A stretch of 64,000 nucleotides of DNA. Origin: Ehretia macrophylla. Its lineage: Eukaryota > Streptophyta > Magnoliopsida > Boraginales > Ehretiaceae. Below are positions 1-64,000 of this stretch, one piece after another. Position 1 is the first letter of the stretch. Every line of letters begins with the position of its first letter. The notes beneath the pieces were generated by a model that was given only the letters and a program-made list of their open reading frames with translations, was not told where the DNA came from and did no database searches. The stretch is from assembly GCA_037974665.1 (NCBI GenBank), contig CM075773.1, positions 30,886,853-30,950,852 on the forward strand. The letters are read 5' to 3'. The position numbers were made by a program, and so were the translations under genes.

Positions 1-269
1 GACATACGAATGGGGACGAAAAAACAGCGCAAAAGAAGAAAAGTGTCCCAAAACTGATGAGAACGTTAGTTTTTGGGCTCGGAAATTAGGTGCAGCCAAT
101 TAGGCTTGGTGCCCCATCGTAGAGTTCTTGGGGAACTTTTCAAAAGTGTCACGAAACAGATGAAAACGTTGGAATTTGGGCTCTGAAAATAGGCGTAGCT
201 GAGCAGGCTTGCTATCCATTTTATAGGACTCCCGGAGAGCTTTCAAACGGTATGTTGTGCACCGCGTAA
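1..269 (+). repeat. Partial elongated satellite monomer (long variant, copy 1)
   Basis: The window opens inside a long-variant monomer. After a normal 'gtgtcccaaaactgatgaga' (about 45) and 'gccccatcgtagag', a second, diverged copy of the same part of the monomer begins at about 147 ('tgtcacgaaacagatgaaaa'), before the usual 'gagctttc...cggtatg' end. The same layout recurs at 4318, 5782 and 7246. This copy lies 4,171 bp upstream of the next, equal to twelve monomers plus the roughly 100-bp extension minus a 20-bp deletion, so it is separate from the regular run at 3.66-8.05 kb. Confidence 0.85.
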
Positions 270-1612
270 CTCCTTACATAATAAAATTTATAGTCATCGG
301 AGCATCGAATACCTGGTCACAAGCCCCACGCCCACGGTTTGTGGGCCCAGCCACTACGTGAAGTGAAGTTGTCTTGCCTAAGGTGTCGTGGGATTCTGTA
401 ATCGAAATGTAATAGATTAGGTTGTCGTCTTTTTCACGGCTCACAACGTACGATCCTAGATGAAAAATAGCGCAATAGAAGGAAAGTGTCATAAAACTGA
501 TGAAAATGTTCGATTTTGGGATCTGAAAATAGGTGCCCCCGTCGTAGAGCCCTCGGAGAGCTTTCCAACGGTATGCTGTGCGCCGCGTAACTCCTTACGG
601 ATCAAAAGTTGTAGGCACTGGAGCGACAGATACCTGGTCACAAGCCCCACGCCCTCGGTTTGAGGGCACAGCCTCTACGTGAAGGGAAGTTGTCTTACCC
701 AAGGTGCCATGGGATTCAGTTATAAAAATGTGATAGATTAGGTAGTCGTCCTTTTTTCGGCTCATGACCTACGACTCTGGACGAAAAAACATCGCCAAAG
801 AGGAAAAGTGCAACAAAATTGATGAGAACGTTTGATTTTGTGCGTCAAAAATAGGCGCAGCCGAGCAGGCTTACAACCCCAGTCGTAGAGCTCACAGAGA
901 GCATTCCAACGGTATGCTGTGCGCTATGTAACTCCTTACGGATCAAAAGCTATGGGCATCGGAGCGACGGAGACCAGGTCACAAGCCCCACGCCCTTTGT
1001 TTGCACGCCCAGCCTCGACGTGAAGTGAAGTTGTCTTGCCCAAGGTGCCATGGGATTCGGTAATAAAAATGTGATGGATTAGGTTTTCGTTCTTTTCGCG
1101 GCTCACGACGCACGATCCGGGATGAAAAAACAGCCCAAAGAGGAAAAGTGTCCTGATACTGATGAAAATTTTCAATTTTGGGATTTGAAAATAGGTGCAG
1201 CCAAGCAAGCTTGGTGCACCCGTCACAGAGCTCTCCAAGAGCTTTCCAACGGTATGCTGTGCGCAGCGTAACTCCTTACGGATCAAAAGTTATGGGCATC
1301 AGAGCGATGGATACCTGTTCACAAGCCCCACGCCCTCGGTTTGAGGGCACAGCCTCTACGTGAACTGAAGTTGTCTTGCCCAAGGTGCCTTGGGATTTGG
1401 TAATAAAAATGTGATTGATTAGGTTGTCGTCTTTTTTTCGGCTCACGACGTCCGATCCGTGACGGAAAAATAGCGCAAAAGAGGAAAAGTGTCCCAAAAT
1501 TGATGAGAACGTTTTATTTTGGGCTCTGAAAATAGGCGTAGCCGAGCAGGCTTGCTGCCCCTGTCGTAGAGTCCTCAGAGAGCGTTCCAACGGTATGTTG
1601 TACGACACGTAA

Positions 1613-3998
1613 CTCCTTGCGGATCAAAAGTTATGGGCATCGAAGCGACGGATACTTGGTCAAAACCCCGACGCCCTTTGTTTGCTGGCCCAGTCTCTAC
1701 GTGAAGTGAAGTTGTCTTGCCCAAGGTGCCATGGGATTCGGTAACAGAAATATGATGGATTAGGTTATCGTCCTTTTCGCGGTTTATTACGTACGATCAG
1801 GGACGGAAAAACAGGGGAAAAAAAGAAAAGTGTCCCGAAACTTATGAAAATGTTCGATTTTGGGCTCCGAAAATAGGCGCAGCTAACCAAGCTCGCAACC
1901 CCCGTCGTAGAGCTCAGGCAGAACTTTCCAACGGTATGCTGTGCGCCGCGTAACTCCTTACGAATCAAAAGTTATGGGCACCGGAGGGATGGATACCTGG
2001 CCACAAGACCCACGCCCTCGGTTTGAGGGACCAGCCTCTACATGAATTGAAGCTGTCTTGTCCAAGGTCCCGTGTGATTCGATAATAGAAATGTGATAGA
2101 TTAGGTTGTCGTCCTTTTCGTGGCTCATGACGTATGATCCGGGACGGAAAAACTGCGCAAAAGAAGATCAGTGTCCAGAAACTAATGAAAATGTTCAATT
2201 TTGGGATCTGAAAACAGGCGCAGCCGAGCAGGCTTGGTGCCCCCGTCGTAGAGCTCTCGGAGAGTTTTCCAACTATATGCTGTGCATCGCGTAACTCCTT
2301 ATGGATCAAAAGTTCAGGGCACCGGAGCAACGAATACCTCATCAAAAGCCCCACACCTTCTGTTTGTGCGCCTAGCCTCTACATGAAGTGAAGTTGTCTT
2401 GCCCAAGGTGCCGTGGGATTTGGTAATAGAAATGTGATGGATTATTTTGTCGTTCTTTTCGCGGCTCACGACGTACGATTCAGGATGGAAAAAAAGCGCA
2501 AAAGAAGAAAAGTATCCCAAAACTGATGAAAACATTCAATTTTGGGCTCTGAAAAAAGGCGCAGTCAAGCAAGCTTGGTGCCCCCATCGTAGAGCTCACG
2601 AACAACTTTCCAACGGTATACTGTGCGCTACATAACTCCTTACGGATCAAAAGTTATGGGCACCGGAGCGACAGATACCTGGTCATAAGCCCCACGCTGT
2701 CTGTTTGCAGGCCCAGCTTCTACATGAAGTGAAGTTGTATTGCCCAAAGTGTCACGTGATTCGATACTAGAAGTGTGATGGATTAGGTTGTCATCCTTTT
2801 TGCGGCTAATGACGTGCGATCCGGGACGAAAAAACATCGCCAAACAAGAAAAGTATCCCGAAATTAATGAAAACATTTGATTTAGGGCTCCGAAAATAGG
2901 CGTAGCCGGGCGGGCTTAGTGCCCCAGTCGTAGAGCTCAAGGAGAGCTTTCCTATGGTATGTTGTCCGCTGCGTAACTTCTTACGGATCAAAAGTTATAG
3001 GCACCAGAGCAACGGATACCTGGTCACAAGCCCCACGCCCTTGGTTTGCGTGCCCAGCCTTTACGTGAAGTGAAGTTGTCTTACCCAAGGTGCTGTGGGA
3101 TTTGGTAATAGAAATATGATAGATTAGGTTTTTGTCCTTTTCGCAGCTCACGACGTACGATTCGTGACAAAAAAATAGCGCAAAAGAAGAAAAGTATCCC
3201 AAAACTGATGAAAATGTTCAATTTTGGGCCGCAAAAATAGGTGCAGCCGAGCAGGCTTGCTGCCCCATGGTAGAGCTCTTGGAGAGCTTTAAAACGGTAT
3301 GCTGTGCGACGCGTAACTCTTTACGGATCAAAAGTTATGGGCACCGGAGCGACGGATACCTGGTCACAAGCCCCACGCCCTTGGTTTGAGGGCCCAGTCT
3401 CTACGTGAAGAGAAGTTTTCTTGCCCAAGGTGCCGTGGGATTCGGTAATAAAAATGTGATTGATTAGGACATCGTCCTTTTCAGGGCTCACGACATATGA
3501 ACAGAGACGGAAAAATAGCACAAAAGAAGAAAAGTGTCCCAAAATTGATGAGAACGTTAGATTTTGGGCATGGAAAGTAGGTACAACCAAGTAGGCTTGG
3601 TGCCCCCATCGTAGAGCTCTCGGAGAGCTTTCCAACAGTATGTTGTGCGCCGCGTAACTCCTTATGGATCAAAAGTTTTAGGCACCGAAGCAACAGATAC
3701 CTGGTCACAAGCCTCACGCCCTCGGTTTGAGGGCCCAGCCTCTATGTGAAGTGAAGTTTTCTTGCCCAAGGTGCCGTGGGATTCGGTAATAAAAATGTGA
3801 TAGATTAGGTTGTCGTCTTTTTTACGGCTCACGACTTACGAAACGGGACGGAAAAACAGCGCAAAAAAAGAAAAGTGTCCCAAAACTGATGAAAACGTTT
3901 GATTTTGGGCTTCGAAAATAAGTGTAACAGAGCAAGCTTGCTGCCACCGTCGTAGAGGTCTCGGAGAGCTTTCCAACGGTATTTTGTGCGCCGCTTAA
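1613..3998 (+). repeat. Seven-monomer higher-order cassette, copy 1
   Basis: This monomer sequence reappears in the same order at 8050-10432 and largely at 13160-15193. Ordered diagnostic variants are: 'gtccagaaactaatg' with 'ttttccaact' (near 2170-2275); 'catcaaaagcccc' with 'ttctgtttg' (near 2340); 'agctcacgaac' (near 2593); 'acatttgatttagggctcc' with a 'gggcgggctt'-like motif (near 2873-2910); 'gattcgtgac' (near 3159); 'gagaacgttagattttgggc' with 'gtaggtacaac' (near 3550-3590); then a monomer with 'tctatgtgaagtgaagtttt' and 'cgacttacgaa' (near 3735-3840). Shared order of private variants, not just similarity, marks it as a higher-order unit. Confidence 0.75.
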
Positions 3999-3999
3999 C

Positions 4000-4440
4000 T
4001 CCTTAAGGATCAAAAGTTATGGCACCGGAGCGACGGATACTTGGTCACAAGCCCTACGCCCTCAGTTTGAGGGCCCTGCTCTACGTGAAGTGAAGTTGTC
4101 TTGCCCAAGGTGTTGTGGAATTCGGTAATAAAAATGAGATGGATTAGGTTGTTGTCCTTTTCATGGCACACGACATACGAATGGGGACGAAAAAATAGCA
4201 CAAAAGAAGAAAAGTGTCCCAAAACTGATGAGAACGTTAGTTTTTGGGCTCGGAAATTAGGTGCAGCCAAGTAGGCTTGGTGCCCCATCGTAGAGCTCTT
4301 GGGGAACTTTCCAAAATTGTCAAGAAACTGATGAAAATGTTGGAATTTGGGCTCTGAAAATAGGCATAGCTGAGCAGGCTCGCTATCCATTTTATAGGGC
4401 TCCCGGAGAGCTTTCGAACGGTATGTTGTGCACCGCGTAA
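4000..4440 (+). repeat. Elongated satellite monomer (442 bp), copy 2
   Basis: The monomer carries an internal partial duplication of about 100 bp. The segment from 'gtgtcccaaaactgatgaga' (4214) to 'gagctctt' (near 4295) is followed by a second diverged version starting at 4318 ('tgtcaagaaactgatgaaaa') and running through 'gctctgaaaataggcatagc', 'ctatccattttatagggctc', to the normal monomer end. The second version is more diverged from the satellite consensus than the first, which suggests it came from another monomer subtype by unequal exchange rather than by simple local duplication. Confidence 0.88.
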
Positions 4441-5463
4441 CTCTTTAAGAATCAAAAGTTATGGGCACCGGAGCGACGGATACCTGGTCACAAGCCCCAC
4501 GCCCTCAGTTTGCGGGCTCAGCCTCTACGTGAAGTGAAGTTGTCTTGCCCAAGGTACTGTGGGATTCGGTAATAGAAATGTGATGGATTAGGTCGTCATC
4601 CTTTTCATGGCTCACGACGTATGATTAAGGATGAAAAAATAGTGCAAAAGAAGAAAAGTGTCCCAAAACTGATGAAAAAGTTCGATTTTGGGCTATGAAA
4701 ATTGGCGCAGCCGAGCAGGCTTGCTGCCCCCAACGTAGAGCTCGGAGACAGCTTTCCAATGGTATGTTGTGCGCCGCATAACTCCTTACGGATCAAAAGT
4801 CATGGGCACCGGAGCGACGGATAGCTGGTCATAAGCCCTACGCCCTCGTTTTGAGGGCACAGCTTCTACGTGAAGTGAAGTTGTCTTGCCCAAGGTTCGA
4901 TGGGATTCGGTAATAAAAATATGATGGATTAGGTTGTCATCCTTTTTCCGACTCACGACGTACAATCCAATACGGAAAAACAACACAAAAGAGTAAAAGT
5001 GTCCCAAAATTGATGAGAACGTTTGATTTTGGGCTACGAAAATAGGCACAGCTGAGCAGGCTTGCGGCCCCAGTTGTAGAGTTCTCGGAGAGCGTTCCAA
5101 CAGTATGCTGTGCGCCGCGTAACTCCTTACGGATCAAAAGTTATAGGCACCGAAGCGACAGATACCTGGTCACAAACCCTACGCCCTCGGTTTAAGGGCC
5201 CGGCCTCTATGTGAAGTGAAGTTTTCTTGCCCAAGGTGCCGTGGGATTCGGTAATAAAAATGTGATAGATTAGGTTGTCATCTTTTTTACGGCTCACGAC
5301 TTACGAAACGGGACGACAAAATAGCGCTAAGGAAGAAAACTGTCCCAAAAATGATGAAAATGTTCGATTTTGGACTTCGAAAATAAGTGCAGCCGAGCAA
5401 GCTTGCTGCCCTGTCGTAGAGATCTCGGAGAGCTTTGCAACGGTATTTTGTGTGCCGCTTAAC

Positions 5464-5904
5464 TCCTTAAGGATCAAAAGTTATGGCACCGGAGCGACGG
5501 ATACTTGGTCACAAGCCCTACGCCCTCAGTTTGAGGGCCCTGCTCTACGTGAAGTGAAGTTGTCTTGCCCAAGGTGTCGTGGGATTCGGTAATAAAAATG
5601 TGATGGATTAGGTTGTTGTCCTTTTCGTGGCACACGACATACGAATGGGGACGAAAAAATAGCTCAAAAGAAGAAAAGTGTCCCAAAACTGATGAGAACG
5701 TTAGTTTTTGGGCTCGGAAATTAGGTGCAGCCAAGTAGGCTTGGTGCCCCATCGTAGAGCTCTTGGGGAACCTTCCAAAAGTGTCACGAAACTGATGAAA
5801 ATGTTGGAATTTGGGCTCTGAAAATAGGCATAGCTGAGCAGGCTCCCTATCCATTTTATAGGGCTCCCGGAGAGCTTTCCAATGGTATGCAGTGCAACGC
5901 GTAA
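5464..5904 (+). repeat. Elongated satellite monomer (442 bp), copy 3
   Basis: Same structure as the monomer at 4000-4440; the inserted second module begins at 5782. It shares the private 'ctatccattttatagggctc' and the 'ttagtttttgggctcgg' variant with the other long monomers. Confidence 0.88.
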
Positions 5905-6928
5905 CTCTTTACGAATCAAAAGTTATGGGCACCGAAGCGACAGAGACTTGGTCACAAGCCCCACGCCCTCGGTTTGGGGGCCTAGCCACTACGTGAAGTG
6001 AAGTTGTCTTGCCCAAGGTGACGTGGGATTCGATAATAGAAATGTGATGGATTAGGTTGTCGTCCTTTTCGAGGCTTATGACGTACGATCAGGGACGGAA
6101 AAACAGTGCAAAAGTAGAAAAGTGTCCCAAAACTGATGAAAATGATCAATTTTGGGCTCCGAAAATTGGTGCAGACGAGCACGTTTGCTGCCCCCGTCGT
6201 AGAGCTCGGAGACAGCTTTCCAATGGTATGTTGTGCGCCGCATAACTCCTTACGGATCAAAAGTCATGGGCACCGAAGCGACGGATACCTGGTCATAAGC
6301 CCTACGCCCTCGTTTTGAGGGCACAGCTTCTACGTGAAGTGAAGTTGTCTTGCCCAAGGTTCGATGGGATTCGGTAATAAAAATATGATGGATTAGGTTG
6401 TCATCCTTTTTCCGACTCACGACGTACATTCCAATACGGAAAAACAACGCAAAAGAGTAAAAGTGTCCCAAAATTGATGAGAACGTTTAATTTTGGGCTC
6501 CGAAAATAGGCGCAGCCGAGCAGACTTGTGGCCCTGGTCGTAGAACTCTCGGAGAGCTTTCCAACAGGATGCTGTGCGCTGCGTAACTCCTTACGGATCA
6601 AAAGTTATGGGCACCGAAACGATAGATACCTGGTCATAAGCCCCATGCCCTTGGTTTGAGGGCCCAACTTCTATGTGAAGTGAAGTTTTCTTGCCCAAGG
6701 TGCCGTGGGATTCGGTAATAAAAACATGATGGATTAGGTTGTCTTCCTTTTCGCGGCTCACGACATACGAAACGGGACGACAAAATAGCGCTAAGGAAGA
6801 AAAGTGTCCCAAAACTGATGAAAATGTTCGATTTTGGGCTTCGAAAATAAGTGCAGCCGAGCAAGCTTGCTGCCCCGTCGTAGAGATCTCGGAGAGCTTT
6901 GCAACGGTATTTTGTGCGCCGCTTAACT

Positions 6929-7368
6929 CCTTAAGGATCAAAAGTTATGGCACCGGAGCAACGGATACTTGGTCACAAGCCCTACGCCCTCGGTTTGAGG
7001 GCCCTGCTCTACGTGAAGTGAAGTTGTCTTGCTCAATGTGTCGTGGGATTCGGTAATAAAAATGTGATGGATTAGGCTGTTGTCCTTTTCGCGGCACACG
7101 ACATACGAATGGGGACGGAAAAACAGCGCAAAAGGAGAAAAGTGTCCCAAAACTGATGAGAACGTTAGTTTTTGGGCTCGGAAATTAGGTGCAGCCAAGT
7201 AGGCTTGGTGCCCCATCGTAGAGCTCTTAAGGAACTTTCCAAAAGTGTCACGAAACTGATAAAAACGTTGGAATTTGGGCTATGAAAATAGGCGTAGCTG
7301 AGTAGGCTTGCTATCCATTTTATAGGGCTCATGGAGAGCTTTCGAACGGTATGTTGTGCACTGCGTAA
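6929..7368 (+). repeat. Elongated satellite monomer (441 bp), copy 4
   Basis: Same structure again; the extra module begins at 7246. It has small private changes ('ctcttaaggaac', 'gggctatgaaaa', 'gctcatggagag'). Confidence 0.88.
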
Positions 7369-8049
7369 CTCTTTACGGATCAAAAGTTATGGGCACCGGA
7401 GCAACAGATACCTGGTCACTAGCCCCACGCCTTCAGTTTGAGGACCCAGCCTCTACGCAAAGTAAGGTTGTCTTGCCCAAGGTGTCGTGGGATTCGATAA
7501 TAGAAATGTGATAGATTAGGTTGTCGTCCTTTTCGCGGCTCACGACGTATGATGTGGGATAAAAAAATAGCGCAAAAGTAGAAAAGTGTCCCAAAACTGA
7601 TGAAAATGTTCAATTTTGGGCTCTGAAAACAGGCGCAGCCGAGCAGGCTTGTTGCCCGCATCGTAGAGATCTCGGAGAGCTTCCTAATAGTATGCTGTGC
7701 GCCGCATAACTCCTTACGAATCAAAATTATGGGCACCGGAGCGACAAATACTTGGTCACAAGCCCCACACCCTCCGTTTGCGGGCATAGCTTCTACGTGA
7801 AGTGAAGTTGTCTTGCCCAAGGTTCCATGGGATTCGGTAATAAAAATGTGATGGATTAGGTTGTCATCCTTTTTCTGACTCACGACGTACAATCCAATAC
7901 AGAAAAACAGCGCAAAAGAGGAAAAGTGTCCCAAAATTGATGAGAACGTTCGATTTTGGGCTATGAAAATAGGCACAGCCGAGCAGGCTTGTGGCCCCAG
8001 TTGTAGAGTTCTCAGAGAGCGTTCCAACAGTATGCTGTGAGCCGTGTAA

Positions 8050-10432
8050 CTCCTTACGGATCAAAAGTTATAGGCATTGGAGCGACGGATACTTGGTCAA
8101 AAGCCCCACGCTGTTTGTTTGCCGGCCCAGCCTCTACGTGAAGTGAAGTTGTCTTGCCCTAGGTGCCATGGGATTCGGTATTAGAAATGTGATGGATTAG
8201 GATGTCGTCCTTTTCGCGGCTCATGACGTACAATCCAGTTCGGAAAAACAGCGCAAAAGAACAAAAGTGTCCCGAAACTTATGAAAATGTTCGATTTTGG
8301 GTTTCCAAAATAGGCGCAGCCGAGCAAGCTTGCTGCCGCCATCATAGATCTCGTGGAGAGCTTTCCATCAGTATGCTGTGTGCCACGTAACTCCTTTCAG
8401 AACAAAAGTTATGGGCACCGGAGCGACGGATACCTGGTCACAAGACCCACACCCTCGGTATTGTGGCCCAGCCTCTACATGAAGTGAAGTTATCTTGTCC
8501 AAGGTACTGTGTGAGTCGGTAATAGAAATGTGATAGATTAGGTTGTCGTCCTTTTTGCGGCTCACGACATACGATTCATGATAGAAAAACTGCACAAAAG
8601 AAGATAAGTGTCCAGAAACTAATGAAAATGTTCGATTTTGAGCTCTGAAAATAGGCACAGCCGAGCAGGCTTGGTGCCCCCGTCCTAGAGCTCTCGGAGA
8701 CTTTTCCAACTGTATGATATGCGTCGCGTAACTCCTTATGGATCAAAAGTTATGGGAGCCGGAGCAGCGGATACCTAGTTAAAAGCCCCACGACTTCTGT
8801 TTGCGCACCCACCCTCTACGGGAAGTGAATTTGTCTTGTCCAAGGTGCCGTGGGATTCGGTAATAGAAAAGTGATGGATTAGCTTGTCGTCCTTCTCGCG
8901 GCTCATGACGTACGATCCGGGATGGGAAAAAAGTGCAAAAGAAGAAAAGTGTCCCAAAACTGATGAAAACAATCGATTTTGGGCTCCTAAAGAAGGCCCA
9001 GCCGAGCAAGTTTGGTGCCCCCATCGTAGAGCTCACAAAGAGCTTTCCAACGGTATAATGTGCGCTGTGTAACTCCTTACGGATCAAAAATTATGGGCAT
9101 CGGAGCGACGGATACCTGGTCATAAGCCCCATGCCCTCTGTTTGCGGTCTCAACCACTACGTGAACTGAAGTTGTCTTGCCCAAGGTGCCATGTGATTCG
9201 ATAATAGAAATATGATGGATTAGGTGGTCGTCCTTTTCGCCGCTCATGACGTACGATCCGGGACGAAAAAATGCGTAAAACAAGAAAAGTGTCTCTAAAT
9301 TAATGAAAACATTCGATTAGGGCTCCAAAAATAGGCACAGCCGAGCGGGCTTGGTGCCCCAGTCGTAGACCCCACAGACAGCTTTCCAACGGTATGTTGT
9401 GCGCTGCGTAACTCCTTACAGATCAAAAGTTATGGGCACCGGAGTGACGGATACCTGGTCACAAGCCCCACGCCCTCGGCTTGCAGGCCTAGCCTTTACG
9501 TGAAGTGAAGTTGTCTTGCCCAAGGTGCCGTGGGATTCGGTAATAGAAATGTGATAGATTAGGTTGTCGTCCTTTTCGCGGCTCACAAAGTACCATTCGT
9601 GACAAAAAAACAGCGTATAAAGAACAAAAGTGGCCCGAAACTAATGAAAATATTTGATTTTCGGCTCCAAAAATAGGTGCAGCTGAGCAGGCTTGCTAAG
9701 CTCATGGTAGACCTCTCGGAGAGCTTTCCAATGGTATGATATGCGCCGCATAACTCCTTACGGATCAAAAGTTATGGGCACCAGAGCAACGGATACCTGG
9801 TCACAAGCCCCACGCCCTCGATTTGAGGGCCCAGCCTCTACGTGAAATGAAGTTTTCTTGCCCAAGGTGCCGTGGGATTTGGTAATAAAAATGTGATGGA
9901 TTAGGCCGTCGTCCTTTTCGCGGCTCATGACATACGAACCGGGACGGAAAAACAGCAAAAGTAGAAAAGTATCCCAAAATTGATGAGAACGTTAGATTTT
10001 AGGCTCATAAAGTAGGTACAACGAAGTAGGCTCGGTGCCCCCATAATAGAGCTCTCGGAGAGCTTTCCAATAGCATGTTGTGCACCGCGTAACTCCTTAC
10101 AGATCAAAAGTTATGGGCACCAAAGCGACGGATACCTTGTCACAAGCCCCACGCCCTAGGTTTGAGGGCCCAGCCTCTATGTGAAGTGAAGTTTTCTTGC
10201 CCAAGGTGCCGTGGGATTCGGCAATAAAAATGTGATAGATTCGGTTGTCGTCTTTTTCGCAGATCACGACTTACGAACCGGGATGGAAAAACAGCGCTAA
10301 GGAAGAAGAGTGTCACAAAACTGATGAAAATATTCGATTTTGGGCTCCGAAAATGAGTGCAGCCTAGCAGGCTTGCTGCCAAATCATAGAGCTCTCAGAG
10401 ATCTTTCCAACGGTATATTGTGCGCCGCATAA
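8050..10432 (+). repeat. Seven-monomer higher-order cassette, copy 2
   Basis: This is the counterpart of 1613-3998. Anchors pair as 1613/8050, 1954/8391, 2295/8732, 2636/9073, 2978/9412, 3318/9754, 3658/10093. Shared private variants include 'acttggtcaaaa', 'gtccagaaactaatg', 'cttctgtttgcgcaccca', 'gctcacaaagagc', 'cattcgtgac' and 'gtaggtacaac'. Confidence 0.75.
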
Positions 10433-11454
10433 CTCCTTACGGATCAAAAGTTATGGGCACTAGAGCGACGGATACCTAGTTACAAGCCCCACGCCCTCGA
10501 TTTAAGGGCCTAGCCTCTACATGAAGTGAAGTTGTCTTGCCCAAGGTGCCGTGGGATTCGGTAATAAAAATGTGATGGATTAGGCCGTCGTCCTTTTCGC
10601 GGCTCACGACATACGAACCGGGACGGAAAAATAGCGCAAAAGAAGAAAAGTGTCCCAAAACTGATGATAACGTTAGATTTTGGGCTCAAAAAGGAGGTGC
10701 AGCCAAGTAGGCTCGGTGCCCCCATCGTAGAGCTCTCGGAGAGCTTTCCAATAGCATGCTGTGCGCTGCGTAACTCCTTACAGATCAAAAGTTATGGGCA
10801 CCAAAGCGACAGATACCTTGTCACAAGCTCCACGCCCTCGGTTTGAGGGCCCAGCCTTTATGTGAAGTGAAGTTTTCTTGCCCAAGGTGCCGTGGGATTC
10901 GGTAATAAAAATGTGATAGATTCGGTTGTCGTCTTTTTCGCAGATCACGACTTATGAACCGAGATGATAAAACAGCGCTAAGGAAGAAAAGTGTCCCAAA
11001 ATTGATGAAAATATTCAATTTTGGGCTCTGAAAACGAGTGCAACCGAGCAGGCTTGCTGCCCCATCATAGAGCTCTCGGAGATCTTTCCAACTCTATGTT
11101 GTGCGCCTCGTAACTCCTTACGGATCAAAAGTTATGGGCACCAGAGCGACGGATACATAGTTACAAGACCCACGTCGTCGATTTGAGGGCCCAGCCTCTA
11201 CGTGAAGTGAAGTTGTCTTGCCCAAGGTGCCGTGGTATTCGGTAATAAAAATGTGATAGATTAGGCCGTCGTTCTTTTCGCGGCTCACGACATACGAATC
11301 GGGATGAAAAAATAACGCAAAAGAAGAAAAGTGTCCCAAAACTGATGAGAACGTTAGATTTTGGGCTCGAAAAGTAGGTGCAGCCAAGTAGGCTTGGTGC
11401 CCCCATCGTAGAGCTCTCGGACAGCTTTCCAACAGTATGCAGTGTGCCGCGTAA
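9754..11454 (+). repeat. Dimeric higher-order repeat, about 680 bp, about 2.5 copies
   Basis: Two monomer subtypes alternate. Type D has 'ttaggccgtcgtcc', 'gacatacgaa' and 'gagaacgttag' or a close variant (near 9901, 10581, 11262). Type E has 'gattcggttgtcgtcttttt', 'cgcagatcacgactta' and 'gcgctaaggaag' (near 10236 and 10916). The E-type motif is exactly 680 bp apart, two monomers. The unit overlaps the end of the seven-monomer cassette, so the dimer is probably a local expansion of the cassette's last pair. Confidence 0.82.
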
Positions 11455-11751
11455 CTCTTTACGGATCAAAAGTTATGGGCACCGGAGCGACGGACACCTG
11501 GTCACAAGCCCCACGCCTTCGGTTTGCGGGTCCAGCCTCTACGTGAAGTGAAGTTGTCTTGCCCAAGGTGCCGTGGGATTTGGTAATAGAAATGTGATGG
11601 ATTAGGTTGTCGTCCTTTTTGCGGCTTACGACGTACGATTCGGGACGAAAAAACAGCGCAAAAGAAGAAAAGTGTCCCAAAACTGATGAAAATGTTCAAT
11701 TTTGGGCTCCAAAAATTGAAGCAGCTGAGCAACTTTGTTGCCTCCATCGTA

Positions 11752-11766
11752 GAGCTCTCAGAGAGC
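11752..11766. other. Example of the satellite dyad AGCTCTC-N-GAGAGCT
   Basis: A 15-bp inverted repeat with 7-bp arms and one central base lies about 297 bp after the monomer anchor (here 'agctctcagagagct'). It is intact in many monomers with either G or A in the centre, and often has one arm mismatch elsewhere. Other dyads in the monomer are CGTAA-CTCC-TTACG at the anchor and GCCCTC-n-GAGGGC in monomers with the 'gagggc' variant. Confidence 0.8.
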
Positions 11767-11869
11767 TTTCCAACGGTATGCTGTGCACCGCGTAACTCCT
11801 TGCGGATTAAAATTTATGGGCACCGAAGCAACGGATACCTGATCACAAGCCCCACGGCCTCGGTTTGAG

Positions 11870-13150
11870 GGCCCAGCCTCTACTCGAAGTGAAGTTGTCT
11901 TACCCAAGATGCCGTGGGATTCAGTAATAAAAAAGTGATGGATTAGGTCGTTGTCCTTTTCGCGGCTCACAACGTACAATCCGGAACGAAAAAACACCGT
12001 AAAAGAAGAAAAGTGTCGCAAAACCAATAAGAACATTCAATTTTGAGCTCAGAAAATAGGTGCAGCCAAGTAGGCTTGGTGCCCCATTCGTAGACCTCTC
12101 GGAGAGCTTTTCAACTGTATGTTGTGCGCCGCGTAACTCCTTACGGATCAAAAGTTATAGTCACCGGAGCAATGGATACCTGGTGACAAGCCCCACGCCC
12201 TCGGTTTGCAGGCCTAGCCTCTACGTGAAGTGAAGTTGCCTTGCCCAAGGTGCCATAGGATTTGTTAATAGAAATGTGGTAGATTAGGTTGTCGTCCTTT
12301 TCATGGCTCACGACGTACCAACCGAGACGGAAAAATAGCGCAAAAGAAGAAACGTGTCCCGAAACTGATGAAGACGTTCGATTTTGGACTTCAAAAATAG
12401 GTGTAGCCAAGCAGGCTTGCTGCCACAGTTGTTGAGCTCTCGGAGAGCTTTCCAACGGTATGCTGAGCGACGCGTAACTCCTTATGGATCAAAAGTTATG
12501 GGCACCAGAGCGACGGAGACCTGGTCCTAAGCCCCACGCCCTCGGTACGAGGGCACAACCTTTACGTGAAGTGAAGTTGTCTTGCCCAAGGTGCCGTGGG
12601 ATTCGGTAATAAAAATATGATGGATTAGGTTGTCGTCCTCTTCGCGGCTCACGACGTATGATCCAGGATGGAAAAACAGTGCAAAAGAAGAAAAGTATCC
12701 CAAAATTGATGAGAACATTTGATTTTGGGCTCCAAAAATAGGCACAGTCGAGTAGGCTTCCGGCCTCGGTAGTAGAGCTCTTGGAGAGCGTTCTAACGGT
12801 ATGTTGTACGCCGCGTAACTCCTTACGGATCAAAAGTTATGGGCACCGGAGCGACAGATACCTGGTCACAAGACCCACGCCCTTTGTTTGCGGGCCCAAC
12901 CTCTACGTGAAGTGAAGTTGTCTTGCCCAAGGAGCCATGGGATTCAGTAATCGAAATATGATGGATTAGGTTGTCACCCTTTTCGCGGCTCACGACGTAC
13001 GATGCGGGACGGAAAAACAGTGCAAAAGAAGAAAAGTATCCCGAAACATATGAAAACATTGAATTTTGGGATCCTAAAATAGGTGGCGCCGAGAAGGCTT
13101 TGTGCCCCTATCATAGAGCTCTCGGAGAACTTTCCAACGGTATGCTGTGC
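11870..13150 (+). repeat. Four-monomer segment duplicated 4.08 kb downstream, copy 1
   Basis: Successive subtypes match 15945-17235 at an offset of 4080-4083 bp (anchors 12138/16219, 12478/16561, 12819/16902). Shared private marks are 'ccggaacgaaaaaa' or close variants, 'atagtcaccggagcaatgg', 'cgagtaggcttccggcc', 'acaagacccacgccctttg' and 'cccaaggagccatggga'. Twelve monomers separate the copies. Confidence 0.75.
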
Positions 13151-13159
13151 GCTGCGTAA

Positions 13160-15193
13160 CACCTTACAGATCAAAAGTTATAGGCACCGGAGCGACAAAT
13201 ACCTGGTCACAAGCCCCACGCCCTGGATTTGCGGGCCTAGCCTATACATGAAGTGAAGTTGTCTTGCCCAAGGTGCCATGGGATTGGGTAATATAAATGT
13301 GATAGATTATGTTGTCGTCCTTTTCGCGACTCATGACGTGCGGTTTGGGACCAAAAAATAGCGTAAAAGAAGAAAAGTATCCCAAAACTTTTGAAAATGT
13401 TCAATTTTGGGCTCCAAAAACAGGCGCAGCCGAGCAGGCTTGGTGCCCCTGTCGTAAAGCTCTCGGAGACTTTTCCAACTGTATGTTGTGCGTCGCATAA
13501 ATCCTTATGGATCAAAAGTTATGGGCACCAGAGCAACGGATACCTCGTCAAAAGCCCCACGCCTTCTGTTTGCGCACCCAGCCTCTACGTGAAGTGAATT
13601 TGTCTTGCCCAAGGTGCCATGGGATTCGGTAATAGAAAAGTGATGGATTAGCTTGTCCTCTTTTTCGCGGCTCACGACGTACGATCCGGGACGGAAAAAA
13701 AGCGCAAAAGAAGAAAAGTATCCCGAAACATATGAAAACAATCGATTTTGTTCTCCGAAAAAGGTGCAGCCGAGCAAGCTTGGTGCCCCCACCGTATAGC
13801 TCACAAAGAGCTATCCAACGGTGTAATGTGCACTGCTTAACTCCTTACGGATCAAAAGTTATAGGCACCAGAACGACGGATACCTGGTCATAAACCCCAC
13901 GGCCTTTGTTTGCGTGCCCAGCCTCAACATGAAGTGAAATTGTCTTGCCCAAGGTGCCGTGTGATTCGATAATAGAAATGTGATGATTAGGTTATCGTCC
14001 TTTTTGCGGCTCACGATGTACTATCCGAGAAGAAAAAATAGCGCAAAATAAGAAAATTGTCCCGAAATTAATTAAAACATTTGATTTAGGGCTCCGAAAA
14101 TAGGCACAGCTGAGCGGGCTTGGCGCCCTAGTCGTAGAGCTCACAGAGAGTTTTCCAACGGTATTCTGTGCGCTGCGTAACTCCTTACGGATCAAAAGTT
14201 ATAGGCACCTAAGCGATGGATAACTGGTCACAAGCACCACGCCCTCGGTTTGCGGGCCCAGCCTCTACATGAGGAGAAGTTGTCTTGCCCAAGGTGCTGT
14301 GGGATTCGGTAATAGAAATGTGATGGATTAGGTTGTCGTCCTTTTCGCGGCTCACGACGTACGATTTGTGACAGAAAAACAGCGAAAAACAAGAAAAATG
14401 TCCCAAAACCGATAAAAATGTTCGATTTTGGGCTCCAAAACTAGGTGCAACCGAGCAGGCTTGCTGCCCCGTCGGAGAGCTCTCGGAGAGCTTTAAAACG
14501 GTAGGTTGTGCGCCGCGTAACGCCTTACGGATCAAAAGTTATGGGCATCGGAGCGACGGATACCTGGTCACAAGCCCCACACCCTCGGTTTGAGGGCCCA
14601 GCCTCTACGTGAGGTGAAGTTGTCTTGCCCAAGGTGTCGTGGGATTCGGTAATAAAAATGTGATGGATTAGGCTATCGCGGCTCACGACATACGAATTGG
14701 GACAGAAAAAACAGCGTAAAAGTAAAAAAGTGTCCCAAAACTGATGAGAACGTTAGATTTTAGGCTCGGAAAGTAGGTACAACCAAGTAGGCTTGGTACC
14801 CCCATCGTAGAGCTCTCGGAGAGCTTTCCAACAGTATGTTGTGCGCCGCGTAACTCCTTACAAATTAAAAGTTATGGGCACCAAAGCAACGGATACCTTG
14901 TCACAAACCCTACGCCCTCGGTTTGAGGGCCCAGCCTCTATGTGAAGTGAAGTTTTCTTGCCCAAGGTACCGTGGGATTCAGTAATAAAAATGTGATCGA
15001 TTCGGTTGTCGTCTTTTTTGCGGCTCACGACTTACGAACTGGGATGGAAAAACTGCGCAAAAGAAGAAAAGTGTCCCAAAACTGATGAAAATGTTCGATT
15101 TTTTGCTCCGAAAATAAGTGCAGCCGAGCAGGCTTGCTGCCCCGTCGTAGAGCTCTTGGATATCTTTCCAACGGTATACTGTGCGTCGCGTAA
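13160..15193 (+). repeat. Higher-order cassette, copy 3 (partial)
   Basis: Anchors 13501, 13841, 14181, 14521 and 14854 correspond to 8732, 9073, 9412, 9754 and 10093. Shared variants include 'cttctgtttgcgcaccca', 'gaaaagtgatggattagctt', 'gctcacaaagagct', 'tttgatttagggctcc', 'gatttgtgac' (versus 'gattcgtgac') and 'gtaggtacaaccaagtagg'. One monomer (14521-14854) is 333 bp because about 8 bp around 14670 are missing. Confidence 0.72.
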
Positions 15194-15944
15194 CTCCTTA
15201 CGGATCAAAAGTTATAGGCACCGGAGCGACGGATACCTAGTCACAAGTCCCACACCCACGATTTGAGGGCCCATCCTCTACATGAAGTGAAGTTGTCTTG
15301 CCCAAGGTGCCATGGGATTCGGTAATAGAAATGTGATGGATTAGGTTGTCGTCATTTTCACGACTCACGACGTACGAACCGGAACGAAAAAATAGCGCAA
15401 AAGAAGAAAAGTGTCCCAAAACTGATGAAAACGTTCGATTTTGGGCTCCAAAAATAAGTGCGGCCAAGTAGGCTTGGTGCCCCCATCGTAGAGTTCTCGG
15501 AGAGCTTTCCAACAGTATGCAGCGCGCTGCGTAACGCCTTACGGATCAAAAGTTATGGGCACCAGAGCGATAGAGTCCTGGTCCTAAGCCCCACGCCCTC
15601 GGTTTGCGGGCCCAGCCTCTACATGAAGTGAAGTTGTCTTGCCCAAGGTGGCATGGGATTCGGTAAAAGAAATGCGTTGGATTAGGTTCTCATCCTTTTC
15701 GCAGCTCTCGACGTACGATCCGGGACGGAAAAACAGCGCAAAGGAAGAAAAGTGTCCCGAAACTAAAAAAAATGTTCAATTTTGGGCTCCAAAAATAGGC
15801 GCAACCAAGCAAGCTTGCTGCCCCCATCGTAGAGCTTTCAGAAAGCTTTCCAACGGTATGTTGTGCACTGCCTAACTCCTTACGGATCAAAAGTTATGGG
15901 GACCGGAGCGACAGATACCTGGTCACAAGTTCCACGACCTCGGG

Positions 15945-17235
15945 TTGCGGGCCCACCCTCTGCGCGAAGTGAAGTTGTCTTGCCCAAGGTGCCATGTGAT
16001 TCAGTAATAAAAAAAAGTGATGGATTAGGTTATCGTCCTTTTCGCGGCTCACGAAGTACGATTCGGAACGAAAAAATAGCTCAAAAGAAGAAAAGTGTCC
16101 CAAAACCGATGAGAACGTTCGATTTTGGGCTCGGGAAATAGGTGCAGCCAAGTAGGCTTGGCGCCCAAGTCGTAGAGCTCTCGGAGAGCTTTCCAACGGT
16201 ATGCTGTGCACTGTGTAACTCCTTACGGATCAAAAGTTATAGTCACCGGAGCAATGGATACCTGGTCCTAAGCCCCACGCCCTCGGTTTGCGGGCCCATC
16301 CTCTACTTGAAACGAAGTTGTCTTGCCTAAGGTGCCGTGGGATTCGGTAATAGAAATGTCGTAGATTAGGTTGTCGTCCTTGTCGTGGCTCACGACGTAC
16401 GATCCGTGATGAAAAAACAGTGTAAAAGAAGAAAAGTGTCCCTAAACTGATGAAAATGTTCGATTTTGGACTCCGAAAATAGGTGCAGCCAAGCAGGCTT
16501 GGTGCCCTCGTTGTAGAGCTGTTGGAGTGCTTTCCAACGGTATTTCTGTGCGCTGCATAACTCTTTAGGGACAAAAAGTTATGGGCATCGGAGCGACGGA
16601 TACCTGGTCACAAGCCCCACGCCTTCAGTTTGCTGGCCTAGCCTCTACGTGAAGTGAAGTTGTCTTGCCCAAGGTGCCATCGGATTCGGTAATAGAAATT
16701 TGATGGATTAGGTTGTTGTCCTTTTCGCGGTTGACGATGTACGATCCGGGATGGAAAAATTGCGCAAAAGAAGAAAAGTATCCCGAAACTAATGAGAATA
16801 TTTGATTTTGGGCTCCAAAAATAGGCACAGCCGAGTAGGCTTCCGGCCCCGATCGTGGAGCTCTTGGAGAGCATTTCAACGGTATGTTTTACCCCGCATA
16901 ACGCCTTACGGATCAAAAGTTATGGGCACCGGAGCGACGGATACCTGGTCACAAGACCCACGCCCTTTGTTTGCGGGCCCATCCTCTACGTGAAGTGAAG
17001 TTGTCTTGCCCAAGGAGCCATGGGATTTGGTAATAGAAATATGATGGATTAGGTTGCCGCCCTTTTTGCGGCTCACGACGTACGATCCGGGACGGAAGAA
17101 CAGCGCAAAAGAAGAAAAGTGTCCCGAAAAATATGAAAACATTAGATTTTGGGCTCCTAAAACAGGCACAGCCGAGCAGGCTTTGTGCCCTTGTCGTAGA
17201 GCTCTCGAAGAGCTTTCCAACGGTATATTATGCGC
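15945..17235 (+). repeat. Four-monomer segment, copy 2 (partner of 11.9-13.2 kb)
   Basis: This is the partner of 11870-13150. It lies just left of the LTR insertion at 17586. Confidence 0.75.
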
Positions 17236-17580
17236 TGCGTAAATCCTTATGGATCAAAAGTTATGGGCACCGGAGCGACAGATACCTGGTCACAAGCCCC
17301 ACGCCATCGGTTTGCGGGCCTTGTCTCTACGTGAAGTGAAGTTGTCTTGCCCAAGGTGCCGTGGGATTCAGTAATAGAAATCTGATGTATTAGGTTGTCG
17401 TCCATTTCGCGGCTCATGACATACGACATGGGATGAAAAAACAGCGCAAAAGAAGAAAAGATTCCCGAAACTTATGAAAACGTTCGATTTTGGGCTTCGA
17501 AAATAGGCGCAGCCGAGCAAGTTTGCTGCCCTCATCGTAGAGCTCTCAGAGAGCTTTCCAATGGTATGCTGTGCGCTGCG

Positions 17581-17585
17581 TAATG
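17581..17585. repeat. Target-site duplication, left of LTR 1 (decayed)
   Basis: The satellite '...gctgcg' is followed by 'taatg', then the element starts TGTGAGG. The right flank is 'taact' at 20976. Removing the element plus one copy restores an ordinary monomer junction ('gcgtaactccttacgg'). The left copy differs at its last two bases, so the 5-bp duplication is inferred from position. A 3-bp 'taa' repeat with the element starting at 17584 is the alternative. Confidence 0.6.
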
Positions 17586-17815
17586 TGTGAGGCCCGACCT
17601 CGATTTGCGTGTGATACCTCGTTTCGTGTACCCTAACCTAGATTTGCATGGCTTGACTTAGGTTTAAGAATTGTGTTTTGTTTTGTGTGCCTTGTATCGA
17701 ATTACATGTATAAATTTAGGGTTGCGTGCATTTACTTGGGAGACGTGCATTCATCTCGTAGTTCGTGCCCGACCTCGTAGCGCGTGCCCTAAACCTAGAA
17801 AAGCGTGCCCACACG
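17586..17815 (+). repeat. Degenerate ~20-bp minisatellite at the TGTGAGG end of LTR 1
   Basis: About eleven imperfect units of 14-25 bp begin with 'gtg' and contain a version of 'acctcgaattgc' or 'acctagatttgc' (for example at 17641, 17710, 17744, 17765, 17783 and 17804). The same unit, reverse-complemented, fills the opposite end of the minus-strand copies. Its position suggests the outer U3. Confidence 0.75.
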
Positions 17816-17936
17816 TTAATCAAAAAAGCATCTTACACGAAGCACTAGATCATTAATTAATCCTACAAATTCCACTAACTAATATTAAATTATTAATTCA
17901 ACCCACTAGAAGACAAAATCTCACAAAAAGCTAGAC

Positions 17937-17971
17937 ATTCTTTATTCTTTATTCTTTATTCTTTATTCTTT
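17937..17971 (+). repeat. Microsatellite (ATTCTTT)5
   Basis: Five perfect tandem copies of a 7-bp unit inside LTR 1. I did not find the equivalent in the other LTR copies. Confidence 0.95.
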
Positions 17972-18280
17972 GCATATCCCAAACACACAATTAATTATTG
18001 CTCAACCAAGACAAAAATTCAGATTTTATCACACCCTTGGCCGACCACTAGGAGCTTTGTGCATGCAATCCAATTTCAAAATTTATTCCCCAAACATTCT
18101 ATGACAATTCTATGACACAAAGCAATAAAAAAATTAGCTCAAAACCCTCCTTAAAGCTCCAAATCTCGACACAAGCTCCTTGCCCATGCTAGGTGATTCA
18201 AATTATGCTTCTTGAAGACACAAAATTCTTATTTTGCAAGGCCCTAGGCCGACATATGCATCAAACCTAGCAAGCTTTCA

Positions 18281-18350
18281 TTTTTTTTCTTTCATTCTTT
18301 CTTTCTTTCTCACATTTCCTCTCACTCTCCCATTCTTATCTTTCTCTCTC
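18281..18350 (+). repeat. Pyrimidine-rich low-complexity tract in LTR 1
   Basis: Runs of T with CTTT and CTCTC units. On the minus strand of LTR 5 a matching purine-rich tract lies at about 56734-56800, so the tract belongs to this LTR subfamily. No coding value. Confidence 0.8.
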
Positions 18351-20069
18351 GGCCTTGGCTGAGTTTCTCCACTCCATATCTTAACTTCATCACTCAATGG
18401 TTCATCAAGACATGCAAGAAGCTTAGGATCTCGACCAAGCAAAACTAGGAGCAAAGAAGCACACATGCAAGACTTTAGCACATCCATTTCGGTTTAGGTG
18501 AGTTTGTTAGCTTCCATTTCTTTTCTTCTTGTTCTAACCACATGCACCTACTAAGAACTTGGTTACTAAGCTAGGAAATTAGAGAAATCCCAAGTTGTCT
18601 CTCGGCTAAGCAAGGAAAAAGATCAACTTTGTGCTTCACCAAGAGTTTGAGCATCTTCTTTGTTGTCTTGCTAAGGTGAGGGCTAAAACTTCTTTGAAAA
18701 CTTTCAAAAACCACATGCATACCCTTAAATGTCTATCTTTACTTCTGGACTTGTGATATATGTGTGTTCATGAGCTTTTGTAAACATGCATGGCAAGATA
18801 TTTGGCTAGAATGTGATGATAGATGAACTCGGGTATGTGACAGCCTTCTGCCTTGTTGGTGCGAGGTGATTTTGACCAGGTAAAAAATGTTGAAAATATG
18901 TGAAAATTGGTAGATAACTAGTTTAGCCAGTTCTGAACATTTTTCACAGAAATAGGCCAAAGCTAATTTTGACTCTAAGGTCCTCAAAAACGACAAGTAT
19001 TGAAATTTGTGGAAATCTGGACAGTTTTGTGTAGTCTCACTGTTTTGCCTATAACTCTTGAACCCGAACTCCAAATGATGCGAGGTTTGTTTCTGAATTT
19101 AGTTCACTCCTTAAGCTTTAATTTGAAATCTTGTTCACTAGAATTGGAGACTGTTTGCTTGTCTTTATGATCGTGAGAAAACAGTCCATTGCAGTGAGGG
19201 TTTCACCTATTGATATGCTTAGAAAATTAACGTAGCTTCCCTTGTTGAATTAAATGCTTGGGATTGTGGCATTTGGATGTTGTGTGGACTGTTTTGATTG
19301 ATTGAGGGTGTTTAATTTAATCAATACATGGCTTGAGCTTAATTACGAGATGACTTGGGACTTAATCGCACGGGTAAGCACGAATTGAAACCCTAGTAAC
19401 TAGGTAAACTCGCTAAGTGTTGATCCTATGGATATTGTGTTTGATTATGTGTTTGGTAGGCTGCCCGCAGTTGCCCTTGTAGCCCTAAATATGATTTCGA
19501 TGATTACATGTTGATAAGTAGGCCTTTCTTGCACCCAGTCCCACGTAGATGTCGTTGCATGTTGAATAATCCTATTATTTGATTACGTGAACTTCAAAAT
19601 GAGTTATATGACTTGATTTACAGGCGTTACATGGCTGCCCGTTTAATATTCATATAACTCCATGTGCTTTATAAGTGAAATTGCTTGTCATATCGTGCCT
19701 CGCTTGTTTACTTGTCAATGTGCAATCTTATGACTGTTCGGAGGCAACCTACTTTGTTGTCCTCCTAATGTGATATATTACATGTCATAAATGTGCATTG
19801 CATACAAGGTTGCAACCTTTCATTCTAGCGTGGTAGCGTTTACGCACACCGGGCGGTATCGGGCTTGCCGATGCAATCGTGACTACCATTGTCCAATTTC
19901 CTCTCTTGCTTGGGGGCTAGACTTCCTCGGATAGTTGGGTCGTAGGATTTCGGGGTACATCCGGAGTACACCCATTTGGCGTGATAAGGGATAATTTGAA
20001 GTCAGCCGCAACAACTGATACTGGAATTGAACTGTGAGCAAAAGCTCACCGTATCCTTTTCACTATATG

Positions 20070-20075
20070 TATAAG
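20070..20075 (+). promoter_or_regulatory. TATA-like box in LTR 1
   Basis: TATAAG sits in a block conserved in all four long LTR copies ('gtataagtactctcgcttgg' here; the same on the minus strand near 54810; degraded to TTTAAG or TATTTAAG in LTRs 4 and 2). It lies about 900 bp before the GTGACA end, which would give a U3 of about 2.5 kb. Promoter activity is inferred from conservation and motif only. Confidence 0.4.
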
Positions 20076-20118
20076 TACTCTCGCTTGGTTCCTAGAGGAC
20101 CTCGGGAAGGAAAGAAGG

Positions 20119-20282
20119 GTAATTGTGTTCCTTTACTTTTACATTGCGTTATGTACTTACTTGTGATATATTCATGCTTGCAAAAGGGTTTTCATAAGTT
20201 GAACTGGAAAATGAGTTTCAAAACTTATTTCTCATTCCCCCTCACTGAGTTCATAAGGACTCACCCTCTTTTATCATCTCAG
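20119..20282 (+). other. Intron-like GT...AG segment in LTR 1
   Basis: A donor-like GTAATT and an acceptor-like pyrimidine tract ending 'atcatctcag' bound 164 nt. Donor and acceptor keep the same relative place in LTRs 2, 4 and 5 (167, 164 and 148 nt), while the sequence between them has indels. The segment starts about 45 nt after the TATA-like box, so it would be a leader intron. An overlapping frame at 20034-20387 is open but is broken or shifted in the other copies, so I do not call it coding. Confidence 0.4.
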
Positions 20283-20344
20283 GTGAAGAAGACCAGGAAC
20301 AAGCACCCGAGGACGACGTGCCTAATGATGATTCCTTGGAATGA
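20282..20344 (+). other. Conserved 21-codon acidic frame after the AG site, LTR 1
   Basis: In frame from 'ggtgaagaagac' to a TGA, the 20 residues are very acidic (beginning GEED, ending DDSLE). The same 63-nt interval, without indels and with the same stop position, exists in LTR 5 (54557-54619), LTR 4 (49637-49699) and LTR 2 (35178-35240, with an in-frame TAG). No start codon precedes it in frame, so it would need splicing or may be chance. Confidence 0.3.
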
Positions 20345-20975
20345 TTGCTTGCCCTACGTGCCTTGCTTGACTATGGCCATTTTGTGAACAATATGTTGCT
20401 TGAAGACTATTTCATTTTTTATGATGCTTGTTGTTGTAATGTAAAAGACCCCCGTTGTAATTTGGGGTCTAGTTTTGACTTGTACTGATCGTAACTAGAT
20501 AGACACTACTATGGTCGTTTTGCTATCATTATTGGCTAGTATCTATCATAGGATTATGAAGTATTCAGTAAGGATTAAGTAAAATGAACCTATCCAATCT
20601 TAAGCAGGTACTCATTGATAAGCTAAGATCAACATGTACGTTTGCAACAAGGATTAACAAACTAACAAGAAATAGTATCATGCTAGGTTATTCATCAAAC
20701 GAGACTTCAAGATAACTAGTAAGCATTTCAATTGATGGTAAATAGTAATCTTAGTTGGAAATGAAATTGAGATTGGAAATTTGAGGCGTTTATAGAATTA
20801 GGTCAAACCAAATAGCCCAATTACAACCGTTATGCTGCCAGTTTTCCGAAAAATTGTAGAGTTTAGGCTAAAATGTTATGTGTTACACTTTCATGAACGA
20901 TTAAGTACGAGATATGACTTGAATGATTAGATCACACCTTAGTCTAACCCTCATAGGCCGGGTTGGGGCGTGACA

Positions 20976-20980
20976 TAACT
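20976..20980. repeat. Target-site duplication, right of LTR 1
   Basis: 'taact' directly after GTGACA, followed by 'ccttacgg' in correct monomer phase. It pairs with 17581-17585. Confidence 0.6.
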
Positions 20981-22547
20981 CCTTACGGATCAAAAGTTAT
21001 GGGCACCGGAGCGACGAATACCTGGTAACAAGCCCTACGCCTTCGGTTTGAGGGCACAGCCTCTACGTGAAGCAAAGTTGTCTTGCCTAAGGTGCCGTGG
21101 AATTCGGTAAAAGAAATGTGATGGATTAGGTTGTCGTCCTTTTCACGGCTCACGAGTACGATCTGGGACTGAGAAACTGTTCAAAAAAAGAAAAGTGTCC
21201 CAAAACTAATGAAAATGTTCGATTTTGGATCCAAAAATAGGCGCAGCCGAGTAAACTTGCTACCCCCCATCATAGAGCTCTCAGAGAGCTTTCCAACGGT
21301 ATGCTGTGCACTACGTAACTCCTTACGGATCAAAAGTTATGGGCACCGGAGCGACGGATTCCTGGTCACAGGGCCCACGGCCTCTGTTTGCGGGCCCAAC
21401 CTCTACATGAAGTGAATTTGTCTTGCCCAAGGTGTCATGTGATTCTGTAATAGAAATGTGATGAATTAGGTTGTCATCCGTTTCGCGGCTGACGACGCAC
21501 GATTCGGGACGAAAAAACAGCGTAAAAGAAGAAAAGTGTCCCAAAACTTATGAAAATGTACGATTTTGGGATCTGAAAACATGCGCAGTTGAGCAGAATA
21601 GATACCCCCATCGTAGAGCTCTCAAAGAGCTTTCCAACGGTATACTGTGTACAGCGTAACTCCTTACGGATCAAAAGTTATGGGCACCGAAGCGACGAAT
21701 GCCTTGTCACAAGCCCTACGCCTTTTGTTTACAGGCCTAGCCTCTATGTGAAGTGAAGTTTTCTTGCCCAAGGCGCCATAGGATTCGGTAATAAAAATGT
21801 GATGGATTAGGTTGTCGTCCTTTTTGCGGCTCGCGACTTACGAACTGGGGTGGAAAAACAGCACAAAAAAAAAAGAAAAGTATCCCAAAATTGATGAAAA
21901 CATTCAATTTTGGGCTCCGAAAAATGGCACAGCTAAGCAGGCTTGCTGTCCTCGTCGTAGAGCTCTCGTAGAGCTTTCCAACCGTATGTTGTGTGCTGCG
22001 TAATGCCTTACGGATCAAAAGTTATGGGCACCGGAGCGACGGAAACCTGGTCACAAGCCCCACGCCCTCGGTTTCCTAGCCCAGCCTCTACGTGAAGTGA
22101 AGTTGTCTTGCCCAAGGTGCCGTGGAATTCGGTAATTAGAATGTTATGGATTAGGTTGTCGAGTTTTTCGCAGCTCACGACGTACGATCCGGGATGGAAA
22201 AACAGCGAAAAATAAGAAAAGTGTCCCAAAACTAATGAAAATGTTCGATTTTGGGCTCCGAAAGCAGGCGAAGCCGAGCAGGCTTGTTGCCCCCGTCGTA
22301 TAGCTCTCATAGTGCTTTCCAACGGTATACTGTGCGCCGCGTAACTCCTTACGGATCAAAAGTAATTTGCACCAGAGCACCGAATACCTGGTCACAAGCC
22401 CCACGCCCTCGGTTTAAGGGCCCAGCCTCTACATGAAGTGAAGTTGTCTTGCCCAAGGTGCCATGGGATTCGGTAATAAGAATGTGATGGATTAGGTTGT
22501 CGTCCTTTTCGCGGCACACGACATACGAACCGGGACGAAAAAACAGC

Positions 22548-22912
22548 GCAAAAGAAGAAAATTATCCCAAAATTGATGAGAACGTTAGATTTTGGGCTCA
22601 GAAAGTAGGTGCAGCCATGTAGGCTTAGTGCCCCCATCGTAGAGCTATCAGAGAGCTTCCCAACAGTATGTTGGGCGCCGCGTAACTCCTTACGGATCAA
22701 AAATTATGGGAACTGAAGCGACGAATACCTAGTCAGAAACCCCACGCCCTCGGTTTGAGGGCCCAGCCTCTATGTGAAGTAAAGTTCTCTTGCCAAAGGT
22801 GCTGTGGGATTCGGTAATAAAATTGTGATAGATTAAGTTGTCGTCTTTTTCGCGGCTCACGACTTACGAATCGGGATGGAAAAACAGCGCAAAAGAAGAA
22901 AAGTAGCCCAAA
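22548..22912 (+). repeat. Recent satellite duplication, copy 1
   Basis: About 365 bp matches 23913-24277 at an exact offset of 1,365 bp (four monomers). I count about 9 mismatches by eye, mostly transitions, against 10-20% between ordinary neighbours. Shared private variants: 'gaaaattatcccaaaa', 'gccatgtaggcttagtg', 'tatgttgggcgccgcg', 'gggaactgaagcgacga', 'gtaaagttctcttgcc'. Confidence 0.88.
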
Positions 22913-23912
22913 ATTAATGAAAATGTTCGATTTTGGGTCTCCAAAGATATGCGTAGCCGAGCAGGCTTGATGTCCCTGTCATAGAGCTCTCGAAGAGCTT
23001 TCCAACGGTATGCTGTGCGCCGCATAACTCCTTACGAACCAAAAGATATGGGCACCAGAACGACGGTTCCCTGGTTACAAGCCCCACGACCACGGTTTAC
23101 GGGCGCAACCTCTACGTGAAGCGAAGTTGTCTTGACCAATGTACCATGGGATTCGGTAATACAAATGTGATAGATTAGGTTGTTGTCCTTTTCGCGGCTC
23201 ACGACGTACGATCCGAGATAAAAAAATAGCGCAAAAGAAGAAATGTGTCCCGAAACTAATGAAAATGTTCGATTTTGGGCACCAAAAATAGGCGCAGCTA
23301 AGCGGGCTTGGTGCCCCCGTCGTAGAGCTCTTAGAGTGCTTTCCAACGGTATGCTTTGCGCCGCGTAACTCCTTACGGATCAAAAGTTATGGGCACCGGA
23401 ACGACTGATACCTGGTCACAATCCCTACGCCCTCGGTTTGAGAGCCTAGCCTCTACGTGAAGTGAAGTTGTGTTGCCCAAGGTGCCGTGGGATTCGGGTA
23501 TAGAAATGTGTTGGATTAGGTTGTCGTCCTTTTCGGGGCTCAAGACGTACGAACCAGGACGAAAAAATAGCGCAAAAGAAGAAAAGTGTCCCAAAAATGA
23601 TAAAAACATTCGATTTTGGGCCCCGAAAATAGGAGCAGCCGAGCAGGTTTGCTACCCCTATCATAGAGCTCTCAAAGAGCTTTCCAACGGTATACTGTGC
23701 ACTGCGTATCTCCTTACGGATCAAAAGTTATGGGCATCGGAGCGACGGATACCTGGTCACAAGCCCCACGTCCTCGGTGTGTGGGCCCAGCCTCTACGTG
23801 AAGTGAAGTTGTCTTGCCCAAGGTATCATGGGATTCGGTAATAGAAATGTGATGGATTTGGTTGTCGTCCTTTTCGCGGCTCACGACGTACGATTCAGGA
23901 CGAAAAAATAGT

Positions 23913-24277
23913 GCAAAAGAAGAAAATTATCCCAAAATTGATGAGAATGTTAGATTTTGGGCTCAGAAAGTAGGTGCAGCCATGTAGGCTTAGTGCCCCC
24001 ATCGTAGAGCTGTCGGAGAGCTTCCCAACAGTATGTTGGGCGCCGCGTAACTCCTTACGGATCAAAAATTATGGGAACTGAAGCGACGAATACCTAGTCA
24101 GAAACCCCACGCCCTCGGTTTGAGGGCCCAGCCTCTATGTGAAGTAAAGTTCTCTTGCCAAAGATGCTGTGGGATTCGGTAATAAAATTGTGATAGATTA
24201 AGTTGTCATCTTTTTCGCGGCTCACGACTTACGAACCGGGATGGAAAAATAGCGCAAAAGTAGAAAAGTATCCCAAA
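23913..24277 (+). repeat. Recent satellite duplication, copy 2
   Basis: Partner of 22548-22912. Outside the matched stretch the flanking monomers differ, so the event copied about one monomer or was overwritten at its edges, as in gene conversion or a short unequal exchange. Confidence 0.88.
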
Positions 24278-27200
24278 ACTGATGCAAATGTTCGATTTTG
24301 GGCTATGAAATGAGGCGCAACCGAGCAAGCTTGCTGCCCAAGTCGTAGAGCTCTCGGAGAGCTTTCCAACGGTATACGGTGCGCCCCTTAACTCCTTGCG
24401 GATCAAAAGTTATGGGCACCAGAGCGACGGATACTTGGTCACAAGCCCAATGCCCTCAGTTTGTGGGCCCAGCCACTACGTGAAGTGAAGTTGTCTTGCC
24501 TAAGGTGTCGCGGCATTCGGTAATATAAATGTGATGGATTAGGTTGTCGTCCTTTTCGCGACTCACAACGCACAATCCGGGACAAAAAAATAGAGCAAAA
24601 GAGGAAAAGTGTCCAAAATTGATGAAAACGTTTGATTTTGAGCTCCAAAAATAGGCGCAGCTAAGCAGGCTTGCAGCCCCCATCGTAGAGCTCTAAGAGA
24701 GCTTTCCAACGGTATGTTGTGCACCGCGTAACTCCTTACAGATCAAAAGTTATGGGCACCGGAACGATGGATACCTGGTCACAATCCCTACGCCCTCGGT
24801 TTGAGGGCCCAACCTCTGCGTGAAGTGAAGTTGTTTTTCCCAAGGTGCCGTGGGATTCGATAATAAAAATGTGATGGATTAGGTTGTCGTCCTTAGCGCG
24901 GCTCACGACTTACGAACCAGGACGAAAAAATAGCGCAAAAGAAGAAAAGTGTCCCAAATTTGATGAAAATTTTTGATTTTGAGCTCCGAAAATAGGTGCA
25001 GCCGAGCAGGATTGCTGCCCCCATTGTAGAGCTCTGAGAGAGCTTTCCAACGGTATGTTGTACGCCGCATAACTACTTACGGATAAAAAGTTATGGGCAC
25101 CGGAGCGACATATACTTGGTCCTAAGCCCCACGCCCTCGGTTTGCGGGCCCAGCCTCTACGTGAAGTGAAGTTGTCTTGCCCAAGGTGCCGTGGGATTCG
25201 GTAATAAAAATGTGATGGATTAGGTTGTCGTCCTTTTCGCGGCTCACGACGTACGATCCGGGATAGAAAAACTGCGCAAAAGAAGAAAAGTGACCCGAAA
25301 CTGATGAAAACGTTCGATTTTGGTCTCCGAAAATAGGCGTAGCCAAGTAGGCTTGGTGCCCCATTCGTAGAGCTCGCGGAGAGCTTTCCAACGGTATGTT
25401 GTTTGCCGCGTAACTCCTTACAGATCAAAAGTTATAGTCACCGGAGCGACGGATACCTAGCCACAAGTCCCACGCCCTCGGTTTGTGGGCCTAGCCTCTA
25501 CGTTAAGTGAAGTTGTCTTGCCCAAGTGCTGTGGGATTTGGTAATAGAAATGTGATAGATTTGGTTGTCGTCCTTTTCGTGGCTTACGACGTACGATCCG
25601 TGATGAAAAATTAGCGCAAAAGAAGAAAAGTGTCCCGAAACTGATGAAAATGTATTATTTTGGACTCCGAAAATAAAAGCTGCCTAGCAGGCTTAGTGCC
25701 TCCGTCGTAGAGCTATTGGAGAGCTTTCCAACGGTATGCTGTGCGCCGCATAACTCCTTATGGATCAAAAGTTATGAGCACCGGAGTGACGGATTCCTGG
25801 TCATAAACCCCACGTCCTCGATTTGAGGGCACAGCCTCTACATGAAGTGAAGTTGTCTTGCCCAAGGTACCGTGGGATTCGGTAATAAAAATGTGATGGA
25901 TTAGGTTCTCGTCTTTTTCACGGCTCACGACGTACAATCCGGGATGGAAAAATAGCACAAAAGAAGAAAAGTATCCCAAAACTGATGAGAACATTTGATT
26001 TTGAACTCCGAAAATAGGCACAACCGAGCAGGCTTGCGACCCCGTTCGTAGAGCTCTGGAGAGCGTTCCAACGGTATGTTGTGCACCGCGTAACACCTTA
26101 GGGATCAAAAGTTATGGGCACCGGAGCGATGGATACCTGGTCACAAGCCCCACGCCCTTAGTTTGCGGGCCCGGCCTCTACGTGAAGTGAAGTTGTCTTC
26201 CCCAAGGTGCCATGGGATTCGGTAATAGAAATGTGATGGATTAGGTTGTCGTCCTTTTTGCAGCTCACGACGTACGATCCGGGACGGAAAAAAAGCGCAA
26301 AAGAAGAAAAGTATCCCAAAACATATGAAAACATTCAATTTTGGGCTCTTAATACAGGTGCAACCGAGCAGGCTTGCTACCCCCGTCGTAGAGTTTCGAA
26401 GAGCTTTCCAACGGTATGTTGTGCGCCGCGTAACTCCTAACGGATCAAAAGTTGTTAGCACTGGAGAGACGGATACCTGGTCACAAGCCCCACGCCATCG
26501 GTTTGTCGGCCTAGCCTCTACGTGAAGTGAAGTTGTCTTGCCCAAGTTTCTGTGGGATTCGGTTATAGAAATGTGATGGATTAGGTTGTCTTCCTTTTCG
26601 CGGTTCATGACGTACGATTTGGGACGGAAAAATAGCGCAAAAGAAGAAAAGTATCCTGAAACTTATGAAAATGTTAGATTTTGGGCTCCAAATAAAAGGG
26701 CAGTTGAGCAGGCTTGCTGCCCCTGTCGTAGAGCTCTCGGAGAGCTTTCCAACGATATGTTGTGCGCCGCGTTACTCTTTACGGATCAAAAGTTATGGGC
26801 ACCAGAGCAACGGATACCTCGTCACAAGCCCTATGACCTCGGTTTGAGGGCCCAGCCTCTACGTGAAGTGAAGTTGTCTTGCCCAAGGTGCCCTGGAATT
26901 CGGTAATGAAAATATGATGGATTAGGTTGTCGTCCTTTTCGCGGCTCACAACGTACGATCCGGGGCAAAAAATAGTACAAAAGAAGAAAAGTGTCCCGAA
27001 ACTGATTAAAACGTTCAATTTTGAGCTACAAAAACAGGCACAACTGAGTAAGCTTGCTGCCCCCGTTGTAGAGCTCTTAGAGAGCTTTCCAACGATATGT
27101 TGTGTGCCGCGTAACTCCTTACGAATCAAAAGTTATGGGCACCGGAGCGACGGAGACCTGGTCATAAGCCCCATGCCCTCGGTTTACGGGCCCAGCCTCT

Positions 27201-27649
27201 ATGTGAACTGAAGTTGTCTTGCCCAAGGTGCCATGTGATTTGGTAATAGAAATGTGATGGATTAGGTTTTCGTCATTTCTGCAGCTCACGATGTACGATC
27301 CGGGACGGAATAATAGCGTAAAAGAAAAAAAGTGTCACAAAATTTATGAAAATGTTCAATTTTGGGCTCTGAAAACATGCGCAGCTTAGCAGACTAGATA
27401 CCTTAATTGTAGAGCTTTCTAACTGTATGCTGTGTGCCACGTAGCTCCTTACGGATCAAAAGTTATGGACACTAGAATGACGGATACCTGGTCACAAGCC
27501 CTACTCCCTTTGTTTGCGGGCCCAGCCTCTACGTGAAGTGAAGCTTTCTTGCCCAAGGTGCCATGAGATTCGGTAATAAAAATGTGATAGATTAGGTTGT
27601 CTTCCTTTTCGTGGCTCACAATGAATGAACCGGGGATGAAAAACAACGC

Positions 27650-27666
27650 AAAAAAAAAAAAAAAAA
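27650..27666 (+). repeat. Homopolymer A17 inside a monomer
   Basis: The normal 'gcgcaaaagaagaaaag' stretch is replaced by 17 consecutive A. It contributes to the 346-bp monomer. It may be slippage in the A-tract region. Confidence 0.85.
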
Positions 27667-30085
27667 GTGTCCCAAAACTTATGAAAATGTACATTTTTGG
27701 GGTCCAAAAATAGGCGCAGCTGAGCAAGCTTGCTGTCCCCGCTGTAGAGCTCTCAGAGAGCTTTCCAACGGTATGCTGTGCGCTGCATAACGCCTTACGG
27801 ATCAAAACTTATGGGCACCGGAGCGACGGATACTTGGTCATAAGCCACACACCCTCGATTTGAGGGCCCAGCCTCTACGTGAAGTGAAGTTGTCTTGCCC
27901 AAGGTGCAGTGGGATTCGGTAATAGAAATGTGATGGATTAGGTTGTTGTCCTTTTCGCGGCTGATGATGTACGATCCGGGATTGAAAAACAGCGCAAAAG
28001 AAGAAAAGTGTCCCAAAACTGAAGAAAATGTTCAATTTTGGGCTCTAAAAATAGGTGCAGCCGCGTAGGCTTACTGCCCCCGTCGTAGAGCTCTCAGAGA
28101 GCTTTCCAACGGTATGGTGTGTGCCATATAACTCCTTACAGATCAAAAGTTAAGGGCACCAGAGCGACGGATACCTGGTCTCAAGCCCCACGCCCTCGTT
28201 TCGTGGGCCCAACCTCTACGTGAAGTGATGTTGTCTTGCCCAAGGTGCCATGGGATTCGGTAATAAGAATGTGATGGATTATGTTATCGCCCTTTTCGAT
28301 GCTCACGACGAACGATCCGGGACGAAAAAACAGCGCAAAAGGAGAAAAGTGTCTCGAAACTCATGAAAATGTACGATTTTGGGCTCCGAAAATAGGCGCA
28401 GCCGGGCAGGATTGCTGCGCTCATCGTAGTGCTCTCAGAGAGCTTTCCAACAGTATGTTGTGCGCCGCGTAACTCCATAGAGATCAAAAGTTATTGTCAC
28501 CAGAGCGACGAATACCTGGTCACAAGCCCCTCGCCCTCGGTTTGAGGGCCCAACCTCTACACGAAGTGAAATTGTCTTGCGCAAGGTGCCATGCCATTCG
28601 ATAAAAAAATGTGATGGATTAGGTTGTTGTCCTTTTCGCGACTCACGACGTACGATCCGGGTCGAAAAAATAGCTTAAAAAAAGAAAAGTGTCCCAAAAC
28701 CGATGAGAACGTTCGATTTTGGGCTCGAAAAATAGGTAGGCTTGGTGCCCCATTCGTAGAGCTCTCGGAGAGCTTTTCAACGGTATGCTGTACGCCGCGT
28801 AACTCCTTACGGATCAAAAGTTATGGGCAGCAGAGCGACGAATACTTGGTCACAAGCCCCACGCCCTCTGTTTGCGGGCCCAGCCTCTACGTGAAGTGAA
28901 GTTGTCTTGCCCAAGGTACGGTGGGATTTGGTAATAGAAATGTGATGGATTAGGTTATCGTTCTTTTCGCGGCTCACGATGTACTATCCGGGACGGAAAA
29001 ACTGCACAAAAGAAGAAAAGTATCCCGAAACTAATGAAAATGTTCAATTTTGTACTCCGAAAAAATACGCAGCCAAGCAGGCTTTGTGCCCCCATCGTAG
29101 AGCTCTCGGAGAGCTTTCCAACGGTATGCTGTGCGCCGCGTAACTCCTTACGGATCAAAAGTTATGAGCACCGGAGGGACGGATAACTGGTCACAAGCCC
29201 CACGCCCTCTGTTTGCGGGCCCAGCCTCTACGTGAAGTGAAGTTGTCTTTCCCAAGGTGCAGTGGGATTCGGTAATAAAAATGTGATGGATTAGGTTGTG
29301 GTCCTTTTCGCAGCTCACAACGTACGATCCGGGATGGAAAAACAGCGCAAATGAAGAAGAATGTCCCAAAACTTATGAAAATGTTGATTTTGGGCTCCAA
29401 AAACAGGTGTAGCCGAGCAGGCTTGCTGCCCCAGTCGTAGAACTCTTGGAGAGCTTTCCAACGGTATGCTGTGCGCCGCGTAATTCTTTACGGATCAAAA
29501 GGTATAGGCTCCGGAGCGAGGGAGACCTGGCTACAAGCTCCACGCCCTCGGTTTGCGGGCCTAGCCTCTACTTGAAGTGAAGTTGTCTTGCCCAAGGTGC
29601 CGTGGGATTCGATAATAGAAATGTGATGCATTAGGTTTCGTCCTTTTCGCGGCTCATGACATACGATTCGGGACGGAAAAACAGCGCAAAAGAAGAAATG
29701 TGTCCCAAAATATATGAGAACATTTGATTTTGGTCTCCGAAAATAGGCACAGCCGAGTAAGCTTGCTGCCCCCATCGTAGAGGTTTCGTAAAGCTTTCCA
29801 ACGGTATGTTGTGCGCTGCGTAACTCCTTACGGATCAAAAGTTATGGGCACCGAAGCGACGGAGACCTAGTCACAAGCCCTACGCCCTCAGTTTGAAGGC
29901 CTAGCCTCTACGTGAAGTGAAGTTGTCTTGCCCAAGGTGCCATGGGATTCGGTAATAGAAATGCGATGGATTAGGTTGTCGTCTATTTCGCAGCTCACAA
30001 CGTACGATCCGGGATGAAAAAATAGCGCAAAAGAAGAAAAGTATTGCAAAACTGATGAAAATGTTCGATATTGGACTCTGAAAAC

Positions 30086-30115
30086 AGGCGCAGCCTAACA
30101 GGCGCAGCCTAGCAG
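30086..30115 (+). repeat. Local 14-bp tandem duplication in one monomer
   Basis: 'aggcgcagccta' occurs twice in succession (30086 and about 30100), giving a 355-bp monomer. It looks like a recent slippage event. Confidence 0.85.
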
Positions 30116-33100
30116 GCTTGCTATCCCGGTCGTAGTGCTTTCAGAGAGCTTTCCAACGGTATGTTGTATGCCGCATAACTCCTTACGGATCAAAAGTTAT
30201 GGGCACCAGAGCGACAGATACCTGGTCACAAGCCCCACGGCCGCTGTTTGCGGGCCCAGCCTCTGCGTGAAGTGAAGTTGTCTTGCCCAATGTGTCGTGT
30301 GATTCGGTAATAGAAGTGTGATAGAATAGGTTTTCGTCCTTTTCGTTACTCATGACGTATGATCCGGGACGGAATAATAGCGTAAAAGAAAAAAAGTGTC
30401 ACAAAATTTATGAAAATGTTCAATTTTGGGCTCCGAAAACACGCGCAGCTGAGCAGACTAGATGCCCTCATCGTAGAGCTCTCAAAGAGTTTCCCAACAG
30501 TATGTCATGTGCCGCGTAACTCCTTACGGATCAAAAGTTATGGGCACCGAAGCGACGGATACCTGGTCACAAGCCCCACTCCCTTTGTTTGCGGGCCCAG
30601 CCTATACGCGAAGTGAAGTTTTCTTGCCCAAGGTGCTATAGGATTCGGTAATTAAAATGTGATGGATTAGGTTGTCATCCTTTTCACGGCTCACGACCTA
30701 TGAACCCGGGCAGAAAAACAACGCAGAAAAAAAAGAATAAAAGTGTCCCGAAACGGATGAAAACGTTTGATTTTGGGCTCCGAAAATAGGCGCCGCTGAG
30801 CAGGCTTGCTGCCCCCATCGTAGAGCTCTCTGAGAGCATTCCAACGGTAGGCTATGCGCCGCGTAACTCCTTACGGATCAAAAGGTATGGGCACCGGATT
30901 GACGGATACCTGGTCACAAGCCCCACGCCCTCGGTTTGCGGGCCCAGCGTCTACGTGAAGTGAAGTTGTCTTGCCCAAGGTGCTGTAGGATTCGGTAATA
31001 GAAATGTGATGGACTAGGTTGTCATCCTTTTCGCGGCTCACGACGTACGATCCGGGACGGAAAAATAGTGCAAAAGAAGAAAAGTGTTCCAAAACTGAAG
31101 AAAACGTTTGATTTTGGGCTCCGAAAACAGGCGCAGCTGAGCAGGCTTGCTGTCCTATCGTACAGCTCTTAGAGGGATTTCCAATGGTATGATGTGCGCC
31201 GTGTAACTCCTTACGGATCAAAAGGTATGGTCACTGGAGCGACGTATACCTAGTCACAAGCCCCATGCCCTCGGTTTGACGGCCCAGCCTCTAGGTGAAG
31301 TGAAGTTGTCTTGTCCAAAGTGCCATGGGATTCGGTAGTAAAACTATGATGTATTAGGTTGTCGTCCTTTTCGCGGCTCACGACGTACGATCCGAGACGA
31401 AAAAACAGCGCAAAAGAAGAAAAGTATCCCAAAATCGATGACAACATTCGATTTTTGGCTCAAAAAATAGGTATAGCCAAGTAAGCTTGGTGCTCCATTT
31501 GTAGAGCTCTCGGAGAGCTTTCCATCGGTATACTGTGCGCCGCATAACTCCTTACGGATCAAAAGTTATAGTCACCGGAGTGACAGATACCTGGTCACTA
31601 GCGCCACACACTCGGTTTGCGAGCCCAACCTCTACGTGAGGTGAAGTTGTCTTGCCCATAGTGTTGTGGGATTCAGTTATAGAAATGTGATAGATTAGGT
31701 TGTCGTCCTTTTCGTAGCTCACGACGAACGATTCGGGATGAAAAAACAGCGCAAAAGAAGAAAAGTGTCCCAAAACTGATGAAAATGTTCAATTTTGGAG
31801 ATCTTTCCAACGGTATGCTGTGTGCTGCGTAACTACTTACAGATCAAAAGTTATGGGTACTGGAGCGACGAATTCCTTGTCACAAGCCCTATGCCCTCGG
31901 TTTGAGGGGACAACCTCTACGTGAATTGAAGTTATCTTGCCAATGGTGCCATGGGATTCGGTAATAGAAATGTGATGTATTAGGTTATCGTCCTTTTCGC
32001 GGCTCACGACGTACGATACAGGATAGAAAAATAACCCAAAAGAAGAAAAGTGTCCCAAAACTGATGAAAATGTTCGATTTTGGGCTTTGAAAATAGGCGC
32101 AGTCTAGCAGGCTTGTTGCCCCCGTCGTAGAGCTCTTAGAGAGCTTTCTAAAGGTATGTTGTGCGCCGCGTAACTCCTTACGGATCAAAAGTTATGGGTC
32201 CCGGGGCGACGTATACCTGGTCACAAGCCCCACGCCCTTTGTTTGCGGGCCCACCCTCTACGTGAAGTGAATTTGTCTTGCCCAAGATGCCATGGGATTC
32301 GGTAATAGAAATGGGATAGATGAGGTTGTTGTCCTTTTCGCCGCTCACGACGTACGATCCAGGACGGAAAAACAGCGCAAAAAAAGAAAAGTGTCCCAAT
32401 ACATTTGAAAACATTCGATATTGGGCTCTTAAAACTGGCGCAGCCACCAGGCTTGTTGCCCATGTTGTAGAGCTCTCAGAGGGCTTTCCAACGGTATGCT
32501 GTACGCCGCGTAACTCCTTATGGATCAAAAGTTACAGGCTCCGGAGCGACGGATTCCTAGTTACAAGCCCCACGCCCTCGGTTTGCGGGCCTAGCCTCTA
32601 CGTGAAGTGAAGTTGTCTTGCCCAAGGTGCCATGGGATTGGGTAATAGAAATGTGATAGATTAGGTTGTCGTCCTTTTCGGGGCTCATGACGTACGATCC
32701 GGGACGAAAAAACAGCGCAAAAGAAGAATAGTATCCCGAAACTTATGAAAACGTTCGATTCTGAGCTCCGAAAATAGGCACAGCCGAGCAGGCTTGCTGC
32801 CCTAATCGTAGAGCTTTAGGAGAGCTTTCCAACGGTATGCCGTTCGCCGCGTAACTCCTTACTAATCAAAAGTTATGGGCACCGGAGCGACAGATACCTC
32901 GTCACAAGGCCCACGCCCTCAGTTTGTGGGCCCAGCCTCTACGTGTAGTGAAGTTGTCTTGCCCAAGGTACCGTGGGATTTGGTAATAAAAATGTGATGG
33001 ATTAGGTTGTCGTCCTTTTCGCAGCTCACAACGTACGATCCGCGACAGAAAAACAATGCAAAAGAAGAAAAGTATCCCAAATCTGATGAAAAGGTTTGAT

Positions 33101-34547
33101 TTTGGGATTCGAAAATAGGCGCAACCGAGTACGCTTGCTGCCCGCGACGTAGAGCTCTCGGAGAGCTTACCAACTATATGTTGTGCACTGCATAATTCCT
33201 TACGAATCAAAAGTTATGGGCACCGGAGCGACGGATACCTGGTTACTAGCCCCACGCCCTTAGTTTGCGGGCTCAGCCTCTATGTGAAGTGAAGCTGTCT
33301 TGCCCAAGGTGTCATGTGATTCTGTAATAGAAATGTTATGGATTAGGTTGTCGTCGTTTCCGCAGCTCATGACGTATGATCCGGGACGGAATAATAGCGT
33401 AAAAGAAAAAAAGTGTCACAAAATTTATGAAAATGTTCAATTTTGGGCTCCGAAAACAGGTGCAGCTGAGCAGACTAGATGCCCCCGTCGTAGAGCTCTC
33501 GAAGAGCTTTCCAACGGTATGCTGCGTGCCGTGTAATTCTTTACGGATCAAAAGTCATGGGCTCCGGAGCGATGGAAACCTGGTCACAAGCCCCACGCCC
33601 TTGGTTTGCGGGCCCAGCCTCTACGTGAAGTAAAGTTGTCTTGCCCAAGGTGCCATGGGATTCGGTAATAAAAATGTGATGGATTAAGTTGTCGTCTTTT
33701 TCGCGGCTCACGACTTACGAACCGGGACGGAAAAACAAGGCAAAAAAAAAAGAAAAGTGTCCCAAAATTGATGAAAATGTTCAATTTTGAGCTCCAAAAA
33801 CAAGCGGAACTGAGCAGCCTTGCTGCCCCTATCGTAGAGCTCTTGGAGAGCTTTTCAACGGTATGCTTTGCATTGCGTAACGCCTTTCGGATCAAAAGTT
33901 ATTGGCACCGGAGCGACAGATACCCAGCCACAAGCCCCGCGCCCACGATTTGAGGGCCCAGCCTCTACATGAAGTGAAGTTGTCTTGCACTAGGTACCGT
34001 TGGATTCGGTAATAAAAATCTGGTTGATTAGGTTGTCGTCCTTTTCGCAGCTCACGACGTACGATCCGGAACCGAAAAATAGCGCAAAAGTAGAAATGTA
34101 TCCCAAAACTGATGAAAATGTTTGATTTTGGGCTCCGAAAACAAGTGCAGCAAAGCAAGTGTGCTGTTGCCGTCGAAGATCTCTCGGAGAGCTTTCCAAC
34201 GGTATGTTGTGCGCCGTCTAACTCCTTACGGATCAAAAGTTATGGGCACCGGACCGACGGATACCTGGTCACAAGCCCCACGCCCTCTGTTTGCGAGCAC
34301 AGTCTCTATGTGTAGTGAAGTTGTCTTGCCCAAGGTGCCATGTGATTCGGTAATAGAAATGTGATGCAATAGGTTTTTGCCCTTTCCGCAGCTCACGATG
34401 TACGATCCGGGACGGAATAATAGCGTAAAAGAAAAAAAGTGTCACAAAATTTATGAAAATGTTCAATTTTGGGCTCTGAAAACAGGTGCAGCCTGGCAAG
34501 CTAGGTGCCCCCATCATAGAGCTCTGAGAGAGCTTTCCAACGGTATG

Positions 34548-34552
34548 CTGTG
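34548..34552. repeat. Target-site duplication, left of LTR 2 (diverged)
   Basis: 'ctgtg' before TGTAACG; the right-hand counterpart is 'ttgta' at 37705-37709. Both occupy the same five positions of the monomer (between 'ggtatg' and 'cgccgcg'). Confidence 0.55.
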
Positions 34553-35239
34553 TGTAACGCCCCAAGCTGACTTAAGGAGGCTAGACTAGGGTATAACCTA
34601 ATTCATTTATGCTTTTTCACATTCTTAGCCTTTTTGTTATGATTTAATGCTTAACGTTGGCCTAGAACTCCAAAAGTTTTTCCGAAAAACCGGCAGCATG
34701 ACGGCTATATTTAGGACCTTTGGTTTGACCTAATCTTCTAAAACAACTCAAAACCTTTAATCATTGATTTAATTATAACTAAAATTTCCTATTTTGTTAT
34801 CAATAGATATGCCTACTAATTTATCTCGATAGTCTCGTTTGATTGACAAGCCTAGCATGATAACTATGTCCCGTTTATTTGCCAGTTCCTATTATGCAAG
34901 TACCTATTATCCTTTAGCTTACAATGAGTACCTAAGTGAAATTAGATAAAGTTAACTTGTTTGATTCTTCACCTAGTGGTTTAAACGCCTACGATAACTA
35001 CTAACCAAGATAATGAAAGCAAATAACCAATAAAAAGTTCGTCCGGCTATAATCAGTACAAGCCATAAATTAGGCCCAAATTACACCGGGGTCATTTACC
35101 TCAACAAAATGAACAGTTGCAATCAAACACAACATCCAAATAGCAACTACTTTCAGACAAAACACAAAAGCACGTAGTCACTCCAAGGAATCATCAACAA
35201 GCACATTCTCCTCGGGTACCTATTCCAAATTTGCTTCAC

Positions 35240-35406
35240 CTGTGACAAAAAGAGGGTGAGTCCTTATGAACTCAGCGAGGGGGAACGAGAGATAACTTTT
35301 TAAAAACTCGTTTCCGGTTAATCTTACGAAAAAACCCTTTTTCAAAACGTGTCATATGAAATAAGCAAGTTCATAACATAATATAAATATAAATAAACAC
35401 ATTTAC
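35240..35406 (-). other. Intron-like GT...AG segment in LTR 2
   Basis: On the minus strand a donor GTAAAT and an acceptor 'ttttgtcacag' bound 167 nt, at the place of the segments in LTRs 1, 4 and 5. Confidence 0.35.
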
Positions 35407-36817
35407 CACTTTTTCCTCTCTGAGGTGTTCTAGGAAACAAGCGACAATACTTAAATACATAGTAAAAGTATATGGCGAGTTTTTGCTCTCAATTCATTTC
35501 CAATAACTGTTGTTGCGGCCGACTTCAAATCATCCACTTATCACACCAAATGGGTGTACTCCGGATGTACCCCAAAATCCTACGACCCAACTCTCCGAGC
35601 AAGTGTAGCTCCCAAGCGATAGAGGGAATTGGACCATGGTAATCACGGTACCACTGGCAAGCCCGATGCCGCCTGGCGTGCGTGAAACGCTACCATGCCA
35701 AAATGAAAGGTTGCAACCTTGTATGCAATGCACATGTATGCTATTTAACATTTCACATTGGGAGGTCAACAAAGTAGGTTGTCTCCAAGCAAGTATATGA
35801 TCACATTTTGACATATTGGCACATAAGGCATTGTAAGAACATGTAATCATTTCATATATCAATTTGAAAGCAATTAAATTTCCACGGGCAGCCAAGTAAT
35901 CATGTTCAAATAATCCATAAAATGTCTTTTAACAATTCACATTAGGAGGACAACAAAATAGGTTGCCTTCGAGCAATTATAAGATCACATATTGACAAGT
36001 AAACGAACGAGGCATGCTTAACACGAATTTTCACTTTGTAAAACACATAGAGTTATATGAACATTAAACGGACAGCCATGTAACACATGTAAATCAAGTC
36101 ATATAACTCATTTCGGGGTTCACGTATCGAGTATTAAGATCATACAAGCATGCAACGATGTTTACATGAGACCGGGTCCAAGGTGAATTTACTTATCACA
36201 TGTAATCATTGGGAATCATATTTAGAGTTATAAAAATAATTCCGGGTAGCCCATTAACATTCCTCAACATCAATTTATAATTCACACAAGAGTGGTATAT
36301 GACTTGGGAGTCTACGGGGCCATTATGGTTTACAAGGCCGTGCTCGGGGTTGGTTTTGTTTGCTAAGCACCACAAGTAGCACTTAAACCATTTCAAGCAT
36401 ACTTAACATTTATTAGGCAGCCTACTAACCACACAATTGAACGCATTTAGCCATAGGATCATCACTTAACAAATTTCATAAGCAATAGGGCCATTCCGTG
36501 CTTACACAGGCGGTTAAGCAAACCATTCATCAATTAGTGATCCCAAGTCATACATCAATCAAATTAAGCAACCTCAACCAGCCACAACAGTCCACACAAC
36601 ATCTAAGTGCCACAATTCCAAGCATTCAATACCACAAGAGAAGTTACAATGTGTTTCAAAGCATATCACTAAACAAAACCTCACTGCAATGGTCTGTTTT
36701 CTCACATTCGATTAGACAAGCAAAAAAATCTCCAATTTCAGTGAACAAAATGTCAAATTAAATCTTAATGAGTGATTTAAGTCTAGGAACAAACCTCGCA
36801 TCATTTGGAGTTTGGAT

Positions 36818-39800
36818 GTGTGAGATGTTTTTGATGTAAAATCTGAAATTTTAATTGTATTTGAATGCCTTGGTCAAAAATGAGGGCTAGGGTAGTGTGT
36901 GGTGTGTATTTTTTTATGCATTCTTGTGCTTTGTGAGGAATATTGAGTGTTTAAAATATGATTGTTTTTGTTTTGTCTATCCTAGGTAGCATGGTGTCTT
37001 GTGTTGTCATGGGAATGTTAGGAAATTAGGGAATCTAGGTAGAATAAAATATAGGAATATTTGTTGATGAGTTTGAATTATGAATAGAATAATAGATAGT
37101 GAGAAATGTAGGAATAGTTTAGTGTTATTTTATTGTTAGTGGAGTTTGTAGAGAATTTGAATTAGGAATATAATATTAGTTAGTGGATTGTGTTGGATTA
37201 TTTTATAGTCTAGATCTTTGTGTAGGATTCTTTATTGGTTAGCGTGCGGGCACGCTTTCCTAAGTCTAGGGCACGCACTACGAGACATGGACAAAAAATC
37301 AATACGGGGCACGAATTATGCGGTAGACACGAACTACGAGATAAGGCACGTACTTCAAGATAAATGCACGGATTCCAATGCAAATGCATGCAACCCTAGG
37401 TGAATGACGTAAACCAATACAAGACACATAATTTAATGCAATGTACGTAAATCGAGGTACGACTCTTAAACCTAGGTTAGGGCACGCAGTTCAAGGTTAG
37501 TGTACACAAATCGAGGTATCACATGTAAATCAAAGTCATGGCACATAAGTCGAGAATTAGGGCACACAATTCTGGGTCAAGGCACGTATGACGAGGCATG
37601 CACAAAAACCAAGATAGGGCACACAATCCAAGACCGGTCATACAGTTCTGGGTCTAAGGCAAGCAAATTGAGGTAAGACATGTTATTCAGGGTCGGACCT
37701 CACATTGTATGCCGCGTAACTCCTTACGGATCAAAAGTTATGGGCACCGGGGCGACGGATATCTGGTCATAAGCCCCACACCCTCTGTTTGTGGGCCCAG
37801 CCTCTACGTGAAGTGAAGTTGTCTTGCCTAAGGTGTCGTGTGATTCGGTAATAGAAATGTGATGGATTAAGTTGTCGTCCTTTTCGCGGCTCGCAACGTA
37901 CGATCCGAGACCGAAAAACATCGTAAAAGAATAAATGTGTCCCAAAACTTATGAAAACATTCAATTTTGGGCTCCTAAAATAGGCGCAGCCGAGCAGGCT
38001 TGATGCCCCCATCGTAGAACTCTCGAAGAGCTTTCCAAGGGTATGTTATGCGCCGCATAACTCCTTACGGATCAAAAGTTATGGGCACCGGAGCGACAGA
38101 GACCTGGTCCAAAGCCCCATGCCCTCGGTTTGCGGGCCCAGCCTCTATGTGGAGTGAAGTTGTCTTGCCCAAGGTGCTGTGGGATTCGGTAACAGAAATA
38201 TGATGGATTAGGTTTTCGTCCTTATCGCGGCTCACGACGTACGAACCGGGATAAAAAAACAGCGCAAAACAAGAAAAGTGTCCCGAAACTGATGAAAACC
38301 TTCGATTTTGGGCTCCGAAAACAGGCGCAGCCGAACATGCTTGGTGGCCCCGTCAAAGAGCTCTCAGAGAGTTTTCCAACGGTATGCTGTGTGCAGCGTG
38401 ACTCCTTACAGATCAAAAGTTATGGGTACCGGAGCAACGGATAGCTTGTCACAAACCCCTGGCCCTCAATTTGGGGGCCTAGCCTCTACGTGAAGTGAAG
38501 TTGTCTTGCTCAAGGTGCCATGGGATTCGGTAATAGAAATATGATGGATTAGGTTATCGTCATTTTCGCGGCTCACGACATACGATCCGAGACGAAAAAA
38601 TAGCACAAAAGAAGAATATTGTCCCAAAATTGATGAAAACGTTCAATTTTGGGCTCAAAAAATAGATACAGCAATGTAGGCTTGGTGCCCCCGTCGTAGA
38701 GCTCTTGTAGAGCTTTCCAACAGTATACTGTGCACCGTGTAACTCCTTACGGATCAAAAGTTATGGGCACCGAAATGACGGATACCTGGTTATAAGCCTC
38801 ACACCCTCGGTTTGACGACCTAGCTTCTATGTACAGTGAAGTTTTCTTGCCGAAGGTACCATGGGCTTCGGTAATCAAAATGTGATGGATTAGGTTGTCG
38901 TCCTTTTTGCGGCTCACGACGTACGATCCGTGACGGAAAAACAGCGCAAAAGAAGAAAAGACCCCCGAAACTAATGAAAATGTTCAATTTTGGGCTCCGA
39001 AAATTGGTGCAGCCAAGCAGGCTTGCTACCCTCGTCGTAGAGCTCTCGGAGAGCTTTCCAACGGTATGCTGTACGCTGCGTAACTCCTTATGGATCAAAA
39101 GTTATGGGCACTGGAGCGACGGATACCTGGTCACAAGCCCCAAGCCCTCAGTTTGAGGGCCCAGCTTCTACGTGAAGTGAAGCTATCTTGCCCAAGGTGC
39201 TGTTTGATTCGACAATAGAAATGTGATAGATTAGGTTGTCGTCCTTTTCGCGGCTCACGACGTACGGTCCGGGACGAAAAAACTGCGCAAAAGAAGATAA
39301 GTGTCCTAAAACAGATGAAATTGTTCCATTTTTGGCCCCGAAAATAGGCGCAGTTGAGTAAGCTTGTTATCCCTGTCGTAGAGCTCTCAGAGTGCTTTCC
39401 AACGGTATGCTGTGCGCCGCATAACTCCTTACGAGTCAAACGTTATAGGCACCAAGAGCGACGGATACCTGGTCACAAGCCCCACACCCTCTGTTTGCGG
39501 GCCCAGCCTCTACGTGAAGTGAAGTTGTCTTGTCCAAGGTACCGTGTGATTCATTAATAGAAATGTGATGGATTAGGTTGTCATCCTCTTCGTGCCCCAC
39601 GACATACGATCCGGGACGGAAAAACAGCGCAAAAGTACAAAAGTGTCGCGAAACTGATGAAAATGTTCGATTTTGGGCTCCAAAAACAGACGCAATTGAG
39701 CAGGCTAGGCACCACCATCGTAGAGCTCTCAGATTCCTTTCCAACGACACGTTGTGCGCCACGTAACCCCTTACAGATCAAAAGTTATGGGTACCGGAGC

Positions 39801-41810
39801 GACGGATACCTGGTCACATGCCCCACGCCCTCGATTTGTGGGCCCAGCTTCTACGTGCAATGAAGGTGTCTTGCCCAAGATGCCGTGGGATTCGGTAATA
39901 GAAATGTGATAGATTAGGTTGTCATCCTTTTCGCGGCTCACGACGTACGATTTGGGACAGAAAAATAGCACAAAAGAAGAAAAGTGTCTTAAAACTAATG
40001 AAAATGTTTGATTTTGGGCCCCAAAAATAGGCGCAGCCGAGCAGGATTGCTACCCCCATTGTAAAGCTCTCAGAGATCTTTCCAATGGTAAGCTATGCAC
40101 CATGTAACTCCTTACGGATCAAAAGTTATGGGCACCGGAGCGACGGATACCTGGTCACAAGCCCCACGCCCTTGGTTTTAGGGCCCAGCCTTTACGTGAA
40201 GTGAAGTTGTCTTGTCCAAGGTGCCGTGGGATTTGGTAATAAAAATGTGATGGATTATGTTGTTGTCCTTTTCGTGGCTCACGACGTACGATCCAGGATG
40301 AAAAAACAGCGCAAAAGAAGAAAAGTGTCCCAAAACTGAAGAACGTTCGAATTTGGGCTCAAAAAATAGGTGCAGCCAATTAGGCTTGGTGTCCCCGTCG
40401 TAGAGCTCTCGGAGTACTTTTCAACAGTATGTTGTGCGCCACGTAACTCCTTATGGATCAAAAGTTATAGGCACCGAAGCGACGGATACCTGGTCACAAG
40501 CCTCACGCCCTCGGTTTGAGGGCCCAGCCTCTATGTTCAGTGAAATTTTCTTGCCCAAGGTACCGTGGGATTCGATAATAAAAATGTGATGGATTAGGTT
40601 GTCGTCCTTTTCGTGGCTCACGACTTACTAACCGAGACAGAAAAACAGCGCAAAAGAAGAAAAGTGTCCTAAAACTGATGAAAATGTTCAATTTTGGGCT
40701 ATGAAAACAGTTGCAGCCGAGCAAGCTTTCTGACCTCGTCGTAGAGCTCTCGGAGAGCTTTCCAACGGTATGTTGTGAGCCGCGTAACTCCTTACAGATC
40801 AAAAGTTATGGGCACCGGAGCGACGGATACCTGGTCACAAGCCCCACGCCCTCGGTTTGAGGGCCCAGCCTCTACGTGAAGTGAAGTTGTCTTGCCCAAG
40901 GTGCCGTGGGATTCGACAATTGAAATGTGATAGTTTAGGTTGCCGTCCTTTTTGCGGCTCAAGACGTACGATCCGGGACAGAAAAACAGCGCAAAAGAAG
41001 AAAAGTTTCCTAAAACTAATGAAAACGTTCGATTTTGGACTCTAAAAATAGGCGCAGCCGAGTAGGCTTGCTACCCCTATCATAGAGCTCTCGGAGAGCT
41101 TTCGAACGGTATGTTGTGCGCCGCATAACTCTTTACGGATCAAAAGTTATGGGCACTGGAGCGACGGTGACCTAGTCACAAGCCCCATGCCCTCGGTTTG
41201 CGGGCCCAGCCTCTACGCAAAGCGAAGTTGTCTTGCCCAAGGTGCCATGTGATTCAGTAATAGAAATGTGATGGATTAGGTTGTCATCCTTTTCGCGGCT
41301 CACTTCATACGATCCGGGATCGAAAAACAGCGCAAAAGAAGAAAAGTGTCCCGAAACTGATGACAACGTTCGATTTTGGGCTCGAAAAATAGGTTCCGCC
41401 AAGTAGGCTTGGTACCCCAGTCGTAGAGCTCTCAGAGTGCTTTTCAACAGTATGCTGTGCGCTGCGTAACTCCTTACGGATCAAAAGTTATGGGCACCAA
41501 AGTGACGGATACTTGGTCACAAGCCTTACGCCCTCGATTTGAGGGCCTAGCCTCTATGTGCAGTGAAGTTTTCTTGCCCAAGGTGCCATGGGATTCGGTA
41601 ATAGAAATGTGATGGATTATGTTGTCGTCCTTTTCGTGGCTCACGACTTACGAACCGGGACGGAAAAATAGCGCAATAGAAGAAAAGTGTCCCAAAACTG
41701 ATGAAAATGTTCAATTTTAGGCTCTGAAAACAAGTGCAGCCGAGCAGGCTTGCTGACCCCGCCGTAGAGCTCTGGGAGAGCTTTCCAACGGTATGTTGTG
41801 CACCGCGTAA
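36818..41810 (+). repeat. Compound LTR-plus-satellite unit, copy A
   Basis: The right part of LTR 2 plus the twelve following monomers recurs as copy B (42701-47322). The offset is exactly 5,867 bp at the LTR edge (37704/43571) and at a private variant 'gcaccgaaatgacgg' (38767/44634), 5,854 bp after a short deletion in B, and 5,512 bp (one monomer fewer) after B's recombinant monomer at 45620-45960. Order-specific marks: 'gggctcctaaaatagg'; 'tcagagagttttcc' with 'tgtgcagcgtg'; 'gctcttgtagagc'; 'ctgtttgattcgacaat'; 'cagatgaaattgtt'; the 'cacgttgtgcgccacg' end; 'ttcagtgaaattttcttgcc'; 'gattcgacaat' with 'ctcaaga'; 'accaaagtgacgg'. Confidence 0.88.
37241..37704 (-). repeat. Degenerate ~20-bp minisatellite, LTR 2
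   Basis: About 22 units on the plus strand in the form 'gcacg-aa-tcgaggt-ag', 17-22 bp each (for example 37304, 37328, 37346, 37439, 37475, 37549 and 37608). Units differ by up to half their bases but keep the leading 'gcac/gcacg' and the following 'aa.tc.aggt'. The tract occupies the outer end of the LTR, and its reverse complement corresponds to 17586-17815. Confidence 0.78.
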
Positions 41811-42112
41811 ATCCTTACAGATCAAAAGTTATGAGCAGCTGGAGCGTTGGATACCTGGTCACAAGCCCTATGCCTCGGTTTGAGGGCCCAGACTCTATGT
41901 GAAGTGAAGTTCTCTTGCCCAAGGTGCCGTGGGATTTGGTAATAAAAATGTGATGAATTAGGTTGTCGTCTTTTTCGAGGCTCACGACATACGATCCGAG
42001 TTGAAAAAATCGCGCAAAAGAAGAAAAGTACCTTAAAACTAATGAAAATGTTCAATTTTGGGCTCCAAAAATAGGCATAACCGAGCAGGCTTGCTACCTC
42101 TGACGTAGAGCT
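37705..42112 (+). repeat. 340-bp satellite array, block 3 (about 13 monomers)
   Basis: Anchors are 37720, 38061, 38402, 38743, 39084, 39425, 39768, 40108, 40448, 40788, 41129, 41470 and 41811, all steps 340-343 bp. The array enters directly from the LTR 2 end with 'ttgtatgccgcg' (the monomer's 'ttgtgcgccgcg' position) and stops mid-monomer at 'gtagagct', where a 29-bp inverted satellite piece and the truncated LTR 3 follow. Confidence 0.97.
41856..41884 (+). repeat. Source arm of a satellite inverted repeat
   Basis: Satellite 'tggtcacaagccct...' to 'cggtttgag', carrying a private 1-nt loss ('gcctcgg' for 'gccctcgg'). The inverted piece at 42113-42141 has the same loss, so this monomer is its likely template. 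Confidence 0.7.
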
Positions 42113-42141
42113 CTCAAACCGAGGTGTGGGGCTTGTGACCA
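42113..42141 (-). repeat. 29-bp inverted satellite fragment at a truncation junction
   Basis: The forward monomer runs to 'gtagagct' and then continues as the reverse complement of the satellite's 'tggtcacaagcccc...cggtttgag' part, ending exactly where LTR 3 begins. It shares a 1-nt deletion with 41856-41884, 228 bp upstream. It is the only satellite piece I found in the opposite orientation. Confidence 0.85.
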
Positions 42142-42650
42142 TCTTCAAGTTCTAGCCAAAAATCTAGCCATGCATGATCATATAAGCTCATATAAACACA
42201 TATACAACAACTACAGAGGTAAATATAGTCATATGAAGGCATGCATGTGATTTTTGAAAGCTTTTAAAAGAGTTTAACCCTCACCTCTTTGAAGATTTAG
42301 CAAATGAGCACAAATGCTCTTCAAAATGCACAAAGGGAGCTTCTTCCTTGCTTTGGCCGAGAGATGGCTTGTCTTCCCTTAATTTCTAACTTAGTTAGCA
42401 TGTGAGGAAGGTGTGCATGTGTGTGAAACCAAAAGAAATGGAAGAAAACTATCAAGACTTACCTTAGGCCGAAAATGATGAGTTTTGTGAGCTTGTGTGT
42501 GTTTTTGAGCTATTTGCCTTGCTTGTGCTTGCTATGGACAAGCTTGGGAGAGTCTTAGAGAGTTGTTAGGAGTCTTGAATGCTCAAGGGGCTGCCATGGT
42601 CGAAAATGAGAGAGAATGAGAGAGTTTGTGAGGAAAAGTGAAGTTTTAAT

Positions 42651-42673
42651 GTGTGTGTGTGTGTGTGTGTGTG
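42651..42673. repeat. (GT)n microsatellite in LTR 3
   Basis: A perfect 23-nt GT run. LTR 4 has a shorter run at 52251-52265. LTR 2 lost the region in its internal deletion. Confidence 0.95.
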
Positions 42674-43108
42674 CTCAGTTTTGGTGAGTTGAGAGAGCAT
42701 GTGTGAGATGTTTTTGATGTAAAATCTGAATTTTAATTGTATTTGGATGCCTTGGTCGAAAATGAGGGCTAGGGTAGTGTGTGGTGTGTATTTTTTTATG
42801 CATTCTTGTGCTTTGTGAGGAATATTGAGTGTTTAAAATATGATTGTTTTTGTTTTGTCTATCCTAGGTAGCATGGTGTCTTGTGTTGTCATAGGAATGT
42901 TGGAAATTAGGGAATCTAGGTAGAATAAAATATAAGAATGTTTGTTGATGAGTTTGAATTATGAATTGGGAAATGTAGGAATAGTTTAGTGTTATTTTAT
43001 TGTTAGTGGAGTTTGTAGAGAATTTGAATTAGGAATATAATAGTAGTTAGTGGATTGTGTAGGATTATTTTATAGTCTAGAGCTTTGTGTAGGATTCTTT
43101 ATTGGTTA

Positions 43109-43571
43109 GCGTGCGGGCACGCTTTTCTAGGTCTAGGGCACGCACTACGAGACATGCACAAAAAATCAATATGGGCCACGAATTATGAGGTAGACACGAA
43201 CTACGAGATAAGGCACGTACTTCAAGATAAATGCACGGATTCCAATGCAAATGCACGCAACCGTAGGTGAATGCACGTAAACCAATTCAAGACACGTAAT
43301 TTAATGTAATGCACGTAAATCGAGGTACAACTCTTAAACTTAGGTTAGGGCACGCAGTTCAAGGTTAGTGTACACAAATCGAAGTATCACATGTAAATCA
43401 AAGTCATGGCACGTAAGTCGAGAATTAGGGCATACAATTCTAGGTCAAGGCATGTATGACGAGGCATGCACGAAAACCAAGATAGGGCACGCAATCCAAA
43501 TCGGTCATACAGTTCTGGGTCTAAGGCAAGCAAATCGAGGTGAGACATGTTATTCGGGGTCGGACCTCACA
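43109..43571 (-). repeat. Degenerate ~20-bp minisatellite, LTR 3
   Basis: Same unit order as in LTR 2 (37241-37704), with scattered point changes. Confidence 0.78.
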
Positions 43572-44672
43572 TTGTATGCTGTGTAACTCCTTACGGATCA
43601 AAAGTTATGGGCACCGAAGCGACGGATACCAGGTCATAAGACCCATGCCCTCGGTTTGTAGGCCCAAGCTCTACGTGAAGTGAAGTTGTCTTTCCCAAAG
43701 TGCAGTGGGATTCGGCAATAGAAATGTGATGGATTAGGTTGTCGTCCTTTTCGCGGCTCACGACGTACAATCCGGGACGAAAAAACAATGCAAAAGAAGA
43801 AAAGTGTCCCGAAACTGATGAAAACATTCAATTTTGGGCTCCTAAAATAGGCGCAGCAGAGTATGCTTGCTGCCCACGTCGTAGAGATCTCAGAGAGCTT
43901 TCCAACGGTATGCTGTGCGCCACATAACTCCTTACGGATCAAAAGTTATAGGCACCAGAGAGACGGATACCTGGTCACAAACCCCATGCCCTCGGTTTGT
44001 GGGCCCATCCTCTATGTGAAGTGAAGTTGTCTTGCCCAAGGTGCCATAGGATTCGGTAATAGAAATGTGATGGATTAGGTAGTCGTCCTTTTCGCGGCTC
44101 ATGACGTACGATTCGGGACAGAAAAACAGCGCAAAAGAAGAAAAATGTTCCGAAACATATGAAAACATTCGATTTTAGACTCCAAAAAAAGGCACAGCCT
44201 AGCAGGCTTGGTGCCCCCGTCTTAGAGCTCTCAGAGAGTTTTCCAAAGATATGTTGTGTGCAGTGTAACTCCTTACAGATCAAAAGTTATGGGCACGGGA
44301 ACGACGGATACCTAGTCACAAGTCCCATGCCCTCTGTTTGTGGGCCCAGCCTCTACATGAAGTGAAGTTGTCTTTCCCAAGGTGTCGTGGGATTCGGTAA
44401 TAGAAATATGGTGGATTAGGTTGTCATCCTTTTCGCAGCTCCCGACGTACGATTCGGGATTGAAAAACAGCGCAAAAGAAGAAAAGTGTCCCAAAACGGA
44501 TGAGAACGTTTGATTTTGGGCTCAGAAAATAGGTGCATCCATGTAGGCTTGGTGCCCCCGTCGTAGAGCTCTTGTAGAGCATTCCAACAGTATGCTGTAC
44601 GTCACGTAACTCCTTACGGATCAAAAGTTATGGGCACCGAAATGACGGATACCTAGTCACAAGCCTCATACC

Positions 44673-44715
44673 CTCGGTTTGACGGCCTAGCCTCGGTTTG
44701 ATGGCCTAGCCTCCA
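44673..44715 (+). repeat. Local duplication plus deletion in one monomer
   Basis: 'ctcggtttga-ggcctagcc' occurs twice in succession, and about 32 bp that should follow ('tatgtgcagtgaag' through 'cccaagg') are missing. Net monomer length is 328 bp. Confidence 0.8.
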
Positions 44716-47700
44716 TGGGCTTCGGTAATAAAAATGTCATGGATTAGATTGTCGTCCTTTTCGCGGCTCACGACTTACGAACCGAGATGGAAAAACAGCG
44801 CAAAAGAAGAAAAGTGTCCCAAAACTGATGAAAATGTTCAATTTTGAGCTCTGAAAATAGATGCAGCCTAGCTGGCTTGCTGACCCCGTCGTAGAGCTCT
44901 CAGAGAGCTTTCCAATGGTATATTGTGCGCCGCGTAACTCCATACGGATCAAAAATTATGGGCACCAGAGCGATGGATACCTGGTTAGAAGCCCCACGCC
45001 CTCGGTTTGGGGGCCCAGCCTCTACGTGAAGTGAAGCTGCATTGCCCAAGGTGCTGTTTGATTCGACAATATAAATGTGATAGATTAGGTTGTCTTCCTT
45101 TTCGCGCCTCACGACGTACGATCTGGGACGGAAAAACTATGCAAAAGAAGATAAGTGTCCTCAAACAGATGAAATTGTTCAATTTTTGGCCCCAAAAATT
45201 GGCGCAGCCGAGTAAGCTTCCTATCCCCGTCGTAGAGCTCTCGGAGTGCTTTCCAACGGTATGCTGTGCACTGCGTCACTCCTTATGCATCAAAAGTTAT
45301 GGGCACCAGAGCGACGTATACCTGGCCACAAGCCCCACGCCCTCTGTTTGCGGGCCCAGCCTCTACGTGAAGTGAAGGTGTCTTGCCCAAGGTGCCGTGT
45401 GATTCGGTAATAGAAATATTATGGATTAGGTTGTCGTCCTTTTTGCGGCTCACGTTGTCTGATCTGGGATGAAAAAATAGAAAAAAAGAAGAAAACTGGC
45501 CCGAAACTGATGAAAATGTTCGATTTTGGGCTACAAAAACAAACGCAACCAAGCAGGCTAGGTCCCTCCATCGTCGAGCTATGAGAGTGCTTTCCAACGG
45601 CACGTTGTGCACCACGTAACTCCTTACTGATCAAAAGTTATGAGCACCAGAGCGATAGATACCTAGTCACAAGCCCCACGCCCTCGGTTTGCGGGCCCAA
45701 CCTCTACGTGAAGTGAAGTTTTCTTGCCCAAGATGCCGTGGGATTCGGTAATAGAAATGTGATAGATTAGGTTGTCGTCCTTTTCGCAGCTCACGACGTA
45801 CGATCCGGGACAGAAAAACAGCGCAAAAGAAGAAAAGTGTCCCAAAACTTATGAAAATGTTTGATTTTGAGCTCGAAAAATAGGTGCAGCCAAGTAGGCT
45901 GGTGCCCCCGTCGTAGAGCTCTCGGAGTGCTTTTCAACAGTATGTTGTGCGCCGCGTAACTCTTTACGGATCAAAAGTTATAGGCACCGAAGCGACGGAT
46001 ACCTGGTCACAAGCCTCACGCCCTCGGTTTGAGAACCTAGCCTCTATGTGCAGTGAAATTTTCTTGCCCAAGGTGCCGTGGGATTCGATAATAAAAATGT
46101 GATGGATTAGGTTGTCGTCCTTTTCGTGGCTCACGAAGTATGAACCGGGACGGAAAAACAGAGCAAAAGAAGAAAAGTGTCCCAAAACTGATGAAAATGT
46201 TCTATTTTGCGCTCTGAAAATAGGCGCAGCCGAGCAGGCTTCTGACCTCGTCGTAGAGCTCTCGAAGAGCTTTCCAACAGTGTGTTGTGCACCGCGTAAC
46301 TCCTTACGGATCAAAATTTATGGGCACCGGAGCGAAGGATACCTGGTCACAAACCCCACGCCTTCGGTTTGAGGGCCAAGCCTCTACGTGATGTGATGTT
46401 GTCTTGCCCAAGGTGCCATGTGATTCGACAATAGAAATGTGATAGATTAGGTTGTCGTCCTTTTCGCGGCTCAAGATGTATGATCCGGGATAGAAAAACA
46501 GCACAAAAGAAGAAAAGTTTATTAAAACTATTGAAAATGTTCTATTTTGGGCCCTAAAAATAGGGGCAGCCGAGCAGGCTTGCTTCCCCCGTCGTAGAGC
46601 TCTCGGAGAGCTTTCCAACAGTAAGTTGTGCACCGTATATGTCCTTACGGATCAAAAGTTATGGGCACCGGAGCGACGGAGACCTGGTCACATTCCCTAC
46701 GCCCTCGGTTTGAGGGCCCAGCCTCTATGTGAAATGAAGTGGTCTTGCCCAAGGTATCATGGGATTCGGTAATAAAAATGTGATGGATTAGGTTGTCGTC
46801 TTTTTCGCGGCTCGCGACATACGATCCGGGATGGAAAAACAGCGCAATAGAAGAAAAGTATCCCAAAACTGATGAGAACGTTCGATTTTGGGCTCGAAAA
46901 ATAGGTGCAACCAAGTAGGCTTGGTATCCCCGTCATAGAGCTCTCAGAGTGCTTTTTAACAGTATGCTGTGCGCCGCGTAACTACTTACGGATCAAAAGT
47001 TATGGGCACCAAAGTGACGGATACCTGGTCCCAAGCCCCACGCCCGCGGTTTGAGGGCCCAGCCTCTATGTGCAGTGAAGTTTTCTTGCCCAAGGTGCTG
47101 TGGGATTCGGTAATAAAAATGTGATGAATTAGGTTGTCGTCTTTTTCGCGGCTCACGACGTACGATCAGGGACTGAAAAACTACACAAATGAAGAGTAGT
47201 GTCCTGAAACAGATGAAAATGTTAAATTTTTTGCTCCGAAAATAGGTGTAACTGAGCAGGCTTGCTGCCCCCGTCGTAGAGCTCTCGGAGTGCTTTCCAA
47301 CGGTACGCTGTGCGCCGCGTAACTCCTTACGAATCAAAAGTTATGGGTGCCGGAGCGACGGATACCTGGTCAAAAGCCCCACGCCCTCGGTTTGGAGGCC
47401 CAACCTCTACGTGAAGTGAATTTGTCTTGCCCAAGGTGCCTTGGGATTCAGTAATAGAAATGTGATAGATTAGGTTGTCGTCCTTTTCGCGGTTCATGAC
47501 ATACGATCAGGGACGAAAAAACAACGCAAAAGAAGAAAAGTATCCCAAAACTGATGAAAATGTTCAATTTTGGGCTATGAAAATAGACGTAATCGAGCAG
47601 GCTAGATGCCCCCATCGTAGAGCTCTCGGATAGCTTTCCAATGGTATGCTGTGCGCCATGTAACTCCTTACGGATCAAAAGTTACGGGCACGGGAGAGAC

Positions 47701-49008
47701 GGATTCTTAGTCACAAGCCCAACGCCCTCGGTTTCCGGGCCCAGCCCCAACGTGAAGTGAAGTAGTCTTCCCAAGGTGTCGTGGGATTCGGTAATAGAAA
47801 TGTGATGGATTTGGTTGTCGTCCTTCTCGCGGCTCACGACGTACGAACCGGGACAAAAAAATAGCGCAAAAGAAGAAAAGTATTCCGAAACTGATGAAAA
47901 TGTTCAATTTTGGGCTCCAAAAATTGGCACAGCTGTGCAGGCTTGCTTCCTTCATCGTAGAGCTCTCGGGGAGCTTTCCAACGGTATGCTGTGCACCGCG
48001 CAACTCCTTACAGATCAAAAGTTATAGGCACCGGAGCGACAGATACCTGGTTACGAGCCCTATGCCCTTGGTTTGAGGGCCCAGCATCTACGTGAAGTGA
48101 AGTTGTCTTGCCCAAGGTGTCATGGGATTCGGTAATAAAAATGTGATAGATTAGGTTGTCGTCCTTTTCGCGGCTAACGACATACGATCCGGGACGGAAA
48201 AACAACTTAAAAGAATAAAAGTGTCCAAAAACTGATGAGAACGTTCGATTTTGGACTTGGAAAATAGGTGTAGCCAAGAAGGCTTGGTGCCCCATCGTAG
48301 AGCTCTCGGAGAGTTTTCCAACAGTATACTGTGTGCCGTGTAACTCCTTACAAATCAAAAGTTATGGGCACCGAAGCGACGGATACTTGGTCACAAGCCT
48401 CACGCCCTCGGTTTGAGGACCCACCCTCTATGTGCAGTAAAGTTTTCTTGCCCAAGGTGCCGTGGGATTCGGTAATAAAAATGTGATGAATTAGGTTGTC
48501 GTCCTTTTCGCGGCTCACGACTTACGAATCAGGATGGAAAAACAGCGCAAAAGAAGAAAAATATTCTAAAACTGATGAAAATATTCGATTTTGGCTCCAA
48601 AAACAGGCGTAACAGAGCAGGCTTGCTACCCCTGACGTAGAGCTCTTATAGAGCTTTCCAACGGTATGCTGTGTGACACGTAACTCCTTACGGATCAAAA
48701 GTTATGGGCACCGTAGCGACAGATACCTGGTTACAAGCCCCACCCCCTCTGTTTGTAGGCCCAGCCTCTACGTGAGTGAAGTTGAAATGCCCAAGGTGCC
48801 GTGTGATTCAGTAATAGAAATGTGATGGAATAGGTTTTCATCCTTTTCGCGGCTCACGACGTACGATCTGGGATGGAATAATTGCGTAAAAGAAGAAAAG
48901 TGTCACAAAATTTATGAAAATTTTCGATTTTGGGCTCCGAAAACAAGCTCGGCCGAGCAGGCTAGATGCCCCCATTGTAGAGCTCTCAAAGAGCTTTCCA
49001 ACGGTATG

Positions 49009-49013
49009 CAGTG
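49009..49013. repeat. Target-site duplication, left of LTR 4
   Basis: 'cagtg' immediately before TGTAACG; an exact second copy follows the element at 53145-53149. Confidence 0.9.
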
Positions 49014-49636
49014 TGTAACGCCCCAACCCAACCTAAGGAGGCTAGACTAGGGTATGACCTAATTCATTTATACTATTTCACAATCTTAGCCTTTTGTTAT
49101 GATTTAATGCTTAACGTTGGCCTAGAACTCTAAAAGTTTTTCTGAAAGACTAGCAACATGATGGCTATATTTAGGACCTTTGGTTTGACCTAATCTTCTA
49201 AAACACCTCAAAACCTTTAATCATTGATTCAATTCCAACTAAAATTTCCTATTTTGTTATCAATAGATATGCCTACTTATTTATCTCAATAGTCTCGCTT
49301 GATTGACAAGCCTAGCATGATAACTATGTCCCGTTTATTTGCCAGTTCCTATTATGCAAGTACCTATTATTCTTTAGCTTACAATGAGTACCTAAGTAAA
49401 ATTAGATAGAGTTAACTTGTTTGATTCTTCACCTAGTGGTTTAAACGCCTACGATAACTACTAACCAAGATAATGAAAGCAAACAACTAATAAAAAGTTC
49501 GTCCGGTTAAAATCAGTACAAGCCAAGAATTAGACCCAAATTACAACGGGGTCATTTACATCAACAAATAAACAGTTGCAATCAAACACAACATCCAAAT
49601 AGCAACTACTTTCAGATAGAGCACAAAAGCACGTAA

Positions 49637-49699
49637 TCACTCCAAGGAATCATCAACAAGCACATTATCCTCGGGTACCTTTTCCAAATCTGCTTCACC
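49637..49699 (-). other. Conserved 21-codon acidic frame, LTR 4
   Basis: On the minus strand from GGT to TGA, beginning GEAD and ending DDSLE. Same length and stop as in LTRs 1 and 5. Against LTR 5 my hand count of differences by codon position is about 4/5/5, which does not look like selection on protein. Against each other LTRs 1 and 5 give about 0/3/8, which does. Confidence 0.3.
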
Positions 49700-49862
49700 T
49701 GTGACAAAAAGAGGTGAGTCCTTATGAACTCAGTGAGGCGGAACGAGAGATAACGTTTTAAAAACTCGTTTCTGGTTAATCTTATGAAAAACCCTTTTTA
49801 AAACATGTCATATGAAATAAGCAAGTTCATAACATAATATAAATATAAATAAACACATTTAC
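49699..49862 (-). other. Intron-like GT...AG segment in LTR 4
   Basis: A donor 'gacag/gtaaatg' and an acceptor 'tttttgtcacag/gtgaag' on the minus strand bound 164 nt. The donor is the best match to the plant consensus of the four copies. Confidence 0.45.
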
Positions 49863-51319
49863 CTGTCTTTCCTCCCTGAGGTCCTCTAGGAACCAAGCAA
49901 GAGTACTTAAACACATAGTAAAAAGGATACGGTAAGCTTTTGCTCTCAATTCATTTCCAATAACAATTGTTGCGGCCGACTTCAAATCATCCACTTATCA
50001 CGCCAAATGGGTGTACTCCGGATGTACCCCAAAATCCTACAACCCAACTCTCCGAGCAAGTGTAGCCCCCAAGCAATAGAAGGAATTGGACCATGGTAGT
50101 CACGGTAGCACCGGCAAGCCCGATGCCGCCCGGCGTGTGTGAAACACTACCATGCCAAAATGAAAGGTTGCAACCTTGTATGCAATGCACATGTATGCTA
50201 TTTAACATTTCACATTGGGAGGCCAACAAAGTAGGTTGCCTCCGAGCAAGTATATGAACACATTTTGACATATTGGCACATAAGGCATTGTAAGAACATG
50301 TAATCATTTCATATATCAATTTGAAAGCAATTTAACTTCCACGGGCAGCCAAGTAATCATGTCTAAATAAGCCATAAAATGTCTTTTAACAATTCACATT
50401 AGGAGCACAACAAAATAGGTTGCCTTCGAGCAATTATAAGATCACATATTGACAAGTAACGAACGAGGCATGCTTAACACAAATTTTCACTTTGTAAAAC
50501 ACATAGAGTTATATGAACATTAAACGGGCAGCCATGTAACACATTTAAATCAAGTCATGTAATTCATTTCGGGGTTCACGTATCAAGTATTAAGATTATA
50601 CAAGCATGCAACGATGTTTACATGAGACCGGGTATAAGAAGAGTTTACTTATCAACATGTAATCATCGCGAATCATATTTAGAGTTATAAAAACAATTCT
50701 GAGTAGCCCATTAACATTCCTCGACATCAATTTATAATTCACACAAGAGTGGTCTATGACTTGGGAGTCTACGAGGCCATTAGGGTTTACAAGGCCATGC
50801 TCGGGGTTGGTTTTCTTTGCTAAGCACCACAAGTAACACTTAAACCGTTTCAAGCATACTTAACATTTATTAGGGAGCCTACTAACCACACAATTGAACG
50901 CATTTAGCCATAGGATCATCACTTAACAAATTTCATAAGCAATAGGGCCTTAATTCCGTGCTTACACATGCGGTTAAGCAAACCATTCATCAATTAGTGT
51001 TCCCAAGTCATACATCAATCAAATTAAGCAACCTCAACCAGCCACAACAGTCCACACAACATCTAAGTACCACAATTCCAAGCATTCAATACCACAAGAG
51101 AAGTTACAACATGTTTCAAAGCATATCACTAAACAAAACCTCACTCCAATGGTCTGTTTTCTCACATTCGATTAGACAAGCAACAAATCTCCAATTTCAG
51201 TGAACAAAATGTCAAATTAAATCTTAATGAGTGATTTAAGTCTAGGAACAAAACTCGCATCATTTGGAGTTCAGATTTGGGAGTTATGGCCAAAACCGTG
51301 AGACTACTCAAAACTGTCC

Positions 51320-51737
51320 AGTTTTAGACACATTACGAGTTTTGCTATTTTTGAGGGTCTTATAGTCAGAATTGGCTTTGGTCTATTTCTTACAAAAATG
51401 TCCAGAACTACAAAATCTAGCAACCTTCCAATTTTTATGCATTTTTACCAACATATACTAGGTCAAAAATGGTTCGTTCTACAAAGTCAGTAATCTGCCA
51501 GAAACCTATTTCATATTTCCAGATTTTCAGATTTAGACACCTTTTGATATTTTGACCATTTTGGAGGCTTAGAGTCAGAATTTTCCTTGGCCTATTTCTA
51601 CAAAAAATGCTCAGAACTAGTAAAAACAGTCACCTACCAATTTTCACGCATTTTCAACATCATTTACTAGGCCAAATGCACTTTGCTCTACCAAATCAGA
51701 AATTTGCCAACTACACGATTTTACTTATCTTCAAGTT
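51320..51737 (-). repeat. Internal tandem duplication of ~209 bp in LTR 4
   Basis: Two diverged copies start at 51320 ('agttttagacac') and 51529 ('agatttagacac'). Each contains 'agtcagaatt', 'ggcctatttct' or a variant, 'cagaact', 'catttttac/cattttcaac' and a final 'atctgcc/atttgcc'. LTR 5 has the same duplication with a period of about 219 bp; LTR 1 has one copy. Confidence 0.75.
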
Positions 51738-52700
51738 CTAGCCAAAAATCTAGCCATGCATGGTCATATAAGCTCATATACACACATATACAACAACCAC
51801 AAAGGTAAATATAGTCATATGAAGGCATGCATATGATTTTTGAAAGCTTTTAAAAGAGTTTAATCCTCACCTCTTTGAAGATTTAGCAAATGAGCACAAA
51901 TGCTCTTCAAAATGCACAAAGGAAGCTTCTTCCTTGCTTTGGCCGAGAGATGGCTTGTCTTCCCTTAATTTCTAACTTAGTTAGCATGTGAGGAAGGTGT
52001 TCATGTGTGTGAAACCAAAAGAAATGGAAGAAAACTATCAAGACTTACCTTAGCCCAAAAATGATGAGTTTTGTGAGCATGTGTGCATTTTTGAGCTAGT
52101 TGCCTTGCTTGTCCTTGCTATGGCCTAGCTTGGGAGAGTCGTAGAGAGTTTTTAGGAGTCTTGAATGCTCAAGGGGCTGCCATGGTCGAAAATGAGAGAG
52201 AAGGAGAGAGAATGAGAGAGTTTGTGAGGAAAAGTGAAGTTTTAGAGTATGTGTGTGTGTGTGTGCTCGGTTTTGGTGAGTTGAGAGAGCATGGGTGAGA
52301 TGTTTTTGATGTAAAATCTGAATTTTAATTGTATTTGGATGCCTTGGTCGAAAATGAGGGCTAGGGTAGTGTGTGGTGTGTATTTTTTTATGCATTCTTG
52401 TGCTTTGTGAGGAATATTGAGTGTTTAAAATATGATTGTTTTTGTTTTGTCTATCCTAGGTAGCATGGTGTCTTGTGTTGTCATAGGAATGTTGGAAATT
52501 AGGGAATCTAGGTAGAATAAAATATAAGAATGTTTGTTGATGAGTTTGAATTATGAATTGGGAAATGTAGGAATAGTTTAGTGTTATTTTATTGTTAGTG
52601 GAGTTTGTAGAGATTTTGAATTAGGAATATAATATTAGTTAGTGGATTGTGTAGGATTATTTTATAGTCTAGAGCTTTGTGGAGGATTCTTTATTGGTTG

Positions 52701-53144
52701 GCGTGTGGGCACGCTTTCCTAGGTCTAGGGCACGTACTATGAGACATGCACAGAAATCAATACGGGACACGAATCACGAGATAGACACGAACTACGAGGT
52801 AAGTCACGTACTTCAAGATAAATGCACAGATTTCAATACAAATGCACACAACCCTAGGTGAATGCACGTAAACCAATGCAAGGCACGTAAATCGAGGTAC
52901 AACTCTTAAACCTAGGTTAGGACAAGCAATTCAAGGTTAGTGCACAAAAATCAAGGTATCACATGTAAATCAAAGTCAGGGCACGTAAGTCGAGAATTAA
53001 GGCACACAATTCTATGTCAAGACACGTATGACGAGGCATGCACAAAAACCAAGACAGGGCATGTAATCCAAGGTTGGTCATACAGTTTTGGGTCTAAGGC
53101 AAGCAAATCTAGGTAAGACACGTTATTCGGGGTCGGGCCTCACA
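52701..53144 (-). repeat. Degenerate ~20-bp minisatellite, LTR 4
   Basis: Same tract as in LTRs 2 and 3, one or two units shorter (the 'taatttaatgcaatg' unit near 52880 is missing). Confidence 0.78.
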
Positions 53145-53149
53145 CAGTG
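53145..53149. repeat. Target-site duplication, right of LTR 4
   Basis: Exact 'cagtg', followed by the monomer's 'tgccgcgtaactcc'. Confidence 0.9.
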
Positions 53150-53919
53150 TGCCGCGTAACTCCTTACGGATCAAAAGTTATGGGCACCAAAGCGACGGAT
53201 ACTTGGTCACAAGCCCCACGACCTCTGTTTGCAGGGCCCAGCCTCTACGTGAAGTGAAGTTGTCTTACCAAAGGTGCCGTGCGATTCGGAAATAGAAATG
53301 TGATGGATTAGGTTGTCGTCCTTTTCGCGGCTCACGACGTACGATCCGGGACAGAAAAACAGTGCGAAAGATGAAAAGTGTCCCAAAACTGATGAAAACA
53401 TTCGATTTTGGGCTCCTAAAATAGGCGCAGCCTGAGCTCTCGGAGAGCTTTCCAACGGTATGTTGTGCGCCTTGTAACTTCCTACTTATCAAAAGTTATA
53501 GGCACCGGAGCGATGGATACCTGGTCACAAGCCCCATGCCCTCGGTTTGCGGGCCTATCCTCTATGTGAAGTGAAGCTGTCTTGCCTAAGGTATCGTGAG
53601 ATTCGGTAATAGAAATGTGATGGATTAGGTTGTCGTCCTTTTCGCGACTCACGACGTACGATACGGGACAGAAAAACAGCACAAAAGAAGAAAAGTGTCC
53701 TGAAACATATGAAAACGTTTGATTTTGGGCTCCAAAAAAAGGCGCAACCAAGCAGGCTGGGGGCCCCCGTCTTACAGCTCTCAGAGAGTTTTCCAACGGT
53801 ATGCTGTGCACCAAGTAACTCCTTAAGTATCAAAAGTTATAGGCACCGGAGCGACGGATACCTGGTCACATGCCCCACGCCCTCGGTTTGCTGTCCCAGC
53901 CTCTACGTGAAGTGAAGTT

Positions 53920-53924
53920 GTCTT
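53920..53924. repeat. Target-site duplication, left of LTR 5
   Basis: 'gtctt' before TGTCACG; exact copy at 57086-57090. Confidence 0.9.
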
Positions 53925-54556
53925 TGTCACGCCCCAACCCGGCCTATAAAGGTTAGACTAGGGTGTGATCTAACGTTCAAGTCATATCACACACTTAACC
54001 ATTTTTGAAGATTTAACACTTATCGTTTTAGTCTAAACTCTAAAATTTTCCGGAAAACCGGCAGCATAACGGCTGTAATTGGACTCTTTGGTTTGGCCTA
54101 ATTCTCTAAACGCCTCAAAATTTTCTAATCTCAAATTTCATTTCCAACTAGGATTACTATTTAACATCAATTGAAATGCCTATTGGTTGTCTCGATGTCT
54201 CGTTTGATTTATAACCTAGCACGATACTATGTCTCGTTCGTTTGTTTATCCTCGTTACAAAAGTACCTGTTGATCCTAGGTTAATAGCGAGTACTTGTTT
54301 AAGATTGGATAGGTTCATTTACTTAGTCCTTAACTAATACGTCATAACCTATGATAGATACTAGCGGTAATAATAGCAAACGATCATAGTGGTGTCTAGT
54401 GTCTGTCTAGCAATATCAGTACAAACCAAAATTAGACCCCAAATTACAACGAGGGTCTTTTACATTACAAATAACAAGCAACATAAAGGAAATAGTCTTC
54501 AAGTAGCATAGAGTTCACAAGTAGCCACAATCACGCAAAGCACACAAGATAGGCAA

Positions 54557-54619
54557 TCACTCCAAGGATTCATCGTTAGGCACACCGTCCTCAGGTACCT
54601 GTTCTGGATCTTCTTCACC
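54557..54619 (-). other. Conserved 21-codon acidic frame, LTR 5
   Basis: Minus strand, beginning GEED and ending DESLE, then TGA. Same 63-nt length as in LTRs 1, 2 and 4. Confidence 0.3.
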
Positions 54620-54766
54620 TGAGATGATAAAAAAGGGTAAGTCCTTATGAACTCAGCGAGGGGAAAATGAGAAATAGGTTTTGAAACTCATTTTCCGGTT
54701 CAACTTATGAAAATCCTTTTGCAAGCATGAATATAATAATAATAAAAAGTAAAGGAACAAAAATAC
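54619..54766 (-). other. Intron-like GT...AG segment in LTR 5
   Basis: Donor GTATTT and acceptor 'atcatctcag' on the minus strand, 148 nt. The segment is shorter than in the other copies but its ends are in register. Confidence 0.38.
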
Positions 54767-54809
54767 CAGTCTCTCCTCCCCGAGGTTCTCTAGGAACCAA
54801 GCGAGAGTA

Positions 54810-54815
54810 CTTATA
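54810..54815 (-). promoter_or_regulatory. TATA-like box in LTR 5
   Basis: The minus strand reads TATAAG in 'gtgtataagtactctcgctt', the same block as in LTR 1 (20070-20075). Confidence 0.4.
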
Positions 54816-56733
54816 CACATAGTAAAAAGGATACGGTGAGCTTTTGCTCTCAGTTCATTTCCAGAATCAGTTGTTGCGACCGACTTCAAATCATCCCCAT
54901 AACACGCCAAGTGGGTGTACTCCGAATGTACCCCGAAATCCTACGACCTAATTCCCCGAGGAAGTCTAGCCCCCCAGCGAGAGAGGGAATGGGACCATGG
55001 TAGTCACGGGTGCACCGGCAAGCCCGATGCCTCCCGTTGTGCGTGATCGCTACCATGCCGACATGAAAGGTTGCAAACTTGTATGAAATGCACAATTATG
55101 ACATTTAAAATATCACATTAGGAGGACAACAAATTAGGTTACCTCCGGATAGTCATAAGATTGCACATTGACAAGTAAACAAGCGAGGCATGGATAGATA
55201 GGTAATTTCACTTGAAAAGCTCATGGAGTTATATGAACATTAAATGGACAGCCATGTAATGCACATAAATCAAGTCATATAACTCAATTCAAAGTCCATG
55301 TAATCAAATAATAAGATTATATAACATGCAACAACATCGACGTGGGCTCGGATGCAAGAAGAGCCTATTTGTCAACATGCAATAATCAAAATCACATTTA
55401 GGACTATAAGGGCTTCTACGGGCAGCCTACTAAGCATATAATTCCACACAATGTCCAAATGATCAACACTTAGCAAGACTACCTAGTCATTAGGGTTTCC
55501 ATTTCGTGCTTACCCGTGTGATTAAACCTCAAGTCAACCCAAAATCATCCTCAAGCCATACATCAATTAATTCAAACATCCCCAAGTATTCAAAACAGTC
55601 CACACAACAACCCAAAGCCACAATCCCAAGCATTTAATTCAACCAGAGAAGTTACAACAATTTTACCAAGCATATAACTAAGTGAAATCCTTACTGCAAT
55701 AGGCTGTATTATCACAATCATTAAGATAAGAAAACAATATCCAATTCCAGTGAATAAGATTTCAAATTAAATCTTAAGAAGTGAACTAAAATCAGAAACA
55801 AACCTTGCATCATTTGGAGTTCGGGATCATTAGTTATAGCCGAAACAGTGGGATAGCACAAAACTGTCCAGATTTGCATACATTTCGATAATTGACGTTT
55901 TTGAGATCCTTAGGGTCAGATTCAGCCTTAGCCCATTTCTGACAAAAATGTCCAGAACTGAGAAATATATCAGTATACCAAATTTCATGCATTTTGGACA
56001 TCATTTACTAAGTCAAATCTGGTTCGTTCTACAAGGTCAGTGCATCTGCCAAAACCTGCTTCATTTTTCCAGATTTCCAGATTTGGACACATTTTAATGA
56101 TTTGCCATTTTGAGGACCTTAGATTCAAAATTAGCTTCGGCCTATTTATGCAAAAAATGTTCAAAACTGGCAATACTAGTCACCTACAAATTTTCATGCA
56201 TTTTTAACATCATTTGCCTAGCTAAACTTACCTCAAAACCACTGGTCAGAGAGCTGTCACATAATCCAACTTCACCTATCACCACTTTCAAGCCAAGATC
56301 TTGCCATGCATGGTTGAAGAAGCTTATGAATGAACATATAACCCAAGTACAGAAGCAAAGACATACATTTATGAGAATGCATGTGAATTTTTGAAGGATT
56401 TTCAAAAGGTTTTAGCCCTCACCTTAGCAATCAACCAAGAAGATGCACAAAACTTGTTGAAGCACAATTTTCTTCTTCTCCTTTGCCTAGCCGAGATTCC
56501 AACTAGATTTTCTCTATTTTCCTAGCTTAGTGACCAAGCTCTTAGTACATGCATGAGGTTAGAACAAGAAGAAAAGAAATGGAAGCTTAAAAACTCACCT
56601 AGGGCCGAAATGAAGACTCTATGTGCTTGTATGCATCTTTTGAGCTAACTACTTGCTTTCCTTTGCTTGGGCTTGCCTTGAATGGCCTTAGGATGATGAA
56701 GATGAGTTGTGAAGTGAAGAGAATCAGCCAAGG

Positions 56734-56800
56734 CCGAGAGGGAGAGAGAAAAATGAGAGGGAGAGAGAGAAATGTGAGAGGAAAATGAGAGAATGAAAAG
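56734..56800 (+). repeat. Purine-rich low-complexity tract in LTR 5
   Basis: Repeats of gagaggga and gagagaaa on the plus strand. It corresponds to the pyrimidine tract of LTR 1 in inverse orientation. Confidence 0.8.
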
Positions 56801-57085
56801 AAACAAAGGCCTTGAAGTTTGATGAGCATGTTCGGCCTTGGGGCTTGAAATTTTCAGCTTTGTGTCTTCAAGATACTTTAATTTTGAAATGTTTAGCATG
56901 AGCAAGGGAGTAATGTCGAGAATGGTGGAGAATTGAGGTGGTTTTGAGCATTTTTTATGCATTGTGCTAATTCAATGCATGGCACACAAAACGAACACAA
57001 TTCTTAAACCTAGGTCTAGGCATGCAAATCTAGATTAGGGCACACGAAATGAGGTATCGCACGCAAATCGGGGTTGGGCCTCATA

Positions 57086-57090
57086 GTCTT
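57086..57090. repeat. Target-site duplication, right of LTR 5
   Basis: Exact 'gtctt', followed by 'tcccaaggtgcc' in monomer phase. Confidence 0.9.
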
Positions 57091-60000
57091 TCCCAAGGTG
57101 CCATGGGATTCGGTAATAGAAATGTGATGGATTAGGTTGTCGTCCTTTTCACGGCTCACGACGTACGATTTGGGACCCAAAAATAACGTAAAAGATGAAA
57201 AGTGTCCCGAAATTGATGAAAACAATAGATTTTGGGCTCCGAAAACAGGCACAGCCGAGCAGGCTTAGAGCCCCCTTTGTAGAGCTCTCGGAGAGCTTTG
57301 CAACGGCATGCTGTCCGCCGCGTAACTCCTTACGGATCAAAAGTTATGGGCACCCTAGCGACGGATACCTAGTCACAAGCCCCACGGCCTCTGTTTGCGG
57401 GCCCAGCCTCTACGTGAAGTGATGTTGTCTTGCCCAAGGTGCTGTGTGATTCGGTATTAGAAATGTGAAGAATTAGGTTGTCGTCCTTTTCGCGGCTCAC
57501 GACGTACGATCCGGGACTGAAAAATAGCGTAAAAGAAGAAAAGTATCCCAAAACTTATAAAAATGTTCGATTTTGGCCTCCAAAAATAGGCGCAGCCAAG
57601 TAAGCTTGGTGCCCCCTTCATAGAGCTCTTAGAGAGCTTTCCAACGGTATGTTGTGCGACGCGTAACTCCTTACGGATCAAATGTTATGGGCACCGGAGT
57701 GACGTAAATCTGGTCACAAGCCGCACCCCCTCGGTTTGTGGGCCCAGCCTCTACGTGAAATGAAGTTGTCTTGCCCAAGGTGCCGTGGGATTCGGTAATA
57801 GAAATGTGATAGAATGGGTTATCGTCGTTTTCGCAGCTAACGACGTACGATCAGGGACAGAAAAACTGCGCAAAAGAAGATAAGTGTCCTGAAATTGATG
57901 AAAATGTTCGATTTTGGGCTCCAAAAATAGGCGCAGCCGTACATGCTTTGTGCCCCCGTCGTAGAGCTCTCGGAGAGATTTCCAACGGTATGCTATGCGT
58001 CGCATAACTCCTTACGAATCAAAAGTTATGGGCACCGGAGCGACAGATACCTGGTCACAAGCCCCATGCCCTCTATTTGCGGGCCTAGCCTCTACGTGAA
58101 GAAAAGTTGTCTTGCCCAAGGTGTCATGGGATTCGGTAATAGAGATGTGATAGATTAGGTTGTCGCCCTTTTTGCAGCTCACCACGTACGATTCAGGACA
58201 GAAAAATAGCGCAAAAGATGAAAAGGGTCCCAAAATTGATGAAAATGTTCGATATTAGGCCCCAAAAATAGTCGCAGTCGAGCAGGCTTACTGTTTCCAT
58301 CATAGAGCTCTTTGAGAGCTTTCCAACGGTATGCCGTTCGCCGCACAACTCCTTACAGATCAAAAGTTATGGGCACCGGAGCGACGGATACCTGGTCACA
58401 AGCCCCACACCCTCAGTTTGAGGGCCCAGCCTCTACGTGAAGTGAGGTTTTCTGGCCCAAGATGCCGTGGGATTCGGTAATAAAAATGTGATGGATTAAG
58501 TTATCGTCCTTTTTGCGGCTCACGACTTACGATCCGGGAGGGCAAAACAGCGCAAAAGAAGAAAAGTGTTCCAAAACTGATGAAAACATTCAATTTTGGG
58601 CTGCGAAAACAGGCGCAGCCAAGCAGGCTTGGTGCTCCCATTGTAGAGCTCTCGGAGAACTTTCAAACAGTATGATGTGCATCACGTAACTCCTTACAGA
58701 TCAAAAGTTATAGGCACCGGAGCCACGGATACCTGGTCACAAGCCCCATGCCCTCGGTTTGAGGGCCCAGCCTCTACGTGAAGTGAAGTTGTCTTGCCTA
58801 AGGTGTTTTGTGATTCAGTAATAGAAATGTCATTGATTAGGTTGTCATCCTTTTCGTGGCTCACTACGTACAATCTGGGATGGAAAAATAGCGCAAAAGA
58901 AGAAAATTGTCCCAAAACTGATGAGAAGATTCGATTTTGGGCTCCGAAAATAGGTGCAGCCAAGTAGGCTTGGTGTCCCCATCGTAGACCTCTCGGAGAT
59001 CTTTCCAACAGTATGCAGTGGACCGCGTAACTTCTTACAGATCAAAAGTTATGGGCACCGAAGCGACGGATTCCTGGTCACATGCCCCACGCCCTCGGTT
59101 TGAGGGCCCAGCCTCTATGTGCAGTGAAGTTTTCTTGCCTAAGGTGTCGTGGGATTTGGTAATAAAAATGTGACGGATTAGGTTGTCATCCTTTTCGCGG
59201 CTCACAACTTACGATTTGGGATGGAAAAATAGCGCAAAAGAAGAAAAGTGGCCCAAAACTGATGAAAATGTTCAATTTTGGGCTCCGAAAGCATGCACAG
59301 CTGAGCAGGCTTGCTGCTCCTGTCGTAGAGCTCTCGGAGAGCTTTCCAACGGTATGTTGTGAGTCGCGTAACTCCTTACGGATCAAAAGTTATAGGCACC
59401 GGAGCAACGGAGACCTGGTCACAAGCCCCACACCCTCGGTTTTTGAGCCCAGCCTTTACGTGAAGTAAAGTTCTCTTGCCTAAGGTGTCATGGGATTCGG
59501 TACTAGAAATGTGATGGATTAGGTTGTCATCCTTTTCGCGGCTCATAACATATGACTCGGGATGGAAAAACAACGCAAAAGAAGAAAATTGTCCCAAAAT
59601 TGATGAAAATGTTCGATTTTGGTCTCCAAAAATAGGTGCATCCAAGCAAGCTTGGTGTCACCGTCGTAGAGCTCTTGGAGAGCTTTCCAACGGTATGCTG
59701 TGCACCGCGTAACTCTTTACGGATCAAAAGTTATGGGCACCGGAGCGACGGATACCTGGTCACAAGCCCCACGCCCTCGGTTTGAGGGCCCAACCTCTAC
59801 GTGATGTGAAGTTGTCTTGCCCAAGGTGCCGTGTGATTCGGTAATAGAATTGTGATAGATTTGGTTGTAGTCTTTTTCGCGGCTCACGACGTACGAGCCG
59901 GGATGGAAAAACTGTGCAAAAGAAGATAAGTGTCGTGAAACTAATTAAAATGTTCAATTTTAGACTCTGAAAACAAGCACAGCCGAGCACGCTTGGTGCC

Positions 60001-63000
60001 CCCATCGTAGAGCTCTTGGAGAGCTTTCCAACGGTATGCTATGTGCCGCATAACTCCTTACGGATCAAAAGTTATGGGAACCAGAGCGATGGATACCTGG
60101 TTACAAGCCCGACGCCCTCTGTTTGCGGGCCCAGTCCCTACGTGAAGTGAAGTTGTCTTGCCTAAGGTGCCGTGTGATTCGGGAATAGAAATGTGATGGA
60201 TTAGGTTGTCGTTCTTTTCGCGGCTCACGACGTACGATCCGGGACGGAAAAATAGCGCAGAAGAAGAAAAGTGTCTAAAACATATGAAAATGTTCAATTT
60301 TGGGCTCTGAAAATAGGAGAAACTGAGCAAGCTAGGTGCCCCCCTCGTAGAGCTCTCAGAGTGCTTTCCAACGGTACGCTGTGCGCTGCGTAACTCCTTA
60401 TAGAACAAAAGTCATGGGCACCGAAGTGACGGATACCTGGTCACAAGCCCCACGCCCTCTATTTGCAGGCCCAACCTCTATGTGAAGTAAAGTTGTCTTG
60501 CCCAAGGTGTCATGTGATTCGGTAATAGAAATGCAATAGAATAGGTTGTCGTCCTTTTCGCGGCGCACGACGTACGATCTTGGATGGAAAAATTGTGTAA
60601 AAGAAGAAAAGTGTCCCGAAACTGATGAAAATGTTGGATTTTGGGCTCTGAAAATAGGCGCAACACAGCAGGCTTGGTGCCCCTGTCTTTGAGCTCTCAG
60701 AGAGTTTTCCAACGGTATGATGTACTCCGCGTAACTCCTTACGAATCAAAAGTTATGGACACAGGAGTGACGGATACCAGGTCACAAGACCCACGCCCTC
60801 GGTTTGTGGACCCATCCTTTACGTGAAGTGAAGTTTTCTTGCCCAAGGTATCATGGGATTCGGTAATAGAAATGTGATAGATTAAGTTGTCGTCCTTTTC
60901 GCAGCTCACGACGTACGAGTTGGGACGGAAAAATTGCCTAAAAGAAGATAAGTGTCCCGAAACTGAGGAAAATGTTCGATTATCAAAAAATAGGCGCAGC
61001 CGAGCAGGCTTGGGGCCGTTATTGAATAGCTCTCAGAGAGCTTTCCAACGGTATGCTGTGCGCCGTGTAACTCCTTAAGGATCAAATGTTATGGGCACCG
61101 GAGCGAGAGATGCCTGGTCACAAGCCCCACACCCTTCGTTTGCGGGCCCAGCCTCTACGTGAAGTAAAGTTGTCTTGCCCAAGGTGTCATGTGATTCAGT
61201 AATACAAATGTGATGGATTAGGTTGTCGTCCTTTTCGCGGCTCACAATGTATAATCCGGCACAGAAAAATAGTGCAAAAGAAGAAAAGTGTCCCAAAACT
61301 GATGAACATGTTCGATTTTGGACTCCAAATAGGTGCACCCAAGTAGGCTTGGTGCCCCCGTCGTAGAGCTCTCAGAGAGCTTTCCAACGTTATGCTGTGC
61401 GCCGCGTAACTCCTAACGGATCAAAAGTTATGGGCATTGGAGCGACGGATACCTGGTCACAAGCCCCACACCATCAGTTTGCGGGCCCAACCTCTACATG
61501 AATTGTAGTTGTCTTGCCCAAGGTGTGGTGTGATTTGGTAATAGAAATGGGATAGATTAGGTTGTCGTCCTTTTCACGGCTCACGACATACGAGCCGGGA
61601 CGAAAAACTGCGTAAAAGAAGATTAGTGTCCCGAAACTAATGAAAACTTTCAATTTTGGGCTCTGAAAATAGGTGCAGCTGAGCAAGCTTGGTGCCCCTA
61701 TCATAGAGCTCTCAGAGTGCTTTCCAATGGTACGCTGTGCGCCGCATAACTCCTTGCGGATCAAAAGTCATGGGCACCGGAGCGACGGATACCTGGTCAC
61801 AAGCCCTACGCCCTCTACTTGCGAGCCCAGCCTCTACGTGAAGTGAAGTTGTCTTGGCCAAGGTGCCGTGTGATTCAGTAATAGTAATGTGATGGAATAG
61901 GTTTTTGTCCTTTTCGCAGCTCACGACGTACGATCCGGGATGGAAAAATATAGTAAAAGAAGAAAAGTATTCCGAAACTGATGAAAATTTCAATTTTGGT
62001 CTCTGAAAATAGGTACAGCAAAGCAGGCTTGATGCCCCTGTCGTAGAACTCTCAAAGGGTTTTCCAACGGTATGCTGGGCGCCGCGGAACTCCTTACGGA
62101 TAAAAAGTTATGGCACTGAAGCGACGGATACTTGGTCACAAGACCCACGCCCTCAGTTTGCGGGCCCGGCCTTTATGTAAAGTGAAGTTGTCTTGCCCAA
62201 GGTGTCAGGGGATTCAGTAATAGAAATGAGATAGATTAGGTTGTCGTCCTTTTCGCAGCTCCCGGTGTACGATCTGGGACGAAAAAACATCGTAAATATA
62301 GAAAAGTGTCCCAAAACTGATGAAAATATTTGATTTTGGACTCTGAAAATAGGCGCAGCCAAGCAGGCTTGGTGCCTCCATCCTAGAGCTCTCGGAGAAC
62401 TTTCCAATGGTATGATGTGCACTTCGTAATTCCTTACGGATCAGAAGTTATGGGCACCGGAGCGACGGATAGCTGGTCACAAGCCCCACGCCCTCGGTAT
62501 GCGGGCCCAGCCTCTACGTGAAGTGAAGTTGTCTTGCCCAAGGTGCCGTGCAATTTGCTAATAGAAATGTGATGGATTTGGTTGTCGTCCTTTTCACGGC
62601 TCATGATGTACGAACTGGGACTGAAAAACTGCACAAAAGAAGAAAAGTGGCTCGAAATTGATGAAACCATTGGATTTTGGGCTCAAAAAATAGGCGCAGC
62701 CGAGCAAGCTTGTTGCCCCCATCGTAGAGCTCTCATAGAGCTTTCCAACGGTATGCTGTGCGCCGCATAACTTCTTACGTGATCAAATGTTATGGGCACC
62801 GGATCGACGGAGACCTGTCACAAGCACCACGCCCTCTGTTTGTGGGCCCAGCCTCTACGTGAAGTGAAGTTGTCTTGCCCAAGGTTTCGTGTGATTCAGT
62901 AATAGAAATGTGATGGATTAGGTTGTCGTCATTTTCGCGGCTCACGACGTACAATCTGGGACGGAAAAACAGCGCGAAAGAAGAAAAGTGTCCCAAAACA

Positions 63001-64000
63001 AATGAAAATGTTCGATTTTGGGCTCCGAAAATAGGCGAAGCAAAGCAGGCTTGGTTCCCGCGTCTTAAAGCTCTCGGAGAGTTTTCCAACGGTATGCTGT
63101 GCGCCGTGAAACTCCTTACAGATCAAAAGTTATAGGCACCGGAGCGACGGATACCTAGTCACAAGCCCCACGCCCTCTGTTTCCAGGCCCAGCATCTACG
63201 TGAAGTGAAGTTGTCTTGCCCAAGGTACCGTGGGATTCGGTAATAGAAATGTGATGGATTAGATTGTCGTCCATTTCGCGTCTCATGACGTACGATCCGG
63301 GACGAAAAAACAGAGTAAAAGAAGAAAAGTGTCCCAAAACATATGAAAATATTCGATTTTGGACTCTGAAAATAGGTACAACCAAGCATGATTGGTGCTC
63401 CTGTAGTAGAGCTGTCGGAGAGCTTTCCAACAGTATGTTGTGCGCCGCGTAACTCCTTACGGATCAAAAGTTATGGGCACCAAAGCGACAGTTACCTGGT
63501 CACAAGCCCCATGCCCTCGGTTTGAGAACCCAGCCTCTACGTGAAGTGAAGTTGTCTTTCCCAAGGGGCCGTGTGATTCGGTAATAGAAATGTGATAGAT
63601 TAGGTTGTCGTCCTTTACGTGGCTCACGATGTACGAGTTGGGACGAAAAAACTACGCAAAAGAAGATAAGTATCCCGAAACTAATGAAAATGATCGATTT
63701 TGGGCTCCGAAAATAGGCTCAGCCGAGCAGGCTTGGTGACCCCATGGTGGAGCTCACATAGTGCTTTCAAACGGTATGCTGTGCACCGCGTAACTCCTTA
63801 CGGATCCAAAGTTATGGGCACTTGAGCGATGGATACCTGGTCACAAGCACCACACCCTCTGTTTGTTGGCCTAGCCTTTTCGTGAAGTGAAGTTGTCTTG
63901 CCCAAGATTTCGTGTGATTCAGTAATAGAAATGTGGTGGATTAGGTATTCGTCCTTTTCGCGGCTCACGACGTACGATCCGGGACAAACAAATAGCGCAA
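57086..64000 (+). repeat. 340-bp satellite array, block 6 (about 20 monomers)
   Basis: Anchors run from 57326, 57668, 58008, 58349, 58690, 59031, 59372, 59713, 60054, 60394, 60735, 61071 (336 bp), 61410, 61750, 62090, 62430, 62771, 63112 and 63453 to 63794. The array continues off the right edge. Subtype marks such as 'gaagataagtgtcc' (57877, 59923, 60945, 63658) and 'ggtacgctgtgcgc' (60373, 61729) recur, but I could not establish a clean higher-order period here. Confidence 0.97.

Follow-up and report, generated by a model that had tools for sequence, protein, structure and literature searches.

Adjacent duplicates of an LTR end and its satellite flank in a 341-bp satellite array of Ehretia macrophylla, probably formed by a single non-homologous tandem duplication

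Within a stretch of 64,000 nucleotides from Ehretia macrophylla, analysed here as a whole and referred to as the window, two LTR copies, B and C, were identified to be sisters and to share on their right a satellite flank which is colinear over ~4.4 kb with one break. This arrangement fits better with a single ~6 kb tandem duplication by end joining or template switching than with unequal crossing-over of a higher-order unit. As best explanation on the whole we suggest, with good confidence, that an LTR family with preferred insertion sites, old duplications and a later non-homologous tandem duplication yielding B and C acted together. Satellite arrays turn over fast and their history is hard to read, unequal crossing-over being the usual view of it. 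An LTR that diverges slower than the surrounding monomers tags copied segments, their size and the formation of their joints, and B and C point to non-homologous tandem duplication within a satellite array.

Table 1. Features of the 64,000-nucleotide window.
Feature	Position	Strand	Basis or remark
341-bp satellite array	1..17583	+	nhmmer profile and TRF
LTR copy A, solo	17586..20975	+	other subfamily; orientation opposite to B-E
341-bp satellite array flanking copy B on the left	20976..34552	+	profile
LTR copy B	34553..37704	-	~1 kb absent at 36815-36824 as compared to D
Satellite flank right of B	37705..42115	+	colinear with the right flank of C, one break
Rare satellite variant, B copy	38771..38781	+	common to the flanks of B and C
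Inverted satellite filler opening copy C	42116..42141	-	minus-strand profile match
LTR copy C, truncated fragment	42142..43571	-	matches D from ~51727 onward
Satellite, right flank of C and left flank of D	43572..49013	+	B-related to ~48651
Rare satellite variant, C copy	44638..44648	+	offset 5867
LTR copy D, complete solo LTR	49014..53144	-	CAGTG target duplication on both sides
Satellite flank right of D	53145..53924	+	monomers 1 and 2 related to the flank of C
LTR copy E, solo	53925..57085	-	other subfamily; within the right flank of D
341-bp satellite array resuming the right flank of D past E	57086..64000	+	profile

The original prediction placed the right edge of one LTR at 37704 (B), 43571 (C) and 53144 (D), and all three positions proved to be exact. 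It further took the copies for solo LTRs, which is true for D, a complete LTR without interior, but not for B, which lacks ~1 kb, and C, which is a ~1.43-kb fragment. In the retrotransposon sense, B, C and D lie on the minus strand. The termini of D (TGTAACG...CCTCACA) provide the TG...CA ends and its 5-bp duplication the short target duplication by which a solo LTR is recognised, and E carries GTCTT on both sides, its terminus being TA. The target duplications of B (CTGTG left, TTGTA right) and of A (TAATG left, TAACT right) are imperfect, and the right flank of C reads TTGTA as that of B does. Among 25 zero-mismatch matches, the right-flank letters TTGTATGC were found in B and C only, and two one-mismatch matches among those listed possess TTGTA followed by letters unlike TTGTATGC. 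Copies A and E are 83% identical over 2.1 kb, and in the longest block A is about 73-76% identical to B and D. Across the whole window, neither Rfam at gathering threshold nor a tRNA scan gave a match.

For B and C, an offset of 5867 had been claimed both at the LTR edge and at a rare satellite variant, and it was measured at both, the variant CGAAATGACGG lying at 38771/44638. This variant had been called private, which applies to contig C10, where B and C alone possess it, but not to the genome, in which its exact 28-base context has 10 occurrences. Also the claimed change of the offset to ~5854 and then 5512 agrees with the monomer offsets, which amount to 5867-5868, then 5860-5853 and then 5512-5513. 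A further step to 6533 was found at 41913/48446, where the last monomer of B before C is still related to the flank of C, and the monomer at 41572-41910 is without a colinear partner. Along this path, raw identity ranged from 0.826 to 0.914, with 0.836 at the break, the background being 0.824 (sd 0.026), and the B-C diagonal reached 0.855 as compared to a median of 0.826 in 28 shifts, a modest difference. Therefore, scoring was weighted by rarity and set against inter-region as well as same-site controls. By the proposed test, flanks sharing their history should be more alike than random monomers, and those of B and C were, as the first eight monomers gave a mean score of 1.9 whereas the background was -22.3 (sd 6.0; 28,443 pairs). 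Of 21,263 eight-monomer control runs, none reached the B-C value when C13-C13 pairs were left out, and 33 of 23,046 did so when the duplication pair on contig C13 was kept; flank pairs formed by B, C, D and C8 with one another entered neither control set. The argument that shared downstream order speaks against independent insertions is hence upheld for B and C. Among same-site insertions (20 fetched loci together with B, C, D and C8), B-C ranked 13 of 276, 12 of 253, 16 of 276 and 2 of 231 at monomers 0-3, the pair counts varying by monomer as low-overlap pairs were dropped.

Phylogenetic trees of the LTRs identified B and C as sisters with a support of 100/98 and an identity of 0.961. A clade of B, D and two copies on contig C8 was supported by 100/99 on a 2.3-kb LTR part, and that of B, C, D and C8 by 89/86 on a 0.85-kb part; the second C8 copy entered the 5' tree only, being too short for the 3' tree. 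L004, a repeat of a C17 row, was dropped, and of the extra LTR 3' ends L074-L076, to which D is just 70-75% identical, two formed long branches and the third lacked sufficient length.

Counted over stretches with matched ends, the LTRs of B and C differ at 34 of 871 sites (3.9%), their flanks at 341 of 2,486 sites (13.7%) within the first eight monomers and at 135 of 1,358 sites (9.9%) in the 5512 run, and unrelated stretches of the array differ by 16.8 and 17.2% in two comparisons. Outside CG/CHG contexts, the flank values were 9.3% and 6.9% versus 2.4% for the LTR. Much of the B-C flank sits close to the unrelated level, and therefore monomer exchange must be invoked. The duplication pair on C13, 3.5 Mb apart and with flanks duplicated on both sides, behaves likewise, its satellite (identity 0.909 and 0.940) diverging faster than its LTR (0.965-0.971). 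Since B and C differ by 3.9% in the LTR and also in their joints, an assembly error is an unlikely cause of their duplication.

The shared monomer order had been claimed for the right side of every copy. It was confirmed for B and C, whereas between D and C it comprises two monomers (1 and 2), hence under 1 kb of flank. Copy D probably, if not with certainty, derives from the insertion that also gave B and C, and that a single entry was followed by multiplication can be maintained for B and C as one duplicated LTR-satellite segment and, with this reservation, for D. That D by itself arose from a separate insertion at the preferred site, duplication linking B and C only, is a tangible if somewhat doubtful possibility. 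It would suit the LTR trees, in which D groups loosely with B/C and the C8 copies and the three form a star topology, the duplication CAGTG on both sides of D as opposed to CTGTG/TTGTA at B, and the fact that D-C colinearity stops after monomer 2 with monomer 0 being unremarkable (rank 118 of 332). The C-D pair was placed 2nd of 253 at monomer 1 and 3rd of 276 at monomer 2, and runs of three monomers gave p values of 0.0007 for C-D and 0.00015 for D-C8, which argues for common descent; at monomers 0 and 3 the C-D pair held rank 113 of 276 and 113 of 231, and for B-D the run-of-three p value was 0.0026. Independence of D would also agree with the C-D score of 4.0, which is lower than the median of 7.3 for the best scores of window monomers, and with the D-B LTR identity of 0.944, which falls inside the range of single-element LTR pairs (0.913-0.955). 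The left edges speak for a common origin of D: in B, D and the two C8 copies they lie at the identical base, so that all four clade copies keeping this edge (4/4) share base and orientation, unlike related copies on C13 and C17, which sit at TAACT or other sites, and a related C5 copy of opposite orientation. The left flanks of B and D are similar as well (best of 151 for the D flank, rank 15 among 465 left-flank pairs from 31 same-site loci); as this similarity partly reflects a common monomer subtype occurring elsewhere, it was given little weight as evidence of kinship.

Regarding the route by which B and C arose, the original prediction favoured unequal exchange of an amplified higher-order unit as the simplest one, and neither part of this proposal was supported. 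Several tandem copies of a multimer, with units resembling one another more than their own parts do, would characterise a higher-order repeat, and the B-C segment was seen twice, the joint of C and the ~1-kb deletion joint of B each having one occurrence in 1.58 Gb when up to 3 mismatches were allowed. What was found are direct side-by-side copies with a non-homologous joint, as known for segmental duplications. Copy C opens inside the LTR beside satellite, preceded by 26 bp of inverted satellite, and as homologous exchange would not yield this filler joint in one step, unequal exchange finds no support as the simplest route. A version in which unequal homologous exchange multiplied left flank, whole LTR and right flank, a later deletion with filler then removing the left part of C, is considered unlikely: monomer exchange is indeed evident in the array from a 1464-bp higher-order repeat at 3760-7467, B-C offsets shift by one and by three monomers and the C13 pair has both flanks duplicated, but an additional event is required for C, a third copy of either joint is absent from the genome, and the relation persisting to the last monomer before C is what a one-step tandem duplication predicts.

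The history that we prefer, that is non-homologous tandem duplication of B and C, would have started with an element of a satellite-targeting family which inserted at a CTGTG site and of which a solo LTR was subsequently left. Duplications of old date, taking in LTR and flanking satellite, would then have spread copies in the array, among them D and the ancestor of B and C, and probably also carried LTR and satellite to contig C8. Later, a single tandem duplication of the LTR end and the satellite to its right may have given rise to B and C, whereby a new joint left of C would have fused satellite to the LTR interior via the inverted 26 bp. End joining is assumed to have made this joint, with template switching as a likely component. 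After the duplication, the LTR of B would have lost its ~1 kb, and patchy monomer exchange is suggested to have blurred the satellite likeness of B and C. Copy E would have inserted into the flank of D.

That the LTR edge recurs at one monomer position does not by itself indicate a single entry, because hundreds of family copies in both orientations occupy the B/C/D site. The CTGTG site was identified in both orientations with 391, 334 and 682 pattern matches (controls 0, 2 and 0), and among 30 same-site loci similarity of LTR and satellite was uncorrelated (rho 0.05, p 0.27). It is likely that members of the family insert almost to the single base at a few fixed monomer positions, namely CTGTG, TAACT, GTCTT or TGTCT, AAGGT and CACGA, with CTGTG and TAACT used in both orientations, and that they do so in at least 19 of the 20 contigs; hundreds of LTRs would then be datable tags for satellite duplication and interchromosomal exchange. 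Sharing a monomer position does not make LTRs descendants of one insertion, as integration itself favours few bases. That B, C and D all are independent insertions at a preferred base, their flanks being alike by chance or local homogenization, would agree with this site use, with the missing correlation and with the merely 12th to 16th rank of B-C at monomers 0-2, but is very improbable and for B and C largely rejected in view of the eight-monomer colinearity, the rank at monomer 3, the sister LTRs and the identical right-flank letters. In the literature searched, the coverage of which was partial, no mention was found of a satellite in which LTR elements have base-precise hotspots.

Local duplication of LTR and satellite is of a kind already known from plant centromeres. 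Segmental duplication of retrotransposons and satellite was reportedly described for a rice centromere by Ma and Jackson in 2006 (cited in PMC10027222), and ATHILA copies are said to have been duplicated along with the Arabidopsis array in the 2023 work of Wlodzimierz et al. In maize centromere 10, fragments of retrotransposons, a solo LTR among them, and multimers of satellite were duplicated locally in tandem; one such duplication, 22.7 kb of nested CR elements and dated to ~121,000 years, was attributed to alternative end joining with a 5-nt match (PMC4806543). B and C resemble this system as an adjacent duplication of LTR and satellite, but differ from the 22.7-kb case by a size of ~6 kb, an LTR divergence of 3.9% and the inverted filler at the joint. 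In Cuscuta europaea, the LINE L1-CS recurs at two preferred regions of the CUS-TR24 satellite monomer, and its authors considered both a compound unit and repeated targeting as explanations and favoured the latter (PMC8091179). Common to both plants is a transposon lineage recurring at preferred monomer positions; in Cuscuta these are LINEs, whereas in Ehretia the element is of the LTR type, shows target duplications of 5 bp, uses both orientations and was locally co-duplicated too. The invasion of Arabidopsis centromere satellites by ATHILA LTR elements (Wlodzimierz et al. 2023, cited in PMC12477314) is comparable by description only, as LTR elements in satellite arrays, the family being a different one.

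Judged from its sequence, the Ehretia family is a putative non-autonomous LTR retrotransposon. LARDs are non-autonomous LTR retrotransposons that combine long LTRs with a non-coding interior and depend on a coding partner for mobilisation, and long LTRs with a non-coding interior were found here: in the interior of the one copy examined, the longest stop-to-stop frame has 79 aa, and none of four frames matched Pfam at E 0.1. As expected for the source of solo LTRs, full-length relatives possess paired LTRs of 3.95-4.2 kb around an interior of ~2.9 kb, which in the C5 copy contains a purine tract and a motif that we take to be the primer-binding site; letters resembling both also adjoin the LTRs on C13 and C17. 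Paired-LTR loci were identified on C5, on C13 and twice on C17, where one locus consists of three tandem LTRs.

The window consists of 341-bp satellite repeats in direct orientation, broken by five non-satellite blocks (A-E), and pairwise comparison of these blocks revealed a single sequence family. Over 2.1 kb, A matches E at 83%, and in separate blocks both match B and D mostly at 72-82%; similarity among B, C and D is 92-94% in the parts they share, except between B and D in the last 0.9 kb (89%, gaps counted). D-type blocks of 3.95-4.2 kb each are also paired elsewhere, with ~2.9 kb of other sequence between them, on C5, on C13 and at two C17 loci, one of these having a tandem of three. 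The interior of the C5 copy lies between a purine-rich tract and the motif TGGTATCAGAGC, which we take to be the initiator-methionine primer site; the interior holds no frame of more than 79 amino acids, and none of its four frames compared with Pfam matched. The window blocks are long terminal repeats (LTRs) of a non-autonomous retrotransposon, and the label of solo LTR given to B, C and D in the original prediction holds for D, B and C being incomplete. On C17 (13.98-13.99 Mb, L051-L052), the family forms a tandem of three or more LTRs, spaced ~6.9 kb apart, and there are LTRs here that group not with their own partner but with those of a second C17 element at a distance of 0.29 Mb.

Coordinates of the array, its LTR copies and local repeats
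Feature	Position	LTR strand	Description
Window	G000:C10:30886853-30950852		genome of 1.58 Gb, 20 contigs
Block A	17.6-21.0 kb	plus	
Block B	34.6-37.7 kb	minus	~1 kb of LTR interior missing
Block C	42.1-43.6 kb	minus	only last 1.43 kb of LTR kept
Block D	49.0-53.1 kb	minus	complete solo LTR; CAGTG on both sides
Block E	53.9-57.1 kb	minus	complete solo LTR; GTCTT on both sides
Short TTCTTTA-like repeat run	17938-17975		inside LTR copy A
True higher-order repeat	3760-7467		1464-bp unit in three copies, every one including a long (~444 bp) monomer; similarity of monomer pairs 0.89-0.97; related piece at window start (1-369)
Recent short local monomer duplication	22446-24150		0.956 at 1365 bp
Recent short local monomer duplication	9856-11554		0.91-0.935 at ~680 bp

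The LTR right edges of B, C and D were located exactly at 37704, 43571 and 53144, and the B-to-C offset of 5867 was confirmed for the LTR edge as well as for the rare variant CGAAATGACGG. Taken in its 28-base context, this variant is present at 10 places genome-wide. The later offset steps were likewise confirmed (5860-5853, then 5512-5513); thereafter the colinearity breaks at one monomer, and the last monomer has an offset of 6533. Scoring monomer relatedness by the rarity of shared bases, for which monomers of different regions gave a background of -22.3 (sd 6.0, 28,443 pairs), yielded 5.9, -8.8, -8.8, 14.3, -5.8, 33.1, -6.7 and -7.9 for the first eight B-C monomers and a mean of 12.1 for four consecutive monomers at offset 5512. 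Of 21,263 eight-monomer control runs, none reached the mean of the eight, 1.9, when a real duplication pair was left out; with this pair among the controls, 33 of 23,046 did. In a tree of a 0.85-kb part of the LTR, B and C are sisters (support 100/98, identity 0.961).

The recurring LTR edge says little on its own, and we conclude that many same-site copies are independent insertions, because hundreds of joints share the site in both orientations and LTR similarity was no predictor of flank similarity (rho 0.05, p 0.27; 30 same-site loci). The joint between satellite and LTR at the left of B and D gave 391 matches with up to 3 mismatches (control 0), spread over 19 of 20 contigs among the 100 matches listed; the right joint gave 334 with up to 2 mismatches (control 2), and joints with the LTR reversed at the CTGTG pentamer 682 with up to 3 mismatches (control 0). 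Within 30 bases past TTTCCAACGG, 345 exact joints were found, and among 100 listed the TAACT phase (gap 21) accounts for 52 and the CTGTG phase (gap 9) for 32, the latter being the B/C/D site; the opposite orientation gave 379, with 43 + 43 of 100 listed at the same two gaps. Another stretch has 144 joints, GTCTT, TGTCT and AAGGT recurring among the matches listed, and in a further stretch 44 of 73 joints locate to one position, CACGA. Neighbouring hotspots (CTGTG, TAACT, GTCTT, AAGGT) lie 12 and 9 bp apart, a spacing that would fit a positioned nucleosome being targeted on one face. Two satellite types make up the left flanks of the 30 same-site loci, the second accounting for 10. This second satellite, of ~678 bp, has positions 47-340 and 1-52 in common with the 341-bp monomer, and the base at which it harbours the LTR family is also the same (L011-L014, L027, L032-L036, L069).

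Shared downstream order, claimed for all three edges, was borne out for B and C, and for D over a short stretch only. Scores of D versus C were -10.2, 4.0, -1.6 and -20.1 for monomers 0 to 3 of the right flank. Monomer 0 of D is unremarkable, as would be expected if D were an independent insertion, but C provides the best of 354 partners for D monomer 1 and the second best for D monomer 2, and runs of three gave p values of 0.0007 (C-D) and 0.0026 (B-D); the link of D to B and C looks real but short. A tree of a 2.3-kb LTR segment unites B and D with two copies on C8, at about 7.27 and 7.29 Mb, in one clade (support 100/99, internally unresolved, identity 0.944-0.957) of about the same divergence as LTR pairs in single elements (0.913-0.955), and the left edge lies at the identical base in all four; among related copies, those on C13 and C17 occupy TAACT or different sites, and the one on C5 is reversed. 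We read this as one insertion with an early duplication (D, C8) and a later one (B-C), an independent insertion of D being less likely.

The best explanation, which we consider probable, is that the early duplication of one insertion was followed by a B-C tandem duplication by end joining. At the left end of C, satellite extends to 42115 and is followed by 26 bp of inverted satellite and then by LTR interior. A local template for this filler may be possible, because a similar sequence exists in direct orientation at 41856 (3 mismatches in 29). Allowing up to 3 mismatches, neither the C joint nor the B deletion joint was found a second time in the genome. At the last monomer before C, the B right flank is still related to the C right flank; C retains LTR sequence absent from B, and the B deletion therefore postdates the duplication. 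A single tandem duplication, sealed by end joining that left a templated scar, would yield B, C and the filler joint in one step; unequal exchange, as originally proposed for the multiplication, would account for the duplication, which itself stands, but needs a subsequent deletion and hence two steps. Differences between B and C number 341 of 2,486 sites over the first eight monomers of the satellite flank, 135 of 1,358 over the 5512 run and 34 of 871 in the LTR; comparison with unrelated array stretches, made twice, gave ~17%. Outside CG/CHG contexts the B-C counts are 174/1,875, 71/1,036 and 19/788, respectively. As the satellite flank diverges more than the LTR, this points to monomer exchange after the duplication.

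A clearer co-duplication was identified on C13 (L045-L048), where two LTRs 3.5 Mb apart (12.09-12.11 and 15.57-15.59 Mb) possess colinear satellite flanks on both sides (24 and 23 monomers, mean identity 0.909 and 0.940, individual monomers 0.844 to 1.000). Further same-site pairs with related flanks are L065/L066 (C16) and L017/L020 (C1). The processes at the window array are of kinds already known: adjacent segmental duplications in maize centromere 10, one with a solo LTR, are put down to alternative end joining (PMC4806543), and LINEs target the Cuscuta satellite CUS-TR24 at two preferred regions, the authors weighing compound amplification against repeated targeting (PMC8091179). Targeting and local co-duplication occur together in one array here. 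For plant LTR elements, a weak palindrome preference and nucleosome association are described (PMC6911290). Finally, in the same-site LTR pairs L055/L058 (C1, C6) and L054/L067 (C1, C19), the first 115 bp of flank are rich in shared rare variants and the next monomer falls outside the related pairs, as if these flanks had been exchanged between chromosomes.
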